The notes beneath the pieces were generated by a model that was not told the DNA's origin, made no database searches, and saw only the letters and a list, made by a program, of their open reading frames with translations. A stretch of DNA of 64,000 nt, from positions 62,001 through 126,000 of the forward strand of contig JBDKTA010000008.1 in assembly GCA_039680605.1 (NCBI GenBank), read 5' to 3'. This document shows, in pieces, positions 1 to 64,000 of this stretch; position 1 is the stretch's first letter; every line of letters starts with the position of its first letter. A program made the position numbers and the translations under genes. The stretch is from Planctomycetaceae bacterium (GTDB lineage: Bacteria; Planctomycetota; Phycisphaerae; SM23-33).

Positions 1-789
<789 letters not shown>

Positions 790-795
790 CGGCCG

Positions 796-1047
796 GAGAC
801 GGGGAGTGCGGGATTACGCGGATTGAGAGGATTAAGAGGATTAGAAACGAAGACGGGGACGGGGATGGGTAGGCAGGAAGACCAAGAGGATTAAAACGAA
901 GATGGGGACGGAGAGTGCGGGATTACGCGGTTTAAGGGATTAAGAGGATTCGGAACAAAGATGAAGACTGTGACAGGTGTCAATCAGTTCTCTTCTTTCT
1001 TAATCCTCTTAATCCTCTTAATCCTCTAAATCCCGCACTCCCCGTCC
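796..1047. repeat. Long imperfect inverted repeat with GGATTAAGA units
   Basis: The gap between moxR and the DUF58 gene is filled by a repeat. The arm at about 796-844 (ggggagtgcgggatt, then gaggattaagaggatta) recurs as its reverse complement at about 1000-1047. A second direct copy of the left arm lies at about 901-951. Transcribed, it could fold into a long hairpin. No ORF or terminator U-tract is visible. It looks like a mobile or expanded intergenic repeat inserted in an operon; its function is unknown. Confidence 0.7.
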
Positions 1048-1057
1048 CCGAACCTGG

Positions 1058-1978
1058 ATGATTGCTATGGCACAGACATCAATCTTAACGCGATACTTGA
1101 GCCCGGCCGTGCTGGCGCGGATGGCGGATCAGCGGATCGAGGCCAAGCTGCTGGTCGAGGGAAACCTGGCCGGGGCGCACAAGTCGCCGCGCCATGGGTT
1201 CGCCGTCGAGTTCGCCGGCCATCGCGAGTACGTCCCCGGCGACGACCCCAAGCACATCGACTGGCGCGTGTACTTTACGCGCGAGAAGTATTTCATCAAG
1301 CAGTACGAGATGGAGACCAACTTCGTCTGCCACCTCGTGCTCGATGTCAGCGCGTCGATGCGCTACGGCGAGGGCAGCCAGCAGAAGATGCAGTACGCCG
1401 CCGAGATGGCCGCCACGCTGGGCTATTGCGTGGTGCATCAGAGCGACAAGGTCTCGCTGACGACCTTCGACCAGGACGTCGTCGACCACGTCCCCCCCAG
1501 CAATGCCATGGGGCAGGTCATCCGCATGACGCACGTGCTCGACCAGATCCAACCGGTCAAGAAGACCGACCTGGGCGCCTGCCTGCAGGTGCTGGCCGGG
1601 CGGTTCAAGCGACGCGAGATCGTCATGATCTTCAGCGACTTCTTCTGCGACCTGGAAGGCCTCGAAGGCCCGCTCCAGCAACTGCGCTGGAACAAGCACG
1701 AGGTCGTGCTCTTCCACACGCTCCACCACGATGAGCGAACGTTCGACCTGGCGGGCATGGTCAAGTTTGTTGGCTTGGAGAGCGACCAGAACCTGCTGGC
1801 CCAGCCCGACGACCTGCGCAACAGCTATCTCGATGCCCTGGGAAGACATAACGCTCAGATCGAGGACATCTGCCACCGCAACCAGATCGAGTACGTCCCC
1901 GTCGATACCAGCCGCGACAAAGGCGAAATCCTCTGCGACTACCTCCACCGCCGCAGCCTCCTCAACCGCGGACGATAG
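1058..1978 (+). CDS. DUF58 domain protein (vWA-like MoxR partner)
   Basis: A 306-residue protein. The DUF58 signature EFAGHREYVPGDDPKHIDWRVYFTRE lies around residues 51-76, followed by a von Willebrand A-like fold whose MIDAS motif D-x-S-x-S is visible as LDVSASM near residue 93. DUF58 proteins are usual partners of MoxR ATPases and are thought to take part in metal-dependent complex assembly. ATG at 1058 is the first start; a second in-frame ATG at 1067 is equally plausible because neither has a clear Shine-Dalgarno sequence. There is no membrane segment. Confidence 0.9.
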   Translation: MIAMAQTSILTRYLSPAVLARMADQRIEAKLLVEGNLAGAHKSPRHGFAVEFAGHREYVPGDDPKHIDWRVYFTREKYFIKQYEMETNFVCHLVLDVSASMRYGEGSQQKMQYAAEMAATLGYCVVHQSDKVSLTTFDQDVVDHVPPSNAMGQVIRMTHVLDQIQPVKKTDLGACLQVLAGRFKRREIVMIFSDFFCDLEGLEGPLQQLRWNKHEVVLFHTLHHDERTFDLAGMVKFVGLESDQNLLAQPDDLRNSYLDALGRHNAQIEDICHRNQIEYVPVDTSRDKGEILCDYLHRRSLLNRGR

Positions 1979-2066
1979 CAAATCTGAAAATCGCATGCCA
2001 GAGAGACCCTTGGGCCCATAGCCAAGGTTCGTTCCGAGTATTTTTCACCATCGGCGCGGTTTTTCC

Positions 2067-2094
2067 TTGCGAAATTTCCAATGTCGGTTAGTAT
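2067..2094 (+). promoter_or_regulatory. Candidate promoter for the large PEP-CTERM gene
   Basis: TTGCGA at 2067-2072 and TAGTAT at 2089-2094 are separated by 16 bases, giving a leader of about 170 bases before the ATG at 2270. The 291-base gap 1979-2269 holds nothing else I can name; small ORFs in it have no ribosome binding site or recognisable product. Confidence 0.45.
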
Positions 2095-2269
2095 ACCCAT
2101 TGCACATTCCGGTGGTAGGAGAACCGCCGTGTGTTTTTTCGCTGGAGCAGAGGTGCCCAGCCCTGTTTTCGACGCTGTCTGATTCATTTTGTTTTGCTGG
2201 GTTGTTTAGAAGAAGAAAAGGAAGGAATTTGCCGTGCGGCAAGTCCTCAACTGAACAAAGGAGCTCGTC

Positions 2270-5200
2270 ATGAGGAAATTGGCCACTTTCTTTGTCATCG
2301 CAGTGATGACGCTGGGGATGAGTACCGCCCAAGCCCAGACAGCGTATACCTGGGTTGGCTCGGATAACTCTTCGTGGATGACCGGCAGCAACTGGTCTCC
2401 GGAAGGCTACTCCGGCAGCTACAATGGCGGCGATACCTTTGCGATTTCCTCCGGCATCGCCAATGCCAACGGCAACACGTTCTACGACGCCCTGACGGTC
2501 AATGCCGGCGGCACGCTGGACATCACCGTCAATTGGGCGGCGCCGATGAACCTGACGTTGGCCGGCGGCACCGTGGCCAGCAGCCCCGGCGGCATGACGC
2601 AGCTGTACAACCACGGCTGGGGCGTGCTGAAGATCGACGACGTCGATCCGACTGCGGGCGTGACGGCCTCGACCGTCAACGTCGCCACGGGCACGGACTT
2701 CTACCTCAGCACGATTCTCAACATGGGCGCCGGCGGCAGCGGCAACCTGGTCAAGACCGGCGACGGCCTGCTGCGCCTCAATGGCGGCACGTTGGGCAAT
2801 TGGACCGGCACCCTCACCATCGACGGCGGCAAGGTTCGGCTTGAAAACGCCAACGCCCTGGCCAAGGGCACGGTGGTCGTGGACGGCGATGAGTTCCTCA
2901 TCGGCGCGGGCTTCAACAACGGCCAAGTGCTGGTACAGGCCGGCGGCGTCGCCGAAAACGACAACAACGGCGCCAAGATCGCCGCGCTGCACCTCCAGGG
3001 CGGCACGCTTAAGGGCTACAACAACTGGCAGATCGGCAACGGCGGCAGTAACGGGAGCAAGATCTACGTGGACAGCGCTTCGACGATCACCTCGGTGAAC
3101 GCCGGGCAGGACTTCTACATCGGCGCCCAGCTTTACGGCACGGGCGACCTGCTGATCAGCGGCCCCGGGCGAGTCGGGCTCAATAACGACCGCGCCGGCG
3201 TCTATTACAGCGGCACGATCACCATCGACAGCGGCAGCACGCTGCGGATGTGGAATCAGTACGGTCTGTCCGGCGGCACGGTCAACGTGACCGGTTCGGG
3301 CGGGCTGTTCCAGATCGGCGAGGGTTTTGCCAACGGCCAGGTGAACGTCCAGACCGGCGGCGTGGCCTACACGGATGGAAATAACAACTACGTGAGCAAC
3401 CTGCACCTGCAGGGCGGCGATCTGCAGGGCGACGGCTGGCGGGGCGTCGGCAACGGCGGCAACAACGGCAGCAAGATCTTTGTCGACAACGCCTCGACGA
3501 TTTCCTCGATGAACGCCGACCAGGACTTCTACGTCAACGCCCAGCTCAACGGCTCGGGCGACCTGGTCATGAGCGGCCCCGGGCGTGTCGTCCTGAGCAA
3601 CGACAAATCCGGCACGGCTTACAGCGGCACGATCACCATCGACAGCGGCACTACGCTGCGGATGGGCAACCAGTACGCTCTGTCCGGCGGCACGGTTAAT
3701 GTGACCGGCTCGGGCGGGCTGTTTCAGATCGGCCAAGGCATCAACGGCGGGCAGGTGAACGTCCAGACGGGCGGCATCGCGTACAACGACGACAACAATA
3801 CGTACGTGGGCAACCTCCACCTGCAGGGCGGCACGCTGCAGGGCGACGGCTGGCGCGGCGTGGGCAACGGCGGCAACAGCGGCAGCAAGATCTATGTGGA
3901 CAGCGATTCGACGATTTCGTCCATGAACGCCGACCAGGACTTCTACATCAACGCCCGGCTTAACGGGACCGGAGACCTGCTCGCAAGCGGACCGGGGCGC
4001 GTCGTCCTGAACAACGACAAGTCCGGCACGGCCTATAGCGGCACGATCACCATCGACAGCGGGACGACGCTGCGGATGGGCAATCAGTATGCTCTGTCCG
4101 GCGGCACGATCAACGTGACCGGCTCGGGCGGGCTGTTCCAGATCGGCCAGGGCATCAATGGCGGTCAGGTGAACGTCCAGACCGGCGGCGTGGCGTACAA
4201 CGACGACAACAATACCTACGTCGGGAATCTCCACCTGCAGGGCGGCACACTGCAGGGCGATGGAAACCGCAGCGTCGGCAACGGCGGCAACAGCGGCAGC
4301 AAGATTTACATCGACAGCGCCTCGACGATTTCCTCGGTCACGGCCGGGCAGGAGTTCTACATCAACGCACGGCTGTACGGGACGGAAAATCTGTTGATCA
4401 GTGGTCCGGGACTGACGCAGCTTAATAATGACAAGATCGGAACGGCCTATACCGGGACGATCACGATTGACAGCGGCAGCACCCTGCGGATGAGCAATCC
4501 CAACGGTCTGTCCGGCGGCACGGTCAGTGTCACCGGCACGGGCGGGCTGTTCCGACTCGGCGAAGGCTTCGCCAGCGGCCGCGTGAATGTCCTCACCGGC
4601 GGCGTGGCTGAAAGCGACGGCCACTACAAGCAGCTCGCCAACCTGCACCTCGATGGCGGTACGCTCAAGGGCACCAACGGCCAGTATGTCGGGCAGGGCA
4701 CGGGCAACAGCGTTATCACCGTCGACAGCTCCTCGAACATAGAGATGACCAACGCCGACGAGAATATGTACCTGTACGCCAAGCTGCTGGGCAGCGGGAC
4801 GCTGAACAAGGTCGGCGACGGCAACTTGTGGCTGATGAACGCCAGCACCAGCTTCACCGGCGACTGGTCGGTCAACACCGGTAATCTGTACCTCAACGCG
4901 GCCGACTCGACGGGCAACGGTGGCGGCATGTTGAGCATCGCCTCCGGCGCCGGGGTCGTCTACCAGGACGGCGGCGTGACCAATGTGAACGTCTCGCAGT
5001 TCACCCTGGGCGGATACCTCTTCACCAAGGACAACGCCTATAACGCCAACGACTGGTATGACATCACTCAGACCTACCAGGCGGATGATGGCACATCGGT
5101 CGATTTCGCCAGCTACTTCACCGGTTCAGCCGGCGAGAAGATCACGATCTACTCCGTTCCGCCCTCGACGCTGTACACCTGGGTCGGCGGCGACAGTGAC

Positions 5201-7999
5201 TGGCAGACCACCACGCAGTGGCAGGACAGCGAAAGCAACAATCCCTCGAACTTTACCAGCGGCAACGAGTTCGACCTGGCCGGCGGCACGGCCACCACGG
5301 GCAACGGCAATACGTTCGCCGACCGCCTGAACGTCAAGGACACCGGCACGCTGTCGGTTAACTCCGACCGCACGGCCAGTAACATCCATCTGGACGGCGG
5401 CGTGATCGAAGGCGTGTCCAACGACGCCCGCATCCGTGGGAGGATTACCGTCGACAGCGCCTCGACCATCAGCAACAACGCCGGCGCCGGCACCAACTTC
5501 TATGTGAACTCGCAGTTGGCCGGCACGGGCAATCTGCTGATCAGCGGCGACGGAACCGTGCGGCTTGAGAACGGCACCGCCGACGAGACGTACAGCGGCA
5601 CGATCACCATCGCCAGCGGCACGACGCTGCGAATGCAGAACCAGTACGGTCTGTCGGGCGGTACGGTGAACGTCAATGGCGACGGCGGGCTGTTCCAGAT
5701 CGGCGAAGGCTTCGCCATCGGCCGCGTGAACGTCAACAGCGGCGCGGTCGCCGAAGTGACCAATTGGTGGAACCCGGTCGTCAACCTGCACCTGGCCGGC
5801 GGTACGCTGCGCAAGGAAGTGAACGTCGGCGATCTCGGCGTTGGCAACGGCAGCAGCAGCAGCGCCATCTATATCGATAGCGCCTCCACGATTTCCAGCG
5901 ACAACGGCCAGACGCTGTACATCAATGCCCCGCTGTACGGGACGGGCGCGCTGGCCATCGCCGGCGACGGCCGCGTGTATCTCCAGGGTGATCTGTCCGA
6001 CGACACTTACAGCGGCACGATCACGATTGGCAGCGCCGCCACGCTGCGGATGAACAATCAGTACGGTCTGTCGGGCGGCACGCTGAATATCGTCGCCGGC
6101 AGCGGCACGTTCCTGACCGGCGAAGGCTTCAACAGCGGCCGCGTGAATGTCCAGACCGGCGGCGTCGCGACGGTGGATGGATGGAACAATCCGATCTCGA
6201 ATCTCCACCTTGCCGGCGGTACGCTGACCAAGAATGTCGGCAGCGGCGACCGGTATATCGGCAACGGCAGTTCGAGCAATATCTACATGGATAGCGCCTC
6301 GACGATTTCCAGCGACAACGGCGAGATCCTGTACGTCGCCGCCGTGCTCAACGGCACGGGTAATCTCGCGATTGCCGGCAACGGCCGCGTGCACCTCCAA
6401 GGCGACGCCTCGGACAGCACGTACAGCGGCACGATCACCGTCGGCAGCGCCGCGACGCTGCGGATGGGCAATCAGTACGGTCTGTCGGGCGGAACCGTGA
6501 ACCTTAACGGCAGCAGCGGCACCTTCCTGACCGGCGAAGGCATCAACAGCGGCCGGGTGAATGTCCAGACCGGCGGCGTCGCGACGGTGGACGGCTGGAA
6601 CAATCCGCTGTCGAATCTGCACCTTCAGGGAGGTACGCTCCGAAAGGATATCGGCAACGGCGACCGCTGGATCGGCAACGGCAGCTCGAGCAACATCACC
6701 GTGGACAGCGCCTCGACGATTTCCAGCGACAGCGGCCAGAGGTTGTACATCGGCGCCCTGCTGAAGGGCACGGGCAACCTGGCGATCGCCGGAGACGGCG
6801 TTGTTCAACTGCAGGGCGATTCGCCGGACGCCAACTACAGCGGCACGATCACGATCGCCGGCACCGCCACGCTGCGGATGGGCAACTCGTACGGCTTGGG
6901 CAACGGTACGGTGAATCTCACCGCCGCCAGCGGCGCCTTTGAGATCGGCTCGGGCTTCCGCACCGGACGCGTCAATGTGTATGCCGGCGGGCTGGCCAAG
7001 AACACCGACGGCCAGGCGCCTGTCTACAACATGCACCTCAACGGCGGTACGGTGGAAAACGTCAATGGCGGCAGTTACTGGTTTGGCGAGAACAACGACA
7101 ACAACAACCTGTACATCGAAAGCGCCGGCGGCACGATCAAGCAGGACACCGGTGCAGGCGACTGGATGTACATGGGCGTTGTGCTCAACGGCAGCGGCAA
7201 CCTGGCCAAGACCGGCGTGGGCGCTCTGTACTTCGACCGCAACAGTTCCGAGACCTACAGCGGCAACTGGGATATCCAGGGCGGCAAGCTGTACGTCAGG
7301 AACACCAGCGGCGACCGCAATGCCGCCGGTTCCCTCGGTTCCGGTGCGCAGGTCAATATCGCCACCGGCGCAGTCCTGGAGTTCGAGGATATCGGCGAGA
7401 ACTCCTGGACGATGAACAAGATGGTCACCGGCACGGGCACGGTGAAGATGGGATGGTATGACACCCTGACGATTGCCCGCAATCTGGCCAATACTGCCGG
7501 CGGCATCAACCCCGGCAACAGCGCGGGAATCACGACGGTCGATCTGTACTGCGATAGCAGCGACGCCCAGTACGGCGCCCTGAACTTCGCCAAGAATGAC
7601 CTGGGCCAGAATGCCCAGTGGTACATGGAGGTCCTGGGCGTCGACGGCGTGGCTGGCGAGGATTACGACCAGATCGTCCTGACCCACAGCGGGTCAAGCT
7701 ATGCGAAGCTGACGGGTCTGTCGAACGTTGATCTGTACGTCGACGTGTCGGCCCTGGGCGTCGGTCTCGACCCCGGCGTCGTGACGATTTTCACCGGCGC
7801 CACCAATGACATCAGTTCGATGTCCTTCGCCAACGTGTACTGGATCGGCGGCACGGGCAGCGTTAACTATAATTTCATCGACGGACTGGGCACCATCACT
7901 CTGACTGACGTGGTGGTGGATGTCCCCGAGCCGGCGACCATGGCTCTGCTGGTCCTGGGCGCAGTGGCCGTGGTGATTCGCCGCCGCCGTCGGGCATAA
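2270..7999 (+). CDS. Giant repetitive PEP-CTERM surface protein (autotransporter-associated beta-strand repeats)
   Basis: A 1909-residue secreted protein. The start is ATG 2270 with AAAGGAG at 2257-2263. A signal peptide (MRKLATFFVIAVMTLGMSTAQA) leads into Gly/Asn/Ser/Thr-rich repeats such as GTITIDSGTTLRM, GGTVNVTGSGGLFQIG and NLHLQGGTLQG. These resemble the beta-strand repeats of autotransporter passengers and should form a long beta-helix. Repeats of about 138 residues fall in two blocks of four, joined by a spacer starting TYTWVGGDSDWQ that echoes the N-terminus. The C-terminus is a PEP-CTERM signal: VPEPATM, a hydrophobic helix, then RRRRR. No autotransporter barrel is seen, so sorting should be by an exosortase-like system not encoded here. 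Likely a surface or matrix fibre. Confidence 0.92.
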   Translation: MRKLATFFVIAVMTLGMSTAQAQTAYTWVGSDNSSWMTGSNWSPEGYSGSYNGGDTFAISSGIANANGNTFYDALTVNAGGTLDITVNWAAPMNLTLAGGTVASSPGGMTQLYNHGWGVLKIDDVDPTAGVTASTVNVATGTDFYLSTILNMGAGGSGNLVKTGDGLLRLNGGTLGNWTGTLTIDGGKVRLENANALAKGTVVVDGDEFLIGAGFNNGQVLVQAGGVAENDNNGAKIAALHLQGGTLKGYNNWQIGNGGSNGSKIYVDSASTITSVNAGQDFYIGAQLYGTGDLLISGPGRVGLNNDRAGVYYSGTITIDSGSTLRMWNQYGLSGGTVNVTGSGGLFQIGEGFANGQVNVQTGGVAYTDGNNNYVSNLHLQGGDLQGDGWRGVGNGGNNGSKIFVDNASTISSMNADQDFYVNAQLNGSGDLVMSGPGRVVLSNDKSGTAYSGTITIDSGTTLRMGNQYALSGGTVNVTGSGGLFQIGQGINGGQVNVQTGGIAYNDDNNTYVGNLHLQGGTLQGDGWRGVGNGGNSGSKIYVDSDSTISSMNADQDFYINARLNGTGDLLASGPGRVVLNNDKSGTAYSGTITIDSGTTLRMGNQYALSGGTINVTGSGGLFQIGQGINGGQVNVQTGGVAYNDDNNTYVGNLHLQGGTLQGDGNRSVGNGGNSGSKIYIDSASTISSVTAGQEFYINARLYGTENLLISGPGLTQLNNDKIGTAYTGTITIDSGSTLRMSNPNGLSGGTVSVTGTGGLFRLGEGFASGRVNVLTGGVAESDGHYKQLANLHLDGGTLKGTNGQYVGQGTGNSVITVDSSSNIEMTNADENMYLYAKLLGSGTLNKVGDGNLWLMNASTSFTGDWSVNTGNLYLNAADSTGNGGGMLSIASGAGVVYQDGGVTNVNVSQFTLGGYLFTKDNAYNANDWYDITQTYQADDGTSVDFASYFTGSAGEKITIYSVPPSTLYTWVGGDSDWQTTTQWQDSESNNPSNFTSGNEFDLAGGTATTGNGNTFADRLNVKDTGTLSVNSDRTASNIHLDGGVIEGVSNDARIRGRITVDSASTISNNAGAGTNFYVNSQLAGTGNLLISGDGTVRLENGTADETYSGTITIASGTTLRMQNQYGLSGGTVNVNGDGGLFQIGEGFAIGRVNVNSGAVAEVTNWWNPVVNLHLAGGTLRKEVNVGDLGVGNGSSSSAIYIDSASTISSDNGQTLYINAPLYGTGALAIAGDGRVYLQGDLSDDTYSGTITIGSAATLRMNNQYGLSGGTLNIVAGSGTFLTGEGFNSGRVNVQTGGVATVDGWNNPISNLHLAGGTLTKNVGSGDRYIGNGSSSNIYMDSASTISSDNGEILYVAAVLNGTGNLAIAGNGRVHLQGDASDSTYSGTITVGSAATLRMGNQYGLSGGTVNLNGSSGTFLTGEGINSGRVNVQTGGVATVDGWNNPLSNLHLQGGTLRKDIGNGDRWIGNGSSSNITVDSASTISSDSGQRLYIGALLKGTGNLAIAGDGVVQLQGDSPDANYSGTITIAGTATLRMGNSYGLGNGTVNLTAASGAFEIGSGFRTGRVNVYAGGLAKNTDGQAPVYNMHLNGGTVENVNGGSYWFGENNDNNNLYIESAGGTIKQDTGAGDWMYMGVVLNGSGNLAKTGVGALYFDRNSSETYSGNWDIQGGKLYVRNTSGDRNAAGSLGSGAQVNIATGAVLEFEDIGENSWTMNKMVTGTGTVKMGWYDTLTIARNLANTAGGINPGNSAGITTVDLYCDSSDAQYGALNFAKNDLGQNAQWYMEVLGVDGVAGEDYDQIVLTHSGSSYAKLTGLSNVDLYVDVSALGVGLDPGVVTIFTGATNDISSMSFANVYWIGGTGSVNYNFIDGLGTITLTDVVVDVPEPATMALLVLGAVAVVIRRRRRA
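3211..4866 (+). repeat. Tandem 414-bp coding repeats, block 1 (four copies)
   Basis: The anchor cggcacgatcaccatcgaca and close variants recurs at 3211, 3625, 4039 and 4453, exactly 414 bases (138 codons) apart. The second and third copies are almost identical at DNA level, which points to recent duplication or gene conversion. Confidence 0.88.
5596..7254 (+). repeat. Tandem 414/417-bp coding repeats, block 2 (four copies)
   Basis: The same anchor recurs at 5596, 6013, 6427 and 6841 (417, 414 and 414 bases apart). Block 2 is more alike within itself than to block 1: its copies share STISSDNGQ-like and GNGSSS motifs absent from block 1. The two blocks therefore expanded separately. Confidence 0.85.
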
Positions 8000-8023
8000 G
8001 GGCAAGTTCCGGTTAAACGAGAA

Positions 8024-8067
8024 CGGGCGGCCGTAGCGGACAATCCGCTGCGGCCGCCCGCTTTTTT
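8024..8067 (+). terminator. Rho-independent terminator after the PEP-CTERM gene
   Basis: A 17-bp stem with one G-U pair: cgggcggccgtagcgga at 8024-8040 and tccgctgcggccgcccg at 8044-8060, with a 3-base loop. It is followed by cTTTTTTg. Confidence 0.92.
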
Positions 8068-8099
8068 GCGGATGTCACAGGCACCCAGCAGAGACTCTA

Positions 8100-8128
8100 T
8101 TGGATACTCCCGCCGCCGGTGCTAGAAT
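8100..8128 (+). promoter_or_regulatory. Sigma-70-like promoter of ribF-nrnA
   Basis: TTGGAT at 8100-8105, a 17-base spacer, and TAGAAT at 8123-8128. Transcription would start near 8135, only a few bases before the ribF ATG at 8139. There is no Shine-Dalgarno sequence, so the message is predicted to be leaderless or nearly so. Confidence 0.7.
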
Positions 8129-8138
8129 CTGACCCTTC

Positions 8139-9086
8139 ATGAACGAGCGGCATGTACAAGGCCTGGAGTCGGTGCTCCCGCAGATGCGCGGGTGCGTGTT
8201 GACCATCGGCAACTTCGACGGCGTACACGTGGGACATCGCCATATCATCGCCCGCGCGCGGGCGCTGGCCGATGGCGAGGGCGTGCCCGTCGTGGCTATG
8301 ACCTTCGACCCGCCCCCGGACCTGGTCATGCGCCCGCAGGACGCGCCGCTGCGCCTGACGCTGCCCCAGCGCCGCGCCGAACTGCTGCTCGAAGCCGGCG
8401 CCGATTATGTCGTCACGGCCCGCACCGACAAGGCCCTGCTGAGTCTGACAGCCGAGCAGTTCGTCGCGCGGGTCGTCATGGACCGCTTTGAGCCGCGGCA
8501 CGTGGTTGAGGGTGGCAACTTCTTCTTCGGCGCCAAGCGCGCCGGCAACATCGAATTACTCCGCCGCCGCGGGGCGGCCCTGGGCTTTTTCGTTCACGTG
8601 ATCGACCCGGTCCTGATCGAACTGGGCGGGCAGACCGTCCAGGTCTCCAGCACGCTCATCCGCACGCTGGTAGCCGCCGGGCGCGTGGAAGACGCCGCCC
8701 GCTGCCTGGGCGGTCTCTATACGCTGCAGGGGCCGGTCGTAATGGGGCGGCGCGTCGGGCGAAGCCTGGGCTTTCCCACGTGCAATATCGACACCGGACC
8801 GCTGGTCGTGCCCGCCGAAGGCGTCTATGCCGGATGGGCCTGCATTGGCTCTCAGCGAACTGCGGCCGCAATCAGCGTCGGCGCCAAGCCTACCTTTGAC
8901 GGGCAGGAGATTGTCGTTGAAGCCTTCCTGCTGGATTGGCAGGAAAGCGTCTATGATAAGATGATGTCCCTGGGCCTGCTGGAACGCCTGCGCGACCAGC
9001 AAAAGTTTTCCGGCCCCGAGGCCCTCAAGGCCCAGATATCCAAGGACGTGCAGCGTGTGCGAGAAATCTGCAACCGATCCCTTTAG
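8139..9086 (+). CDS. ribF: Bifunctional riboflavin kinase / FAD synthetase
   Basis: A 315-residue cytoplasmic enzyme that makes FMN from riboflavin and then FAD. The N-terminal nucleotidyltransferase domain shows TIGNFDGVHVGH (about residues 22-33) and VSSTLIRTL; the C-terminal flavokinase domain shows GRSLGFPTCNI, where Cys replaces the usual Ala in the PTAN motif. Length is normal for RibF. The ATG has no ribosome binding site but sits just downstream of a strong promoter. The last 32 bases overlap nrnA in another frame, so the two are co-transcribed. Confidence 0.96.
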   Translation: MNERHVQGLESVLPQMRGCVLTIGNFDGVHVGHRHIIARARALADGEGVPVVAMTFDPPPDLVMRPQDAPLRLTLPQRRAELLLEAGADYVVTARTDKALLSLTAEQFVARVVMDRFEPRHVVEGGNFFFGAKRAGNIELLRRRGAALGFFVHVIDPVLIELGGQTVQVSSTLIRTLVAAGRVEDAARCLGGLYTLQGPVVMGRRVGRSLGFPTCNIDTGPLVVPAEGVYAGWACIGSQRTAAAISVGAKPTFDGQEIVVEAFLLDWQESVYDKMMSLGLLERLRDQQKFSGPEALKAQISKDVQRVREICNRSL

Positions 9087-10059
9087 CCTGCTCTGCCGAC
9101 GCCTTTCGGCAGCCGCTTCGGTGCTCATCACCACGCACGCGCGGTCCGACGGCGATGCCCTGGGCTCGATGGCCGCCCTGGCCGGCGCCGCCCGCGCCGC
9201 GGGCAAGACCGTCGCCTGCGTCCTGCCCGACGCCCTGCCCGAGCGGTACACCTTCCTGTTTCCTGATGCGAAAGTACACGCCGGCGACCAGTTCGCCGCC
9301 CTGGCCGACGCTGCCGACCTCGTCGTGATTGTCGACACCTGCGCCGCCAGCCAGCTTGAAGGCATCGTCGACGCCATTGTCGCCCGGCGCGACAAAGTCG
9401 TCGTCATCGATCATCATCGCACCATCGACGACCTGGGCAGCGTCCAATGGGTGGATCCATCCGCGGCCGCGGCGGGCATTCTCGTCATGCAGATCATCCA
9501 GCACCTGCACTGGCAGATCCCTGCCGCCGTCGCCGAGGCGCTGATGGTGGCCATCACCACCGACACCGGATGGCTGCACTTTGCCAACACTGACGCCACG
9601 GCCTTGCGGGCGGTCGCCCAGTGCGTGGCCGCCGGGGTGCGTCCCGACGTGCTGTATAAGAAGCTCTACCAGACCGACCGCCCCGAGCGGCTCAAGCTGA
9701 TCGCCCGGGTGCTGGCAAGCCTGGAACTGCATTGCCAGGGAGCCTTGGCGGCGATGACGATCCGCAAGAGCGACTTTCTGGCCACCGGCGCCACGTACGA
9801 AGAGACCGAGAACCTCGTCAATGAAGCCCTGCGAATTGCGTCGGTCGAGACGGCCATCATCCTCGTCGAGAACGGAACGCTGGTGCGGATAAGCCTTCGC
9901 AGCCGCGACGCCGTCGACGTGGCGGAAATCGCCCGCCAGTACGGCGGCGGCGGTCACCGCCGTGCGGCCGGCGTGCGCCTCGCCGGAGATGTCGACGAAC
10001 TGAAAACCCAGTTTGTGAATCGATGCGCGGAGGCGCTCAAAGAAGCCGGCGTGAAGTAG
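9055..10059 (+). CDS. nrnA: DHH/DHHA1 phosphoesterase, NrnA-like nanoRNase / pAp phosphatase
   Basis: A 334-residue soluble enzyme of the Mn-dependent DHH family, expected to degrade short oligoribonucleotides and 3'-phosphoadenosine 5'-phosphate. The motifs are THARSDGDALGS (about residues 27-38), VIVDTC, the DHH motif in VIDHHRTIDD, and C-terminal GGGGHRRAAG of the DHHA1 domain. The start is GTG 9055, preceded by AAGGA 8 bases upstream and lying inside ribF. RibF and NrnA neighbours are common in bacteria near ribosome-maturation genes, which are not seen here. Confidence 0.94.
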   Translation: MCEKSATDPFSLLCRRLSAAASVLITTHARSDGDALGSMAALAGAARAAGKTVACVLPDALPERYTFLFPDAKVHAGDQFAALADAADLVVIVDTCAASQLEGIVDAIVARRDKVVVIDHHRTIDDLGSVQWVDPSAAAAGILVMQIIQHLHWQIPAAVAEALMVAITTDTGWLHFANTDATALRAVAQCVAAGVRPDVLYKKLYQTDRPERLKLIARVLASLELHCQGALAAMTIRKSDFLATGATYEETENLVNEALRIASVETAIILVENGTLVRISLRSRDAVDVAEIARQYGGGGHRRAAGVRLAGDVDELKTQFVNRCAEALKEAGVK

Positions 10060-10156
10060 CACGGGCATCTTGCCCGTGAGTCTCACGGGCGTCCCGCCCG
10101 TGATTCCCGATTGCATGGCCGAGACGGCCGTGCTACTCATGGGCGAGACGCCCATG
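10060..10156. repeat. Four tandem 19-nt palindromes
   Basis: Starting at the nrnA stop are four perfect or near-perfect hairpins, each with an 8-bp stem and 3-nt loop, at 10060-10078, 10084-10102, 10114-10132 and 10138-10156 (for example cacgggcgtcccgcccgtg and catgggcgagacgcccatg). The outer flanks gtagcac and gtgctac also match in reverse. They resemble REP-type intergenic elements and may end transcription before the riboswitch promoter. Confidence 0.8.
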
Positions 10157-10199
10157 CTACGGATCTGAGCCTCTGCGGTAAGTTTTTTCAGAACCCGGC

Positions 10200-10228
10200 T
10201 TGACAGGGCTCCGGAGATGCACTAGAAA
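10200..10228 (+). promoter_or_regulatory. Consensus promoter of the cobalamin riboswitch transcript
   Basis: TTGACA at 10200-10205, a 17-base spacer, and TAGAAA at 10223-10228. The predicted start near 10235 is at the 5' edge of the riboswitch. Confidence 0.85.
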
Positions 10229-10234
10229 GAGCAC

Positions 10235-10412
10235 ATCTGCAGGTGTTCGTCGACGACGGACCCAAGGGAAGGCCGTGAAAATCGGCCGCGGACGCGCCGC
10301 TGTAACCGGTGACGACCGCTGCACAGGCCACTGGATCGTTGTGTTAACGATCTGGGAAGGCGCAGCGGGAGGAAGATCCGGAAGCCAGAAGACCTGCCTG
10401 CCGATAACCTGG
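10235..10412 (+). promoter_or_regulatory. Cobalamin (adenosylcobalamin-type) riboswitch
   Basis: Conserved aptamer blocks appear in order: aagggaa at 10264-10270, gtgaaaatc at 10275-10283, the cgcggacgcgccgctgtaa block from about 10287, a cactgg...gggaaggcgcagc region from about 10330, and the B12 box gaagccagaagacctgcc ending at 10398. Edges are approximate. An intrinsic terminator follows 70 bases later, so control is probably by transcription attenuation: B12 present, terminator formed. The first gene downstream is a PEP-CTERM surface protein rather than a known B12 synthesis or transport gene. Confidence 0.93.
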
Positions 10413-10465
10413 TGCACCACCGCGAGTGTGTGGGTGCCGGTAACAATCCGCCTTCCAGCGCATTG

Positions 10466-10505
10466 TCCCGGAACTTGCTCCCGCGAGTGTCCGGGATTTT
10501 TCTTT
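10466..10505 (+). terminator. Riboswitch expression-platform terminator
   Basis: The stem tcccgga (10466-10472) pairs with tccggga (10490-10496) and is followed at once by TTTTTCTTT. Its position between the aptamer and the ATG at 10651 fits ligand-dependent termination. Confidence 0.8.
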
Positions 10506-10650
10506 GCCGCTCGCGACGAGGCGGAAAACGGGCCCGTTTCCCTCTTCGCGCCGGCACTTCAAGAACTCCCCCAGGTTTCTGTTCCCCGAGACGGTCCGCG
10601 TGCGGGCTGTCGGTTCCGTCTGTGCCCGAGGGCACAAAAGGAGTTGTGAG

Positions 10651-11214
10651 ATGTTCGGACGCAATGTGTTGACGGTAGTTGCAGTGTGCGGAGTGCTGGT
10701 CTTGGCCGCGTCGGCCCAGGCGGCGGTGTTTGACGGCGTTCAGGTCGAGGCGTGGACCGGAAGCGGCGCTAATGAGGCGGTGGTCGTAATCGATTTCGGC
10801 GTGGGCAAGAACTTTGCCTTTAGCTATCGCTGGGATGCAACCGCCACCGGTTGGGATGCGCTGGCGGCCATCGATGCCTCGGGCGCCATTGATGTGAATG
10901 CAACTTGGTACGATGCCTTCCAGGCACATCTGGTCAACGACATTTCCCGCACCGGCGTGACCAAGGATGACGGATATAGCTGGGGATACTACACCAGTTC
11001 TGACGGTAGCAGTTGGAGCGAGTATTCCATGGGCTGCGACGCTCGCCCGCTCAGTAATGGTGCGTGGGACGGCTGGTCCTGGGGCTGGATCGATTTTGAG
11101 ACATGGGCCCATCAGCGCTCGCCGGTCACTCCGGCCGTCGTGGTGCCTGAGCCGATCACGCTGGGACTGTTGTTGGTCGGCGGTGCAGCCCTGCTGCGCC
11201 GGCGGCATGCATAG
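10651..11214 (+). CDS. B12-riboswitch-controlled PEP-CTERM protein of unknown function
   Basis: A 187-residue secreted protein. ATG 10651 is chosen over upstream in-frame starts because AAAAGGAG (10636-10643) sits 7 bases before it and a signal peptide follows directly (MFGRNVLTVVAVCGVLVLAASAQA). The mature part is rich in Trp, Tyr and Asp (AFSYRWDATATGWDALAAID, DGYSWGYYTSSDG, GWSWGWIDFETWAH), and the C-terminus is a PEP-CTERM anchor (VVPEPITLGLLLVGGAALLRRRHA). I do not recognise the central domain. Because it lies behind a cobalamin riboswitch and is exported to the surface, a role in capturing extracellular corrinoids is a reasonable inference, unproven. Confidence 0.88.
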   Translation: MFGRNVLTVVAVCGVLVLAASAQAAVFDGVQVEAWTGSGANEAVVVIDFGVGKNFAFSYRWDATATGWDALAAIDASGAIDVNATWYDAFQAHLVNDISRTGVTKDDGYSWGYYTSSDGSSWSEYSMGCDARPLSNGAWDGWSWGWIDFETWAHQRSPVTPAVVVPEPITLGLLLVGGAALLRRRHA

Positions 11215-11243
11215 TTTAGTTAGATAACCTCCCAACAGACCGG

Positions 11244-11271
11244 ACCCGGGCCCTTGCCATGGGGCCCGGGT
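11244..11271 (+). terminator. Strong GC hairpin after the B12-linked PEP-CTERM gene
   Basis: acccgggccc (11244-11253) pairs with gggcccgggt (11262-11271) across an 8-base loop. No U-tract follows, so it may be a weak or factor-assisted terminator, or a processing site before the prepilin gene. Confidence 0.55.
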
Positions 11272-11299
11272 TCGGTACCGTTGGCTTAAGTGGCGTGAA

Positions 11300-12091
11300 A
11301 TGATCCAAGCGATAGACAAGACGATGCGAATCGGCCGCCAGGGCGGCTTTACGCTGATGGAACTGCTGGTGGTGATTGCCATCATCAGCGTGCTGACGGC
11401 GATGCTGGTGCCCACCATCAGCGGCGCGCTGAGTTCCGCCCGAGCGGTGCAGTGCCAGACCAACCTGCGGTATATCGGGTCGTCGATCAATAACTACCGC
11501 CGCGATCATGGCGACCAGTTTCCGCCATATCGCGCGCAATATAACGTGGCGTACGAGGGCACACCGGCGTTCACCTGGATCTACAGTTGGGGTGCGGCCA
11601 CCAACCCGGTCAACCAGAAGGCCAGTTGGATGTATCCCTACTGGGACTTCCACTGCCTGCTGTGCCCGTCGATGAACTGGAAAGACGTGGTGCCCCAGGC
11701 GGGCATTATCGAACCGACCACGTCATACGGGTACAATGCCTTCTTCCTCGACAGCAAGTTCATGACACGCGTCGGGGCGCCGACGATCGAGGTTCCCCGC
11801 AAGACCGGCGCCGACATCACGCACCCCTCGCAGTTGATCGTCTACGCCGACTCGGCGCTGTATTGGGCTCCGGCCGGCGTCCCGATCTTCCAGAACAGCA
11901 CGTACCTCGAGCCGCCCGTGCCCGCGGGCACCGTCACGCCGACCAATCACTTCCGCCATAGCGCCCAGTGCGGCGTCTTGTTTGCCTCAGGCAGCACCGG
12001 ATTGCTGCCGCCGGGCCAGGGAATGCTGCTCAACGCGCAGCGAAACCTGGGATTCGTCAGCACCGCCAATGCCCCATACTACAGCAACTAA
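11300..12091 (+). CDS. Planctomycete prepilin-like (type II secretion pseudopilin-like) protein
   Basis: A 263-residue protein with a type IV prepilin N-terminus: a short basic leader, then GGFTLMELLVVIAIISVLTAMLVPTI (about residues 15-40), with cleavage expected between Gly and Phe. The remainder is a globular domain rich in Tyr and Trp. Planctomycete members of this group usually end with H-x9-DG; here the matching site is HSAQCGVLFASG, with Ser for Asp. It follows the riboswitch-controlled gene on the same strand with an 85-base gap, so it could be read through from the same promoter. The specific role is unknown. Confidence 0.87.
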   Translation: MIQAIDKTMRIGRQGGFTLMELLVVIAIISVLTAMLVPTISGALSSARAVQCQTNLRYIGSSINNYRRDHGDQFPPYRAQYNVAYEGTPAFTWIYSWGAATNPVNQKASWMYPYWDFHCLLCPSMNWKDVVPQAGIIEPTTSYGYNAFFLDSKFMTRVGAPTIEVPRKTGADITHPSQLIVYADSALYWAPAGVPIFQNSTYLEPPVPAGTVTPTNHFRHSAQCGVLFASGSTGLLPPGQGMLLNAQRNLGFVSTANAPYYSN

Positions 12092-12554
12092 GACATTGCG
12101 GATTGTGGATTACGGATTGCGGATTGCGGCGACGGCGTCCTTCCGCACCTTGACCGGTGCGACATTGTTCTGCTGCTGCGGACTCTTTGCTGCCCTCTGC
12201 GGCTGCTCGGGCGATTACCCGCGCAAGGAACTGAAGGACGATTCGCCCCGCGCCGCGCAGGTCAAGGACATGATCACCCAACTCCGGACGGCCGCAACGA
12301 ATGAACTCGATGCCGTCATCGCCGCCCAGGTGGTTCCGGCAGGACCCAACGACGGCGGGCGGCGCGAGATGGCCGTCTACACCCTCAAGCAGATCGCCAA
12401 TGCCCCGGATGTGCAGATCGTGATGCTCGACCAGTACGGCAGCGACGTGGTCCGCGCGACTCTTCGTCTGACTGAAAGTCACCAGCCGCGAACGCTCTGC
12501 ATGCTGCTGGTCAGCGACGGGCAAGGCAAACTCCTCTGGGCAGGCCCGGGCTGA
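12069..12554 (+). CDS. Putative lipoprotein, unknown function
   Basis: The coding frame runs to TGA at 12554, but the start is uncertain. ATG 12069 overlaps the preceding gene by 23 bases; GTG 12105 lies within a run of ggattgcggatt repeats. In either case the N-terminus carries a hydrophobic stretch (LTGATLFCCCGLFAALCGC) ending in a lipobox-like LCGC-SG, followed by about 110 polar residues with no motif I recognise. It may be anchored to a membrane by lipidation. Neither start has a good ribosome binding site, so it may be translated by coupling to the gene upstream. Confidence 0.6.
   Translation: MPHTTATKTLRIVDYGLRIAATASFRTLTGATLFCCCGLFAALCGCSGDYPRKELKDDSPRAAQVKDMITQLRTAATNELDAVIAAQVVPAGPNDGGRREMAVYTLKQIANAPDVQIVMLDQYGSDVVRATLRLTESHQPRTLCMLLVSDGQGKLLWAGPG
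12093..12128. repeat. Short degenerate tandem repeat (ggattgcggatt units)
   Basis: Four back-to-back variants of attgcgg / attgtgg / attacgg lie between the prepilin stop and the lipoprotein signal sequence. They form part of the lipoprotein reading frame if ATG 12069 is used. Confidence 0.55.
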
Positions 12555-12580
12555 GAGACATCGGACGGGAAACATTAGCG

Positions 12581-12596
12581 GTCGAGCTTGCTCGAC
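12581..12596. terminator. Small hairpin between convergent genes
   Basis: gtcgagc-tt-gctcgac lies in the 52-base gap between the lipoprotein gene (+) and the aldo/keto reductase gene (-). It has a symmetric position but no U-tract; it is possibly a weak bidirectional terminator. Confidence 0.4.
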
Positions 12597-12606
12597 GTGT
12601 TTGCAG

Positions 12607-13605
12607 CTAATCCAGTTCCAGGTGTAAATCTTCCAGTAGCGAATCGATCCTTGCGACCTCCCCATCCGTGAGCTTCAATGCCGCCGCCGCGGCGTTTTCT
12701 TTCGCCTGTGCAGGATCGCGCGCCCCGACCAGAGCGGCGGTGATTCCCGGCTGGGCGATTGTCCAGGCGATTACCAGTTGCGATAGCGTCGCGCGGTGCG
12801 ACTCGGCGATGGGGCGGATTTGATCCAGAAAGTCGTTGATCCGTTGGCGGTTGGCCCGGCGAAAGAACGCGTTGCCCGAGCGGTGGTCGCCTTTGCCGAA
12901 CACGTAGTCGTCGGTGATCTTGCCCGTCAGCAGCCCGCGCTGCAGCGGGCTGTACACCAGCAGGCCGATCCCATGCCGGCGGCAGTAGGGCAGCACGTCT
13001 TTTTCGATGCCGCGGTTGACCATGCTATAGGGCGGTTGGTCCGACGCGATGGGCGCGACCTTGCGGGAGGCCTCGATGTCGACGACGCTGAAATTGCTCA
13101 GCCCGGCGAAGCGGATCTTGCCCTGGCGGATCAGTTGGTCGATAGCCGCCATCGTCTCTTCGACCGGCGTCGATTCGTCGCGCCAGTGGCACTGGTAGAG
13201 GTCGATATAATCCGTCCCCAGCCGCCGCAGGCTCTGTTCGCACTCCCAGATGACGCTCTCGGCCGCGGCATACTTCTTGACCGTCAGCGGCCGACCCTCG
13301 TTGTCCACCGTCTGCCAGCGGTCGATGCCTTTGTCGATATCCCACCGCAGACCGTACTTGGTCAGGATCTGCACGTCGCTGCGCTTGACGCCGGACAACG
13401 CCTTGGCGATGAACTCTTCGCTGCGTCCAAAACCGTACACCGCCGCGGTGTCAAACGTGGTGACGCCTTCTTCCATCGCCGCCCGCACCGCCGCCAGCGC
13501 GTCGCTTTCATCCTGTCCGCCCCACATCCACCCGCCGATAGCCCAGGCCCCAAAGCAGACAGCCGTCACTTCCAGATCGGTATTTCCAACGCGACGATGT
13601 TCCAT
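12607..13605 (-). CDS. Aldo/keto reductase
   Basis: A 332-residue NAD(P)H-dependent oxidoreductase with a TIM-barrel fold. The catalytic tetrad can be placed: Asp and Tyr in FDTAAVYGFG (about residues 51-60), Lys in ILTKYG (about 81-86) and His in YQCHWRDE. The C-terminal cofactor segment AALVGARDPAQAKENA is also present. The substrate cannot be told; the family acts on aldehydes, ketones and sugars. It is a single gene, with convergent or unrelated neighbours. Confidence 0.92.
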   Translation of the reverse strand: MEHRRVGNTDLEVTAVCFGAWAIGGWMWGGQDESDALAAVRAAMEEGVTTFDTAAVYGFGRSEEFIAKALSGVKRSDVQILTKYGLRWDIDKGIDRWQTVDNEGRPLTVKKYAAAESVIWECEQSLRRLGTDYIDLYQCHWRDESTPVEETMAAIDQLIRQGKIRFAGLSNFSVVDIEASRKVAPIASDQPPYSMVNRGIEKDVLPYCRRHGIGLLVYSPLQRGLLTGKITDDYVFGKGDHRSGNAFFRRANRQRINDFLDQIRPIAESHRATLSQLVIAWTIAQPGITAALVGARDPAQAKENAAAAALKLTDGEVARIDSLLEDLHLELD

Positions 13606-13612
13606 GCTCTTC

Positions 13613-13672
13613 AGTAATCGGTAATCAAGTAATCAGTAACCATCGCCCTGATTACTGATCACTGATTACCGT
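13613..13672. repeat. Imperfect inverted repeat upstream of the aldo/keto reductase
   Basis: cggtaatcaagtaatcagtaa is followed by its near reverse complement ctgattactgatcactgattaccg, with a loop near catcgcc. It fills the space between the aldo/keto reductase start and the tRNA gene and looks like another intergenic repeat type. Confidence 0.6.
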
Positions 13673-13678
13673 TTTGAA

Positions 13679-13763
13679 CGGTAGGGGTGGGATTCGAACC
13701 CACGGTGCCTTTCGGCACACCGGTTTTCAAGACCGGCTCCTTCGGCCACTCGGACACCCTACC
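13679..13763 (-). tRNA. tRNA-Ser (anticodon UGA)
   Basis: An 85-nt class II tRNA on the minus strand. The acceptor stem GGTAGGG pairs with CCCTACC; the anticodon loop CTTGAAA carries TGA; a long variable arm typical of Ser is present; and the T arm is GTGGG-TTCGAAT-CCCAC. The discriminator base is G. CCA is not encoded. It reads UCA and wobble-related serine codons. Confidence 0.96.
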
Positions 13764-13948
13764 CGATGCAGCCTGCACAGGGGAGTTTCGGCTATTTTCC
13801 CTATAGAATCCAGTGTTTTCGTATTCATTGCATGCCTGTGCATTGGATCCGGGAGAAGACCCCAAGTTCGCCCCAAGCCCGACCTTCCGTCCCAAGATTC
13901 CGCCCCTGTGCATATCAAGCGCCAACTCGTTCAAGTTTGGCAGAGCGG

Positions 13949-14821
13949 CTACTGGGTCTGTTTCCTGCCTATGAAACGCGGGATCCTCTCAAGAATGCCC
14001 CCTCCATAAGTGTCATCGCCAGCGGCATCTGCCAGGTGGATGTAGCCGATATGGCAACTGCAGGTTGCCTTGGTGCAGGGGGCGCTCCTGAGGCGGTCTT
14101 CGAACGCGTCATTATAGATGTTGCCCAGCGGTTCGGCAATGAAATGGCATCGACGAAATGTGCCGGTGTGGTCGACGGCGATTAGACTCGACCCGCAACG
14201 GCACAGGCGGCCGAGGCTGACGTGCGGCCGCACATTCATTGGCAGCAGCGGGTCGACCGCCGTCAGCGCAGCCAGTTCCTGTGGTTGATAGTAGTCGCCG
14301 TGCTTGTACGCGTTGAGCCACAGATATATCCCAGCGGGCAACGCCTGCCGCATCATCCGGATTTCGTCAAAATGCTCCCGCACCGCGACCATTCCGACGC
14401 TGAATGCTACGCCGGCGTCTGACAACTCAGCGCACTGGAGCAGGAAGGGGCGGCGGCTGGTTTGACTTGGATGATACGTGCACCAGAGGCCGACGCGCTC
14501 GACACGGCACTGCCCAACCCAGGTCAGATTGCAGGAAAGGTTCGTCTGAACGGCCACGCGCCGCACGTGGTTCATGTGGCTGAGGCGCGCGATGGCCTGC
14601 TGATACCACGGGCGCCACAGCGCCTCGCCCCAGGGCGTGAAGAACACCGACAATCGCCCGCCAGCGTAACGCTGCGCCCAGTCGACAAACCGCTCCACGC
14701 CCAGCCGATCGTCATGCAAGACCTTCGGCGTTGACGACGTTTTGGCCTGCGGGCAGTACCAGCAGGAGTAGTTGCAGTCGGCAAGGCAGCCGCGATACAG
14801 AATGGTCAGGTCTGTTGCCAT
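13949..14821 (-). CDS. STM4011-family radical SAM protein
   Basis: A 290-residue radical SAM enzyme. The [4Fe-4S] cluster motif C-x3-C-x2-C is formed by Cys16, Cys20 and Cys23 ([10 protein letters not shown]). The C-terminal third has further Cys/His pairs ([25 protein letters not shown]) that suggest an extra SPASM-like cluster. It is the last gene of a five-gene overlapping operon, sharing 16 bases with the gene before it. The gene set and order match the Salmonella STM4011-STM4015 cassette, whose product is unknown. Family assignment is from recall of sequence style and neighbours. Confidence 0.82.
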
Positions 14822-16134
14822 TGAAACTCGTCCATCAGCCGGCGCACGGCGGCCGAATAGAGCCAGGGCCCGATCGCGTCGGAAAGCTCAATGCCGCGTT
14901 CGCTGAGATGGATGGCATCGTCAGAGAACAGGGCAAGTCCCCGCGACTGCAGTTGAGCCAGTTGCGGAAGATCGTCCACAGCGTCGGAGCCGAATCGGGT
15001 CTGATAATGCCCTCGGTCAAGCCCACGGCACTGTAGCAGCGACTGCAGAACGAACCGCCTCCGCTGGTCCTCGTCGTCGAGCCATATGCCGTGGGCTGCC
15101 CAGGCAAAGGCGCGATCCTCGGTGGCGATATAGCGATCCAGAATCTCTTCGATTCCACTGCGGCTGACAGCGTAGCGGCCGGAGTAGTGCAGTTGACGCG
15201 TGTACGATCGCGGGCCGCAACCCAGCCCCACCATGCCGTCGTCCTGGCAGCAGTACGCCGGTCCGTCGTCGCCGTCGGCAACGCGCGGCAACTGGAACAT
15301 CCTGGCCGAGATCTGGCGATAGCCGGCATCGAGCAGCATCGCCCTGGCGACGCGGTAGGCCTGCAGCCGCAGGTCTGGGCTGATGCTCCGCCCGGCCAGA
15401 GCTGTCTGCGGCCGAACATAAAGAGGGTAAACGTACAGTTCCTCAGGCTTGTACTTCAGGGCCTCGTGCAGGCACTGGCACCAATCCTGCATGTCCTGCT
15501 GGGGCCCGCCGTAGATCAGGTCGATGTTGAGCGTCTCGAAACCGCAGCCCCGCACGGCCTCCAGAGCCTCGTGCATCTGCCGCCGGGACTGCACCCGCCC
15601 CAGCGCTCGCGCCTGGGCCTCGTCGAATGCCTGAATGCCCACGCTCACGCGGCGCAGCCCCGCTTGTCGCAGCAGACGCAACTTGTCAAGGTCAACCGTC
15701 CGGGGCGAGATTTCCACCGAACCGCCGACGCCGGGCACGTCAGCGCCCATGACGTCTGCCACCGCCAGCAGCGCCTCCAGTTGTCGGCAGTCCAGGATGG
15801 TTGGGGTGCCGCCGCCAACAGCCAGCCGTGCGAACGAGCAAGCCCCCAGCGCCGAGCGCACGACGCGCGCCTGGCGCGCCAGGGTGGCCAGGTAGTCGTC
15901 GATCATTCCCGGCGGCGGAGAGCAGAGGGAGAAGAGATTGCAGAATCCGCACCGGGCCGGGCAGAAGGGCACATGCAGATACAGAAACAAAGCATCGCGC
16001 CCCTGCTGAGCCCACAGCGAATCCAGGGGCACTGCCGGCGTCAGCGGGCGATGCGCCGTCTTGTGCGGATAGGAGTACACATATCCGCCAAACGGCGCCG
16101 CCTCGAAAGCATCCAGGATGTCATCTCCCGGCAC
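14806..16134 (-). CDS. STM4012-family radical SAM protein (HemN/coproporphyrinogen oxidase-like)
   Basis: A 442-residue protein. The true start is GTG at 16134: AAGGAG lies 6 bases upstream (16141-16146), and the protein then begins MPGDDILDAF. The radical SAM motif is CPARCGFC (Cys58, Cys62, Cys65), followed by LAVGGGTPT, SVEISPRTVD and NIDLIYGGPQQDM as in HemN-like enzymes, with a C-terminal HemN-like domain. It overlaps the upstream gene by 14 bases and the downstream one by 16. HemN relatives act on heme, on tRNA or as methyltransferases; the true substrate here is unknown. Longer frames upstream are shadows of the hydrolase gene. Confidence 0.85.
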   Translation of the reverse strand: MPGDDILDAFEAAPFGGYVYSYPHKTAHRPLTPAVPLDSLWAQQGRDALFLYLHVPFCPARCGFCNLFSLCSPPPGMIDDYLATLARQARVVRSALGACSFARLAVGGGTPTILDCRQLEALLAVADVMGADVPGVGGSVEISPRTVDLDKLRLLRQAGLRRVSVGIQAFDEAQARALGRVQSRRQMHEALEAVRGCGFETLNIDLIYGGPQQDMQDWCQCLHEALKYKPEELYVYPLYVRPQTALAGRSISPDLRLQAYRVARAMLLDAGYRQISARMFQLPRVADGDDGPAYCCQDDGMVGLGCGPRSYTRQLHYSGRYAVSRSGIEEILDRYIATEDRAFAWAAHGIWLDDEDQRRRFVLQSLLQCRGLDRGHYQTRFGSDAVDDLPQLAQLQSRGLALFSDDAIHLSERGIELSDAIGPWLYSAAVRRLMDEFQWQQT

Positions 16135-16948
16135 GGCTGGCTCCTTGCGTGCGGGGAAGAACGAATTCCGTGTATGGCACGGTCCAGACCGCCGGATGGC
16201 ACAGGCGGTGGCCGTAATACCCATCTTCGCCATAGGCCGTGCCGTGGTCGCTGCAGATGATCCCCAATAGCGGCGCGCGCCGCTGCATCGCCTCGACCAG
16301 TACGCCGACATGACGGTCGACGTACTCCAGGGCTGCTGCCTGTGTCTGGAGGCTGTCTTCGATGGCGCCTTTGGCGAAAATGCAATTGGGCTGATGCAGC
16401 GCCGAGACGTTGACGAAGAGAAACAACCGCTGGCCGGCGGGCAGCCGCTGCAGCACATCCAGTGCGATGGCGACTTGGTTTTGTGTGGATTGAGCGTTGG
16501 TCACGCCCAGTTCCTGCGACCAATAGCTCTCGGCGAACAGGCCCGGCAGGACGCTGCCCAAGGGGTTGAGCTTGTTGAAGAACCCAACTCCGCCAATGCA
16601 GACAGTGTGATATCCCCGCCCGGCCAGGCCTGTCACGATGTCCGGCGCCTCCAGGACGCAGGTGCGGGGCGAGGTCGTCTGGCTGCCGGCAAATGCCAGG
16701 GCGAACAGCCTCTCGTGCGTGCCGGGCTCGGCGGGGGTCGGCAGGAAGCCTGCGAAGAATGCCTGGTGCGCCGCGTACGTGAAGTTGCCCGGCGAGTGCC
16801 GCTGCTGCCACTGTCCCTGCGGCAGCAGGCGCGCGAGGTTTGGCGTGCGGCCATCTTCCAGGCAGCGGCACGCCACGTCGTAGCGCAGCGTGTCGAGCGT
16901 CATCAGCAGGATGTCGTGCGTGCCTATCAACGCATTGGCGTCAATCAT
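16121..16948 (-). CDS. STM4013/SEN3800-type hydrolase (alkaline phosphatase/sulfatase superfamily)
   Basis: A 275-residue protein with alkaline-phosphatase superfamily metal-site motifs: LLMTLDTLRYD near the N-terminus and CSDHGTAYGEDGYYGHR near the C-terminus. In this superfamily these bind two metals around a Thr/Ser/Cys nucleophile; the Thr in LDTLRYD is the likely nucleophile. There is no signal peptide, so it should act in the cytoplasm, unlike most sulfatases. It is the middle gene of the cassette, with 8- and 14-base overlaps. Confidence 0.8.
   Translation of the reverse strand: MIDANALIGTHDILLMTLDTLRYDVACRCLEDGRTPNLARLLPQGQWQQRHSPGNFTYAAHQAFFAGFLPTPAEPGTHERLFALAFAGSQTTSPRTCVLEAPDIVTGLAGRGYHTVCIGGVGFFNKLNPLGSVLPGLFAESYWSQELGVTNAQSTQNQVAIALDVLQRLPAGQRLFLFVNVSALHQPNCIFAKGAIEDSLQTQAAALEYVDRHVGVLVEAMQRRAPLLGIICSDHGTAYGEDGYYGHRLCHPAVWTVPYTEFVLPRTQGASRAGR
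16141..16146 (-). promoter_or_regulatory. Ribosome binding site that fixes the STM4012-type start
   Basis: AAGGAG on the minus strand, 6 bases before GTG 16134, inside the end of the hydrolase gene. Confidence 0.8.
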
Positions 16949-18143
16949 GGAGGCATCCCGTCATCGCGAGCATGGCCGCCAACTCGACGGCATAAGTATC
17001 CTGACCGTTCCAGGTCACGCTGTCCAGCAGGTCGCCAAAAGCATTGACCTCCAGCACCATGTGGCGGCGGAAGTGGCACAGTACGGCTACGTCGATTCCA
17101 ACGTGCAGCGTGCGAGGGAACATCGCCGCCGTGCGGCGGCAGGTATCCATGAGGCTTCGCCAAGCCGGCTCAGACATCCGAGACCGAATGGCCGAGGTAT
17201 CGCGGCGCGCGTTGCGAAGGTGCAGGTTCGTCAGCGGCGTCTTGCTCAGCCGCATCACCGCGTGGCGTGGCTGGCCGGCGATGACGACGATTCTCAGATC
17301 ACACGCGCAGCCGTCGATGCCGGCCTTAGGCACCCACGCTTCGCAATGCGCGCCGTGCCGGCAGAGGGTATCGACGAGGCGGGCTACCTCGCTTTCATTG
17401 CGGTACCGCCGGATTCGCCGGTTGTTGTAAAGTTCCACACCCTCCGATCCTGCTACCATCTCGCACGTGGTCCAAGCCTCCAGGCCTCGTACAGTCGGTT
17501 GCAGGGCGGCCACGCCCGAGGCGCCCGATCCGTGTCGCAACTTAACGAAGACCCTCGGCCGTGCCAACTGGCGCATCCGGTCGCGAAGTTGCTGGAAGTT
17601 TTCGACCGCTCCAATCGGCGGCGGGACAGGCAGCCCTGCCCGCGACAACACGGCGTGGCAGAGCGACTTGTCGAACATGACGGCGACGTCGTGTGGATGG
17701 TTGGTCAGGACAACATCGCTGCGCTCAGCCAAGGCGCTGCCGACACGATCCAGGACCGCGGTAAAACCGAGATACCACTGCCGGGGCAGGAGGATCTTGC
17801 CTTTCTGGGGCTCCAGGCGGGCCAGGGTGGCGCGGCTGAGAACAGGCGCGCCCTCGGCCTCGGCGGCGTCGGCGCCTACTGTCAACAGGGAGCGGTAGGT
17901 TTCAAAGTCTCGCCCGGGCGAATCGATTCGCACGATGCATCCGCGCGGGATCTCGCGCTCCCAGGCCACCTCGCCTGCCGCGACCCGGCGATAGTCGATC
18001 ACGGTCGCGGCGGGCAGCTTCCGCTCGGCCAGAGCCTGCTGAAACAGTGCCACGCGGCGGTCATGGCTGTCGGCCACCACGGCAAACGGCGGCGCGTCCG
18101 CCGGAGCACGGTTCTCATTCAGCGACAGCGACGTATCGCTCAT
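16941..18143 (-). CDS. STM4014-type ATP-grasp-like protein
   Basis: A 400-residue protein; the start is ATG 18143 with a GGGG-rich ribosome binding site. The middle and C-terminal parts look like an ATP-grasp fold: a glycine-rich loop in VFVKLRHGSGASGVAAL, an acidic Mg-binding region (GIDVAVLCH) and the terminal metal motif VLEVNAFGDLLD. ATP-grasp ligases join a carboxylate to an amine or thiol. The N-terminal region has no motif I know. It overlaps the leucine-rich-repeat gene by 29 bases. In a cassette with two radical SAM enzymes, a ligase suggests that a peptide or small molecule is built or modified. Confidence 0.8.
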   Translation of the reverse strand: MSDTSLSLNENRAPADAPPFAVVADSHDRRVALFQQALAERKLPAATVIDYRRVAAGEVAWEREIPRGCIVRIDSPGRDFETYRSLLTVGADAAEAEGAPVLSRATLARLEPQKGKILLPRQWYLGFTAVLDRVGSALAERSDVVLTNHPHDVAVMFDKSLCHAVLSRAGLPVPPPIGAVENFQQLRDRMRQLARPRVFVKLRHGSGASGVAALQPTVRGLEAWTTCEMVAGSEGVELYNNRRIRRYRNESEVARLVDTLCRHGAHCEAWVPKAGIDGCACDLRIVVIAGQPRHAVMRLSKTPLTNLHLRNARRDTSAIRSRMSEPAWRSLMDTCRRTAAMFPRTLHVGIDVAVLCHFRRHMVLEVNAFGDLLDSVTWNGQDTYAVELAAMLAMTGCLHD

Positions 18144-19038
18144 CCCCGTCCCCTTGCCCGTCGTCGGCCCGGATTTGGATGCCGATGTCCTTGAGCGCAC
18201 GCAGGCCGTCCTTGGAGAGGTAGTGATGGCTGACGTCCAGAAGCTTGAGGTTGCCCACGGCGGGAGACTTCGCCAACGCTGCGGCGCCGGCGTCGCCCAA
18301 CGTTCCCAGCGACAGGTCCAGCACGCTGATTCGCTCCAGCAGTGGCGACTGTGCGACGGCCGCTGCCACCTCATCGGCCACCTCGCTGTCGCGCAGTCCC
18401 AAGTATTGCAGTTTCGGGAACAGCCGTCCTGAGAGAACCGGCGCCAGGTCATCCATTGAACTTCCCCAGCCATAGCCGCTGTCGCCCAGCCAGAGCTCCA
18501 GATGCTCCAACTGTGGAAGATCGGACGAGGCCAATTCGGTCAAGATGTTGGGCGGCAGTCCGCCCGTTTCGATCACCAGCGACCGCAGGGTCGCGTGACG
18601 TGCCGGCCCCAGCGAAAGATCGATCCCGCCGCGCAGGCGCAGAACCTCCAGCCGCGGATACGCCTGCAGCACCGGCGAGACATCAGATTGGTGGATCCAG
18701 GAAATCTCGCTTTCCTCGTATGTGATCTCCCCCACAAACAGCGCCCGCATGGCGCCCAGTCGCTTGGAGGCCTTGACCAGGTGGTCGATCACCTCTTTGC
18801 TGGCGTCGCCCTCGCCAGCGTGGCCCCAGTCTCCGATAATCAGTGCGGTAACCTGGTCGGCGCCTCGCTTCATCAGGAAGGAATCGAAAACACCTTCGAA
18901 AGTCATGCCGTCATCGACCTGCTGCCAGTCCAGGGCGATTCGCCACGCGAAGGACGCCCCGACGCTGGCGTCTTCCTGATCGTTGAAATTGCGCACAGGC
19001 AGGTCGGCAAAGAATTCCTCGTGATCGTGGATTGTCAT
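18115..19038 (-). CDS. STM4015-type leucine-rich-repeat protein
   Basis: A 307-residue soluble protein and the first gene of the cassette. The N-terminus (MTIHDHEEFFADLPVRNF...SFAWRIALDW) matches the STM4015 style. From about residue 120, leucine-rich repeats of the ribonuclease-inhibitor kind follow: LEVLRLRGGIDL, LEHLELWLGD, LQYLGLRDSEV, ISVLDLSLGTLGDAGAAAL and LKLLDVSHHYLSKDGL. Such proteins bind other proteins; here it may hold the substrate or scaffold the enzymes of the operon. It is transcribed away from the ternary-system operon. Confidence 0.85.
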   Translation of the reverse strand: MTIHDHEEFFADLPVRNFNDQEDASVGASFAWRIALDWQQVDDGMTFEGVFDSFLMKRGADQVTALIIGDWGHAGEGDASKEVIDHLVKASKRLGAMRALFVGEITYEESEISWIHQSDVSPVLQAYPRLEVLRLRGGIDLSLGPARHATLRSLVIETGGLPPNILTELASSDLPQLEHLELWLGDSGYGWGSSMDDLAPVLSGRLFPKLQYLGLRDSEVADEVAAAVAQSPLLERISVLDLSLGTLGDAGAAALAKSPAVGNLKLLDVSHHYLSKDGLRALKDIGIQIRADDGQGDGDERYVAVAE

Positions 19039-19113
19039 GATGGTGCCCCAGAATAATGTTGTTTAACACGCATGAACGTCTTGCGCGGCCAGCGGGAGGG
19101 ATTATGCACACTC

Positions 19114-19142
19114 TTGGAACTGTTTTCAAGTTCTGATATGGT
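19114..19142 (+). promoter_or_regulatory. Promoter of the MoxR/vWA/propeller operon
   Basis: TTGGAA at 19114-19119, a 17-base spacer, and TATGGT at 19137-19142. The expected start near 19149 leaves a leader of about 36 bases with GAGG before ATG 19185. The 146-base divergent gap 19039-19184 must also hold the promoter of the STM4015-type operon; I see only a weak TATTCT-like -10 for it. Confidence 0.6.
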
Positions 19143-19184
19143 ACTGCTCACGAACCCTGGGGCATTGCTGTTTGAGGCCGTCAA

Positions 19185-19820
19185 ATGAGTTTGCAGACAT
19201 TTCTCGAAGAGTTGCTCGATAGCGGCGACATTGTCCTGGCCGCGCCCGATCAGCCCTCCGCCGAGGATATCGCACAGTGCCGGAGCGTCTTCCTCCAGAT
19301 GGACCGCCTGGCGCGGCTGGACTTGCCCGCCCAGCCGCCCCAGCTCGATGCCGAAGCGCTGGCCTGGAGCGCTGTCATCCTGTACTGCGGCTGCCAGGCG
19401 TTGACGTTCAGAGATATTCCCGCCCAGGCCGTCACTCAGACCCTGTCGCAGCCATGCCCCAAACCTGCCTCGCCGTCGGCGGCGTACTCAGTCGATCTGG
19501 CGCTGCGGCACCTGCCGCAACTGATCGCGCTGGCTCGCGGACTGGCCGGCGACGACCCGCTCGTGTACGCCCTGATGGACCTGGCGCAGCAGTGGCCGCT
19601 GTCATCGGTGGGCGTGGCGGGCGTGGGAGCGGTCGATATCGGGCCCTTCGTCAATGACCCGTCGCTGCGCCAACTGTACGCCGACCGGATCCTCCGCTGC
19701 AGCGACCTGCCTCGTGCCCAGGACCCGCGCGTGGGCGCCATCGTCCGAGCCGGCCTGGGAATTTATGACGAGCTCTGTCCGGCCGTCGCGGCCGCAATCA
19801 AAGAAGGAAACCCAACGTGA
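19185..19820 (+). CDS. First component of a MoxR/vWA/beta-propeller ternary system, unknown domain
   Basis: A 211-residue, mostly helical soluble protein (MSLQTFLEELLDSGDIVLAAP...). It has no catalytic motif I recognise. It is placed in the system by position: its stop overlaps the GTG of the MoxR gene by 4 bases (GTGA). In described ternary systems a small conserved helical protein (called bpX0 or similar) occupies this place, and this gene may be that family. GAGG lies 7 bases upstream of the ATG. Confidence 0.75.
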   Translation: MSLQTFLEELLDSGDIVLAAPDQPSAEDIAQCRSVFLQMDRLARLDLPAQPPQLDAEALAWSAVILYCGCQALTFRDIPAQAVTQTLSQPCPKPASPSAAYSVDLALRHLPQLIALARGLAGDDPLVYALMDLAQQWPLSSVGVAGVGAVDIGPFVNDPSLRQLYADRILRCSDLPRAQDPRVGAIVRAGLGIYDELCPAVAAAIKEGNPT

Positions 19821-21004
19821 GTGAGAATCCAATAACCGCTCAGCAGACGCCAGACGAAGAACCCGGCCTTGCCATCGGCCGGCGGCTGGTCGATGAAGTC
19901 CTGACGCCGCTGAAGCGCACGTACGTGGGCAAGGACGAAGTCATCGACCTGCTGGGGGTGTGCCTGGCCGGCGGAGAAAACCTGTTCATCCTGGGGCCTC
20001 CCGGCACGGCCAAGAGCGCCATCGTGCAGGACCTGAGCCGGCGCCTGGAGGGCGTGGCTTTCGACTACCTGCTGACGCGATTCACCGAGCCTAATGAATT
20101 GTTCGGGCCCTTTGACATCCGCCGCCTGCGCGAGGGCGAACTGGTCACCAATACCCAGGGCATGCTGCCCGAGGCCAGCCTGGTGTTCCTGGACGAATTG
20201 CTCAACGCCAACAGCGCGATCCTCAACAGCCTGCTGATGGTGCTCAACGAAAAAGTATTCCGCCGCGGCAAGGAGACGATCCCGCTGCCGCTGCTGATGG
20301 TCGTCGGGGCCAGCAACCGCCTGCCCGAAGACGACGCCCTGCGCGCGTTGTTCGACCGCTTCCTCATGCGGGTGCACTGCGACAACGTGAGCGACGACCG
20401 GTTGGGCGACGTGCTCGACGCCGGTTGGAAGATCGACGGCGGGCTGATCGAACGCGGCACGACGCTGATGATGGACGACATCCGCCGCCTGCAGGGGCGC
20501 CTCCACCAGGTCGACATCCAGTGCGTCCGCCTGCCGTACCTGGAACTGATCCGCCGCCTTCGCCACGCGGGCATCGATATCTCCGACCGCCGCGCGATCA
20601 AGTTCCAGCGTCTTGTGGCCGCCAGTTCGCTGCTGTGCGGGCGGCTGCAGGCAGCCGTGTCGGACTTCTGGATCCTGCAATACATCTGGGACCGCCAGGA
20701 ACAGCAGGAGGTGCTCCAGGCCATCGTGCAGGAGGCGCTGTCGAAAGATGTCGAGATGCAGAAGCGGCATCCGCGGGCCCAGGCGCAGAGCGCCCCCGAT
20801 CCAGAGGCGATGGCGCGCGACCTGGAGTGGTTGGGCAAAGCCATCGGCGAGGCAAAAGACGCCACTGCCCGCTCGCCGCTGCGCGACCGGCTGGCCGTGC
20901 TGGCGGGGCGCTGCCAATGGGTCAGCGATGCCAATCAGCGCGGCTTCCTGCAGCAGCAGGTCGACCAACTCTGGAAACACTTCGAGGGGCGCAGCGACGC
21001 ATGA
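19817..21004 (+). CDS. MoxR/RavA-like AAA+ ATPase of the ternary system
   Basis: A 395-residue ATPase starting at GTG 19817. Walker A GPPGTAKS is at residues 60-67 and Walker B LVFLDE at 122-127, followed by the sensor stretch VVGASNRLPEDDALRALFDRF. The long helical C-terminal region resembles RavA more than classical MoxR. Such ATPases are thought to drive remodelling together with a vWA partner. It is coupled on both sides: a 4-base overlap with the gene before (GTGA) and after (ATGA). Confidence 0.92.
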   Translation: MSENPITAQQTPDEEPGLAIGRRLVDEVLTPLKRTYVGKDEVIDLLGVCLAGGENLFILGPPGTAKSAIVQDLSRRLEGVAFDYLLTRFTEPNELFGPFDIRRLREGELVTNTQGMLPEASLVFLDELLNANSAILNSLLMVLNEKVFRRGKETIPLPLLMVVGASNRLPEDDALRALFDRFLMRVHCDNVSDDRLGDVLDAGWKIDGGLIERGTTLMMDDIRRLQGRLHQVDIQCVRLPYLELIRRLRHAGIDISDRRAIKFQRLVAASSLLCGRLQAAVSDFWILQYIWDRQEQQEVLQAIVQEALSKDVEMQKRHPRAQAQSAPDPEAMARDLEWLGKAIGEAKDATARSPLRDRLAVLAGRCQWVSDANQRGFLQQQVDQLWKHFEGRSDA

Positions 21005-21717
21005 AGTGGGCCGCCGTCATCTCGTCGGATGATGCGCACCTGCTGGGCAGCCTGCGCCTGCGCGGCGGCATTGAGGTCTGCGTCCAGGATCAGCGGATCT
21101 GGCTGAAAGGGGAGGTCCTCGACGACGCGACGGACTTGGCGCTGCGCAAGCTCTCCGGGGCCCTGCGTTACACCCTTACCGCCGATGGGCAACTGCGTCC
21201 CGCAGGCGCCCGCGTCCCGACGGGCATGCTGCCCGCGGAGGGTTGGGTGATCCTGCAGCAGTTCCTCCGCCCCGCGGCGCCGCTGGCGGCCCTGGCGGGG
21301 CAACTGCCTGCCCCTGCGGCTCTGCGGCTGGTGCGAACGTCGCAACCGCGCCCGGCAAACGCGATGCTGGTGGACCTGGAGGCCTGGGCGGCCTATGCGG
21401 CCGGCGCGGCCGAAATCCGCCTGCGGGATCTATCATTCGCCGTCTCGCGCGATTCGCAGGTAATTGTGCGCGGCTGGCCCCTGCCGCCGATCCGCGGGAT
21501 GCTGCTGGCTGAAGAAGCGGGGGTGGCCCTGCCCTGCGGATACCAGTGGCAGCCGGTGATCGACGCCGAGTCGGTTCGCGCCGTCTTCAAAGCCGGCCCG
21601 CAGGACCTGGTTATCCTCTGGCCCGACGGCACCAGCGCGCTGCTGGATCAGCAGTGTTTCGTGGCCGCCTCGCGAAGCGCCGCGCGCCTGACGGCGCAGG
21701 AGATGGCCGATGGCTAA
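21001..21717 (+). CDS. Ternary-system accessory protein, unknown domain
   Basis: A 238-residue protein starting at ATG 21001, within the ATGA overlap with the MoxR stop; longer frames upstream are shadows of the ATPase gene. The sequence (MKWAAVISSDDAHLLGSLRLRGGIEVCVQDQRIWLKG...) is rich in predicted beta strands and contains no known catalytic motif. It overlaps the next gene by 8 bases. By position it corresponds to one of the small conserved proteins of MoxR/vWA/propeller systems. Confidence 0.75.
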   Translation: MKWAAVISSDDAHLLGSLRLRGGIEVCVQDQRIWLKGEVLDDATDLALRKLSGALRYTLTADGQLRPAGARVPTGMLPAEGWVILQQFLRPAAPLAALAGQLPAPAALRLVRTSQPRPANAMLVDLEAWAAYAAGAAEIRLRDLSFAVSRDSQVIVRGWPLPPIRGMLLAEEAGVALPCGYQWQPVIDAESVRAVFKAGPQDLVILWPDGTSALLDQQCFVAASRSAARLTAQEMADG

Positions 21718-24520
21718 GCGGTTCAGGGAAATGCCGCTAGGCTACCTGGCCCCCGGCCCCAACGCTTTCTGGCGGTGGGAGGAACGTGCGCAGGTGGCCT
21801 CCTGGGTCGGCGGGGGGACCATCGCCTTCGCCAGCGAAATCAAGGCGATCGTCACAGCCCTGGCGGACACCGGTCTGCCGCCCATCGAGGCGATCCTGCT
21901 GCTGGTGGCTGCCTGCCGCCCGGCGTGGAAGGATCTTGATCGCGGCATGCTGATGGGGGCGGCGCGGTATCACGAGTCCAAAGCTATCGTGCGCGTCCTG
22001 AAGGAAGTCCAGGCCTCGGGCGCCGAAAGCTCGAACCAACTGCTCGACCGCATGCGCCAGGCCCAGCACCCGCTGCAGGTGTTCATGCAGGCGGTGCTGG
22101 AGGGCCTGGACCGCATCCACGAACTGCCGCAGGAATATCGCTCGAAGCTCGACAGCAAGGTCAGCCTGGCAAAAATTGTATTCGAATCCGTCCCGCCCGC
22201 AGTGCCGCCGGCTCAAGCCAAGGCCGTCGCAGGCTTGCTTAAGGCCGGCTTCGATCCGGACCTGCTAATGGAGAATGGCACCGCAGACGAGCGCCCTGAC
22301 GGAGCCGCGGCCACTCGATTCGCCGATGGCCTGGCGGCCCTGTTCCAGGGACTTGCGGTGATGCCGCTGACTCGCGATCGCGTGGGCCTGCGCCTGCGGA
22401 CGGGCCTGGATGAACTGCCACAGCCGGCGCCGGTCGAGACCCCGCCTGCCCAAAACGTGCGGGAACTGCTGGAGCAATTGGCTCAGGACAGCGAACTGTC
22501 CGGACTGTCCCGTCTGGCACACGATCTGATGGCGGTCGTGTGCCTGCCCCGCCGCGTGAGCGACCACGAGGAACTGCCGGTGGGGGGCTTCTCCGACATC
22601 GCCAACCGCGGCAGCCTGGACCGTCTTCTGCCCGGCGAACTGGCCCACGATGACCTGACCCTTGCCGTGCGCGTCGCCCTCAACGAAGCGATGTACTTCC
22701 GCCGCGAGACGCCTCCCCGAAATCCCACCGCCCGCCGGCGGCTGCTCATCGACACCGGCATCCGCCTCTGGGGCGTCCCGCGAGTCTTCGCCGCGGCCGT
22801 GGCGCTAGCGATGGCCGCGACCACCGAATCGCACACGAAGGTCGTGGCGTGGCGCACGAAGGAGCATGCCGCGGTCGAAACCGACCTGCTCACGCGCCAG
22901 GGACTGGTGGAACTTCTGGAGACGCTCAGCGTTTCGCCGCACCCGGGCTCGGCGCTGGCAGCGCTGCTGGCCCAGGCCGGCCCCCAAGGCGAAGCGCTCG
23001 ATGATGTCTTGATCACCAGCGAAGACGTTCTGGCCGATCCGGAGTTTCAACTGCAACTGCACGCGCTGACTGACCGGACGCTTTATGTGGCGTCCGTCAA
23101 TGCCGATGGGGAGTATCAGCTTCAGTCGTGGTCGCCGGCCGGGCATCGCATCCTGCGCCGGGCGCAGCTCAAGCTCGACGACATTCTGACCCCGCAGGCG
23201 GGGTCGCAGAAACGCCAGCCCCTGATCGACGAAAACCGAGACACCAACCTGCCGCTGCTGTTCTCAGTGCGCCCCATGCCGCTGCTGCTGTCCACGCCTG
23301 GGGAGGTACAGCTTTGGGCGCCCGCGGACAAGGGCATAGTAGCCGTCACTACTAACAGCCAACTGTTGCGTTGGCAAAGACGCGATCGAGGGGCTCTTCA
23401 ATTGTCCGACTCGCTGCCAAATCACAATGTCCGCTGGTTGGGCGTCCACGGAGAGTCAGCCTACACAATCCTTGCCTCCAACGAGGGGCTTCTTCTGATT
23501 CAAGCCGATCTGGAGGGAATGGGTGTTAAGGAAACGCGTTTATCCGGCATCGCCCGTCTCGAAGGAGCATGCGTGATTGGCGATCATCTTTGCCTGATCA
23601 ATCCTGGGATCATCGAGGTGCTATCACTGCCGGGAGGCAAGTCGATCCAGACCCTGCGCATTGCCACCGGTATGCGGTGGCAGCAGGGTCGCGTCTTCCG
23701 TTCTCTGGGGAAGTGGGCTGTCTTGTCGCAGCAGCCCTCTGGCTTCGCTCTGCAGGAATTGCCGATCCCGGCGCCACTGGCTGTGGACACATTGGCCGTA
23801 TTTGAGCGGCATAGCCAAGAAGGACTTTGGGTTGTTCTGCCTACGGGTCAAATTCTCAAGCTGGAGGCAGACAAGGAATTCGCACCTAAACCAGGCCCGC
23901 GGCTGTATACGAGGCCCCTCATTTCCCCTGACGGCGAACTAGTCTATCTTACGCGCGAGGACAAACGGGAATATCTGCATTGGGTGGGGGGGACTTCCTG
24001 TTCCACAACCCTTGAACCCGGCTCGCCCCCCAAGAAAATTGGCTACGAATATCTCCGAGCTCCTTCCGGCGGCTTGCGTCGCAGTCTCGATAAGATACTG
24101 GCAGTCGGTATCGAAGAGGGCACGGGTAACTTGTGCCTTAAGTTGAAGAACGGTCTTCTCGGTGTGCGTGTCGGACCAGCGCCTCTCGGGTTGGCGCTCA
24201 CGCTATCTTCAGGATCGATGAGGGAACCAAGAAAGTTCAGCCCGCAGCGAACCCGCTACGGATTTCAAGTGCGTGTCGCCGGTTTCAAGGATGGCAGCAG
24301 GGTCTGGATCGACAGCCGCGGACTGCTGCATCTGCGAAGCAGCAATCCTAAGCTGCCGGAGTTGTCGCTGGTGATGGTGAGTCAGGGCAACACGGGCGCA
24401 TGGGCGTCGGATGGTTCCTGGTGCGGGCTTGAGTACTTCATCGGCGATCATGCTGCAGTCTCACCGCACGCGATCTGCACGTTTATGGAGCAATTCGCCA
24501 ATACGGCAGCCGTCTCATGA
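21710..24520 (+). CDS. vWA-like plus beta-propeller protein of the ternary system
   Basis: A 936-residue protein. The N-terminal 330 or so residues are helical. At about 345-455 there is a divergent vWA-like fold: RRRLLIDTGIRLWG in place of a full D-x-S-x-S MIDAS, followed by VVAWRTKEHAAVETD and DVLITSEDVLAD. From about residue 460 to the end, short beta-strand units (LLLSTPGEVQLWAP, VAVTTNSQLLRWQR, AYTILASNEGLLLIQ) indicate a WD40-like propeller. The MIDAS looks degenerate, so metal binding is doubtful. It overlaps its neighbours by 8 and 4 bases. Confidence 0.78.
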   Translation: MAKRFREMPLGYLAPGPNAFWRWEERAQVASWVGGGTIAFASEIKAIVTALADTGLPPIEAILLLVAACRPAWKDLDRGMLMGAARYHESKAIVRVLKEVQASGAESSNQLLDRMRQAQHPLQVFMQAVLEGLDRIHELPQEYRSKLDSKVSLAKIVFESVPPAVPPAQAKAVAGLLKAGFDPDLLMENGTADERPDGAAATRFADGLAALFQGLAVMPLTRDRVGLRLRTGLDELPQPAPVETPPAQNVRELLEQLAQDSELSGLSRLAHDLMAVVCLPRRVSDHEELPVGGFSDIANRGSLDRLLPGELAHDDLTLAVRVALNEAMYFRRETPPRNPTARRRLLIDTGIRLWGVPRVFAAAVALAMAATTESHTKVVAWRTKEHAAVETDLLTRQGLVELLETLSVSPHPGSALAALLAQAGPQGEALDDVLITSEDVLADPEFQLQLHALTDRTLYVASVNADGEYQLQSWSPAGHRILRRAQLKLDDILTPQAGSQKRQPLIDENRDTNLPLLFSVRPMPLLLSTPGEVQLWAPADKGIVAVTTNSQLLRWQRRDRGALQLSDSLPNHNVRWLGVHGESAYTILASNEGLLLIQADLEGMGVKETRLSGIARLEGACVIGDHLCLINPGIIEVLSLPGGKSIQTLRIATGMRWQQGRVFRSLGKWAVLSQQPSGFALQELPIPAPLAVDTLAVFERHSQEGLWVVLPTGQILKLEADKEFAPKPGPRLYTRPLISPDGELVYLTREDKREYLHWVGGTSCSTTLEPGSPPKKIGYEYLRAPSGGLRRSLDKILAVGIEEGTGNLCLKLKNGLLGVRVGPAPLGLALTLSSGSMREPRKFSPQRTRYGFQVRVAGFKDGSRVWIDSRGLLHLRSSNPKLPELSLVMVSQGNTGAWASDGSWCGLEYFIGDHAAVSPHAICTFMEQFANTAAVS

Positions 24521-27315
24521 TTACAATGACGCTACATCTCGTGCATGCCGGCGACGCGGTGCGGGGGACGTGCGCGTATTTTCTGCCCGGCGGCGATGCT
24601 CAGCGGTGGCTTGACACCATTGCGTCTTGGGGCATGGCGATGAAGGACCTGCGCCTCTATGTGCTGGCGAATTCTGTCAGCGACCGCACGCCCATCGGCG
24701 CCTTGGCGGCCGGGCCGGGCATACCGCCGGACATGGATTCCCCCGCGGCCGTCGCGTACGGCTGTGTCGGCGGCAAGCTCTACGTGCCGGTAGATGCCGT
24801 GATCCATCCGCAAGTATCTGACGTGGAGATTGTCTCGCTTCTGCCGGGGCACTTGTACGTGTTGCATCCGTCGGCGCCGCTGGCGGGTTTCCAGAGCGAC
24901 GACGCCGTCGCCGCGCATCAGTTGGTGGCTCCGCCGTGCGTCGACTCGCGTCCGTGGGACCGCGCCGTGCCGGGCCTGGCCGCGCCGAGGCTGCGCAGCG
25001 TGACGGGGCCGCAACTCGATGAACTCGGCGATATCATCGAGGCGGGGCGGGAGGATATCTCCAGCGATTCCCCCGGCCAGATCGCCCAACTGCCCGACGA
25101 TCCCGCCCGAGGGATCTTGGGACGGGCGGCGGCCAGGGCCGCCTCGGCAGGGCTGGGGGCGATTGCGGCGGGTCTGGCGGCCCTGCGCCGAGGCGCCAGG
25201 GCCAGCGGCGGCCAGGCTGCAGCCGCCGGCGCCGGCGGCCGCCCCGGAGGCGATGGCCCAGGCTGGTTGGACAAAATGGCCCAATGGGCGGCGCAGAAAG
25301 CCTCAACCGCAAGCCAGCGCCTCATGGCGGCGCGGTTTAAGGAACTCGCGAGGCTGATGCGGCTGATGGAATCTGACCCCGACGCGGGCCTGAGATATGC
25401 CTTGCCTCTGGCGGGGTCGACCGCCCATCGCGGCGTGGCGCGGCCGGGATCACGCCTGGGGCCTCGCTCGACGGACTTCAACCTCAGCCGGCTTGGCGGC
25501 GGCGAAGCGGCCGACTTCTGGGACATGCCTTACGAATACCAGGCCCAGCTCATGCGGCAGTACCGCCAGGCCGCCGACCGCGAGATCGCCCTGGGCCGCT
25601 TCCGCCGCGCAGCCTATATCTACGCTGTTCTCCTCGGCGACCACCACAGCGCCGCCAATGTGCTCAAGCAGGGCAGGCACTTCCGCGAAGCCGCCGCCGT
25701 CTTCAGGGATCATCTCAAGAATCCTCTCGAGGCCGCCCGATGCCTCGAAAGCGGCGGACTGCTGCTGGAGGCCATCGCGATTTTTCAGGAGCACAAACAC
25801 TTCGAGAAGGTGGGCGATCTCTACACGCTTCTCGACCGCCCGGAAGATGCCGGCGAGGCATTCCGCAAAGCCGTGAACCAGTTGCTGCACGAGGGCAACA
25901 GTCTCGCTGCCGCCGCCTTGCTCGAGACCAAGCTCAAGGCGCCTCAAGAAGCGCTGGACATTCTGGCCCAGGCCTGGCCGGCGACGAAGCAGGCGGGGGC
26001 TTGCCTGCAGGAGCGGGTCTCGCTGCTGGGGCGGCTGGGCCGACATGGCGACGCACAGTCGCTGGTGCGAACACTGCAATCGCAGACGCTGCCTCGCCAC
26101 GCCGTCACGCTGGTCGAGTCGTTGGCCGCCGCCGCGCAAGGGTATCCCGATCATCCTACACGGCGCGTGATCGGCGACGCCGTTCGCGTGGTGGCCGGCA
26201 TGACGCTCGACGGCGCCAGCCCGTCGGCGGCCGTCGCTATCGGCCGAACACTGGTGCGTCTGTGCCCGCACGACCGGCTGCTCAGCCGCGACGTCGACCG
26301 CTACTGCGGCGCCAAATCGAAGCTGCATAGCGCCCAGGCGGCGCCGGTTCGCCCCAGCGTGTCCGCGGGCAAGGCGGCATTGGTGCGAACGCTGCAGTTG
26401 CCGGTTGAAGAAGCCAAGGCGATCGAGTGGAGCGTTTTTGCCGCGGCCAACGGTTTTCTCTACGCCGCCGGCTACGACAGCCAGCACCTGCCGTGCATCC
26501 TGGCCCACGACTGGCAGGCCGGCCACAACATCCTGCGCCTGAGGCAGGTTTGTGCCAGTCACGAGCCATTGCTGCTGGCCGTCGACCCCAACAGCCCCAG
26601 CCACGTGGTTGTCGCCAGCCCGGGCGGGCGGCGCCTTCATGAGCGGCAAGCCGTTCTGCCCAGTGGGCGGCGGTTCCTGGGCGGGTATCCTGCATGGGCC
26701 CCTGAGAACGTTGTGGCGATAGCCTATGACAACGTGGGCCTTCGGGTGCTCTGCCGGGTCAATGAACAGCTTCAGTTGGACAGCTACTGCCGCGACGGGC
26801 GACTGCAGCACTCGCATTTTGTGGGCCTGGCGGCAGGCATGGCGGCGGCTGTGCCGATGTTCGTGCCCTGCAGCAACGGCGTGTGGTTCGCCATCGGCAA
26901 CCAGCTCTACTGGGACAGTCAAAAGTTCCGCCGCCAAGGGGACCAACTGGAGACGCTCGAATTTGAAACACCGATCGTCAGCATGGCGGCCGCAGCGCCG
27001 TACTCGCCTGTCCGCATCGTCGTGACGCTGGAGGAAGGGGCGCGAGTCATCTTCACCGACGCCGACTGGCCGCAACAGGTGAAGTTCGGCGAAGGCATGC
27101 TCGACCCACTGGCGATCTTCACCAGCAGCGGCATGGTGGTAGTCGCCAGTCGCGGGCAGGGGGGCATTTATGACATTCGCAAGAGCGGCCTCAAGTACAT
27201 CGGCGGCTTTGACGTGCCCGATGAACGCCCACTGGCCGTCCTCAACACCGGCAACGCCGGCGAGTTTGCCGTCGTGACCGAATCGTTCAAGGTGCGCATC
27301 TTTCAGCTGCCGTGA
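24517..27315 (+). CDS. Helical-solenoid plus beta-propeller protein of the ternary system
   Basis: A 932-residue protein coupled to the previous gene by an ATGA overlap. The N-terminal domain (about 1-160) is beta-rich. A low-complexity Gly/Ala linker (about 205-260) leads to TPR-like helical repeats (YRQAADREIALGRFRRAAYIYAVLLGDHHSAANVL, HFREAAAVFRDHLKNPLEAARCLESGG; about 345-480). A C-terminal beta-propeller runs from about 640. In the published picture of these systems the propeller/solenoid proteins sense or bind a target while MoxR and vWA act on it. The gene ends convergently with kptA, overlapping it by 13 bases. Confidence 0.78.
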   Translation: MITMTLHLVHAGDAVRGTCAYFLPGGDAQRWLDTIASWGMAMKDLRLYVLANSVSDRTPIGALAAGPGIPPDMDSPAAVAYGCVGGKLYVPVDAVIHPQVSDVEIVSLLPGHLYVLHPSAPLAGFQSDDAVAAHQLVAPPCVDSRPWDRAVPGLAAPRLRSVTGPQLDELGDIIEAGREDISSDSPGQIAQLPDDPARGILGRAAARAASAGLGAIAAGLAALRRGARASGGQAAAAGAGGRPGGDGPGWLDKMAQWAAQKASTASQRLMAARFKELARLMRLMESDPDAGLRYALPLAGSTAHRGVARPGSRLGPRSTDFNLSRLGGGEAADFWDMPYEYQAQLMRQYRQAADREIALGRFRRAAYIYAVLLGDHHSAANVLKQGRHFREAAAVFRDHLKNPLEAARCLESGGLLLEAIAIFQEHKHFEKVGDLYTLLDRPEDAGEAFRKAVNQLLHEGNSLAAAALLETKLKAPQEALDILAQAWPATKQAGACLQERVSLLGRLGRHGDAQSLVRTLQSQTLPRHAVTLVESLAAAAQGYPDHPTRRVIGDAVRVVAGMTLDGASPSAAVAIGRTLVRLCPHDRLLSRDVDRYCGAKSKLHSAQAAPVRPSVSAGKAALVRTLQLPVEEAKAIEWSVFAAANGFLYAAGYDSQHLPCILAHDWQAGHNILRLRQVCASHEPLLLAVDPNSPSHVVVASPGGRRLHERQAVLPSGRRFLGGYPAWAPENVVAIAYDNVGLRVLCRVNEQLQLDSYCRDGRLQHSHFVGLAAGMAAAVPMFVPCSNGVWFAIGNQLYWDSQKFRRQGDQLETLEFETPIVSMAAAAPYSPVRIVVTLEEGARVIFTDADWPQQVKFGEGMLDPLAIFTSSGMVVVASRGQGGIYDIRKSGLKYIGGFDVPDERPLAVLNTGNAGEFAVVTESFKVRIFQLP

Positions 27316-27878
27316 TCTTGGGCGGCGGGGCGGGGAAAGTCCAGGTATTGCGGTGGGACGTGACCTGTCAGCCATACGCCATTGGTGGAAATGAAAAACG
27401 CGTGCCCATCGGCGTGCATGCGGCCGGCTTGCACCGCCAGCACGACCGGTTTGCCATATCGCTGCCCGACGCTGGCGGCTGTCCGCTCGTCGGCCGACAG
27501 ATGCACGTGATGCCGCTGACCCTTGCGAAGCCCCTCGACGCGGATGGCTGAAAGGTTCCGCTCTGCCGTGCCGTGATAGAGCGTCTCCGGCGGGTCGGCT
27601 GGCGAATAGCCCAGTTCCACCTCGACGGAGTGCCCCTGGCTGGCGCGGATTCGCAGGCCGTCGGAGCTGAACTCGAACCGCTTCTTGTCGTTGGTCGCCA
27701 CCACCTCGGCAAGTTGCTCCGGCGTGATCGCCCGGCCGGCTAGGCGGCAGCCTTCCAGCAGCGCGGCCACATCAACCCAGCCGGCGTGGTCGAGGGTCAA
27801 CCCCGCCGCCTGCGGCTGATGCCTGAGCACCAGGCTGAGGAACTTGCTGATTCGTACTCGTTCTTTATCACTCAACAT
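27303..27878 (-). CDS. kptA: RNA 2'-phosphotransferase (Tpt1/KptA family)
   Basis: A 191-residue cytoplasmic enzyme. The family transfers an internal RNA 2'-phosphate to NAD+, releasing nicotinamide and ADP-ribose 1'',2''-cyclic phosphate. Seen are the N-terminal winged-helix part (ISKFLSLVLRHQPQAAGLTLDHAGWVDVAALL) and the ADP-ribosyltransferase-like part with LYHGTAERNLSAIRVEGL, RHHVHLSAD and a C-terminal VWLTGHVPPQYL. It is the last gene of the NAD/ADP-ribose operon and the only NAD-consuming transferase in it. The start ATG has GGAAAG upstream. Confidence 0.95.
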   Translation of the reverse strand: MLSDKERVRISKFLSLVLRHQPQAAGLTLDHAGWVDVAALLEGCRLAGRAITPEQLAEVVATNDKKRFEFSSDGLRIRASQGHSVEVELGYSPADPPETLYHGTAERNLSAIRVEGLRKGQRHHVHLSADERTAASVGQRYGKPVVLAVQAGRMHADGHAFFISTNGVWLTGHVPPQYLDFPRPAAQDHGS

Positions 27879-27919
27879 GATCTTTCCATTCCGGGTGCCA
27901 TGTCCTCACTGCACGGTTG

Positions 27920-28432
27920 TTATTGGCAAAAAGGGATCGCCGCATAGACCTTCAGGTCGACCAGGATTCCCTCCGCCGTCCGCCTGCGTAGCCAGTCGAG
28001 CAGTTGCTTCAGCGGCACGTGGTGGACGGTGATATCTTCGTGCTCGTCTCCGCCGCCCGCGGCGGTCCTGGTCAGCCCTCGCGCCAGCATCAGGGTCATC
28101 GTCTCGTTGGACATTCCCGCCGAGGCCGCGCCACAGGCCACCGGCTCGATGCTCGCGGCCACGTATCCCGTCTCTTCCATCAGTTCGCGATGCGCCGCGG
28201 TTTCGAGCGATTCATCTCTGCCGGCGTCGGTGTCGCCGACGAGCCCGGCCGGCAGCTCGATCACACGAGCCTGCAGCGGCGGGCGAAACTGCTCGACAAG
28301 CACCAACTCTCCCTCATCGGTCACGGCAATGATCCCGACGATCCCGCTGATATTGCACCGCTCGATGCATTCATATCGCCCCCGCACCACCGCCCGAAGA
28401 AACCGCCCTTGCCATACAATCTGTCTGTCCAC
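27920..28432 (-). CDS. NUDIX hydrolase, ADP-ribose pyrophosphatase-like
   Basis: A 170-residue enzyme. I take GTG 28432 as start because a perfect AGGAGG (28439-28444) lies 6 bases before it; an upstream in-frame TTG at 28450 lacks one. The sequence (IIAVTDEGELVLVEQFRPPLQARVIELPAGLVGD) is typical of ADP-ribose pyrophosphatases. The Nudix box ends in a clean RELMEETGY with E-x7-REL, though the first glycine position is altered. It would split ADP-ribose into AMP and ribose 5-phosphate, clearing the product of neighbouring glycohydrolases. Confidence 0.9.
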   Translation of the reverse strand: MDRQIVWQGRFLRAVVRGRYECIERCNISGIVGIIAVTDEGELVLVEQFRPPLQARVIELPAGLVGDTDAGRDESLETAAHRELMEETGYVAASIEPVACGAASAGMSNETMTLMLARGLTRTAAGGGDEHEDITVHHVPLKQLLDWLRRRTAEGILVDLKVYAAIPFCQ

Positions 28433-28438
28433 GCGATA

Positions 28439-28444
28439 CCTCCT
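28439..28444 (-). promoter_or_regulatory. Ribosome binding site that fixes the NUDIX gene start
   Basis: AGGAGG on the minus strand, 6 bases before GTG 28432. Confidence 0.8.
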
Positions 28445-28446
28445 TC

Positions 28447-29508
28447 TCAATACGGCGGCAGCAGCCGTCGCAGGCCGTGCGCCAGAACAATCATCAGCAA
28501 CAACATGTTTCGCAGCAGCACGCCCGGCCAGAAGAGCCGCGGCGCATTGGCCGCCTTGCCCTCGGCCAACTGCCGCGCCAGATTCTTAATCCAATCAACC
28601 GTCCGCGGCCACTCGAACAAACCTTTAATCCACTGAGCAGGAATTCCTTCCAGCCCCGCCGATGCGCCCGCCAGAGCGCCGACAATCGCGCCGACGGTAT
28701 CGCTGTCGCCGCCAAGCAGCACGGCCTCCTCCACGCTGCGGCGAAAGTCGCCGCGATATCGCAGCCAGCAGAAGATCGCTGCCGGTACGGTGTGGTTGAT
28801 ATAGCCGCTGATGCCTATGCCCATGCCCATCTCGGTTGCGAACTCGGCTGGCGACGCGCCCGCCGCCAACTGCTGCCGGGCCGCAGCCAAGTACTGTTTC
28901 AACTGCTGCCCTTGGATCTGGGGCAGAACTTGCTCGAAGAAGTTCTCAGCATCTATTTCGCCCGCCGCCGCGTGTGCGGCGGCCGCGGCGATCACGTACG
29001 CGCCTTCTTCGGCTCGCGAGTCTGTGTGCGTCAGCCGCGTGGATGCTCGCGCCATCTCGCGCATCAGGTCCGGCCGGTCGGCCAACACCGCCCCGATAAT
29101 CGGCGCTCGCATAGCCGGGCCATTGCCCGCCGAGCACACTCCGCTACGGTTGGCGGGCCAGCCTGACAGGAGCTTCATGCACGCCTTAGCCGTGCCCATG
29201 CCGATCCCGGGCGGTAGCGACAGGAACCATCCCCGCAGCCGCCAGGCCAACGATCGCGCGAACTTCGCCGGGTTATCGCTATGTGCCAGCAAGGCCTGCG
29301 CCGTCATGCAGGCATGTTCCGTGTCGTCGCTGAACATCCCGCGCCCAAAGAGCAGCCGGTGCTCCAGCGGCGCCGGCCCAAACAGCCGCATCGCCCGCCG
29401 CCGTGACAGTCCCTCCCTCGGCAGGCCGATAGCGTCCCCGATCGCCGTGCCGACCAGAAGGCCCGCCAGTCCGGCGTACGTCACGGGATGCATTTCGAAT
29501 GAGTTCAT
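28447..29508 (-). CDS. ADP-ribosylglycohydrolase with C-terminal membrane tail
   Basis: A 353-residue DraG/ARH-family protein, expected to remove ADP-ribose from proteins or other targets. The metal-binding motifs are [11 protein letters not shown] (residues about 19-29), [12 protein letters not shown] (about 57-68), and the C-terminal [17 protein letters not shown]. The last 30 residues form a hydrophobic helix with basic ends ([29 protein letters not shown]), so the enzyme may be tail-anchored, which is unusual. It overlaps the preceding glycohydrolase gene by 4 bases. Confidence 0.93.
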
Positions 29509-30437
29509 TGTGCCTCACACCGGCCCGTCAACAACTTCTTGGCGAAGGACTCGATCATTTCGTGCTGGGCAAGCTTGTAACGCCAGCTTTGCGGGATATC
29601 CGAGTAACCGTAGTACGCGCCGGCAAGTTGGCCGTAGATCGCTCCGGTGGTGTCGGCATCGTCGCCAAGATTGACGGCCGCCAGGCACCCGTCGCGGAAG
29701 TTCGTCGAGTGATCGAACGCCCACAAGGCCGCTTCCATGGCGTCGACCACGTACCCGGTGCCGCGAATGGCCGGCGGCTGCTTGTGCTTGAACGAGCCCG
29801 CGGCCACCGCATCCACCTCTGGGCACAGCGGGTGGGTCTGCCAATAGTCGGCGGCCGGACAGTATCGCTGCGACAGAAGCGTCTGCTTGTCCACGCCATT
29901 CAGCGCCGCCACGATCAACCCGCCGTAGTACCGGCACGCGTCCACAGCCGTCGTCGCGCCATGCGTAGTGCGAGAGCTATCGCCGGATCGCTCTATCGCC
30001 ACAGCCGCATCGCCGGCGAAGAACATCGGCACCGGGGCCAATCGCATCAATGATCCATTACCGGCCGCGTGCGGATCAGTCGAACCGCAATACGGTTCTC
30101 CGCTTCGCATGAACTGCTGCAGCGCGGCGCGGGTTGTGCCGCCGATGTCAAAGCACCGTCCGGTGCAACTGAATTGCCCGTGCTTGTACCATTGCACATA
30201 GCGTCGAAGCTGGTCGGCGGCGTCGAAGCCCTTCATCTCGACGAGGCTATCGGCCAGACACAGCGCCATGGACGTGTCATCAGTCCACTGCCCGGGCTTG
30301 AGCCCGAAAGGCCCGCCGCCGATCATGTCCTTGATCGGTGAGAAACTCCCAGGCGGCTGAAACTCCAGCGCTGTTCCGACCGCGTCTCCGACAGCCAAGC
30401 CAATCAATGCCCCAAGATAACGTTCAGTCAGCGTCAT
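29505..30437 (-). CDS. ADP-ribosylglycohydrolase
   Basis: A 310-residue DraG/ARH-family protein; ATG 30437 has AGGGAG upstream, and longer frames are shadows. Motifs: [14 protein letters not shown] near the N-terminus, [31 protein letters not shown] and the C-terminal [19 protein letters not shown], a complete Mg/Mn-binding set. It is a second, clearly different paralogue next to the tail-anchored one, and it is soluble. It overlaps genes on both sides by 4 bases. Two glycohydrolases in one operon suggest two kinds of ADP-ribosylated target or two locations. Confidence 0.94.
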
Positions 30438-30835
30438 GACAGGCTCCCTGCGCGAGCAGCGCGATGAATCCTCGTCCACCCGATGCCCCGGTAGTTCCGG
30501 CGGGCGATCGTGACGGCCAGGATCGTCAGAGTCGCCGGCATCTGGAGCACAATCGCGCGCCACCAGACCAGCGATTCAAACCACAGCAGGGCGCACGCGT
30601 TGACCATGAACAGCATGGCCCAGATGATCTCGAACCGTCTCCCGACGCGAAACACGTTGCAGAACAGAAAGAAATGGCCCAGGACAACCGGCAGGAACAA
30701 ACCGACTGGACCCAGCGCTGACCACAGAACCCATGTCAAGGGTACTGCGGCCGCCACGGCCACCGCATCCTGCAGCGAGAACCTGAAGCCTTTGTGCCGT
30801 TGTGCATTCCACCATGGCAGTGTGTCTTCAGACAT
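30434..30835 (-). CDS. Small integral membrane protein, unknown
   Basis: A 133-residue protein with about four hydrophobic segments ([72 protein letters not shown]) and basic ends. I do not recognise a family. It is locked into the NAD/ADP-ribose operon by an 8-base overlap upstream and a 4-base overlap downstream, so it is co-translated with its neighbours. Confidence 0.8.
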
Positions 30836-31724
30836 CGAACACCTTCCTTTGCACGTTGCCCATTCGGTCGAGTGTGACGGTCAACTGTCCAAAGCGTCCA
30901 CCGAAGTTCTGCGTCCGCAGGTCGCGGCAGATCAGCTTGAGCCCTTCGCTGCACGGTTGGGCCTCAACGACGTGATATTCGCTCGACAGGCTCCGCATCA
31001 TCACGTACTCCGGGACGCTGGCCAGCAGCGGGGCATACTGCTCGTCCATCGTGAGGCACCGGCCCCGCGTACGGCGCGTCCCGTTGATTGCGTTGATGAG
31101 ATACAGTTCCGCGAGGCCGCCGGCATCGACGTGGCAACCGTAGAAATGCCACCATGAGCCCGGGACAAGGCTGTCGCCGGGGGTGATCGCGAGTTCTCGT
31201 GCTCGCCGTGCCAGCACCGCCCGGAGCGTCCACCATCCGGCAATGAATATGGCGAAAATGACCGCCGGTAAGGCGGAAAACCCTTCATGCAAGGCGCTGT
31301 AAATACACGCCGTGCCCAAGGTAGTCGTGACGGCCACCGTGACGGCGTCGGTGAAAAACATCCAGTTCAGGGCCACACGCCGGCGCACAAACGGCCACAT
31401 GATCGTCGTGCCATACGTGTTGGCAAAGTCCATCAGGGAATGAATCATCATGCCCGCCCCCAGGGCGGCCGGCGCCCACAACTCCGGCCAGCCCATCCAA
31501 TGCCACGCGCCCGTCATCGCCAGAGTCATAACCGCGATGCACGGCAGCGAATGTGTGAGTGTCTGGTGAAAGCGCAGGAACGCCTTTTTGCCCCAGCATC
31601 GCGACAGGACGTCCAGGTCGGGAAGAAGCGATCCGAATACGATGGCGGCAGCGGTCAGCGGCCGCTGAACAGCCAGAGGCGTCGCAATAGTTACGCCCGT
31701 CATGACATGTGTAATGATGTTCAT
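30828..31724 (-). CDS. YdjM-like membrane-bound predicted metal-dependent hydrolase
   Basis: A 298-residue protein. The N-terminal half matches the YdjM/DUF457 family: ITHVMTG, a conserved SLLPDLD, HQTLTHSLPC and HSLMDFANTYG supply His/Asp residues for a metal site, and hydrophobic helices place it in the inner membrane. The C-terminal 110 residues are soluble (MDEQYAPLLASVPEYVMM...) with no known motif. The substrate is unknown; some family members hydrolyse phospholipids or phosphate esters. It follows the vault-like gene after 36 bases. Confidence 0.82.
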   Translation of the reverse strand: MNIITHVMTGVTIATPLAVQRPLTAAAIVFGSLLPDLDVLSRCWGKKAFLRFHQTLTHSLPCIAVMTLAMTGAWHWMGWPELWAPAALGAGMMIHSLMDFANTYGTTIMWPFVRRRVALNWMFFTDAVTVAVTTTLGTACIYSALHEGFSALPAVIFAIFIAGWWTLRAVLARRARELAITPGDSLVPGSWWHFYGCHVDAGGLAELYLINAINGTRRTRGRCLTMDEQYAPLLASVPEYVMMRSLSSEYHVVEAQPCSEGLKLICRDLRTQNFGGRFGQLTVTLDRMGNVQRKVFDV

Positions 31725-31760
31725 GCGCAGTCCAATGTTTTCAAGGTATTCACGGCGCCT

Positions 31761-32960
31761 CTAATTCTCATGCAGGTGCAGCTGCGTGCGCTTTTCGCCT
31801 TCGACCCGGATCAGGCGGTCGGGGTTCTGGTACTGGGCGACGAGGTATTTCGTCAGGTCCACCTGCAGGGCCTGCATGGCTCGCAGCAGGTCGACGCGCT
31901 GGGCGTCGGCGGCCTTGCGGTGCTCCAGGTCGATCGCGTTGAGGCGCTGCGTGGCGGCGGCTTCGTTTTCCTGCTCCTGCGTGCGGGCTCGGAGCTTTTC
32001 ATCGTGCCCCAGGCGCTCCAGGGCGATGCGGTGCTGGGCCTGGGCCTGCTCCATCTGACGTTGCTGGTCGGCCCGGGCGGCCTCGCGGGCCAGGCGCAGG
32101 TCCGCCAGTTCCTGGGCCTGTCGCTCGGTCTCGGCTTCGAGCTTGAGCTTGGTGCGGGCCTGGATCGCCGCGTCATGCATGGCCTGGAGCTTCTCGCCGG
32201 CGAGGTACCCGCGATAGACCACCTTGCTGATCCGGTAGCCGATGCGGGTGGCCCGCTGGGTGAGGTTGGCGTAGGCCGACAGGTCGTTGAGCTTCTCGGT
32301 CTGGCTCTTGAACTCCTCGAACGTCCGCCGCCCCACGTAGTCGATCACGTCGGCCGATACCGCGTTGACGAAATCGGCGATCGGGTCGTGGGTCTGGTCG
32401 AGCATCCGCTCGATGTCGGCCAGTTCGAAGAAGATCATCAGCTCGATCACCAGCAGCGCGTCGTCGGCCGTGCGCACCTCGGGCACGTCGAAGTACATCT
32501 GGTCGGGGATGGTCCAGAGCGTCCTGAACTTGAGGCCGTGGGGAACCTTGCGGTGCGGGTTTCGCGGGTCGGCCCCGTGCCACGAGAACTCGTGCAGCCA
32601 TTCCTTCTCGCTGGGGACGAATACCGCCGGCCCGTGCACGACGCGCCGCAGTACCTTGCCGTCCTCGCGTGCGTAAACGACGACGGCCTCATGGGCGTTG
32701 ATCGCCAGGGCCTCTTCGACAGTGATCTTCTCGTGCAGCACCGGATCCCAGAAGATCGACGCCGGCCCGCGCACGTTCTGGCAGTGCCCGTCGCAATAGC
32801 GAACGGCCAGGTACTGGCTGGCTTCGGCGCTGAACAGCTGCAGCCGCTGGGCCGTCTGGCGAAACAGAAAGACCCGCCGCGGCCCATCCACCACCCGCAT
32901 CCGCCCGCTCTTATCCCAAACCGCAACCCGCTCTCCCTGTCTGATGGTGATGAGTTTCAT
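31761..32960 (-). CDS. Compact major-vault-protein-like protein
   Basis: A 399-residue protein; ATG 32960 has AGGAG upstream. The architecture matches major vault protein in order. Vault-type beta repeats come first (MRVVDGPRRVFLF about 21-33, NVRGPASIFWDP 62-73, RRVVHGPAVFVPSEKEW 105-121). Next is a shoulder (SPFH/band-7-like) domain at about 145-255 (MYFDVPEVRTADDALLVIELMIFFEL, then IADFVNAVSADVIDYVGRRTFEEFK). A long charged coiled-coil cap helix runs from about 255 to 370. Animal MVP has about nine repeats; here only about three are seen. It may form a smaller cage or ring. The function is unknown, but its neighbours are all NAD/ADP-ribose genes. Confidence 0.82.
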   Translation of the reverse strand: MKLITIRQGERVAVWDKSGRMRVVDGPRRVFLFRQTAQRLQLFSAEASQYLAVRYCDGHCQNVRGPASIFWDPVLHEKITVEEALAINAHEAVVVYAREDGKVLRRVVHGPAVFVPSEKEWLHEFSWHGADPRNPHRKVPHGLKFRTLWTIPDQMYFDVPEVRTADDALLVIELMIFFELADIERMLDQTHDPIADFVNAVSADVIDYVGRRTFEEFKSQTEKLNDLSAYANLTQRATRIGYRISKVVYRGYLAGEKLQAMHDAAIQARTKLKLEAETERQAQELADLRLAREAARADQQRQMEQAQAQHRIALERLGHDEKLRARTQEQENEAAATQRLNAIDLEHRKAADAQRVDLLRAMQALQVDLTKYLVAQYQNPDRLIRVEGEKRTQLHLHEN

Positions 32961-32973
32961 GGTCGTTCTCCTG

Positions 32974-33978
32974 TCATGGCGTATGCATTGGAGTTTGCCC
33001 GGTCGGCACGGCATCGATGGCGGCGACAGCTTGTCGCAGACGTTCGTCGTGCGAACCGGTCAACCGCAGCCAAGGCCGGCCTGTGGCGGTCAGTTCCGCA
33101 ACGAAAGTGTCCTGCATTGCCTGTCGCACGTGCTGGCCGTCGCGCGTGCCGTCCTGAACCCAGGGAATGTCCGTCTCGCACAGCAGGTAAAGCGCGTAGA
33201 AGCCCTGTCGCTCAGCCGCGAGGCGCTCGACGGCGGGGCTGCGGCAGTCCTGCATGTATCGCCGGTGCCAGATGGCGGTGGCGAAGGCGTCGGTATCGAC
33301 GATCAGAAGGCGATTGGCTTGGCGGGCCAGCAGATCCTCGCGCCGCGCGTGCTCGCGGGCGATATGCTCGAACTCGACCGAGTCCCACTGCTCCAGCGTG
33401 CCGTTGGCGAGTTTGACGTCGCAATACTCGCGGCCGTATTCGGCCATCCAAACCGTGTGGTAGTGATCGGCCAACGCCGCGGCGAGGGTGGTCTTGCCGG
33501 TGGATTCCGCGCCGACCAGACAAACGCGCCGCATATACCACGCTCGGACGCACGGCGCCAGATAGTCCAGGTGCGCCAGCGGGTCGTTGCGGATCATCGT
33601 GGCCGAGCAGGGCACCTGCCCGCGCTGCGGATCCACGTTGACGTGGACGGCCCCAAGGCAGCGGGCGTAGGTGTCGCCATAGGCCTCAGAGGAAAAGACC
33701 GCATCGGGGGCGAGGCCCAGAATCTGCCGTGTGTACGCCGCCCAGCCCGCTGAATCATCATCGGCCGGCACGTCCAGCACCGAAAGGACGTGAGCAGTTG
33801 GGCACATCTCCCGCAACCACTCGACGCGCCGGGCGATGGGGATCGTCTGGGAGGCGTTGAAGCACGCCAGCACGTAGACCTCGTCGCACTTCGCCAGGGC
33901 CGTCTCGATCAGCAACTGGTGCCCGCGGTGGGGCGGGTAGAACTTGCCCGCGATCACGCCTGTGCGGAACGGTTTCAT
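32974..33978 (-). CDS. nadR: NadR-type NMN adenylyltransferase / ribosylnicotinamide kinase
   Basis: A 334-residue bifunctional enzyme that phosphorylates nicotinamide riboside to NMN and adenylates NMN to NAD+. The N-terminal adenylyltransferase has GKFYPPHRGHQ (about residues 11-21) and SATMIRNDPL; the C-terminal kinase has the P-loop GAESTGKTTLA. The N-terminal helix-turn-helix of enteric NadR is absent, so it is an enzyme only; regulation falls to NrtR. The start ATG overlaps the pnuC stop by 4 bases. The ribosylnicotinamide transporter next to it supplies the substrate. Confidence 0.95.
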   Translation of the reverse strand: MKPFRTGVIAGKFYPPHRGHQLLIETALAKCDEVYVLACFNASQTIPIARRVEWLREMCPTAHVLSVLDVPADDDSAGWAAYTRQILGLAPDAVFSSEAYGDTYARCLGAVHVNVDPQRGQVPCSATMIRNDPLAHLDYLAPCVRAWYMRRVCLVGAESTGKTTLAAALADHYHTVWMAEYGREYCDVKLANGTLEQWDSVEFEHIAREHARREDLLARQANRLLIVDTDAFATAIWHRRYMQDCRSPAVERLAAERQGFYALYLLCETDIPWVQDGTRDGQHVRQAMQDTFVAELTATGRPWLRLTGSHDERLRQAVAAIDAVPTGQTPMHTP

Positions 33979-34712
33979 GCTTCGCCTCCCGCCGCGGGCT
34001 GCAGGCTGGCGGCGGCCAGCGTGCGGCGCCACTGCCACAAGCCGGCCACGCACAGGCCCAGAAACAGCACGTACAGCCCGGCCGTCAGGTAGATCTGCCG
34101 ATCGATGTAGAGCTGGATCGAGATTAAATCGACAAGGATCCAGACCCACCAGTGCTCGAAGCGCTTGCGGTTGAGCAGGTATTGAGCGGCGATGCTCAGG
34201 ACCGCAGTCGCGGCGTCGCGCAGCGGCGCGGCGTCGCCCAGATACGCCAGCAGCACCGACATGCCATACGTGAGGGCGGCCGCGAGTGGCGGCAGCACAA
34301 TCCACTCCCAGCGACGGGCGCGAGTGATGGTCAGTCGCGTGCGGCTGGGCCCGCCGTAGAGCCAGCTCCACCAGCCGATCACTCCCAGGACAAAGAAGAC
34401 GACCTGGAGGCTCATGTCCGCGTACAGCCGCGCGCCCAGGAACACGACGAACAGGAAGACGTTGTTGCCAAGCCCGACCGGGAAGTTGGCGATCTTGGCA
34501 TCGACTGTGAGCAACACGCAGAACGCGCCGGTGGCAAAACCCAACGCTTCGGTCAGTGACGTCGGAATCCACTGCCGCCACGCCGCCACCACCAGCACCG
34601 CCGAGGCGACAGTGCAGAGGCCATACTTCAGCCAGCCCACGACTGTGCCTCGTGAAGCAGCAGGCGCCTGCACTGGCGAGATCGCTTCCTGTTCAATTGA
34701 CGAGAGGCTCAT
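33975..34712 (-). CDS. pnuC: Nicotinamide riboside transporter PnuC
   Basis: A 245-residue inner-membrane protein with about seven hydrophobic helices. The family signature is visible: IGWWSWLYGG, and the C-terminal AQYLLNRKRFEHWWVWILVDLISIQLYIDR. It imports nicotinamide riboside by facilitated diffusion, trapped by the NadR kinase encoded directly downstream (4-base overlap). It also overlaps the TIGR02452 gene by 4 bases. AAGGAAG precedes the ATG. Confidence 0.95.
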   Translation of the reverse strand: MSLSSIEQEAISPVQAPAASRGTVVGWLKYGLCTVASAVLVVAAWRQWIPTSLTEALGFATGAFCVLLTVDAKIANFPVGLGNNVFLFVVFLGARLYADMSLQVVFFVLGVIGWWSWLYGGPSRTRLTITRARRWEWIVLPPLAAALTYGMSVLLAYLGDAAPLRDAATAVLSIAAQYLLNRKRFEHWWVWILVDLISIQLYIDRQIYLTAGLYVLFLGLCVAGLWQWRRTLAAASLQPAAGGEA

Positions 34713-35566
34713 GGTCTTCCTTCTTGTTGTTCGGGGGCAAGTTGCCGGGCAAAGACCTCCCGGGTGTGGCCGATGGTGTCGAAGATTGCAAAGGTGGTTG
34801 TTTTGACGCGTGTGCCCCAGGTGATAAGGCTTTGTTCAAACGCCTTGGCCACGACGGCCGGATCATTGCCAAATACGCCGCAGCCCCACGCGCCAAGCAC
34901 CAGATGGCTGTAGCCGCGCGCAACCGCAAGAGCCAGCACGTGGTCGACGCGTTGGCGCAGGACTCCTTCCACATCCGCAATCTGGAGGCTGCCCGCTCGC
35001 ATCGCCCCGATGTTCGGGGCCGGCATGGTTACAAAGCTTGTGACAAATGGCTCCTCGATCAGCTGGTCCTCATCGTCGCGGAACACCGGCACCGATGGGC
35101 TGTAGATGGCATGGTCGGTATAAAGCAACGTGCCGCAGGTGCGGTTGGCTTGGTAATACTCCGGGCACTTCAGCAAACACGGATACAGCCCTGAAGCTCT
35201 GGCCAGGCTTTCCTCCTGGGCTTGTGAGCCACCGAGAAATCCGCCGCCGGGATTCTTGGCCGAGGCGAAGTTCAACGCCAGCACACGACTGCCCGGCACG
35301 CAAGATAACCGCCGCGCCGCCGCCAGTGTGGTTTCCGCGGTAACCTCGATCATCGTAGGGTGATCGGCTTGCGGCACCGCCTGTGCAGCGGCATGGATCT
35401 CTGCCCAGTTCTGCGGGCGGAGCAACTCGGTACCCTGTTGGCTCTCCTCGATCATCGGTCCAAGATCGACTCGTCGTCCGAGCGGACTGAGGTAAAAGCC
35501 TTTCTCTACGATCGCCAGCGTTTCCTGCGCGATGGCCGACCTGTCATTGCGATTGGCCGCTTTCAT
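34709..35566 (-). CDS. TIGR02452-family (microbial PARG-like) protein
   Basis: A 285-residue soluble protein; ATG 35566 has GGAGGT 6 bases upstream. The poly(ADP-ribose) glycohydrolase signature GGG-x6-QEE is present in NPGGGFLGGSQAQEESLARAS (about 114-134), with a macro-domain-like C-terminal part (SHLVLGAWGCGVFGNDPAVVAKAFEQSL). Family members bind or hydrolyse ADP-ribose polymers or terminal ADP-ribose. The start overlaps the stop of the NADAR gene by one base (TGATG), so the two are coupled. Confidence 0.93.
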   Translation of the reverse strand: MKAANRNDRSAIAQETLAIVEKGFYLSPLGRRVDLGPMIEESQQGTELLRPQNWAEIHAAAQAVPQADHPTMIEVTAETTLAAARRLSCVPGSRVLALNFASAKNPGGGFLGGSQAQEESLARASGLYPCLLKCPEYYQANRTCGTLLYTDHAIYSPSVPVFRDDEDQLIEEPFVTSFVTMPAPNIGAMRAGSLQIADVEGVLRQRVDHVLALAVARGYSHLVLGAWGCGVFGNDPAVVAKAFEQSLITWGTRVKTTTFAIFDTIGHTREVFARQLAPEQQEGRP

Positions 35567-36039
35567 CAGGGCACCTCCGTCGCATCGACGCCACATGTAC
35601 CCGCGCGCCGCAGTTCGTCGCGCACCTGCATCAGCAGCTCACCCAGGCGGTTGCGCCCGCTGCCGTCGCCGCCATCGCCCCAGTAACGATCCTTCTTAGC
35701 ACGCTCGACGATCCGTGCCTCACCCGTCGCTAACAGCATCTCGCGCAGGTCGGGGTGCTGGGAGAACTTTGCCCGCAGGGCCGCCAGCATTACGGCGTCC
35801 TTGACCTGCTCCCAGTCCGGTCTGATTGGGACACGGCGGCTGCGGCCCAGACGCGCGGCAATCATCGGCGAGGGCGTCTGGCGTATCCTCACGGCATGCT
35901 CGGTACGTGGGAACTTTTGAGCCTGAAAGTAATGCTCGCTTGTTGGCCATATCTGCCCGTCCAGTTCGATTGGGTATGCGGCGAAGTTCGACAAATACCC
36001 GTTCTCGCTCTTGGTGCTGTAGAAGATGATTTCGTTCAC
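35566..36039 (-). CDS. NADAR/YbiA-family protein
   Basis: A 157-residue protein of the YbiA/NADAR fold (NGYLSNFAAYPIELDGQIWPTSEHYFQAQKF...DRYWGDGGDGSGRNRLGELLMQVRDEL), including the conserved W-P-T-S-E-H-Y-F and D-x-x-W-G-G-N-x-LG elements. Family members cleave N-glycosidic bonds: E. coli YbiA acts on early riboflavin intermediates, while relatives in NAD-linked operons are predicted or shown to remove ADP-ribose. Given the operon, an ADP-ribose substrate is likelier. It starts at GTG 36039, 2 bases after pncA. Confidence 0.93.
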   Translation of the reverse strand: MNEIIFYSTKSENGYLSNFAAYPIELDGQIWPTSEHYFQAQKFPRTEHAVRIRQTPSPMIAARLGRSRRVPIRPDWEQVKDAVMLAALRAKFSQHPDLREMLLATGEARIVERAKKDRYWGDGGDGSGRNRLGELLMQVRDELRRAGTCGVDATEVP

Positions 36040-36041
36040 GG

Positions 36042-36713
36042 TTACGCTGCCTTTCTGGTTTCGAGGAGGTGGCGGCTGGTCAGGATGATGGCGCCGGCGG
36101 TGGCCATTTCTTCGATGGCGCGGGCGGCGACGCCTTCTTTAACGTTCACGCCGCGGCAGCCGTCGATCACCACGTGCGTGCGGTAGCCCAGGCCCAGGGC
36201 ATCCAGGGCCGTGAACTTCACGCAGTAGTCCGTCGCCAGACCCATCACGAACACCTCGCCCACGCCGCGGGCGGCCAAGTACTCGCCCAGCGCCGTGGCC
36301 TTGCGGTGGGCGTTGTCGTAGAACGCGCTGTAGCTGTCGATGAGCGCCTCGGTGCCCTTGCGGATGACCTTGTCGATGCCGGCCACATTCAGCCCGGCCG
36401 CCAGCTCAGCACCAGGCGTCCCCTGCACGCAGTGGTCCGGCCAGAGGATCTGCTCCAGCCCGGCCAGTTCCGCCATCTCGCCGACCTTGCGGCCGTGAGT
36501 GCTTGCGAAAGAGCCATGGGCGGGCGGGTGCCAGTCCTGCGTGGCCACGACCACGTCAAACAGGTCCATCAGTCGGTTGGCCACGCCGACGACCTCGTCG
36601 CCTGCGGGCACGGGCAGCGCTCCGTCGGGGCAGAAGTCGCTCTGGATGTCCACCAGGATCAGGGCCCGTCGCGTGTTCTTCGTGTTGTTCATGTTGTTTG
36701 TAGTGTTGTTCAT
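36042..36713 (-). CDS. pncA: Nicotinamidase
   Basis: A 223-residue isochorismatase-fold enzyme that converts nicotinamide to nicotinate. The catalytic triad can be placed: Asp in ILVDIQSDFCPDGALPV, Lys in VIRKGTE and Cys in GLATDYCVKFTA; metal-binding D-x-H is in TQDWHPPAHGSF. The N-terminus is an unusual Asn/Thr run (MNNTTNNMNNTKNT) from repeated aac-act codons, perhaps a recent repeat expansion. It recycles the nicotinamide set free by KptA-type reactions. It lies 46 bases after nrtR. Confidence 0.96.
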   Translation of the reverse strand: MNNTTNNMNNTKNTRRALILVDIQSDFCPDGALPVPAGDEVVGVANRLMDLFDVVVATQDWHPPAHGSFASTHGRKVGEMAELAGLEQILWPDHCVQGTPGAELAAGLNVAGIDKVIRKGTEALIDSYSAFYDNAHRKATALGEYLAARGVGEVFVMGLATDYCVKFTALDALGLGYRTHVVIDGCRGVNVKEGVAARAIEEMATAGAIILTSRHLLETRKAA

Positions 36714-36759
36714 GGCCTGTTCCTTTCCGGCTGCACGGGCGAGGGGCCCGTGCCATAGG

Positions 36760-37449
36760 TCAGATCTCGAAGTTAAAGCCTTGCTTGACCAGGGCGTCGT
36801 ATCGCTTCTTGTCGAAGCGGTACAACTGGGCCGCCCGGTGGGCCACGTCGGTCTCGACCTCGTCGAGCCCCTGCAGAATCCCCATGGCCAGGATCTTCTT
36901 GCGGAAGTTGCGCTTGTCCAGGGGGCGGTCGAGCACCTTCTCGTACATCCGCTGGAGCTGCGTCAGCGTGAACTTGCCCGGCAGCAACTCAAAGCCGATG
37001 GGCTGGTAGCGAACCTTGCCCTGCAGGCGATCATGGGCAACGTCGAGGATGCGCTGATGGTCGAACGCCAGCGTCGGCGCGTCCTCCAGGGCAAACCAGG
37101 CCGCGTTGCGGGCGTCGGAGGCGCCCTTGACGGCGAAGTCGCCCAGCTTGACCAGGGCGTAGTACGCTACCGTGACGACGCGCCCGCGGGGATCGCGGCC
37201 GACATCGCCGAAGGTGTAGAGCTGCTCGAGAAAAACGTTTGCCACACCCGCCTCTTCCGCCAGTTCGCGTCGGGCGGCGTCCTCCAGCGACTCGTCCATC
37301 CGCACGAACCCGCCGGGCAGGGCCCATTTGCCTGCGAAGGGTTCCAGGTCGCGCTGGATCAGCAGGACCTTGAGGTCTTCGTCGTCAAGCCCGAAGACCA
37401 CACAATCCACCGTCAGAGCCGGCCGCGGATATTCGTACGTGTGTGCCAT
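36760..37449 (-). CDS. nrtR: NrtR-type regulator (Nudix domain plus winged helix)
   Basis: A 229-residue protein. Its N-terminal Nudix domain (about 10-145) has a complete Nudix box, [23 protein letters not shown], and the C-terminal part is a winged-helix DNA-binding domain ([28 protein letters not shown]). NrtR proteins repress NAD genes and respond to ADP-ribose. The box here looks intact, so catalytic activity may remain, unlike many regulators of the family. It is first gene of the second transcription unit, with paired operators directly upstream. AAAGGAA precedes the ATG. Confidence 0.93.
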
Positions 37450-37464
37450 GGTTCCGTTCCTTTC

Positions 37465-37510
37465 GTGTCACTTATACACTATGATTAGTGTAGGTAGGAC
37501 ACTATGTCAA
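37465..37510 (-). promoter_or_regulatory. nrtR promoter with two candidate NrtR operators
   Basis: On the minus strand, TTGACA (37505-37510), a 17-base spacer and TAATCA (37482-37487) form the promoter. Two GTGT-N7-ACAC boxes overlap it: one at 37488-37502 inside the spacer and one at 37465-37479 at the expected start point. Their centres are 23 bases apart, about two helical turns, so two dimers could sit side by side. The second box shares extra flanking bases (C before, T after) with the box at pncB. Confidence 0.75.
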
Positions 37511-37567
37511 CCAGGAAATGCAAAAATATTATCTGCGACGGCAATGATCATTGCGGCGGCAGCATCT

Positions 37568-39637
37568 TTAAGGCATGTGGGGCATGTTGGAGGGCGAGAC
37601 AGGCTGTTGCGCTGCCGAACGTCCTTGAGTGCTGAGGGAACTCGGCGCCGCCTCTGTGGTCATGACAGAAACTCGCTGCCGCAACTCGGCCAGCTCTCTT
37701 TCGAAGCCGCCGGAGAGGATGGGGAAGCGGCACCAGGTTTTGGGGTCGAGGTTTTTGTCGTCGAGATGAAAGCTGGGGGCATAGCGTTCGCGCTTCCACT
37801 GGTTGCGGCACCACAGGCGGAAGAAGCGATCGATCCACGCGGCCAACTGCCCGCGGCCGTGCTGGGGGAACTCTGCCAGCATCAATTCGAAGACCTCGAC
37901 GGGGGTCTTCTTGTCGCGAATGGCGGCCCGTTCGATGGCGTCGAGCAGGTCGTAGGGCATGAGGTCGGCTTCGTCGGTCTGAGCCTGTTCGCTGGGGCGA
38001 AGCTCCGCTGTAGGCTGCTGGACATTCACCGCGTGCAACTGCGGGATCGGGCCCAGGCCGTGCGGGCCGGCGGCCTCGAGCCACCGCAGATAGCGGCGGA
38101 TGAACGCCTTGTCGATCCCGGCGATGGGGGATAGCCCGCCGCAGGTGTCGCCGTCCATCGTGGCGTACCCGACGGCCGCCTCGCTGCGATTGCTCGTGGC
38201 CAGCAGCAGGGCGCTTCGCAGGTTCGCGATCATCCACACCCCCGGCGCCCGCACGCGCGCCTGGATGTTCTGCAGGGCGATGTCGTCGCTCTGCCAGGCG
38301 AGCCTGCGGCCCAGAGCGCCCTCGACGGCCGCCACGTAGCCTTTGAAGAACGGATCGACGTCCAGCTCGATGAACTCTGCCCCGACGGCCTCGGCGACCT
38401 GGCGGGCGGCGCTGCGCGTGGTGTCGGAGCTGTTGGCTGTGGACTGGTAGACGCATGTCAGCAGTGCCCGCACGATCTGCTGCTCGCTGCTGCCTTGGAG
38501 GCCGAAATACCCCAGCCGCTTCTTGAATGCTTCCACGCCGAGGGCGGCACACGCTCTGCGGACCATCATCGCGACCAGGCACGTCACCAGTGACGAGTCC
38601 GCACCGCCGCTGAGCGACACGACGAATCCGCGCGAGCGGCTCTTGCGCAGATAGTCGAACAGCCCCAATGTCATCGCCCGCGTGAACTCTTCTTCCTGCA
38701 CGCTGGGCCCGTACTCCCAGCCGGGCTGATCGGCCGCGGGGCGGCAGAGCGGCCCGGCGGCGTAGTCGAAGGGCGCGCGGATGCACGCGCCGTCGCCGGC
38801 GGCCGGCGTGAAGCTGCCTGTACGCGACTGCGCCAGGCGCGTGGCGTCGATATCCACCACGGCCGAGGTCACGGCGAAGCTCTCGAAGCCAAAGCGCGGC
38901 CCCGCGGCGGCCATCGCGCCGCCGGTGGCGATCAGGGCCCCGCCGTCGTAGATGGCGCGCCCGGCCTCGTTGCCCAGCAGGTTGCTGTAGACGTATGTGC
39001 AGCCGAACGCGCGGCTGCCCTCGAGCACGAAGCGCTTGCGCACGGCGATCTTCCCGAAGGCGAAGTGGCTGGCTGAGGGGTTCAGGATGATGTCGACGCC
39101 ATGCTGGGCAAGATCGCCGCCGGGCCGCTTGGCCACCCAGGCATCTTCGCAGATCTCAAACCCGATCCGCACGCCGCCGATATCAAAGAACAAATCGCCC
39201 ATGCGGTAAGTGCGGCCGTCGAGCTCCACCTCGGCGGCCACGCCGGCCGGCCAGGGCTTGAACCATCGCGGCTCGTAGTGCAGCCCCTCGCCGGCCAGAT
39301 GCTGCTTGGCGACAAAGCCCAGGACGTTGCCGTCGGCCACGAGACAGGCTGTATTGAACAAGGCATTGTGATACAGCACCGGCAGGCCCAGTGAGACGAT
39401 GATGCCGCGCGTGGCGGGCAATATCTCCTGCAGCACTTGGCGGGCCATCCGCCGCAGCCCCGGCGAGGCGAACGCGTCCTCGCAGCCATAACCGCAGAGG
39501 CACATCTCCGGCAGACAGAGGATCTGCGCCCCGTCAGCCCTGGCGGCCTCGATCGCCCCGAGAATAGCCGCCTTATTGCCGTCCCAATCCAGCGGCGTAG
39601 TGTTGACGATCCCGGCGGCGACCTTGATGAGTTTCAT
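37568..39637 (-). CDS. nadE: Glutamine-dependent NAD+ synthetase
   Basis: A 689-residue enzyme that amidates nicotinate adenine dinucleotide to NAD+. The N-terminal glutaminase (nitrilase fold) has the Glu-Lys-Cys triad in LPEMCLCGYGCED, VAKQHLAGEG and GFEICEDAWV; the C-terminal synthetase has the PP-loop SLSGGADSS and LLATSNRSEAAVGYATMDGD. Length is normal for the two-domain form. It lies 20 bases after pncB and shares its promoter. It completes the nicotinamide salvage route, though a dedicated NadD is not in the window. Confidence 0.96.
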   Translation of the reverse strand: MKLIKVAAGIVNTTPLDWDGNKAAILGAIEAARADGAQILCLPEMCLCGYGCEDAFASPGLRRMARQVLQEILPATRGIIVSLGLPVLYHNALFNTACLVADGNVLGFVAKQHLAGEGLHYEPRWFKPWPAGVAAEVELDGRTYRMGDLFFDIGGVRIGFEICEDAWVAKRPGGDLAQHGVDIILNPSASHFAFGKIAVRKRFVLEGSRAFGCTYVYSNLLGNEAGRAIYDGGALIATGGAMAAAGPRFGFESFAVTSAVVDIDATRLAQSRTGSFTPAAGDGACIRAPFDYAAGPLCRPAADQPGWEYGPSVQEEEFTRAMTLGLFDYLRKSRSRGFVVSLSGGADSSLVTCLVAMMVRRACAALGVEAFKKRLGYFGLQGSSEQQIVRALLTCVYQSTANSSDTTRSAARQVAEAVGAEFIELDVDPFFKGYVAAVEGALGRRLAWQSDDIALQNIQARVRAPGVWMIANLRSALLLATSNRSEAAVGYATMDGDTCGGLSPIAGIDKAFIRRYLRWLEAAGPHGLGPIPQLHAVNVQQPTAELRPSEQAQTDEADLMPYDLLDAIERAAIRDKKTPVEVFELMLAEFPQHGRGQLAAWIDRFFRLWCRNQWKRERYAPSFHLDDKNLDPKTWCRFPILSGGFERELAELRQRVSVMTTEAAPSSLSTQGRSAAQQPVSPSNMPHMP

Positions 39638-39657
39638 GATTTCTTCCCGGCGAGATT

Positions 39658-41133
39658 CTAAGCGTTCAGGCCCCGTGCCGCGAGAATCAACCGCGTCTTG
39701 AGGTCGTGCAGGTTCTTCTCAAGACCGGCCGGGTATTCGTGCGGATTGAGGAATCGCTTGATGCCTTCGTGCAGGGCGGCAAGTTGCTCCTGCGTGCGGC
39801 TACGGACGTCGGCCAGGGCGGGCAGGTCATAGACGCATCGGCCGCCGCGAAAGACCGGCACCAGCAGGTCCTGCCATGGCGTATCTTGCGGGACGATCTT
39901 CTGCCGCGTGGGATCCTTCACGTCGACAATGGTGGTCTGGCCCTGCGGCAGACCCGTCAGTTCATCGAAGATCATGTCGGCCAGGAACTGCCCGTCATGG
40001 CGGAAGCGGCGCACCTGCAGCATGCCGGGCGTTGAAGTCTTGATGACCTGCTCGGAGAGCTTGACCTTGTGCTGCCACGGCTGGCCGGGGCGTTGGATAG
40101 CGGATAGCTTGTACACGCCGCCAAGGGCCGGCTCGTCGAAGGCCGTCGCCAGGCGCGTGCCGACCGCCCAGACCGAAATCTTGGCGTCCTGCTGCTTGAG
40201 GCTGGCGATGATGTGTTCGTCCAGATCGTTGCTGGCGACGATGAAGGCGCTGCCGAAGCCGGCCGCGTCAAGCATCTTGCGGGCCTCGATGCTCAGGTAC
40301 GCCAGGTCGCCGCTGTCCAGGCGGATGCCCAGCATCTCCCCGCCGCGCTGCCGCAGCCGCCGACCGGCCTCGATGGCCTTGCGCACGCCTTCCAGCGTGT
40401 CATAGGTGTCGACCAGAAAGATGCAGTTGTTGGGCATGGCCTGGGCATAGGCGTCGAAGGCCTCCAGTTCATCGTCGAAGCACATCACCCAGCTATGGGC
40501 GTGCGTGCCCTTGACGGGCATGCCGTACATCCGCCCGGCCAGCACGTTGGAGGTGGCGCTGCACCCGCCGACGTAGGCAGCTCGGCTGGCGGCCAGCGAG
40601 CCGTCGATCCCCTGAGCCCGCCGCAGGCCGAACTCCAGCACCGGCTCGCCCCGGGCGGCCTGGCAGATTCGCGCGGCCTTAGTGGCCACCAGCGTCTGGA
40701 AGTTGATCAGGTTCAGCAGCGGCGTCTCCAGCAGTTGGCACTGAAGCAGCGGGCCTCGCACCCGCACCAGCGGCTCGTGCGGGAAGACGGCTGTGCCCTC
40801 GGGCACGGCGTCAACGTCGCATGAGAACTCAATGGCGGCCAGGTAGTCCAGGAACGCCGGCTCAAAGAGCCCCTTGGCGTCGCTGCCCTTCAGAGTGCCC
40901 AGATACGCCAGATCGTCGCCATCGTAGCGGAAGGCCTTGAGGAAGTGGACGACGCTCTCCAGGCCGTTGACGATCGTGTAGCCGCCCTTGAACGGGTGCT
41001 TGCGAAACACCAGATGGAAGACGGCCTGGTCGTCGGTGTGGCCCAACTTCCAGTATCCATACGCCATCGTGAGCTGATACAGGTCCGTCAGCAGCGCCAA
41101 GGAGGGCTTGTAGATTGTCGTCGCGGCGTTCAT
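39658..41133 (-). CDS. pncB: Nicotinate phosphoribosyltransferase
   Basis: A 491-residue enzyme that joins nicotinate to PRPP to give nicotinate mononucleotide. Family motifs: [15 protein letters not shown] at the N-terminus, [38 protein letters not shown] and [13 protein letters not shown]. It is first gene of the pncB-nadE unit, with its promoter covered by a GTGT-N7-ACAC box. AAAGGAA precedes the ATG. Confidence 0.96.
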
Positions 41134-41156
41134 GGGATCATTCCTTTAATGCCTTC

Positions 41157-41191
41157 GTGTTAATAATACACTTAGTTTTCCGTCGCGTCAA
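41157..41191 (-). promoter_or_regulatory. pncB promoter with candidate NrtR operator over the -10
   Basis: On the minus strand, TTGACG (41186-41191), a 17-base spacer and TATTAT (41163-41168) make a near-consensus promoter. The box GTGTATTATTAACAC (41157-41171) contains the entire -10 hexamer, the layout expected for direct repression. It has the same GTGT-N7-ACAC form as the two boxes at nrtR. Confidence 0.8.
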
Positions 41192-41576
41192 GCTGGAACG
41201 CGGAAATATGAAGATGAGGCTGGGGCATCAAGACACCCGTCGGGTGCCGAGGACTTCGCCGAGAGAGGCCGCTCAGGTCGCCACGGAATGTCTACCCGGC
41301 GGAGATTGTTCGCACCATCGCCACGATTCCTGCTTCTTACGTCGAATTATCGGAGTCGCTGCATATCTGAATTAGCCACGGGTCGACTATGAACTCCGAC
41401 ACTCCAGCCGCGTGACAAACGGTCTGCTGACGGCAATCGCCGACAGGCCTCGCGACTATGCCGTACATCAATCCGACGGATCCGGCAATGAGAGTGGTCA
41501 TGGCGACCCACGAGAAACAGAACCGTCTCGCCCATGCCACCCGTATCGCCGTGCAGTGCGTAAGAACCCTGAGATC
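41192..41576. other. Gene-poor stretch
   Basis: Between the pncB promoter and the secreted hydrolase stop I see no convincing gene. A minus-strand frame at 41337-41540 (67 codons, one hydrophobic helix) lacks a ribosome binding site and any family resemblance. Confidence 0.5.
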
Positions 41577-42743
41577 CTACCGCGCCCTGAAGTCGACGTT
41601 GGGGCCGTATCCGTTCTTGGGATCGACGACCGGATCGATAAACGGGTTGTGCTTGGCCAGGGTGGTCTTGACGAAGGTGTCGAAGCCCTTCTGCTGGCTC
41701 AGCCACACCATGGCGTCCTGGGACGGACCGCCGTTGGTCATGGGCAGATTCGCGATGGTCTTGAGTTTCTCAAGCATGGCGGTGCGCTTGGCGGCGTCAG
41801 TTTCTTTCCTGGCCAGCTCAATGTACCGGGTCAGGCAATTCAGCTTGGCGTGCCAGTAATGCAGCGGCTCCTTCAACAGGGCCAGCAGGGCGTCAGGCTT
41901 GTCGCCGGCGTCGGCGACCTTCTTGTCGAAGGCGTCGTACTTGGCCTGTTTGTCCAGGATCTTGGTCTTGAGCCATTCCATGATGGGCTTGTCGCAAGTG
42001 TGCGGAAAGTCGCCGTAGCCCGAGACCTCGTCGAAAAACGTGCTGTCGCCGCCGGCGGCTTTGACCGCCTCGTGCGACTTCAACTGGATGGCCCTGGCGC
42101 CGCCGGAGTTTCCGCCGACGAAGAACACCGGACGACCGCGAAGTTTCTCGGCCGTGACGGTGATGTGCTTGTTGTTGTTGCCTTCGATGAAGATGAATCC
42201 GTCCCAGGGGTCCATGAACCCGCGGGTGTAGAACTGGTCGGCGAAGTTGGTGTTCATGCCCCAGCTTCCCGAGGAGATTCCGGCCAGGACCACGGCGCCG
42301 TACTTGACGGGCGTGGCGGCGGCGAGAATCCGCAGCATCTGGGCGGCGTTTCGCGGGCCCGAGTCGAGGCGGGAGGTGTATTCGGCCAGCAGGATGATGA
42401 AGTCCTTGTTGCCGGTGATGCTGGTCCAGCGTCCGATGAACTTGCGCTGGTCGACGCCGCCGCCGAGGTGTACCACGACGGGATGAGCTTTCTTGGGATC
42501 GTAGTTCTCCGGCAGGTGGACGGACATCATGACCACCGAGGGACGGCTCCGGGTGCGGTGCGTGCTCTTGCCCAGGATCGGAACGGGCAGATGAAAGGTC
42601 GCGTTAGGCTTGAGCTGGTCTTCTTTGATGAGCTTGACGTCTTCGACGATGATCGGGCAGCAGTGCGGTCCCGCAGCGGCAGCGCCCGCCAGAGTCAGCA
42701 GCACAAGGCCACTCACGCAGCAGAGGATCATTTGTTTTGCCAT
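41577..42743 (-). CDS. Secreted alpha/beta-hydrolase-like protein
   Basis: A 388-residue protein. ATG 42743 with AAAGGGA upstream begins a clean signal peptide (MAKQMILCCVSGLVLLTLAGAAAA); the upstream in-frame TTG is less likely. The core resembles an esterase: PVVVHLGGGVDQ, two nucleophile-elbow-like sites (LAGISSGSWG and VGGNSGGARAI) and a late Asp/His region. Which Ser is catalytic cannot be told by eye. It is exported; the substrate is unknown. It stands alone, between the NAD regulon and the menaquinone genes. Confidence 0.75.
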   Translation of the reverse strand: MAKQMILCCVSGLVLLTLAGAAAAGPHCCPIIVEDVKLIKEDQLKPNATFHLPVPILGKSTHRTRSRPSVVMMSVHLPENYDPKKAHPVVVHLGGGVDQRKFIGRWTSITGNKDFIILLAEYTSRLDSGPRNAAQMLRILAAATPVKYGAVVLAGISSGSWGMNTNFADQFYTRGFMDPWDGFIFIEGNNNKHITVTAEKLRGRPVFFVGGNSGGARAIQLKSHEAVKAAGGDSTFFDEVSGYGDFPHTCDKPIMEWLKTKILDKQAKYDAFDKKVADAGDKPDALLALLKEPLHYWHAKLNCLTRYIELARKETDAAKRTAMLEKLKTIANLPMTNGGPSQDAMVWLSQQKGFDTFVKTTLAKHNPFIDPVVDPKNGYGPNVDFRAR

Positions 42744-42850
42744 GTTGTCACATCCCTTTCGCAAGAGTAGAGGGTTGCCCAGTGTTTGAAACGCCCGTTG
42801 TCACCGGGGCGACCGCGAATTCTGGGGCGCAAGGTGGAAAAGGTCAACCT

Positions 42851-44632
42851 TTATGTTGAGAGCCTGATGCCGTAGCGGTCCCAGTTCCTCTCGACGCGAT
42901 GGAAAAGATCGCTGTCGAAGGCGACGCTTTGGCGGTAACCGCTCTTCCACGTCGCGTCGATGCAGATGGGGCATCGAAGGATCATGCGATTGCCGGCGGC
43001 GTCGCGACCCGCCGGGTGCAGGTCCACCAGCGGGTCGAAACGCGTGAACCAACCCCAGAGGATCAGCCTCGGGTCGTCCAACGGCACGTCCGGCCAGACC
43101 AGCACGTGCAAGAGATACTCCCGCGTGAGCGGATGGGCCGCCAGCGCCTCGCGCACGGCGGTTCTGTCGCCGGCGCGATCGATCTGGGCGACGAGCACGG
43201 CAGGGCCCAGGCGGGTCATCGCCAGGATATCCTTATGCACCGCACCCGGCAGCGGCGGCTCGGGCGGCGGCGGTTTCCGACGCGACCGGGCGGCGTCTCG
43301 CGTGGCCAGCAGGATCAGGCGGCTGCCCGTATTCATTGCCGGGCCGGTGAAATCCAGCGTGTCCTGGGCCGTCGGGGCCAGCAGGTGCAGGCCCTGGGCG
43401 GTATCGAGATTCTCCCACAGGGCGGCGCTGACCTGGGCGAAATCGTGCGTGTCGACATCCTCGTCGACGACGATCAGAACCTTCGTCAGCGACAACTGAC
43501 CGCTGCCCAGCAGGCCCAGGGCGTGTTTGAGAGCCTCGTGGGCGTAGCGCTGCCTGACGGCCGCGACGGCGAGGGGATGGAAACCGGTCTCGGGATACGC
43601 CCAAACGCTCGCGACGCCCGGAAACGCCATCGTCAGCAGCGGGGCCATCATTTCCTGCAGCGCCTGGCCGATGTAGTAGTCTTCCTGTGGCGGTTTGCCG
43701 ACGACCGTGGCTGGAAGGATCGCGTCCTTTCGCGCCAGCACGCGGTGGACGCGAAAGACCGGAAAGTCCGCGCTGTGGGAATAGTGTCCGAGGTGGTCGC
43801 CGAAAGGCCCTTCGCGGGCAACGTCGCCGGCGCTGACGGCGCCTTCGAGCACGAACTCCGCCGCGGCGGGCACGCGATGCCCCGTCGAGCGGCGATGGAT
43901 CACATCGAGCGGGCGGCCCATGATCAGCGCCGCCAGCAACCGCTCGTCGAGCCCCTCGGGCAACGGGGCGATGGCCGCCAGCGTCAGGGCCGGCGGGCCG
44001 CCCAGGATCACGCTCACCGGCAGCGGCGCCCCCATCTGGCAGGCTTTGCGGAAGTGGAAGGCGCCGCCTTTTTCGATCTGCCAGTGCATGCCCGTGGCGG
44101 CGGAGCCCAGTCGCTGCAGGCGGTAGATGCCCAGGTTTCCCGCGCCGCTGACCGGGTCGACGGTATGCACCAGCGGCAACGTGAAGAAGGCCCCGCCGTC
44201 CAGCGGCCAGCACTTCAGGCACGGCAGGCGGTCCAGGTGCGGCGGGTCGAAACATTCCTGCAGGACCGGACCGGTGCGGACGCTCTTCATGCGGGCGCGC
44301 AGGAGGCGGCGGATGGGTCCGCGCGCCGACCAGACCGCCGCGGCCGTTGGCGGCACGAGACGCTGCGCCAGGCGGACAAGGCTCTGGCCGATCTCGCCCG
44401 GCTCGCACCCGAAGGCTTCTTTCACCCGCTGCGGCGTGCCGAAGAGATTGCTCACCAGCCGGTACGGCGAGCCTTTGACGCGCTCGAACAGCAGCGCCGG
44501 CCCGCCCTGGGCCTGCACGCGGTGCTGGATGATCGTGACCTCTTGGTCGGGGTCGACCTCGGCCGCCACTCGCACGAGTTGTCCCCGAGACTCCAGGAGG
44601 TTGATGAACGCTCGCAAGTCGGTGAGGCTCAC
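42851..44632 (-). CDS. UbiD-family decarboxylase, probably of menaquinone synthesis
   Basis: A 593-residue prenylated-FMN-dependent decarboxylase. The start is GTG 44632, in a GTGA overlap with mqnD. It has the UbiD layout: MSLTDLRAFINLLESRGQLVRV at the N-terminus, NLGIYRLQRLGSAATGMHW, the REGPFGDHLGHYS motif with conserved Arg-Glu, and YHPLAV-like FHPLAVAAVRQRYAHEALK. Partnership with mqnD points to the futalosine menaquinone route, where a UbiD homologue (MqnL-type) removes a carboxyl group. The UbiX-type flavin prenyltransferase is not in the window. Confidence 0.9.
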   Translation of the reverse strand: MSLTDLRAFINLLESRGQLVRVAAEVDPDQEVTIIQHRVQAQGGPALLFERVKGSPYRLVSNLFGTPQRVKEAFGCEPGEIGQSLVRLAQRLVPPTAAAVWSARGPIRRLLRARMKSVRTGPVLQECFDPPHLDRLPCLKCWPLDGGAFFTLPLVHTVDPVSGAGNLGIYRLQRLGSAATGMHWQIEKGGAFHFRKACQMGAPLPVSVILGGPPALTLAAIAPLPEGLDERLLAALIMGRPLDVIHRRSTGHRVPAAAEFVLEGAVSAGDVAREGPFGDHLGHYSHSADFPVFRVHRVLARKDAILPATVVGKPPQEDYYIGQALQEMMAPLLTMAFPGVASVWAYPETGFHPLAVAAVRQRYAHEALKHALGLLGSGQLSLTKVLIVVDEDVDTHDFAQVSAALWENLDTAQGLHLLAPTAQDTLDFTGPAMNTGSRLILLATRDAARSRRKPPPPEPPLPGAVHKDILAMTRLGPAVLVAQIDRAGDRTAVREALAAHPLTREYLLHVLVWPDVPLDDPRLILWGWFTRFDPLVDLHPAGRDAAGNRMILRCPICIDATWKSGYRQSVAFDSDLFHRVERNWDRYGIRLST

Positions 44633-45426
44633 GTGATCACCCCCGCCCCGCCGGCCAGCTTCTCCAACTGCGCCACGGCGGCGCGACCCGCCGAGCCCAG
44701 ATCCACCGTAAAGTCGTTGACGAACATTTCGATATGCCGGGCCTGCACACCGGCATCTATTTCCTGCGCGTGCGCGTGGACATAGGCAGCCGCCCCTTGC
44801 GGATGGGCCAGGGCGTTCTCGACGCTCTTGCGCAGCAGCGCGTCGAAGGCGCGGATCGTCCGCTCGCCCAGGGTGCGCCGCGCGGCAATGCCGCCCAGGG
44901 GAATCGGCAGGCCGGTTCGCTCCTGCCACCACGCCCCCAGGTCGGCCACCAGGTGCAGCCCCCGGGCGCGGTAGACGAAACGCCCCTCGTGAATGAGTAC
45001 GCCCGCGTCAGCCTCTCCGGCGGCGACCATGTTCATGATCTGGTCGTAACGCGTGAAGAAGCGATTCGCGGCCTGGGGAGCCCACAACCGAAACAACAGA
45101 TTCGCGGTAGTCAACTCGCCCGGAACCGCCACGCATGCCCGTGCCAATTCGTCGGGATGCATCGGACGCCGGGCCACCACCAGCGGTCCGCAGCCGTAAC
45201 CGATGGCCGATCCGGCGTTGAGCAGCTCATACTGTCCGCACACCCGCAGGTAGGCGGGAAACGACAGCTTGGTGATGTCGTATCGCCCTTCGAGGGCGGC
45301 GCGGTTGAGCGTCTCGACATCGTGCAGATGCACATCGAGATCATATCCGTCCAGGCGCAAGGTCCCTGCCGCCAGATCGTTGAAAATGAACGTGTCGTTG
45401 GGACACGGCGAATATGCCAGCGTCAA
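44629..45426 (-). CDS. mqnD: 1,4-dihydroxy-6-naphthoate synthase (futalosine pathway)
   Basis: About 265 residues. The signature LTLAYSPCPNDTFIFNDL marks MqnD, which turns cyclic dehypoxanthinyl futalosine into dihydroxynaphthoate; KLSFPAYL, GYGCGPLVV and IHEGRFVY also fit. The start is uncertain: TTG 45426 follows GGAAAGGA (45440-45447) by 13 bases and gives the normal N-terminus, while an in-frame TTG at 45489 would add 21 residues without a ribosome binding site. CTG 45432 is a third option. The stop overlaps the ubiD-like gene by 4 bases. Confidence 0.88.
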   Translation of the reverse strand: MTLAYSPCPNDTFIFNDLAAGTLRLDGYDLDVHLHDVETLNRAALEGRYDITKLSFPAYLRVCGQYELLNAGSAIGYGCGPLVVARRPMHPDELARACVAVPGELTTANLLFRLWAPQAANRFFTRYDQIMNMVAAGEADAGVLIHEGRFVYRARGLHLVADLGAWWQERTGLPIPLGGIAARRTLGERTIRAFDALLRKSVENALAHPQGAAAYVHAHAQEIDAGVQARHIEMFVNDFTVDLGSAGRAAVAQLEKLAGGAGVIT

Positions 45427-45495
45427 ATTCAGGATGCAATCCTTTCCAGAGGCTATGCAAGAATAGGCCGCGAGTTTGAAATATCCCAACTATGA

Positions 45496-45586
45496 CCCGG
45501 TGGCATAGCGACACGCGGCGGGTCGCCATAATGCTCTGCGCGAACCCATGGCGACGCGTTGAACAACCCATGTCGCTGCCACCGGG
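45496..45586. repeat. Nested palindromic repeat upstream of mreC
   Basis: ggtggcatagcgacacgc (45499-45516) faces its near reverse complement catgtcgctgccaccggg (45569-45586), with an inner palindrome around ggtcgccata and catggcgacgcg. The first arm recurs with one change at 58051-58068, so this is a dispersed repeat. It lies in the divergent gap between mqnD and mreC. Confidence 0.65.
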
Positions 45587-45685
45587 CCATCGCCGGGCGG
45601 CGTTCGACGGCAGCGGCGCTTGATGGGGCGTGGGCAAAGGGAGTATCATGAGCACTTTGCGGCGCCCTCGCGCCGACGTGTGAAC

Positions 45686-46783
45686 ATGAAACGCTTGCCC
45701 AAACCCAGCGCAGCGATGGTGCTGGCCGCTCTGATGGCCTGCGCGTTTCTGACGTCCCTTCCGGGGCGGCGGGTGGCCGAGCCTCTGCGCAACGTGACGA
45801 GCTACCTGTTCGTGGCCCCGGGCGAGGGGGCGATGTATTTCGTCAGCTATTTCAAGGGGCGGATCACGGCGCGGGCGCCGCGTCCGATCGCCGCCGACGA
45901 GGCCCGCGCCCTGCAGACGGAGAACACGCAGCTTCGCCAGCAGGTCTACAGCCTCGTGCAGCAGCGCGACCAGTGGTGGCAGCGGGCGACGATCATCGCC
46001 GGGCTGCGAAAGCAGTTCGGCGGGCGGTTTGGTCCCAGCCAGGAGTTCCCGTACGACATCATCCCGGCGTGGGTGGCGGGGGATGAGTCGCTGCCTTACG
46101 GCAGCGGGCGGGTCCTGAGCGTGCGGCAATCCGTCGCTTCGCGCAAGGGCGCTCCGGTGACGTCGTGGGTGCTCAAGACCGACCGCTCCAAGGCCATCGA
46201 GCCCACCGGAACCGCGGCCATCGCCGTCGAGATCGAACGCAAGCACCCGTACCTGCTCCAGATTACCGGTTCGGCGCTGGTGGGGCGGTTGACGCACACG
46301 TCGGACTTCACGGCGCGGATGCAACTGGTGACCGACGCGAACTTCAGCATCCAAGCCCGCATCCGCCGCAGGATCGACCGCCAGCACCCCCGGATGATCC
46401 GCCCCAAGGGCAGCAGCGAGTTCAAGCCGCTGACGCTTGAGAACAGCTTGATCGACAGCGTCCCGGCCAACGGCGACGGCAAAGAGTCGGTCCTCGTCGA
46501 GGGCGTATGGGACGGCGAGGGCGTGCGGGCGCGGGGATGGCTGGGACCGGGCGAAGCGTACAACCCGGAACTGCCCCCGCGAGCGGGCGACCAGCTCGTC
46601 ACGCGCGACGACGAGATGTTCATGCCCGCCGAGGTGCTCATCGGCGAGGTGGTCGAGGTCACGCCCATTCCTGAACACGCCGGGTTCGTGCGACTCCGCG
46701 TCGAACCGGCGGTAAACCTGTCGGCCCTGCGCGAGGTGTACATCGTGGTTCCGCGCGGCGCCACCCCGGAGGCCTCGCCATGA
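45686..46783 (+). CDS. mreC: Rod-shape-determining protein MreC
   Basis: A 365-residue protein starting at ATG 45686 (weak ribosome binding site). One N-terminal membrane helix (AAMVLAALMACAFLTSLPG), a short coiled coil (DEARALQTENTQLRQQVYSLVQQRDQ) and a beta-rich periplasmic domain follow, ending in FVRLRVEPAVNLSALREVYIVV, a typical MreC end. It organises the wall elongation machinery with MreD, PBP2 and RodA, all encoded next in order. No mreB is in the window. Confidence 0.9.
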   Translation: MKRLPKPSAAMVLAALMACAFLTSLPGRRVAEPLRNVTSYLFVAPGEGAMYFVSYFKGRITARAPRPIAADEARALQTENTQLRQQVYSLVQQRDQWWQRATIIAGLRKQFGGRFGPSQEFPYDIIPAWVAGDESLPYGSGRVLSVRQSVASRKGAPVTSWVLKTDRSKAIEPTGTAAIAVEIERKHPYLLQITGSALVGRLTHTSDFTARMQLVTDANFSIQARIRRRIDRQHPRMIRPKGSSEFKPLTLENSLIDSVPANGDGKESVLVEGVWDGEGVRARGWLGPGEAYNPELPPRAGDQLVTRDDEMFMPAEVLIGEVVEVTPIPEHAGFVRLRVEPAVNLSALREVYIVVPRGATPEASP

Positions 46784-47355
46784 GATGGACGCTCTTTGTG
46801 GTGGTGGCGTATGTTGTGCTGCTGATGCAGACGACGGTGGGCGGGCTGATCACATTCCCCTCGGCTTCGCTGGGCACGATCGGACCGGACCTGGTGGCGA
46901 TCGTGGGGGTCTTCATCGCCCTGAATGCGCGCACGGCGACGATGGGAATGCTGGCGGCATGGGGCCTGGGGCTGGGCCTGGACCTGACGACGGCGACGGC
47001 CCCGGGCTGCGCCACGGCCATCGGACCGATGGCCATCGCCTACGCGGTGGCGGCGGGGGTGATCTTCTACATCCGCGAGGGGTTCTACTTCGAGCGCCCG
47101 CTGCCGCAGGCGTTTTTGGCGGCGGTGTTCTGCCTGATGAGCCACCTGCTGTGGGTGACGTACCAGTCGGTGCTGGCCCGCGGCGCGGTGCTGTGGGTAT
47201 CGTACGGGCAGATGGTCCTGCAGGCGGTATTGCTGTCGATCTATACCGGTCTGTTGGCGCCGATCGGATATCTGCTGCTGCGCAAGTTGCGCCGCTGGCT
47301 GATCCCCGTGCCCGCGACCGCTCGCGGGCGGCGCGGAACCATCGGACACCGATGA
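46780..47355 (+). CDS. mreD: Rod-shape-determining protein MreD
   Basis: A 191-residue inner-membrane protein with about five or six helices (LFVVVAYVVLLMQTTVGGL, LVAIVGVFIALNA, MGMLAAWGLGLGLDL, and others). The family is weakly conserved; the call rests on hydrophobicity, length and position between mreC (4-base overlap) and mrdA. The tail is basic. Confidence 0.88.
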   Translation: MRWTLFVVVAYVVLLMQTTVGGLITFPSASLGTIGPDLVAIVGVFIALNARTATMGMLAAWGLGLGLDLTTATAPGCATAIGPMAIAYAVAAGVIFYIREGFYFERPLPQAFLAAVFCLMSHLLWVTYQSVLARGAVLWVSYGQMVLQAVLLSIYTGLLAPIGYLLLRKLRRWLIPVPATARGRRGTIGHR

Positions 47356-47359
47356 GACC

Positions 47360-49330
47360 ATGTACAAGTTCCGCATCAAATGCTTCATGGTATTGGCGGC
47401 CGTCGTCTTCCTCGCCATCGTCGCGCGCCTGGTGCACCTGCAGGGGTTCAGTTCGGAGGACTATCGCGAGCAGGCCGGAAAGATGCTCACCGACGTGAAG
47501 ATGCTCTCGCCGGTGCGCGGGCTGATCACCGACCGCAACGGCAAGGTTCTGGCCGACAACCTGCCCTGGTACGAGTTGTGCCTCGAGTACGGCCTGCTCA
47601 GCGACGACGAGGCCTTTTACGAGAAGTGGTTCAAGCGCCAGCGCAGCCGCATCGTGAAAGAAGAGAAGGTGTCGTCCGAGCGGGCGACCACATTGCTGCG
47701 GCAGCGGATCCACGCCACGTGGGCGCGCGTGTACCAGATCGGGCTGTCTAACGGGATGGACCGCGACGCCGTCGACGCGCTGATCGAGCGGACGCGCCGT
47801 CGCGTCAACGCCATTCGCGACGCGGCGCGGATTTCGCCGGTGCTCGAGCAGTACCAGGCCCACCCGGTCGTTCCGGGCATGGCGACGATGGTCGACACGC
47901 AGGGCATGATCGGGGCGTCGGTGGTGCCCCGGCTCAAGCGGCACTATCCCTACGGCGCCTTGGCGTGCCATGTGATCGGGCTGACCGGGCAGGTCAACGA
48001 CGTCGAGATGCGGCGGTTGAATCTTCCCCGCGAGCAGGGCGACGACCTGGAACGCCTGCGCCGCAACTACCGCGGCGGCGACATCATCGGCAAACGCGGC
48101 GTCGAGAAGATGTGCGAAGAGGCTCTGCGGGGCAACCGCGGGTATCGAAAGCTCGACCGCCGCACCGGCGAGCCTCTCGAGGACGGCGAACCGGCCATCC
48201 CCGGCGCCGCCGTAAAACTCACCATCGACATTGACCTGCAGCGAGAGTTGACCGACCTGCTGGCCTCAACCGGAAGCAACGGCAGCATCGCCGTCGTTTC
48301 GGTGCAGACCGGGCAGGTCCTGGCGATGGTGTCGTGGCCGACCTTCGACCTTAACGAATACGGGCGCCAGTATTCCAAGCTGGTCAAGGACGACCTGAAC
48401 TTTCCGCTGCACAACCGGGCGGTGACGCGCCTGTACCCTCCGGGCTCGACGCTCAAGCCGCTGTCGGGCCTGGCGGCGCTGCAACTGGGACTTGTCCAGG
48501 GCGACACGCAGTACGAGTGCCGCGGGTATCTGATCAATCCCAGTTCGTTCCGGTGCTGGATCTGGCCCTCGGCCCACATCGGTCACGGCATGCTCGACGT
48601 GGTCGGCGCGCTGCAGCACAGCTGCAACGTGTTCTTCTATCATGCCGGCGAGTTGGTGACGGCGGAGCGCCTGGTCGACTGGTATCGCCAGTGGGGCCTG
48701 GGCGACGTGGCCGGGACCGGACTGCCCGAGGAAAGCCGGGCGCAACTGCCCAGCGCGAGCTGGCTGAACCGCCATCCCGGTCCGGGTGCGGCGCGCCTGA
48801 TGGGCATCGGCCAGGGACCGGTAGTGGTCACTCCAATGCACGTGGCCAACTACATGGGGGCCATCGCCCGCAGGGGTGAGTTCGTCTCGCCGTCGCTGGT
48901 GGTTGGGGGTGCCGCTCCGCAGGCGCGGCGGCGGATCGGCGTCGACGCGCGTTATATCTCGCTGATTCAGGAAGGGATGTACAAGGTAGTCAACGACTCC
49001 GACGGCACCAGCTACGATGTCTTTCACCGCTCGGTGCTGGCGGCGCCGGAGGTGGAGGTCTGCGGCAAGACGGGCACGGCCACGGTCCCGCCGCAGCGAT
49101 GGCAGGGGATGAGCGTGCGCCAGGGCGACATGGCCTGGTTCGCCGGCTACGCCCCGCGCGAGAACCCGCAGATCTCCTTCGCGGTGGTGGTCGAGTACGT
49201 CGTCGGCGGCGGCAGCCGCAACGCCGGTCCGCTGGCGCGCGAACTGGTCAAGTTCTGCTGCAAGCGGGGCTACGTCAATCAGCGCCCGGCGCCCCAGGAT
49301 GCCGCGGCAACCGACGGAGAGGCGCCATGA
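47360..49330 (+). CDS. mrdA: Penicillin-binding protein 2 (elongasome transpeptidase)
   Basis: A 656-residue class B PBP that cross-links peptidoglycan during side-wall growth. There is an N-terminal membrane anchor (CFMVLAAVVFLAIVARLVHL), a dimerisation domain with RGLITDRNGKVLADN, and a transpeptidase domain with all three motifs: S-x-x-K in PPGSTLKPL, S-x-N in QHSCNVFF and KTG in VCGKTGTAT. It starts 4 bases after mreD and overlaps rodA by 4 bases. An intact set argues that this lineage builds a peptidoglycan wall. Confidence 0.95.
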   Translation: MYKFRIKCFMVLAAVVFLAIVARLVHLQGFSSEDYREQAGKMLTDVKMLSPVRGLITDRNGKVLADNLPWYELCLEYGLLSDDEAFYEKWFKRQRSRIVKEEKVSSERATTLLRQRIHATWARVYQIGLSNGMDRDAVDALIERTRRRVNAIRDAARISPVLEQYQAHPVVPGMATMVDTQGMIGASVVPRLKRHYPYGALACHVIGLTGQVNDVEMRRLNLPREQGDDLERLRRNYRGGDIIGKRGVEKMCEEALRGNRGYRKLDRRTGEPLEDGEPAIPGAAVKLTIDIDLQRELTDLLASTGSNGSIAVVSVQTGQVLAMVSWPTFDLNEYGRQYSKLVKDDLNFPLHNRAVTRLYPPGSTLKPLSGLAALQLGLVQGDTQYECRGYLINPSSFRCWIWPSAHIGHGMLDVVGALQHSCNVFFYHAGELVTAERLVDWYRQWGLGDVAGTGLPEESRAQLPSASWLNRHPGPGAARLMGIGQGPVVVTPMHVANYMGAIARRGEFVSPSLVVGGAAPQARRRIGVDARYISLIQEGMYKVVNDSDGTSYDVFHRSVLAAPEVEVCGKTGTATVPPQRWQGMSVRQGDMAWFAGYAPRENPQISFAVVVEYVVGGGSRNAGPLARELVKFCCKRGYVNQRPAPQDAAATDGEAP

Positions 49331-50655
49331 CGGCTATCATCCGGCGCTATCTGCGGCTGAACATCTGGCCGATCATCGTGGCGATGGTCGCCCTGATGGC
49401 GATCGGGATCGTGGCCATCAGCGTCTCGGACCGGACGGAACTGGCCGGCAAGCAGGCGGCGTTCATGGTGGTGGGGCTGGTGGCGTTCTTCGTGATCACC
49501 CTGGTGCCGTACCCGCGGTTTGGCAAGGCCGCCTATGCCCTCTTTGGCGTCACGCTGCCGCTGCTGCTGATGATGCTGGTTCCGCGCCTGCTCAAGACCG
49601 ACGCGCTGAACTGGCTGATCCCGTCGATCAATGGCGCCCGCCGCTGGATCAATTTCGGTCCGATCATGTTTCAGCCCTCGGAACTGGCCAAGCTTTCATT
49701 CATCCTGATGCTGGCGTGGTACCTGCGCTACGGCGACCACTACCGCACGCTGTCGGGGCTGATCCCGCCGTTCATCCTGGCGCTGGTGCCGATGTTCCTG
49801 ATCCTCAAGGAACCGGACCTGGGCACCAGCCTGCTGCTGTTGCCGACGCTGTACTTCATGCTCTTCATGGCCGGGGCGCGCCTGCGCCACCTGCTGGGCA
49901 TCATCGCCGTGGCGACCGTGCTGATGCTGCTGCCGCGGCCGGTCGACGTTTCCGGCCTGCCCGCCGCCGAGGCGTCCGACCGCCAGGCGCTGTCGTACGC
50001 GAACATGAAGTTCCAGGGGCGTCCCTACGCCGTCATGCCCGTCATGCTCTCGGTGATGGAACCGCACCAGTTGCGGCGCATTGAGGGCTGGCTGGGGCAG
50101 GGCGATCCGGACAAGGCCGGCGACGAAGGCTACCAGTTGCGCCAGTCGAAGATGATCCTGTCGGTCGGCGCGCTGTTCGGCGGCGGGGGATGGAACGAGA
50201 TCAACCAGTTTTATCGCACGCTGCCCGAGCGCGAGAGCGACTTCATCTTCGCCGTTATCGGCGGGCAGTGGGGCATCGCCGGCTGCCTGACCGTGCTGCT
50301 GATGTACGCGGTAATCTTCATCTGCGGCGTCGAGATCGCTGTGGGGACCCACGACCCCTTCGGGCGACTGCTGGCGGTGGGCGTGGCCGCTCTGATGTTT
50401 TCGCAGGTGGTGGTCAATATCGCCGTCGTGATCGGCCTGATGCCCGTAACCGGCATGACGCTGCCGCTGGTCAGCTACGGCGGAACCTCGCTGGTGATCA
50501 ACTGTTCTGCCCTGGGGCTGCTGGTCAACGTCGCCCAGCGCCGCCCCATCTCGCTGGCGCCGCGACCGTTCGAGCACGGCGCCAAGGAAGGCCCCGAAGC
50601 ACCGTATGGCCCCATGAGCACCGGCGAACCGGAACGACGCTCTCGGAACCGCTGA
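49327..50655 (+). CDS. rodA: Peptidoglycan glycosyltransferase RodA
   Basis: A 442-residue SEDS-family membrane enzyme with about ten helices; ATG 49327 lies in an ATGA overlap with mrdA. Family motifs: NGARRWINFGPIMFQPSELAKLSFIL, LKEPDLGTSLLLLP, FGGGGWNEINQFYRTLPERESDFIFAVIGGQWG, and the closing GMTLPLVSYGGTSLVINCSALGLLVNV. It polymerises lipid II with PBP2 as partner. Confidence 0.95.
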   Translation: MTAIIRRYLRLNIWPIIVAMVALMAIGIVAISVSDRTELAGKQAAFMVVGLVAFFVITLVPYPRFGKAAYALFGVTLPLLLMMLVPRLLKTDALNWLIPSINGARRWINFGPIMFQPSELAKLSFILMLAWYLRYGDHYRTLSGLIPPFILALVPMFLILKEPDLGTSLLLLPTLYFMLFMAGARLRHLLGIIAVATVLMLLPRPVDVSGLPAAEASDRQALSYANMKFQGRPYAVMPVMLSVMEPHQLRRIEGWLGQGDPDKAGDEGYQLRQSKMILSVGALFGGGGWNEINQFYRTLPERESDFIFAVIGGQWGIAGCLTVLLMYAVIFICGVEIAVGTHDPFGRLLAVGVAALMFSQVVVNIAVVIGLMPVTGMTLPLVSYGGTSLVINCSALGLLVNVAQRRPISLAPRPFEHGAKEGPEAPYGPMSTGEPERRSRNR

Positions 50656-50657
50656 CC

Positions 50658-51560
50658 ATGAGCGAACCGCCGCACATCCCGTGGCCGCTTGACTGTCCGC
50701 TCGAGGGCGCCCGCCGCCCGCAGCCGCGGACCCTGCGCCTTGCAGACGGCTACGAGACGGGCATGCTCGTCCATTCGCCGCGCGGGCCTGCGGCGGGTCC
50801 GTGCGTATTGTACCTGCACGGGATTCAGTCTCACCCGGGGTGGTTCGCCGGAAGCGCTGCGGCACTGGCCGATCATGGCTGCCGCGTCTATCAGATCGAG
50901 CGCCGCGGCAGCGGGCACAATCGCACTGATCGCGGACACGCACGCTCGGCGGGGCAGCTCCTGGCCGACCTCGACGCCGCCGCCGCCCTGATCGTGCGGG
51001 AGAACCCCGACCGCTCCCTGGCACTGGCCGGACCCAGTTGGGGTGGGAAGCTGGCGGCCGCATACTGCCTCTGGCCGCGGCGCCGCGCGGCGATCGCGTC
51101 GCTGACGATGATCGCGCCCGGAATCGCTGCCATGGTGGACGTTCCGGCGGCGACGAAACTGGCCGTGGCGCTGTGCCTGCTGGCGGCCCCGAAGGTCCGC
51201 CTGGCGATTCCGCTGGACGACGATGAGCTCTTCACCGACAACCCGGCGATGCGGGAGTACCTTCGGGCCGACACGCTGAGGCTCCGCAAGGCCAGCGCCG
51301 CCTTCATGTTTGCCAGCCGCGTGCTGGACCGCATGATCGCCCGGGCGCCCGACGGTTCGCTGAACGTTCCGTGTACGCTGCTGCTGGCGCGGCGCGAACG
51401 CGTCATCGACAACAAAGCAACATCGAAGGTCGTGACACGACTGACCGCCGATCGGGCGCAGCGGGTTGAGTTCGACGCCGCACACGTGCTGGAGTTCCAG
51501 AGCGACCCCGCCGCGTTTTACCAGGCGCTGCTGCGGGGCGTTCAATTCTCAAAGGCCTGA
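50658..51560 (+). CDS. Alpha/beta hydrolase
   Basis: A 300-residue cytoplasmic protein; ATG 50658 comes 2 bases after rodA, so it belongs to the elongation operon. Serine-hydrolase features: LYLHGIQSHPGWF (oxyanion His-Gly), the nucleophile elbow GPSWGG with Ser flanked by Pro-Trp, and a C-terminal His in DAAHVLEF. It resembles lysophospholipase-like (serine aminopeptidase S33 type) enzymes. The link to cell-wall genes is only positional. Confidence 0.85.
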   Translation: MSEPPHIPWPLDCPLEGARRPQPRTLRLADGYETGMLVHSPRGPAAGPCVLYLHGIQSHPGWFAGSAAALADHGCRVYQIERRGSGHNRTDRGHARSAGQLLADLDAAAALIVRENPDRSLALAGPSWGGKLAAAYCLWPRRRAAIASLTMIAPGIAAMVDVPAATKLAVALCLLAAPKVRLAIPLDDDELFTDNPAMREYLRADTLRLRKASAAFMFASRVLDRMIARAPDGSLNVPCTLLLARRERVIDNKATSKVVTRLTADRAQRVEFDAAHVLEFQSDPAAFYQALLRGVQFSKA

Positions 51561-51574
51561 AACACCGGCGTATT

Positions 51575-51660
51575 GGGTGCCATGGCGGCCGTTTTCAAGC
51601 CGCCATGTCCCCGGCCGGCGCTGCAAACATGGCGGCTGAACAACGACCGCCATGGCACCC
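51575..51660. repeat. Nested inverted repeat between convergent genes
   Basis: gggtgccatggcggccgtt (51575-51593) pairs with aacgaccgccatggcaccc (51642-51660) with one mismatch. Inside, tcaagccgccatg and catggcggctgaa pair again. It lies between the hydrolase (+) and the glycosyltransferase (-) and may act as a two-way terminator, or be another dispersed repeat. Confidence 0.7.
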
Positions 51661-51674
51661 CAGGCGAGGGTTGT

Positions 51675-52853
51675 TCAGGGGCGGGCGTAGCTGGTGTTGC
51701 GCCAAATGACCTGGTTCGAGGGCAGGTGCTTTGACAGGGCCACCAGCAGGATGTACAGGCCGATGAGGTTGCCCACCGGGTACAACAGCGACATTGCCGG
51801 ATGGATTTGGATCTGCTTGTAGAAGAAGTGCAGCGCGATCATCTGGCAGATGACCGCCGCGGCGGAGGCTCCCGCGGCGGCTGACCACCAGGGCGAAGCG
51901 CCGCCGGCGAGCAGGGCCCACAGCGAGCCGGCCAGGGTGAACCACGGCAGCGACCCGACGATGAACATGGCCAGCCAGGAGATGATCAGGCGGCTGACGG
52001 TGCCAAAGGTTCCGAAAAAGATACGCGTCCATCCCTGGATGGCCTGGCCGAGGGAGGCGTACATCCGCACGCGATAGAGTCCGTCGCTGGGCACGACGCG
52101 CAGCCGCAGACCGGACCCCTTGACCAGGGCGGCGATGTGCATGTCTTCGCTGATGCGGTTTCGGACGGCGTGGTGGGTGCCGATGGCGTCATACGCCGAT
52201 CGGCGGATGAGCATGAACGCCCCGTTGGCATAGGCGTGGGGCTTGTGCGGGTCGTTGACATGCATCGGGTTGAACCAGATCATCATCGTGCCGGTGCAGA
52301 CGGGCTGCACGACGGTATCCCAGAAGCTCAGCATGTCCAGCGTGGGCAGCACGCTGAGCAGGTCGATCTTGCCGTCGATGGCGTGCTGCACGGTCGTTGA
52401 AAGCGTGCGGGACGACTCCTGGCGGCAGTCGGCGTCGATCATGCAGATCCACTCGCCGTCGGCCTGGGCGATCGCCTGCTGCATCGCGTTGTTCTTGCCG
52501 CACCAGCCGGCGGGCAGTTCCGTGATGGTAACGACCTTCACCCGATCGTCGCCGCGCGCCACGCGGTCGATGATCGCCGCCGTGTTGTCGCTGCTGCGGT
52601 CGTTGCAGACGATCAGCTCGAAGTTGGGATAGTCCTGCGACAGCATCGTGCGCAGGCAGTTCTCGATGTAGATCTCTTCGTCCTTGGCGGCCACCACCAC
52701 GCTGATCTTCGGCGGCGAAGGGGGCGGTCCCGGCGCGCGGTCGTCGATGACGAACGCCTCGGCCTTGAACCGGCGCAACTGCATGATGCGGTTGCACCAG
52801 ATCAAGACCGCCAGGCCCGTCAGAATCGTCAGTATCGCGGCCAATCCCGCCAT
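51675..52853 (-). CDS. Membrane glycosyltransferase, family 2
   Basis: A 392-residue protein. I prefer ATG 52853 (GGGGAG 5 bases upstream) over GTG 52859. An N-terminal membrane helix leads into a GT2 catalytic domain: ISVVVAAKDEEIYIENCL, VCNDRSSDNTAAII, the metal-binding D-x-D in CMIDADCRQ, SEDMHIAALVKGSG and a Q-x-x-R-W-like AIQGWTRIF. About four C-terminal helices anchor it. The layout resembles HpnB/hydroxysqualene-pathway and carotenoid-type glycosyltransferases; the acceptor is unknown. Confidence 0.88.
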   Translation of the reverse strand: MAGLAAILTILTGLAVLIWCNRIMQLRRFKAEAFVIDDRAPGPPPSPPKISVVVAAKDEEIYIENCLRTMLSQDYPNFELIVCNDRSSDNTAAIIDRVARGDDRVKVVTITELPAGWCGKNNAMQQAIAQADGEWICMIDADCRQESSRTLSTTVQHAIDGKIDLLSVLPTLDMLSFWDTVVQPVCTGTMMIWFNPMHVNDPHKPHAYANGAFMLIRRSAYDAIGTHHAVRNRISEDMHIAALVKGSGLRLRVVPSDGLYRVRMYASLGQAIQGWTRIFFGTFGTVSRLIISWLAMFIVGSLPWFTLAGSLWALLAGGASPWWSAAAGASAAAVICQMIALHFFYKQIQIHPAMSLLYPVGNLIGLYILLVALSKHLPSNQVIWRNTSYARP

Positions 52854-52926
52854 GGTCACTCCCCGATCAGGGTCAGAATCGCGCTGGGGAGGCTTTGAGG
52901 GGCCTCCGGCGCGGCCCGTGGAGAAA

Positions 52927-54099
52927 TCATAACTGTTTTCCGCGCTGGGCGATCACGGCCGCCTGTATCACTTCGCGCAAGGACACGTGATGCGCGTCCG
53001 CGGCGGTCCGGCAGTCGGCGAACTCCGGCTGACAGGTCAGGTCGCCGGTCTCGCTGCTGCCGATCTTCACGCGGATGGGTCCGTACGGCGTCTCGACCGT
53101 CTCGTGTCGCCGCAGCAGCTTTCGGCGCCGGCACGGACGGCGGCGGATGCCCAGCGTCGTCGTTTCGGAGAATAGTATAGCCTCCATGCGGGGCACGTCG
53201 TCGTCGGAACACAAAACGCACAGCATCCAGGCCGGGCGCGACTTCTTCATCGTGATCGGCGCCGCCCAGGCGTCGTGGCATCCGGCGGCGATGAGCTTCT
53301 CCAGCGTCGCGCCGATGATCTGCCCGCTGCAGTCGTCGATGTTGGCGGCCAACTCCGTCAGCGAGTCGACTTGCCCGTCGGCGTCGCGGCGGCCGACGAA
53401 CACCCTCAGCAGGTTCGCCACCGCTCCATGTTCTCGCGTTCCGGCGCCGTATCCGACCGCCTCGACGCGCATCGCGGGCATGGCGGCGCTGCGGGCCAGG
53501 GTGGTGAAGATCGCCGCCGCCGTCGGAGTGGTCATCTCGACGCCGGTCTCCTCGCGCGTCACCGCGAAGCCCTTGAGCAGCGCCGCGGTGGCCGGAGCGG
53601 GCACGGGCAAAATGCCGTGCTCGCACTCGACGGTTCCGCTGCCCAGCGGCAGCGGCCCACAGACCAGCTCGTCGATGTCCAGCGTCTCCAGCGCCAGGCA
53701 CGCCCCGACGATGTCGGCAATGCTGTCGATAGCGCCGACTTCGTGAAAGTGAACGTGCTCGGGCTGCGTCTTGTGGATCGTCGCCTCGGCGACGGCCAGG
53801 CGGTTGAAGATGTCGCAGGCTCGTGCGGCCGCCCGCGGGGGCAGGCACGCCTTGGCGATGAGGTTGAGGATGTCATCCAGGTGGCGATGGTGATGGTGCT
53901 CGTGGGCACAGACCTCGACGACAAATCGCGTGCCGCCGATACCCTTGCGGGTGACGGTCTCGAAGGAGACCTTCATCGGCAGGCCCAGGTCGGCCAGCCC
54001 GTGCGTCACCGCGTCGGCGTCGGCGCCGGCGTCTACCAGCGCCGCGACGATCATGTCGCCGCCGGCGCCGCTGAAGCAGTCAAAATACGCCAGTGTCAT
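52927..54099 (-). CDS. larC: Nickel pincer cofactor biosynthesis protein LarC (single-frame form)
   Basis: A 390-residue protein that inserts nickel into the pyridinium dithiocarboxylate cofactor of lactate racemase and related enzymes. Motifs: YFDCFSGAGGDMIVAAL at the N-terminus, a His-rich nickel-binding run AHEHHHHRHLDD (about 64-75), HFHEVGAIDSIADIVG, GVEMTTPTAAAI and NIDDCSGQIIG. In Lactobacillus plantarum LarC needs a ribosomal frameshift between two parts; here it is one continuous frame. larA, larB and larE are not in the window. AAGGAAGGG precedes the ATG. Confidence 0.95.
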   Translation of the reverse strand: MTLAYFDCFSGAGGDMIVAALVDAGADADAVTHGLADLGLPMKVSFETVTRKGIGGTRFVVEVCAHEHHHHRHLDDILNLIAKACLPPRAAARACDIFNRLAVAEATIHKTQPEHVHFHEVGAIDSIADIVGACLALETLDIDELVCGPLPLGSGTVECEHGILPVPAPATAALLKGFAVTREETGVEMTTPTAAAIFTTLARSAAMPAMRVEAVGYGAGTREHGAVANLLRVFVGRRDADGQVDSLTELAANIDDCSGQIIGATLEKLIAAGCHDAWAAPITMKKSRPAWMLCVLCSDDDVPRMEAILFSETTTLGIRRRPCRRRKLLRRHETVETPYGPIRVKIGSSETGDLTCQPEFADCRTAADAHHVSLREVIQAAVIAQRGKQL

Positions 54100-54303
54100 A
54101 GGCCCTTCCTTCCCGTCGCACAGGGGCCCAGAGTGTAGAGCGGCCGGTGGGGTTTTTCAAGGCCGTCCGGAAAAGAGGGTATCGGGAATTCTCCCACGCA
54201 CGGTCGGAAGTTCTTTGACAGCCGCGCCTTGACGAAGTAGATTTTCTATCGACAAGTCCGGTCGCCGTGGCCGGGATCGACCTTTCTCAACGAGAGAACA
54301 ATC

Positions 54304-54717
54304 ATGGAATACGAAGGAAGCGTTCAGACCGGCGGTGGAGTCATGGGCATGCTGTGCGTGTGCTTCATGTGGCTGCTCTACCTGGCAGTCGCTGCGGTTG
54401 TGGTTATCGGCATGTGGAAGGCCTTCGTCAAGGCCAAGAAGCCCGGCTGGGCCGCCATCATCCCGATCTACAACATCATCGTCATTCTGGAGATGGTCGG
54501 GCGACCGGTATGGTGGGTGGTTCTATTCCTGGTGCCGTGCGTGAACATCGTCATGTCGTTCATCGTCATGATCGACGTGGCCAAGAGCTTCGCCCAGAGC
54601 GCTGGCTTCGGCGTGGGTCTGGCCCTGCTGGGTCCGATCTTCTGGCCGATCCTGGGCTTCGGCAAGGCCCAGTATGTGGGTCCGGCCGTTCCGCCGACGG
54701 CGCCGCCGGCGGTCTGA
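54304..54717 (+). CDS. DUF5684-like small membrane protein
   Basis: A 137-residue protein with four hydrophobic segments and the conserved KAFVKAKKPGWAAIIPIYNIIVILEMVGRPVWWVVLFLVPCVNIV stretch of this family, ending in a Pro-rich tail (GPAVPPTAPPAV). The function is unknown. A strong hairpin terminator follows at once, so it is transcribed alone. Confidence 0.85.
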   Translation: MEYEGSVQTGGGVMGMLCVCFMWLLYLAVAAVVVIGMWKAFVKAKKPGWAAIIPIYNIIVILEMVGRPVWWVVLFLVPCVNIVMSFIVMIDVAKSFAQSAGFGVGLALLGPIFWPILGFGKAQYVGPAVPPTAPPAV

Positions 54718-54737
54718 TGTTTTGTGTATGTTGAATC

Positions 54738-54772
54738 CCGCGCGCCGCATCCTCTCCGGATGCGGCGCGCGG
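54738..54772 (+). terminator. Hairpin terminator after the DUF5684-like gene
   Basis: A perfect 15-bp stem, ccgcgcgccgcatcc (54738-54752) with ggatgcggcgcgcgg (54758-54772), and a 5-base loop. Only a weak T-rich stretch follows. Confidence 0.75.
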
Positions 54773-54797
54773 AGTCTATTGCCCCAAGGCCATCGCG

Positions 54798-55205
54798 ATG
54801 AAACTTGCTTGGGTCCCAGCCCGGCGCGTCGCGCCTCATAACAAGGCTGCCGTCGTGGTTGTGGCTGTCTGGGGCGTCCTGCTGCTCGCGCTGGAGCCTG
54901 TCGGAAGATTTTTTCAGATCGACACCACCATCTGCCTGCTCAGGCGACTGACCGGGCTGCCCTGTCCCGCCTGCGGCGGCACGCGGTGCTTCCTGTGCCT
55001 GCTCCAGGGCGACATCCTTGCGGCTGTGGCGTATAATCCGCTGGCGGCGGTCGCCTGCGCGTTGGCGGCAGCGGTCCTGGGGATGCGCCTGATCATGCGG
55101 CGGCAGGTGCAAGTTCAACTGCGTCCGCGTGAACGCCTGGCGGCGGTGTTGGTTCTTGTGGCGGCCGTCCTGGCCAACTGGGCCTATCTGATCTACTGCC
55201 ATTAG
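54798..55205 (+). CDS. DUF2752 membrane protein
   Basis: A 135-residue protein with three hydrophobic helices and the family motif CPACGGTRCFLCLLQGDILAAVAYNPLAA (about 57-85), in which C-P-x-C-G-G-T-R is conserved. Its role is unknown. It lies 10 bases before the GYF-domain gene on the same strand. Confidence 0.87.
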   Translation: MKLAWVPARRVAPHNKAAVVVVAVWGVLLLALEPVGRFFQIDTTICLLRRLTGLPCPACGGTRCFLCLLQGDILAAVAYNPLAAVACALAAAVLGMRLIMRRQVQVQLRPRERLAAVLVLVAAVLANWAYLIYCH

Positions 55206-55215
55206 AGAGAGTCTC

Positions 55216-56181
55216 ATGGGCAAATGGTTTTGCATCGTCAATGGGCAGCAGTACGGACCGATCGATCTGGAACTTCTGCGGCAGTGGATCGCCCAGGGGC
55301 GCGTTCGTCCCGGCGACGCGGTCTGGACGGAAGGAATGGCTCAATGGGCGCCGGCGTCATCGCTGCCGCAGTTTGCCGATATCGCTGCCGCTGCGCCTCG
55401 GCTGGGCCCAGAATCCAGAAGGGTCCTGCCGGCCTCGCCCGGCGGAACCGGCGGGGCCACGCCTAACGCCGAACTCACCGCCCGCGCGCGAGCCATCCTC
55501 AAGGGGCGCTGGTGGCCGGCGATCGGATTCTGCCTGCTTTGGATCCTTCTAAGCTACCTCGCTGCAATCGTACCGTTTGGCCAGTTGATCCTTCTGGGTC
55601 CGTTGACGCTGGGCGGGGTGATCTACTTCCTGACGCTCGTCCGCGGCGGTTCGGTGCGAGTCGGGATGCTCTTCGACGGGTTTTCCCGCTTTGGCGAGTC
55701 GATGGTGGCGTACCTGCTGTACAGCCTGGCCATGCTGGCATGCATGGTGCCGATGTTCCTGGCGATGATCATGATGATGGCCGGCCTGGCTATTGCGGCA
55801 GGGCAGGGCAGCGACGCTTCCGTGATTGGCGCGATTCTTGTCTTCCTTCTGGTCCTGTTGATTCTGATCGCCTGCATCGTCGCGACATGGATCGTCAGCC
55901 TGATGTTCGCGATGACGTTCTTCCTGCTTGCCGACAACCCAGGGATGGGCGCCATCGACGCGCTCAAGGCCAGCCGCGCCATGATGCAAGGCTACAAGGG
56001 CAAGCTCTTCTGTCTGTACCTGCGCATGATGGGATGGGCATTGCTGGCTTATCTGGCGGCCTTGCCCACGCTGGGCCTGAGCCTGATCGCGGCGGTGCTT
56101 TTCCTGTCCCCGTACGGCGCGACCATGTTCGCGCTGTTCTATGAGGACTTGAAGGCCGCTCCGGCTAGGATGACGGTGTGA
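55216..56181 (+). CDS. GYF_2-domain membrane protein
   Basis: A 321-residue protein. The N-terminal 55 residues form a GYF_2 domain (WFCIVNGQQYGPIDLELLRQWIAQGRVRPGDAVWTEGMAQWAPAS), a peptide-binding fold. After a linker, five or six membrane helices resemble DUF975-type proteins (GAIDALKASRAMMQGYKGKLFCLYLRMMGW). The pairing with the DUF2752 gene upstream is frequent in bacteria. The function is unknown; it is probably a membrane adaptor. Confidence 0.87.
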   Translation: MGKWFCIVNGQQYGPIDLELLRQWIAQGRVRPGDAVWTEGMAQWAPASSLPQFADIAAAAPRLGPESRRVLPASPGGTGGATPNAELTARARAILKGRWWPAIGFCLLWILLSYLAAIVPFGQLILLGPLTLGGVIYFLTLVRGGSVRVGMLFDGFSRFGESMVAYLLYSLAMLACMVPMFLAMIMMMAGLAIAAGQGSDASVIGAILVFLLVLLILIACIVATWIVSLMFAMTFFLLADNPGMGAIDALKASRAMMQGYKGKLFCLYLRMMGWALLAYLAALPTLGLSLIAAVLFLSPYGATMFALFYEDLKAAPARMTV

Positions 56182-56303
56182 TCGCCGCCGCTTGCGGTTT
56201 GGCAGTTGTGCATCGAAATCGCGAACCGGGAGTGCGCGTGACTTGCAGTCCCTTTGAGTGTTGAAGGACTGGCGTTCCCACGCCTTGCACAGGAGTTTGC
56301 ACA

Positions 56304-57977
56304 ATGACCCGATTGCTCTGCTCCGCGATGGTCATCGCTCTGATGGTCTGCCCCGCTCTGGCCGACGCCCCCGTCGCGGTCAGCGGCAAAGTCACGCTCG
56401 ACGCCAAGCCGCTGGCGGGCGTGCGCGTCACCGACGGGGTGAACTTCGCCGTCAGCGCCGCCGACGGGTCGTACAGCCTGACCATCGCCGACGATTACAT
56501 GATCCCGTACCGTCCCGCCCGGACCGTCAGCGTCTGCTGGCCGAGCAACACGTGGCCGGCGGGCAAATGGTGGTACCGCCTCAGCGAAGTGACCGACGCC
56601 AAGGCCGTGAACTTCGCCCTGCGGGCCGACGAACAGAAGCTGCCCTTTGTGTTCCTGCACATCAGCGACGACCACGGCAGCGGCAAGATGCTTTCCGAGC
56701 ACTACACCCATGACGCGGCGGCCGCCAAGCCCCACGCCAAGTTCATCTTCAACACCGGCGACATGGGCTACGCCACGCCGCAAGGCGCCGAGGAGATGTT
56801 CCGCAGCATCGACGGCCACGCCAAGGCGTTCCCGCTGCCGATGTTCTTCTCGCCGGGCAACCACGACTTTGTCGGCGAAGACGAGAAGACCAAGATGACC
56901 TCGCACCCGCTGGCGGGGTGGGGGGCGTACACGAAGTACTGCGGGCCGACGCGGTGGTCGTTCGACTACGCCGGCGTACACTTCGTCTCGATCGACTACA
57001 TGGAGAAGGTTGCGCCGCCCAAGAACTACACCGACATGATCCCGAAGATCGGCGTGCAGTTCCTCGAGAAGGACCTGGCGGCGATGCCCAAGGACCGTCG
57101 CGTCGTCCTGCTGGTGCATTGCTACGACGCTCCGGCCGAGTTCTTCAGGGCCCTGCACAAGTACCGCGTCGACCAGGTCTGCGCCGGGCACACGCACGTG
57201 CCGCTGTTTGCCAAACTCGCCGGCGTGCCGTCGTTCACCAACTACGGCATCGCCAACGGCATCGTGACCGAGACCGCCATCGACATGGTCGAGCGGCGCC
57301 CGATGACCTACGGTAACAGCTCGCTGCTGGGATACTTCAAGAGCGTGACGGCGGCGGCGATGGAGAAACGCCGCCTCAAGCAGCTTGTGGCACAGCCTTT
57401 CCAGGCTGTGGAGACACAGGCTGGAAAGCCTGTGCCACTAACCGCTGCCGCGGGGCTCGATTCCTGTGAGATCGTCGTGCAGATCGATCCGCTGTCGGCC
57501 AGGAAGGTCGGCCTGCGCGTCGGCGAGAAAGACGCCATCGAAATCACATTCGACGGCGCGGCCGTCAGCGTTGCCGGCGCCCCGGTGCCCTTTAAGCTCG
57601 CCTCCGGCGACAAGCTCCCGCCGATGAAGATTGCTCCCAGCAAGACGCTCGAGTGGCACATCCTCATCGATAAGGACCGCCTGAGCATCCTGGGCAACAA
57701 CCTCTACCGCATGACCAAGCCCGTCAAGGTAGACCAGCCCGGCAAAGTCTCCGTGCTCGCCGAGGGCGGCAAGGCCGCATTCAAAAAGGTGGAGGTCTGG
57801 GAGCTCAAGACAATAGCCAACCCCGCCAGCCGTGGCCTGCACCACTTCGCCCCGCCGGCCTGGACATGGGGCGTCAGCCAGCACACGCAGGCCGCCCTGG
57901 ACGACAAGTCGCCCACAGCCGCCGAAATCCTCAAACGCTACAACGAAGAAGGCGTCGTCAACTACGACGCCGAGTAA
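56304..57977 (+). CDS. Secreted metallophosphoesterase
   Basis: A 557-residue exported protein; AGGAG precedes ATG 56304. A signal peptide (MTRLLCSAMVIALMVCPALA) is followed by a carboxypeptidase-regulatory-like beta domain (VSGKVTLDAKPLAGVRVTDG). A calcineurin-like domain comes next, with its metal ligands in order: HISDDHGSG, FNTGDMGY, SPGNHDF, VHCYD and CAGHTHV. The C-terminal 180 residues look like a beta-sandwich. At about residues 362-378 an in-frame insert from a palindromic repeat (57387-57438) adds VAQPFQAVETQAGKPVP. It probably cleaves phosphate esters outside the cytoplasm. Confidence 0.9.
   Translation: MTRLLCSAMVIALMVCPALADAPVAVSGKVTLDAKPLAGVRVTDGVNFAVSAADGSYSLTIADDYMIPYRPARTVSVCWPSNTWPAGKWWYRLSEVTDAKAVNFALRADEQKLPFVFLHISDDHGSGKMLSEHYTHDAAAAKPHAKFIFNTGDMGYATPQGAEEMFRSIDGHAKAFPLPMFFSPGNHDFVGEDEKTKMTSHPLAGWGAYTKYCGPTRWSFDYAGVHFVSIDYMEKVAPPKNYTDMIPKIGVQFLEKDLAAMPKDRRVVLLVHCYDAPAEFFRALHKYRVDQVCAGHTHVPLFAKLAGVPSFTNYGIANGIVTETAIDMVERRPMTYGNSSLLGYFKSVTAAAMEKRRLKQLVAQPFQAVETQAGKPVPLTAAAGLDSCEIVVQIDPLSARKVGLRVGEKDAIEITFDGAAVSVAGAPVPFKLASGDKLPPMKIAPSKTLEWHILIDKDRLSILGNNLYRMTKPVKVDQPGKVSVLAEGGKAAFKKVEVWELKTIANPASRGLHHFAPPAWTWGVSQHTQAALDDKSPTAAEILKRYNEEGVVNYDAE
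57387..57438. repeat. Palindromic repeat inside the metallophosphoesterase gene
   Basis: Two 24-base arms, at 57387-57410 and 57415-57438, are reverse complements with two compensating differences (gtggcacagcctttccaggc against gtggcacaggctttccagcc). The reading frame stays open through it. Confidence 0.8.
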
Positions 57978-58005
57978 CCAGTAACCCGGCGCGGCTCTAT
58001 GGAGT

Positions 58006-58034
58006 GCGGCAGCCTTAGCTGCCGCTTTAAGAGT
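58006..58034 (+). terminator. Hairpin after the metallophosphoesterase gene
   Basis: gcggcagc-ctta-gctgccgc (58006-58025) is followed by tttaagagtttt. It is a plausible intrinsic terminator. Confidence 0.65.
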
Positions 58035-58050
58035 TTTCCTTCAGTGCGCG

Positions 58051-58068
58051 GGTGGCATGGCGACACGC
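58051..58068 (+). repeat. Second copy of the dispersed ggtggcat repeat
   Basis: ggtggcatggcgacacgc differs by one base from 45499-45516 and lies in the intergenic region 57978-58176. Confidence 0.6.
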
Positions 58069-58176
58069 ATCACCCTGTCCTCACGGCATGGACTGGGTGT
58101 ACAGCACATCACGAACCGAAAGTGAATTCCCCCTGTCTCTGAGCCGATATGCCTTTTGGGTGGGAAAGGGAAATCT

Positions 58177-58389
58177 ATGGGCGACCAAACCTGTAGCGGC
58201 AACACCTGCGGCACCTGCGCATTCTGGCGCGGGCAACGAGCATTCAAGAACACCGGCGAGATCATGTCTGTGACCCACAGCGCCGCCGGCACATGCACCG
58301 AACGCTGGAGGGGCTTTGCCCGCCGCCGCAGCGACACCTGCTCGCAGTGGCAGCAGTCCAGCGCGCCGGCTGAACAACGGGCGGCCTGA
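58177..58389 (+). CDS. Small Cys-rich protein, possible metal binder
   Basis: A 70-residue protein; ATG 58177 follows AAAGGG. It starts MGDQTCSGNTCGTCAFWRG and has six Cys: C-x4-C-x2-C near the start, then single Cys in AAGTCTERW and SDTCSQWQ. The spacing of C-G-T-C-x-x-W with later G-T-C and C-x-x-W suggests a zinc or iron-sulfur site. Small proteins of this look exist in other bacteria, without known function. Translation is plausible but unproven. Confidence 0.55.
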   Translation: MGDQTCSGNTCGTCAFWRGQRAFKNTGEIMSVTHSAAGTCTERWRGFARRRSDTCSQWQQSSAPAEQRAA

Positions 58390-58412
58390 CGCGGGCAGCG
58401 ATCGGGGCGCTG

Positions 58413-59114
58413 CTATCGGGAATATTTTTCGTAGACCTTTTTGAACCGCCCGCCGTCGTAGTATCCGCCAACCAAGCCGCTGTTCTCGGGATTTTTCCAC
58501 CAGAGCCTGAGCTTGCGGATCTGCTCCTGGCGCTGCTCCGGCAGGGCGTCGGGGTGGTAGTTAAGCTTGATACGCAGGATTGTAGCGGCCGCCCCCGCCG
58601 CGGCGCGGCGGACGGCGGCATCCGGGTCGTCCATCGCCCCAAAGAGATCTTCCATTGTCCGCCACGTCCGGGTGTGTCCCAGGGTGGTGGCGGCCGAGGC
58701 TCGCACAGCGGGGGCCTGGTCGCGATGCAGGGCGTGTACCAGCGCCTGGATGGGCGGGTCCTTGGGGTCCTTGGGTTGGTCGGCGGGGATGGCCGTGTTC
58801 AAAGCGGTCGCGCTCCAGGCCCGCACCTCGTCGCGAGGTTCGACGGTGGGGTCCAGCAGGCGTGTCAGCACCGGCGCCGCCTGGGGGCCAAACTGGCGCC
58901 CCAAAGACCGCACATAGCTCTGGGCCTCGCTCGTTGGCTGATCGCGCACGATCCGAACGACTGTATCGTAGTCTTTTCTCTGGATGGCGCGGCGAGCGTC
59001 GGTCAGGTCGGCCTGGGCGGGTCCCAAGGCGTTGAAGAGGCGCCATCCTCCCGCTACGACGCACAGGGCGACGCCGCTGATCGTGATAATTCTGGTGCGT
59101 TTCGTCAGAGCCAT
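58413..59114 (-). CDS. HEAT-repeat protein with N-terminal membrane anchor
   Basis: A 233-residue protein. An N-terminal hydrophobic helix (IITISGVALCVVAGGWRLF) is followed by HEAT-like helical pairs (VRAWSATALNTAI, PAVRASAATTLGHTRTWRTMEDLFGAMDDPDAAVRRAAAGAAATIL). HEAT arrays bind other proteins. It lies 8 bases after the prepilin gene and is probably co-transcribed with it. Confidence 0.85.
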   Translation of the reverse strand: MALTKRTRIITISGVALCVVAGGWRLFNALGPAQADLTDARRAIQRKDYDTVVRIVRDQPTSEAQSYVRSLGRQFGPQAAPVLTRLLDPTVEPRDEVRAWSATALNTAIPADQPKDPKDPPIQALVHALHRDQAPAVRASAATTLGHTRTWRTMEDLFGAMDDPDAAVRRAAAGAAATILRIKLNYHPDALPEQRQEQIRKLRLWWKNPENSGLVGGYYDGGRFKKVYEKYSR

Positions 59115-59122
59115 GGGATCTC

Positions 59123-60487
59123 TCAGGGCATCCAGAAGCGGTTGCGCAGGTCTTCGTACTGGGGGTCAATGTCAGCCGGCGCCATCGACCGCACCGAACC
59201 GTCCACCAGCAGCGCGTTGACGCGCCCGCGGTGGCGGGCGAAGTCCGCCTGTCCGTCGCCGTCAGCGTCCCACGCCGGGGCCGTCCAGTCATCTTCTTCG
59301 GGCTTGACGATCGTGTCGCCGTAGTCCATCGCGAAGATCTGCTCCTGGCGCGACATCGACCCAGCCCCCGAGTTCATGCCGTAGTTGGTGCAGTTGAACC
59401 CGCTTTGCGCGCCGCCGCCGGCGCCGCCCGAGCCTTCATCCCCACCCGAGCCGCCGCCCAACAGAATCCAGTCGTCGCGGCCGTTGCAGGCGCTCTCCCA
59501 GTTCGGGTAGTTCGGGCAGAGCTGGCTCATCTGGCACTTGGCGTTGATCAGCAGCGGGCCCGGACCGCACGTCAGGTCGCCGATGGTCTGACCGGGCTGG
59601 GGCACCGGGTAGATCCGCGTCTCGCTGACCCACAGGCCGTGGAGCATGCTCATCGAGAACGCCGAGCCCGAGATCAACTGCGTCGTGCCCTTGCTGGTGA
59701 CGACCGTCTCGTTGGCCTGGCTGATCAGCGTCAGCAGATGTCCCGGCGCCGAGGCGGCTTCCCAGTGCGTCCAGAGCTTCTCGCCTCCGGCGGCGGGCTC
59801 GGTCTTCATAAAGTAGCTGCAGTATCGACCGGCAAACCAGCCGACGTTGACGGCCCAATACGACACGCCCGTGCCGTCGGGTTCGTAGATGTAGGAGGGC
59901 GGGCCCCAGCGGTTCAGATCGGTGTACCAGACGAACCAGAACGCTTCCGGATCGCCCAGATGGCGCCGCGGAGTCTGCCCGCCGTAGCTGTCGCCCGCCG
60001 TGATCGTGTCGCGCTGACGCTGCGAGAAGTGGATGATCCACGGGCTGTCGTCATCCAGCGGCACCCCGCCGATGGGCCAGCCGGCGTAGTCGCTCGAATA
60101 CCACACGCCCCAGCCGCCGAAGACCTTGCACAGCACGTATTGTGCGGCGATGCCCGGCCCGCCCGGCACCGGGTCGGCGGGAGGATCTTCCTCGCTGCTT
60201 TGGGACACTGGCACCGGACCGTCAGGGCACAGGAACACCTTGGCCGCGTTGTCGACCTTGGGAAACAGCGTGACCTGCCAGTTGACCGTGCTGATCTGGC
60301 CGTTGGTCTTGCCCTCCTGCCGCGCCAGGGCGGCCGCGCTGCCGATGCTGCGAAGCTGCCCCGCGCAGATCGTCTCGTTGACGCGCCCCAGAAGGCTGCG
60401 CCCGGACGGAACCAGCAGCGTTACAAGAACCGCCAGCACCGCGATAACGATCAGCAGCTCCGTTAATGTGAAGGCCCTGCTTCTCAT
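59123..60487 (-). CDS. Prepilin-like protein with C-terminal H-x9-DG motif
   Basis: A 454-residue protein; ATG 60487 gives MRSRAFTLTELLIVIAVLAVLVTLLVPSGRSLLG, a type IV prepilin leader and helix with cleavage expected before Phe (Ala rather than Gly at -1). The C-terminus has HRGRVNALLVDGSVRSM, the H-x9-DG motif known from planctomycete prepilin-type proteins. The middle is long and includes a Gly/Ser-rich linker (GGGSGGDEGSGGAGGGAQSG). Likely a pseudopilin-like surface or secretion component. Confidence 0.88.
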   Translation of the reverse strand: MRSRAFTLTELLIVIAVLAVLVTLLVPSGRSLLGRVNETICAGQLRSIGSAAALARQEGKTNGQISTVNWQVTLFPKVDNAAKVFLCPDGPVPVSQSSEEDPPADPVPGGPGIAAQYVLCKVFGGWGVWYSSDYAGWPIGGVPLDDDSPWIIHFSQRQRDTITAGDSYGGQTPRRHLGDPEAFWFVWYTDLNRWGPPSYIYEPDGTGVSYWAVNVGWFAGRYCSYFMKTEPAAGGEKLWTHWEAASAPGHLLTLISQANETVVTSKGTTQLISGSAFSMSMLHGLWVSETRIYPVPQPGQTIGDLTCGPGPLLINAKCQMSQLCPNYPNWESACNGRDDWILLGGGSGGDEGSGGAGGGAQSGFNCTNYGMNSGAGSMSRQEQIFAMDYGDTIVKPEEDDWTAPAWDADGDGQADFARHRGRVNALLVDGSVRSMAPADIDPQYEDLRNRFWMP

Positions 60488-60643
60488 TCTGCCTTGCCCT
60501 GGAGACTCCTTGACAACAGTTGCTGCGATGGTATGAGAGGCCAAAGGTCATCTATCATATCCATCAGGAATTATTACCACAGTCATCTGGCAAAACAAGG
60601 CGGACCTTCGCCCATCGGCCATTGGGGGCTTGGCTGCAATGGA

Positions 60644-60677
60644 AACGGGCGGCCGCTCCCCAGGCACGCCGCCCGTT
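60644..60677 (-). terminator. Hairpin downstream of the PEP-CTERM gene
   Basis: aacgggcggc (60644-60653) pairs with gccgcccgtt (60668-60677). It lies just past the stop of the minus-strand PEP-CTERM gene. It has no U-tract, but the same aacgggcg stem also occurs after the PEP-CTERM gene at the window end. Confidence 0.5.
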
Positions 60678-60713
60678 GCCGCATCGACAGGCCGTCCTTG
60701 AGCGGACGGTCGC

Positions 60714-61376
60714 TTAGTTGTTGCGTCGTCTCTTCATCAGCGCCGCCAAGGAACCCAGCGCCAGCAGGCTCATCGTCGCCGGCTCGGGGATGGGCGAGAT
60801 ATTCAGGCGGACGTTGTCAAAGTGGTATCCGGCCGAGGGGTATCCGTTTAACCCGTCGTTGTCGTGGAGGACGACGATCAGGTTCTTGCCGATGAGCGAG
60901 GGGTCGAGGCCGGTCGTGTCGACGACAAGCGTCGTGTCGACGAACGTGCCTGCGGGAACGCTGGAGGGAGTGATCCACTGCGTCCCCAGACGCGTGCTGT
61001 TGGCGTCGTTGCCGGCAGAGAGGTAGATGTCCCACTGCGTCAGGTCGAACGGGAGATTGGCCGGACGCCCGGTCGCCACCGTCAGGGTGTAGATCATGTC
61101 GGCCTGCACGGTCACCCCGTCAACCTTCTGCCAGATTCGCCCGCCGAAGGTCGAGCCGCCGACCATGGTGGTGGTTCCGCCGGCCGGGGCAGGCAGCGAG
61201 CCGGAACTGGCGCCGGGGAATTCCGCGTCGGTCGGCTGGGCTGTCCAACCGCTGCCCCACACCGTCCAGCCGGTGCTGCCGGACTCGAAGCCGGGGTTGT
61301 TGATCGTGATGGGTGCGGCAACGGTCGCCCCGGCAAGAACCAGAACCGCTCCCGCAAAAGCGAATACGTGTTTCAT
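60714..61376 (-). CDS. PEP-CTERM surface protein
   Basis: A 220-residue exported protein: signal peptide MKHVFAFAGAVLVLAGATVAAP, then a beta-rich domain (INNPGFESGSTGWTVWGSGW, a carbohydrate-binding-module-like opening; FDNVRLNISP near the end), then PEP-CTERM anchor IPEPATMSLLALGSLAALMKRRRNN. GGAGA precedes the ATG. The N-terminal NPGFE-x-G pattern is common in planctomycete and verrucomicrobial surface proteins that bind glycans. Confidence 0.9.
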   Translation of the reverse strand: MKHVFAFAGAVLVLAGATVAAPITINNPGFESGSTGWTVWGSGWTAQPTDAEFPGASSGSLPAPAGGTTTMVGGSTFGGRIWQKVDGVTVQADMIYTLTVATGRPANLPFDLTQWDIYLSAGNDANSTRLGTQWITPSSVPAGTFVDTTLVVDTTGLDPSLIGKNLIVVLHDNDGLNGYPSAGYHFDNVRLNISPIPEPATMSLLALGSLAALMKRRRNN

Positions 61377-61683
61377 AATGAGGTTCTCCGTATATGAGCC
61401 CTGACGGCTTCTGATGCGGCAAGCAGAACGGTTCCACCCGGCAACGCGATCAGATGCTTACAGAGGCAGCGCGAAACGAACTCAAAATCTCTAGGCCCGT
61501 GAAATGCCCGCCTCCGTCTCTGCTCGCCCAGACCGCCGTGACGGCGGTCTGCTCCTTGGCAAAAGAACGGGGCATCGAGGCCAACTAAGCGGGCAGTTTA
61601 CACGCGTTTTGCTTTTTGTCAATCCGGAATCTTAACACCAATAACGGGGTTTTTGTGCGAAGCCTCGGGTATACTGCCCCGCC
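61377..61683. other. Divergent intergenic region with a perfect palindrome
   Basis: It separates the PEP-CTERM gene (-) and the XylR-like gene (+). It holds the 23-base palindrome cagaccgccgtgacggcggtctg at 61529-61551, whose use as an operator is possible, and a TATACT at 61670-61675 only 8 bases before the regulator ATG. No gene is visible. Confidence 0.5.
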
Positions 61684-62877
61684 ATGAAGAAGTCCGCCGC
61701 CCAACCGGTTCGTGTGCTTTTGATTAACGTCGAGGAGACTCGCCCCGAGGCCGCCGGCGTGGTCGCCTACGGGAAGTCCGCGGGATGGATCACGCTGCTG
61801 ACGCGCTGGTATGAAGACCAGAACCCCCGTGAGGTCGTGGGGTGGTGGGACGTGCAGGGCGTCGTCGGCACGCTGGGCAGCGCCGGATCAAGCTGGCGGC
61901 GCTGCGGTATTGCGACCGTCAGCCTCAACTATATCGATCAAGACCTGGCGTTGCCCCTGGTGCTGCCGGACTGGGAGTCGCTGGGGCGCCAGGCGGCAGA
62001 GCATTTTATCCAGCGCCACTTCGAGCACCTGGCATACTGCTGGTTGGGCGACGACTGGTCGCTTAACGCTCAGCGCAAGGGGTTTTCGCGGGCGGCCCGC
62101 GCGGCGGGAAAGTGCCTGCACATCCTGGACTGGACGACCAATCCGCATCGCGGCGGCGGCATGCGTGAGCTGCGGCGATGGCTCGGGCGGGAGTTGCCCG
62201 CCTTGCCCAAGCCGCTGGGCCTGTGGGTCGACAGCGATTGGACTGCCGTCGAAGCCATCGAAGCCTGTCACGAGGCCGGACTGATGGTGCCCGAGCAGGT
62301 GGCGGTGCTGGGGGCCTACAACATCGAAGCCCCTTGCGAAGGCGCCCCGGTGCCGCTGTCCAGCGCCGACCCGGACATGTTCGCCGTCGGGTATGAGGCG
62401 GCGCGGCTGCTCGATCGCCGGATGCAGGGCCGCCCCGCGCCCCGAAAACCCGTGCTGGTCAAGCCCAAGGGCGTCGTCATGCGCCAGAGCACCAATGTCC
62501 AGGCCGTGGGTGACCCGCAGGTGGCCAAGGCCCTGCGGTTCATCTGGGCCAACTATGCCGACCCCCGCATCGGCGTGCCGCAGGTGGTGAGCGCCACCGA
62601 CACATCCAAGACCGCCCTGGCGGCGGGATTTCGCCACCATCTCAATTGCCCCATTGGCGAATACCTGCGCAACGTCCGCTTTGCCAAAGCGCGCGAACTG
62701 CTGGCGCAGACGACGATGACCGTGCAGGATATCGCCCGTCAGTGCGGCTACGGCAACGCCGAGCGCCTTCGCGATACGCTGATCCGCCAGACCGGCAGCA
62801 ACCCCCGCGCCTGGCGAAAGAAACACCGCCAGAAGGCCCTGATAGCTTCAGACATCCCGAACCACGCCGGCGCGTAG
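61684..62877 (+). CDS. XylR-type AraC-family transcription regulator
   Basis: A 397-residue regulator with an N-terminal periplasmic-binding-protein (LacI-like) sensor domain (about 8-270: WDVQGVVGTLG, ERIDQDL-like NYIDQDLALPLVLPDWESLGRQAAEHF, VAVLGAYNIEAPCEGAPVPLSSADPDMFAVGYEAARLL) and a C-terminal AraC helix-turn-helix (QVVSATDTSKTALAAGFRHHLNCPIGEYLRNVRFAKARELLAQTTMTVQDIARQCGYGNAERLRDTL). XylR-type proteins sense a sugar. No sugar genes lie nearby; the adjacent PEP-CTERM gene is a candidate target. No ribosome binding site is seen, so translation may be leaderless. Confidence 0.92.
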   Translation: MKKSAAQPVRVLLINVEETRPEAAGVVAYGKSAGWITLLTRWYEDQNPREVVGWWDVQGVVGTLGSAGSSWRRCGIATVSLNYIDQDLALPLVLPDWESLGRQAAEHFIQRHFEHLAYCWLGDDWSLNAQRKGFSRAARAAGKCLHILDWTTNPHRGGGMRELRRWLGRELPALPKPLGLWVDSDWTAVEAIEACHEAGLMVPEQVAVLGAYNIEAPCEGAPVPLSSADPDMFAVGYEAARLLDRRMQGRPAPRKPVLVKPKGVVMRQSTNVQAVGDPQVAKALRFIWANYADPRIGVPQVVSATDTSKTALAAGFRHHLNCPIGEYLRNVRFAKARELLAQTTMTVQDIARQCGYGNAERLRDTLIRQTGSNPRAWRKKHRQKALIASDIPNHAGA

Positions 62878-63027
62878 GCTTCATGCGCATTTCACGCTGT
62901 TGTCGAAGCGTCGCGCCGTGATCAGCGGACACTTCTCTGGGGCACAATCTTTCGCGGCCTCAGAATGGCTTAATGTCTCGAAAGTTACCTTCAGGGCGGT
63001 TTCGGGGGCTTTCGAAAGGAACCGTCC

Positions 63028-63642
63028 GTGACTTTCGTTTTCAACAGAACGTTTGGCACCGTGCTGGCATGCGGGTTGGCGGCTTTGGTGGGCGGTTGGA
63101 GAGTGGGACTCGCCAAGATCGAGAGTCATGAAGCGTATGTTGCCGTCACGGCGCGGAGCATGGCCGAAGCCGTGGCATCCCTGCACAAGGGCAACACTAG
63201 CTGGGCCGTGGCGGCAATGATCGCCGCGGCGGTCCTGGGCAAAATTGGCTTCTTCACCCGCCAGGACCTCTGGGATGGCCGCCATGATGAAGCGATCATC
63301 TCCCGCCAGGCCGCGGCAGCCATCGCGCCGGACGCCCGGGTGGCCGGATGGGACGCGGTCGAAGGCATAGTGTTGTACTACTTCGGCCGACCGGTGCCCG
63401 ACGCCCAGGCGCTCAAGCAGACCTGGGTGAGACGATATGGCCAAGACCCGGGGACGCGGCGCTGGCAGCAATGGCTGAACGAGTCCGATCCGCCGCTGTG
63501 GCTGTTCGCTCACCAGAAGTCTGTACCGCAGTTGCAGGCGATGGGCTTTGCGCCCGCGGCCGGAATCAACTACGATCCCGATTCCAAAGAAGACATTGTG
63601 ATCATGCGCCGGCCGGAGCGGAACTCCGCGCCGGACCGCTAA
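63028..63642 (+). CDS. Hypothetical membrane-anchored protein
   Basis: A 204-residue protein starting at GTG 63028, with AAAGGA 8 bases upstream. It has a hydrophobic N-terminal segment (FGTVLACGLAALVGGWRVGL) and possibly a second (SWAVAAMIAAAVLGKIGFF), then a soluble part (VAGWDAVEGIVLYYFGRPVPDAQALKQTWVRRYGQDPGTRRWQQWL...PLWLFAHQKSVPQLQAMGFAP). The second half recalls the soluble end of large membrane glycosyltransferases, so it could be a remnant of one. I do not assign a function. Confidence 0.7.
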   Translation: MTFVFNRTFGTVLACGLAALVGGWRVGLAKIESHEAYVAVTARSMAEAVASLHKGNTSWAVAAMIAAAVLGKIGFFTRQDLWDGRHDEAIISRQAAAAIAPDARVAGWDAVEGIVLYYFGRPVPDAQALKQTWVRRYGQDPGTRRWQQWLNESDPPLWLFAHQKSVPQLQAMGFAPAAGINYDPDSKEDIVIMRRPERNSAPDR

Positions 63643-63656
63643 GCTGAAGACTGCAT

Positions 63657-63690
63657 GAACCGCAGAGACCGCAGAGCACGCAGAGAAGCA
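63657..63690. repeat. Short cgcagagnnc tandem repeat
   Basis: accgcagagaccgcagagca is followed by cgcagagaag: three near copies of a 9- to 10-base unit just after the hypothetical gene. It is another intergenic repeat type. Confidence 0.55.
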
Positions 63691-63699
63691 CGTGGTTGA

Positions 63700-63732
63700 C
63701 AACGGGCGGCCGGTGTTAGCGGTCGCCCGTTG
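63700..63732 (-). terminator. Hairpin downstream of the last PEP-CTERM gene
   Basis: caacgggcg (63700-63708) pairs with cgcccgttg (63724-63732). It lies between convergent genes and has no U-tract; it resembles the hairpin at 60644-60677. Confidence 0.5.
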
Positions 63733-63760
63733 AAAACTAATCCTCATTACCAGATCGCGA

Positions 63761-64000
63761 TTACTTCTTCCGCCGAATCAGGGCCGTCAGGCCGCCCAGG
63801 ACCAGCAGGCTCATGGTCGCCGGTTCGGGGAGAAGGATTCCTTCGATCACCTGGACCTCGGAGATGGCCAGAACGTTGCGGTCGATGCTCGCTCCGGTCA
63901 GATAGCTCTTGCCGTCCAGGTAAATCGAACTGGCCAGAATCGGTGTTGCGAGGTCGAACGTCCAGGTCGGCCGAACGCCGCTGTGGTCTTCGTTGACGAT
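63761..64000 (-). CDS. PEP-CTERM protein, C-terminal end (start outside window)
   Basis: Reading the minus strand from base 64000, the frame is open for 79 codons to TAA at 63761. It begins IVNEDHSGVRPTWTFDLATP and ends LLPEPATMSLLVLGGLTALIRRKK, a PEP-CTERM anchor. The visible part (SSIYLDGKSYLTGASIDRNV, ISEVQVIEG) looks like the end of a LamG- or CBM-like beta domain, but too little is seen for a family call. Confidence 0.85.
   Translation of the reverse strand: MVNEDHSGVRPTWTFDLATPILASSIYLDGKSYLTGASIDRNVLAISEVQVIEGILLPEPATMSLLVLGGLTALIRRKK

Follow-up and report, generated by a model that had tools for sequence, protein, structure and literature searches.

What does a PEP-CTERM surface protein do behind a cobalamin riboswitch? 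The question is raised by a locus in the draft genome of a Planctomycetaceae bacterium of the class Phycisphaerae, from which we analyzed a stretch of 64,000 nucleotides (the window; contig JBDKTA010000008.1, positions 62,001 to 126,000). The original prediction was that a consensus promoter, a full B12 aptamer and an intrinsic terminator precede the gene for a small exported protein, which would capture corrinoids at the cell surface. The features of the locus are as follows.

8139–9086, plus strand: ribF-like gene, a conserved upstream neighbor outside the switch
9055–10059, plus strand: gene for an nrnA-like DHH/DHHA1 phosphoesterase (Pfam DHH and DHHA1), upstream neighbor outside the switch
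10200–10228, plus strand: sigma-70-type promoter, TTGACA-N17-TAGAAA, 10 of 12 consensus positions
10224–10415, plus strand: cobalamin riboswitch aptamer (RF00174), single copy in the genome
10464–10506, plus strand: intrinsic terminator, putative riboswitch expression platform, stem and T-run, −21.5 kcal/mol
10651–11214, plus strand: gene for a PEP-CTERM surface protein of 187 amino acids (TIGR02595, predicted fold)
11238–11275, plus strand: strong intercistronic hairpin lacking a T-run, situated between the genes for the PEP-CTERM protein and the pseudopilin (folding of the intergenic region)
11300–12091, plus strand: gene for a pseudopilin with N-terminus GFTLMELLVV and weak DUF1559 similarity (N_methyl, TIGR02532)
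about 12150–12554, plus strand: gene for a small lipoprotein with lipobox ...LCGC, likely TTG start (family A3)

The riboswitch and its expression platform

The Rfam covariance model RF00174 matched the aptamer over its full length (model positions 1–189) with 106.9 bits and an E-value of 9e-26, where the gathering score is 31.5 bits. This is the sole RF00174 copy in the 5.23-Mb draft genome, which is 95% complete. The promoter overlaps the start of the aptamer. A strict promoter scanner found no promoter upstream of the aptamer because it requires a T at the last −10 position, which here is the final A of TAGAAA; the promoter was instead inspected by hand and compared with relatives. Of 63 related loci, 76% have a promoter with at least 9 of 12 consensus positions where the aptamer starts, compared with 4% of shuffles. 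The terminator, TGTCCCGGAACTTGCTCCCGCGAGTGTCCGGGAT followed by TTTTCTTT, lies approximately 50 nt past the end of the aptamer, and such terminators were found 3' of the aptamer in 42 of the 63 related loci as compared with 12 of 315 shuffles. Because both promoter and terminator are far more frequent in related loci than in shuffled controls, the expression platform is most simply read as a B12-induced terminator. Repression by the ligand is the established direction of regulation for this riboswitch class, and we take the direction proposed here from the terminator and this known behavior. The promoter, whose position is kept in related loci, the complete aptamer and the terminator thus all stood as originally predicted. 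A cluster of short palindromic CACGGGC/GCCCGTG repeats occupies positions 10060–10160, just 5' of the promoter.

The genes behind the riboswitch

The riboswitch heads three genes on the same strand, encoding the PEP-CTERM protein, the pseudopilin and the small lipoprotein, and we infer that the three are co-transcribed. The pseudopilin and lipoprotein genes of this transcription unit had been overlooked in the original prediction. The intergenic region at 11215–11300 folds at −45 kcal/mol, and its very stable hairpin may set differing expression levels.

The PEP-CTERM gene is preceded by a Shine–Dalgarno sequence (GGAG at 10640), and its product has a signal peptide and, at the C-terminus, a PEP motif, a hydrophobic helix and a basic end. 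This sorting tail (about 11143–11208) scored 22.5 bits with TIGR02595, for which the cut-off is 16, and 18.3 bits with Pfam PF07589, just under the cut-off of 20.7. The genome encodes two exosortases (PF09721, 195.7 and 172.9 bits), and the protein is presumably anchored at the cell surface by exosortase activity. The signal peptide and the TIGR02595 match bear out the idea of a small exported PEP-CTERM protein.

The prepilin N-terminal motif of the pseudopilin was matched by PF07963 (N_methyl; 30.2 bits, cut-off 21.2) and by TIGR02532 (28 bits, cut-off 16.3), and the protein matches GspG, GspH and N_methyl models. The lipoprotein matched no Pfam or NCBIfam family; its own family (A3) was found in 15 loci and has an invariant G-C lipobox.

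Upstream of the switch, the ribF-like and nrnA-like genes form a pair that is syntenic in a relative (G010), where it is immediately preceded by BtuF and BtuC genes. Elsewhere in the window, a 1909-residue PEP-CTERM protein with repeated beta-strand modules and weak autotransporter-repeat matches is encoded at 2270–7999. On the minus strand, a PEP-CTERM gene (60714–61376) adjoins a pseudopilin-like gene (59123–60544), and this pair has no cobalamin riboswitch.

Predicted fold of the PEP-CTERM protein

The mature domain (10702–11136) was modeled with AlphaFold from 22 related sequences, which gave a pLDDT of 91.4 and a pTM of 0.86. When the model was compared with the PDB using Foldseek, ranks 1–19 were all transcobalamin, intrinsic factor, haptocorrin or the Ruminococcus gnavus protein 3u7z, with probabilities of 0.98–1.00 and E-values of 0.004–0.15, none of them below 0.001. 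VIA-align gave Z-scores of 11.4–12.5 for haptocorrin, transcobalamin, intrinsic factor and 3u7z; the next unrelated fold scored 6.9. Superposition on the transcobalamin-type structures gave an rmsd of 2.0–2.9 over 94–102 residues, and sequence identity to these structural matches is 8–15%. The predicted elements begin with strand, strand, helix, two strands and a further strand, and the model has a hairpin after the helix. This hairpin defines the transcobalamin clade and contacts B12, and the clade is widely represented in planctomycetes (Burroughs and colleagues, PMC1796856). The mature domain is thus predicted to adopt a beta-grasp fold, as seen in the beta domain with which transcobalamin and intrinsic factor bind B12.

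At the sequence level, the DUF4430 (PF14478) HMM matched neither the window protein nor anything else in its genome, and a profile–profile comparison of the window domain with DUF4430 using hhalign was weak (E-value 0.021, probability 2%). We therefore dropped a sequence-level link to DUF4430, and the likeness to transcobalamin is a statement about predicted structure. A PDB sequence search with the domain profile returned nothing relevant.

Recurrence in the class

RF00174 was present in 55 of 60 genomes searched (the window's own and relatives), mostly as a single copy. Downstream of 63 such elements there is a recurring plan of at least one PEP-CTERM gene, then the pseudopilin and, at 15 of the loci, also the lipoprotein. 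Of all genes in the locus, that for the pseudopilin is the most constant, with one clearly separated orthologue per genome. Its orthologue family (A2) consists of 43 sequences and was found in 114 of 120 genomes of the class.

In these 120 genomes the pseudopilin and the riboswitch were searched separately. In 98 of 112 genomes, the best pseudopilin match lay 154–5061 nt downstream of an RF00174 element and had the same orientation. For genomes outside model building this number is 64 of 75, which is the figure to trust because the pseudopilin model was built from riboswitch loci. In most of the misses, riboswitch and pseudopilin were on separate contigs of draft genomes. A riboswitch adjoined 100 of 116 pseudopilin matches of at least 150 bits, compared with one of 16 below 150 bits. 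Using a core-domain profile, we found the transcobalamin-like domain in 38 of the 120 genomes, almost always once; it was 179–1447 nt downstream of RF00174 in 36 of 40 matches and in 21 of 25 in unseen genomes. The pairing of riboswitch and surface protein, for which a survey of other planctomycetes had been proposed, therefore recurs, both with the pseudopilin and with the transcobalamin-like domain.

Other proteins behind the riboswitch

The window protein has no Pfam match to DUF4465 (PF14717), a family found in related loci only. DUF4465 proteins occupy the same slot in eight related loci, and two representatives that we tested matched PF14717 with E-values of 1e-52 and 1e-57. Experiments have demonstrated B12 binding by eight DUF4465 proteins that are only distantly related, one of them from Mucisphaera calidilacus, and their reported neighbors are TonB, ABC and propeller genes; the words PEP-CTERM and planctomycete are absent from that text (Clarke and colleagues, PMC13398666). 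The B12-binding motif of BtuJ is MNTPSY (PMC12751083), and most DUF4465 sequences of the related loci have MNTPAY (MNTPxY).

A third PEP-CTERM family fills the slot in about 36 loci. The model of this family (pLDDT 89.3) had BtuG1/BtuGH (Z 9.6) and BtuH (Z 9.2) as its two best PDB matches. Since carbohydrate-binding modules follow closely at 8.5, the resemblance to BtuGH/BtuH is only suggestive.

We also scanned GTDB genomes with a DUF4465 alignment, where riboswitches were recognized with our own sequence profile, not with Rfam. In 74 of the 80 DUF4465 loci returned, the same strand carried a sequence resembling a cobalamin riboswitch. The pseudopilin was nearly confined to the planctomycete loci among them, and the third family was common to planctomycete, Bacteroidota and Desulfobacterota loci. 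The assayed DUF4465 protein of the planctomycete Mucisphaera was absent from these 80 loci.

Several riboswitches precede genes of other kinds. In two loci (L051 and L088), PEP-CTERM genes encoding beta-propellers (NHL/SMP-30-like) that are reminiscent of BtuG lie directly behind the riboswitch. Riboswitches in genomes G006, G025 and G055 (L073, L081 on the plus strand, and L082) precede a radical SAM/SPASM enzyme; that of G055 is CbpB (TIGR04163, 697 bits) and the G006 and G025 copies look alike. Second riboswitches in G035 (L039) and G041 (L042) precede apparent class III and class I ribonucleotide reductases, which look like cases of the usual logic of B12-independent isozymes.

B12 use and import in the host genome

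The window's genome (G000) encodes 12 B12-binding domains. We use these as the argument for B12 use and dropped MetH, as the Met_synt_B12 activation domain is absent from this genome and most relatives. CobS was found neither in G000 nor in 19 of 20 relatives, which suggests that the bacterium is unable to complete a cobamide itself. For import, contig C22 of G000 encodes a BtuF-BtuC fusion and, next to it, an ABC ATPase (probable BtuD); this BtuFCD-like importer is assigned by similarity, with NCBIfam scores below the equivalog cut-offs.

No TonB-dependent receptor gene is present in the window operon, and the TonB plug domain (PF07715) was found neither in the draft genome G000 nor in the others that make up 30 of the 40 genomes searched (G000 included). 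With the same model, plugs were detected in the Gram-negative controls E. coli, Caulobacter and Bacteroides as well as in ten relatives. Absence from a draft is not proof, yet the pattern holds across relatives. One relative (G056) has no pseudopilin and carries a TonB-receptor-like gene under its riboswitch. Another (G001) has the pseudopilin together with a riboswitch-controlled BtuB-like gene, so we rejected a strict mutual exclusion of pseudopilin and BtuB.

Discussion

From these results we consider it very probable that the locus is a B12-repressed operon for corrinoid capture at the surface of a bacterium with no detected TonB receptors. When adenosylcobalamin is scarce, transcription would pass the terminator, and when it is plentiful, transcription would end about 80 nt past the aptamer. 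The first gene product would be exported, sorted by its PEP-CTERM tail and bind corrinoid at the cell surface, and the dedicated pseudopilin and small lipoprotein would be co-transcribed with it. Captured corrinoid would then cross the outer membrane, and BtuF-BtuC-BtuD, whose genes are located at another site in the genome, would import it.

That PEP-CTERM genes are common, making up three of 45 called genes in the window, could mean that one of them merely happens to follow the riboswitch. We give this practically no credence: most genomes of the class repeat the pairing with conserved order and spacing, unseen genomes included, and this recurrence refutes chance. A corrinoid as the ligand of the window protein is suggested by two independent lines of evidence, namely the predicted fold, which matches transcobalamin, intrinsic factor and haptocorrin, and the B12-binding family DUF4465, which fills the same slot in related loci. 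The fold alone is no proof of the ligand. In transcobalamin, B12 is sandwiched between two domains, of which the window protein has just the beta domain. The PEP-CTERM protein could instead bind cobalt, a metal chelate or another nutrient and simply be switched by B12 as isozymes are. The seemingly B12-independent ribonucleotide reductases and CbpB behind other riboswitches of the clade are consistent with this, as is 3u7z, the closest small bacterial relative in structure, which is annotated as a putative metal-binding protein. However, the well-characterized top structural matches are all corrinoid carriers, the alternative occupants of the slot belong to or resemble B12-binding families, and the BtuF and BtuC genes of G010 adjoin the locus there. 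We therefore judge a non-corrinoid ligand improbable, and together with the recurrence of the locus these data support the original prediction that the PEP-CTERM protein is probably corrinoid-capturing.

The role of the pseudopilin is less clear-cut. It may, with the lipoprotein, provide the outer-membrane route, where a pseudopilus or pilus-like structure moves the corrinoid bound by the PEP-CTERM protein and replaces BtuB; this extends the corrinoid-capture reading rather than excluding it. Such an uptake role is plausible because no other member of the locus is as constant as the pseudopilin, which is tied to the riboswitch there, and because paralogues in G000 (L187, contig C34, 4496–8313, minus strand) and in G046 (L189, contig C2, 3955–7607) are directly followed by genes for a periplasmic binding protein of the siderophore type and for a FecCD permease. 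The lack of PF07715 in so many genomes, the Bacteroidota DUF4465 loci with no pseudopilin, and the TonB-receptor-like gene of G056 point the same way. Yet pseudopilin and TonB receptors occur together in some genomes, such as G001 with its BtuB-like gene, and the pseudopilin could instead serve type II secretion of PEP-CTERM proteins, so we hold the uptake role to be tentative and rather unlikely. In the latter case pseudopilin and lipoprotein would be helpers of export and assembly, like a tip subunit of a type II secretion system, and the corrinoid would cross by another porin or channel. This is a real possibility that falls a little short of an even chance. The GspG and GspH matches, the need of PEP-CTERM proteins for transport across the outer membrane, and the position of the pseudopilin gene after the PEP-CTERM genes in the loci read all fit with it; by contrast, common PEP-CTERM genes do not all have such a partner, the large one at 2270–7999 being without, and the paralogous pseudopilin at the siderophore-type importer has no PEP-CTERM gene called next to it. 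Export of surface proteins by the pseudopilin is at least as plausible as the uptake role. It is rather unlikely that Phycisphaerae have a general TonB-independent outer-membrane route for large cofactors, in which the riboswitch-co-regulated pseudopilin replaces BtuB and its paralogue serves a siderophore-type ABC importer.

The proposed corrinoid-capture operon can be compared with the B12 uptake loci of Bacteroides, which have BtuB and the lipoproteins BtuG, BtuH, BtuJ and BtuK. Both are under cobalamin-riboswitch control with import by BtuFCD, and both employ several unrelated surface proteins for B12 in a single locus; the family DUF4465/BtuJ and a BtuH-like fold occur in the related planctomycete loci as well. 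By contrast, the planctomycete surface proteins have PEP-CTERM tails instead of lipid anchors, and the window locus combines a transcobalamin-type domain with a small lipoprotein and a dedicated pseudopilin and lacks a TonB receptor, of which none was detected in the genome either. The window domain shares with the beta domain of transcobalamin, intrinsic factor and haptocorrin (the SLBB clade, with bacterial DUF4430) the beta-grasp and post-helix hairpin at a Z of about 12 over about 100 residues. It differs from them in its low sequence identity and lack of a DUF4430 HMM match, in having no alpha/alpha-toroid partner domain, and in its place on a PEP-CTERM protein of a Gram-negative bacterium. 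In related genomes, DUF4465 proteins are encoded between the same riboswitch and the same pseudopilin gene, but they are beta-jellyrolls, a fold other than that of the window domain, and are absent from the window locus. Pseudopilins of the DUF1559 and Verru_Chthon types likewise have a prepilin N-terminus and are abundant in this bacterial group, whereas the orthologue group of the window is linked to the cobalamin riboswitch and has close to one copy per genome.

Our literature search, which covered open-access papers but neither subscription papers nor preprints, turned up no account of cobalamin riboswitches in planctomycetes or of a part for PEP-CTERM proteins in the uptake of B12. Because the locus recurs throughout the class and many of its members show no sign of TonB-dependent B12 receptors, an operon of this type is probably how many of these planctomycetes catch B12. 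This raises the question of how B12 passes the outer membrane where TonB receptors are not detected, for which the pseudopilin is a candidate, and its paralogue hints at a parallel route for siderophores. The results also provide a likely ligand for a class of PEP-CTERM proteins, and they suggest that a transcobalamin-type fold is used in surface B12 capture by Gram-negative bacteria.

Follow-up and report, generated by a model that had tools for sequence, protein, structure and literature searches.

The three GTGT-N7-ACAC boxes described here are very probably operators of the NrtR repressor encoded close to them, and sequence comparison points to a classical NrtR regulon, induced by ADP-ribose, which would join NAD salvage with the reversal of ADP-ribosylation. 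They are situated in a 64 kb stretch of planctomycete DNA (the window, i.e. the whole stretch that was analyzed), exactly where the initial annotation had put them, before the genes pncB and nadE and before a 13-gene unit that begins with nrtR (Table 1). Their coding-strand (minus) sequences are TAGTGTCCTACCTACACTA and TAGTGTATAAGTGACACGA upstream of nrtR and AAGTGTATTATTAACACGA upstream of pncB.

Table 1. Predicted operators, promoter-like sequences and genes of the two transcription units (positions in the window)
Feature	Position	Strand	Remark
NrtR box (predicted), nrtR promoter	37465..37479	-	start-point side; minus strand GTGTATAAGTGACAC
NrtR box (predicted), nrtR promoter	37488..37502	-	within -35/-10 spacer; minus strand GTGTCCTACCTACAC
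NrtR box (predicted), pncB promoter	41157..41171	-	containing -10; minus strand GTGTATTATTAACAC
pncB promoter-like sequence	41163..41191	-	TTGACG-17-TATTAT, consensus match
nrtR promoter-like sequence	37481..37510	-	TTGACA-18-AATCAT, consensus match
pncB	39658..41133	-	nicotinate phosphoribosyltransferase
nadE	37568..39637	-	glutamine-dependent NAD synthetase, 20 bp behind pncB
nrtR	36760..37449	-	Nudix + NrtR winged-helix repressor, gene 1 of 13-gene unit
pncA	36042..36713	-	nicotinamidase
NADAR	35566..36039	-	NADAR domain protein
PARG	34709..35596	-	microbial type (PF10021 / TIGR02452)
pnuC type	33975..34712	-	nicotinamide riboside transporter
nadR type	32974..33978	-	NMN adenylyltransferase / ribosylnicotinamide kinase
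SPFH	31761..33014	-	SPFH/Band 7 protein
YdjM type	30828..31724	-	membrane protein
small protein	30434..30835	-	without Pfam match; adjoins SPFH in two relatives
ARH	29505..30563	-	ADP-ribosylglycohydrolase, start codon uncertain
ARH, second copy	28447..29508	-	ADP-ribosylglycohydrolase
NUDIX	27920..28450	-	hydrolase nearest to ADP-ribose / ADP-compound pyrophosphatases
Tpt1/KptA	27303..27878	-	RNA 2'-phosphotransferase, last gene of 13-gene unit

The placement of the boxes on promoter elements is as first described: the -10 of pncB lies inside its box, and of the two nrtR boxes one occupies the spacer and the other, just downstream of the -10, the expected start point. These two promoters, at nrtR and pncB, were the only ones on the minus strand that a promoter scan returned between 36600 and 41300. 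One point of wording in the initial annotation has to be put right: NrtR is not encoded between the boxes. The interval from one group of boxes to the other holds pncB-nadE, and nrtR follows directly downstream of its own pair; all of these genes are in minus-strand orientation. The 13-gene unit stands as an arrangement, with co-directional, mostly overlapping genes and largest gaps of 46 and 41 bp, and we infer that all of its genes are co-transcribed. At its end this unit faces two large convergent genes on the plus strand, which belong to a MoxR-vWA-beta-propeller ternary system (bpX0/bpX1, bpX3; window 21710-27315) and overlap the Tpt1 gene by 13 bp.

From this layout and from the comparisons given below we infer that NrtR binds the boxes and represses both promoters, with ADP-ribose as inducer. 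An apo-NrtR dimer would bind each GTGT-N7-ACAC and block RNA polymerase; at pncB it would cover the -10, and at nrtR two dimers about two helical turns apart would lie over spacer and start point. When NAD is cleaved, ADP-ribose would build up and bind the Nudix domain, and NrtR would leave both promoters. Its release would turn on pncB-nadE for NAD salvage together with the 13-gene unit, in which pncA, pnuC and nadR would serve further salvage, NADAR, PARG and the two ARH would remove ADP-ribose from macromolecules and the NUDIX hydrolase would dispose of it.

The window NrtR is composed of an N-terminal Nudix domain and a C-terminal NrtR winged helix (PF00293 and PF21906, both above cut-off). 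Its best solved match by score, with 200 bits versus 127 bits for SoNrtR, is another member of the NrtR family, AraR of Bacteroides thetaiotaomicron (BtAraR, BT0354, PMC4666351), which is approximately 43% identical over the aligned part. In the BtAraR co-crystal the bound strand is GTGT-TACTTTT-ACAC and the DNA is contacted by Asp178, Lys179, Arg180, Asn181, Arg183, Lys184, Lys204 and Arg205 (PMC4666351). The recognition helix, DKRNFRK, is identical in the window NrtR, almost all orthologs with more than 60% identity share it, and in the wing, HR, the arginine is kept and histidine replaces Lys204. Since the same helix and the same GTGT-N7-ACAC occur in the BtAraR co-crystal, the predicted operator and its reading head agree with a solved complex, and the motif, which had been called inferred in the initial annotation, is now backed by a structure in which an identical helix contacts it. 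Tandem sites are also alike, 24 bp apart in BtAraR and 23 bp here. However, BtAraR senses L-arabinose and controls arabinose genes, whereas the targets here are NAD and ADP-ribose genes; its pocket residue Gly89 is arginine in the window protein and its Nudix signature is broken.

ADP-ribose is the likely effector of the window NrtR because of its family, its context and one residue of the pocket. Among the residues with which SoNrtR contacts ADP-ribose, Arg41 and Arg98 are kept in the window protein, while Asn43 and Lys76 are not; the equivalent of Arg98 is the arginine in RDPRG, which is also kept in relatives and is glycine in the arabinose-binding BtAraR. The NCBIfam model NF050029 (ADPR-responsive repressor) gave 185 bits, below its curated cut-off of 400, but it is an equivalog model of one narrow group and does not define the NrtR family. 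As the best-scoring solved relative is an arabinose regulator, sequence alone leaves the ligand unsettled, and the boxes could be NrtR operators whose effector is NAD, an AraR-like pentose or an ADP-ribose derivative, for example the cyclic phosphate from Tpt1, instead of free ADP-ribose. In addition to the BtAraR score and the two pocket residues that were not kept, this would be in accordance with NdnR of Corynebacterium, which responds to NAD (PMC4666351, PMC6800001), and with the presence of Tpt1 in the 13-gene unit. We nevertheless regard a different effector as unlikely, as all unit genes of recognised role handle NAD or ADP-ribose and none of them pentoses, and as Arg98 is retained.

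Orthologs of the window NrtR with 62-78% identity are found in Planctomycetota and, in named records, in myxobacteria, Nitrospirae, Verrucomicrobia, Lentisphaerae and Acaryochloris. We scanned the upstream regions of 46 nrtR orthologs with no motif assumed, using 256 four-base half-sites and 17 spacers (0-16). GTGT-N7-ACAC ranked first with 54 sites in 35 of the 46 regions, compared with a mean of 0.12 and a maximum of 2 regions in dinucleotide shuffles, and the runners-up were its own flanks (AGTG-N9, TAGT-N11). In a wider set the box was present in 42 of 61 distinct nrtR upstream regions. Nineteen neighboring pairs were 22 or 23 bp apart (12 pairs at 23, the spacing of the two nrtR boxes in the window, and 7 at 22), and the seven central bases were variable. 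Upstream of pncB it was found in 28 of 33 relatives, typically as part of a symmetric TTAGTGT...ACACTAA in which the -10 forms the A+T-rich centre. Conservation, proposed at the outset as a check, therefore holds for nrtR and pncB across Planctomycetota, and for nrtR also in myxobacteria, Nitrospirae, Verrucomicrobia and cyanobacteria; in Acaryochloris (L058 and L084) ARH and nrtR are divergent genes with the boxes between them. Boxes follow promoters, as in most of the 11 boxless regions among the 46 nrtR is directly behind pncB or nadE. In the boxless loci that were readable (L158, L160, L170, L173, L062) the box generally precedes pncB instead, and one further boxless region (L050) has two boxes with one mismatch each. 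In the window's own family a close NrtR ortholog was present in only one of 34 other genomes, yet orthologs of at least 70% identity occur in other phyla, which suggests that the nrtR-pncB module has spread laterally.

The boxes could also be read by another regulator of the same promoters, with NrtR reading a different sequence, and it is true that NrtR motifs vary widely across lineages (PMC5343134, PMC4666351). This is very improbable, since in several phyla the box stands upstream of the nrtR gene, since it agrees with the operator in the solved complex of a family member whose recognition helix is identical, and since its extended form is found in genomes with NrtR but not in those without. 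The extended motif TAGTGTN7ACACTA occurred 46 times, in 26 of 40 planctomycete genomes with NrtR and in none of 40 without it, while the same pattern read backwards gave 17 versus 3; the control genomes belong to different lineages, which limits this comparison. The type of pncB seen here was present in 28 of the 40 NrtR-positive genomes and in one of the 40 NrtR-negative ones, so nrtR and this pncB type travel together. Because the controls mostly lack this pncB type, just one NrtR-less pncB could be checked, and it had no box. The proposal in the initial annotation, repression by NrtR over both promoters that links pncB-nadE to the 13-gene unit, is thus supported by box conservation, by the contrast between genomes with and without NrtR and by the helix shared with BtAraR.

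It is hardly credible that the boxes are due to chance or that the nrtR operator is instead the inner palindrome TACACTA-N4-TAGTGTA, since shuffled ortholog regions gave at most 2 regions with a box against the 35 observed, and the palindrome, although perfect in the window and recurring as ACAC-N8-GTGT in 11 regions, is a consequence of box pairs spaced by 22-23 bp and does not occur where the box is single, as at nearly all pncB promoters. We thus rejected it as a by-product of box spacing. Chance was further ruled out by the counts: the window has four matches to GTGT-N7-ACAC against 0.48 expected from shuffles, none of which reached four, and the genome (5,230,656 bp) has 12 exact sites, so that 0.006 are expected in the 3.7 kb with the three boxes from the rate of the other genome sites (Poisson P(>=3) ~3e-8). 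The fourth match in the window (45392-45406), inside a menaquinone-biosynthesis (PF02621) coding sequence, is probably a chance one. As for further targets in the same genome, the next-best sites that were examined (e.g. G000:C31:11474, C4:12156, C70:31501) are in open reading frames or without convincing promoter context, and inside the 13-gene unit there are one-mismatch matches only, all within coding sequence. The de novo NAD genes nadA and nadC are present on other contigs, and no exact site was found on those contigs, from which it would seem that the boxes of this genome are restricted to salvage and ADP-ribose genes.

The control described here is a well-supported further example of the known NrtR kind, not a new kind. 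It shares with the NrtR regulons of NAD metabolism (Rodionov et al. 2008, as cited in PMC5343134; SoNrtR, MsNrtR, SsNrtR) a repressor of Nudix and winged-helix domains whose palindromic operators stand on the promoters of its own gene and of NAD genes, and targets of the pncB, nadE, pncA, pnuC and nadR types. It differs in the addition of NADAR, PARG, ARH, SPFH and Tpt1 genes, in an intact Nudix signature and in an operator unlike the published Mycobacterium (GTTTTCGA-N7-TCGAAAAC) and Streptococcus boxes (PMC6800001). A second kind of known system, the ARG-centred one (Iyer et al. 2022, PMC9503650), is reported in planctomycetes. There a Nudix-HTH repressor, for which ADP-ribose is the presumed signal, or a WYL regulator controls ADP-ribosylglycohydrolase (ARG) genes, in some cases accompanied by NADAR or macro genes; phosphatases and chaperones are partners, and an ADP-ribosyltransferase is not linked. 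The 13-gene unit likewise contains ARG and Nudix-HTH; no rhodanese-type phosphatase or chaperone partner was recognised in it, and its Tpt1 is a NAD-using enzyme. In contrast to those systems, which were proposed from gene neighborhood without operators, the present one is coupled to NAD salvage. What is added to the neighborhood-based proposal (PMC9503650) is the operators, the targets in trans and the coupling of ADP-ribose reversal to NAD salvage; whether free ADP-ribose is the signal on which cells activate ADP-ribosylation reversal thereby becomes directly testable.

In published NrtR proteins the Nudix signature and the enzyme activity are mostly lost (PMC4666351, PMC6800001, PMC12735969). 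Decay of the signature is usual in the family but does not define it. Here the signature G-x5-E-x7-RE-U-x-EE-x-G-U is intact in the window NrtR and in 60 of 70 aligned sequences, and because it is complete this clade may still hydrolyse ADP-ribose, its own predicted inducer. As a tentative and rather doubtful extension, NrtR of this clade could be repressor and enzyme at once, and the switch would then reset itself; the regulon under it, laterally spread, would restore NAD and, following an attack, clear protein, DNA and RNA of ADP-ribose.

That the ADP-ribose genes are members of the regulon and not passengers is argued most strongly by the agreement of boxes between genomes. Relatives have these boxes, frequently paired at 23 bp, upstream of genes at separate loci whose families are represented in the 13-gene unit: an SPFH protein resembling the window's (L178, L180, L182, L192), NADAR (L189, L190), a different Band 7 protein (L189, L190, L191), a protein with a macro domain (L185) and an ARH (L166). 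NADAR, SPFH, macro and ARH genes are in this way tied to the NAD-salvage circuit by conserved DNA sites, beyond gene neighborhood. For NrtR of Planctomycetota and of several other phyla the motif is a concrete operator that can be put to the test, and it could be used to find further members.

Boxes were also detected near genes of other families. A TAGTGTN7ACACTA box was found at the gene of a radical SAM protein (~455 aa) in several species of one planctomycete genus (L177 5234, L179 5157, L181 5088). In myxobacteria boxes paired at 22 bp stand upstream of the gene directly behind nrtR (L061 10725/10747; L052 10758/10780; L053 10746/10768), which in L061 encodes a PP2C-type phosphatase (Pfam), and in L049 and L061 a second pair (L061 13795/13817) precedes the gene of a 356-aa protein without confident family. 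Finally, in two related genomes a TAGTGTN7ACACTA box is situated near the gene of a Crp-like regulator (L183 4973, L184 5045), which is a possible further target of NrtR.
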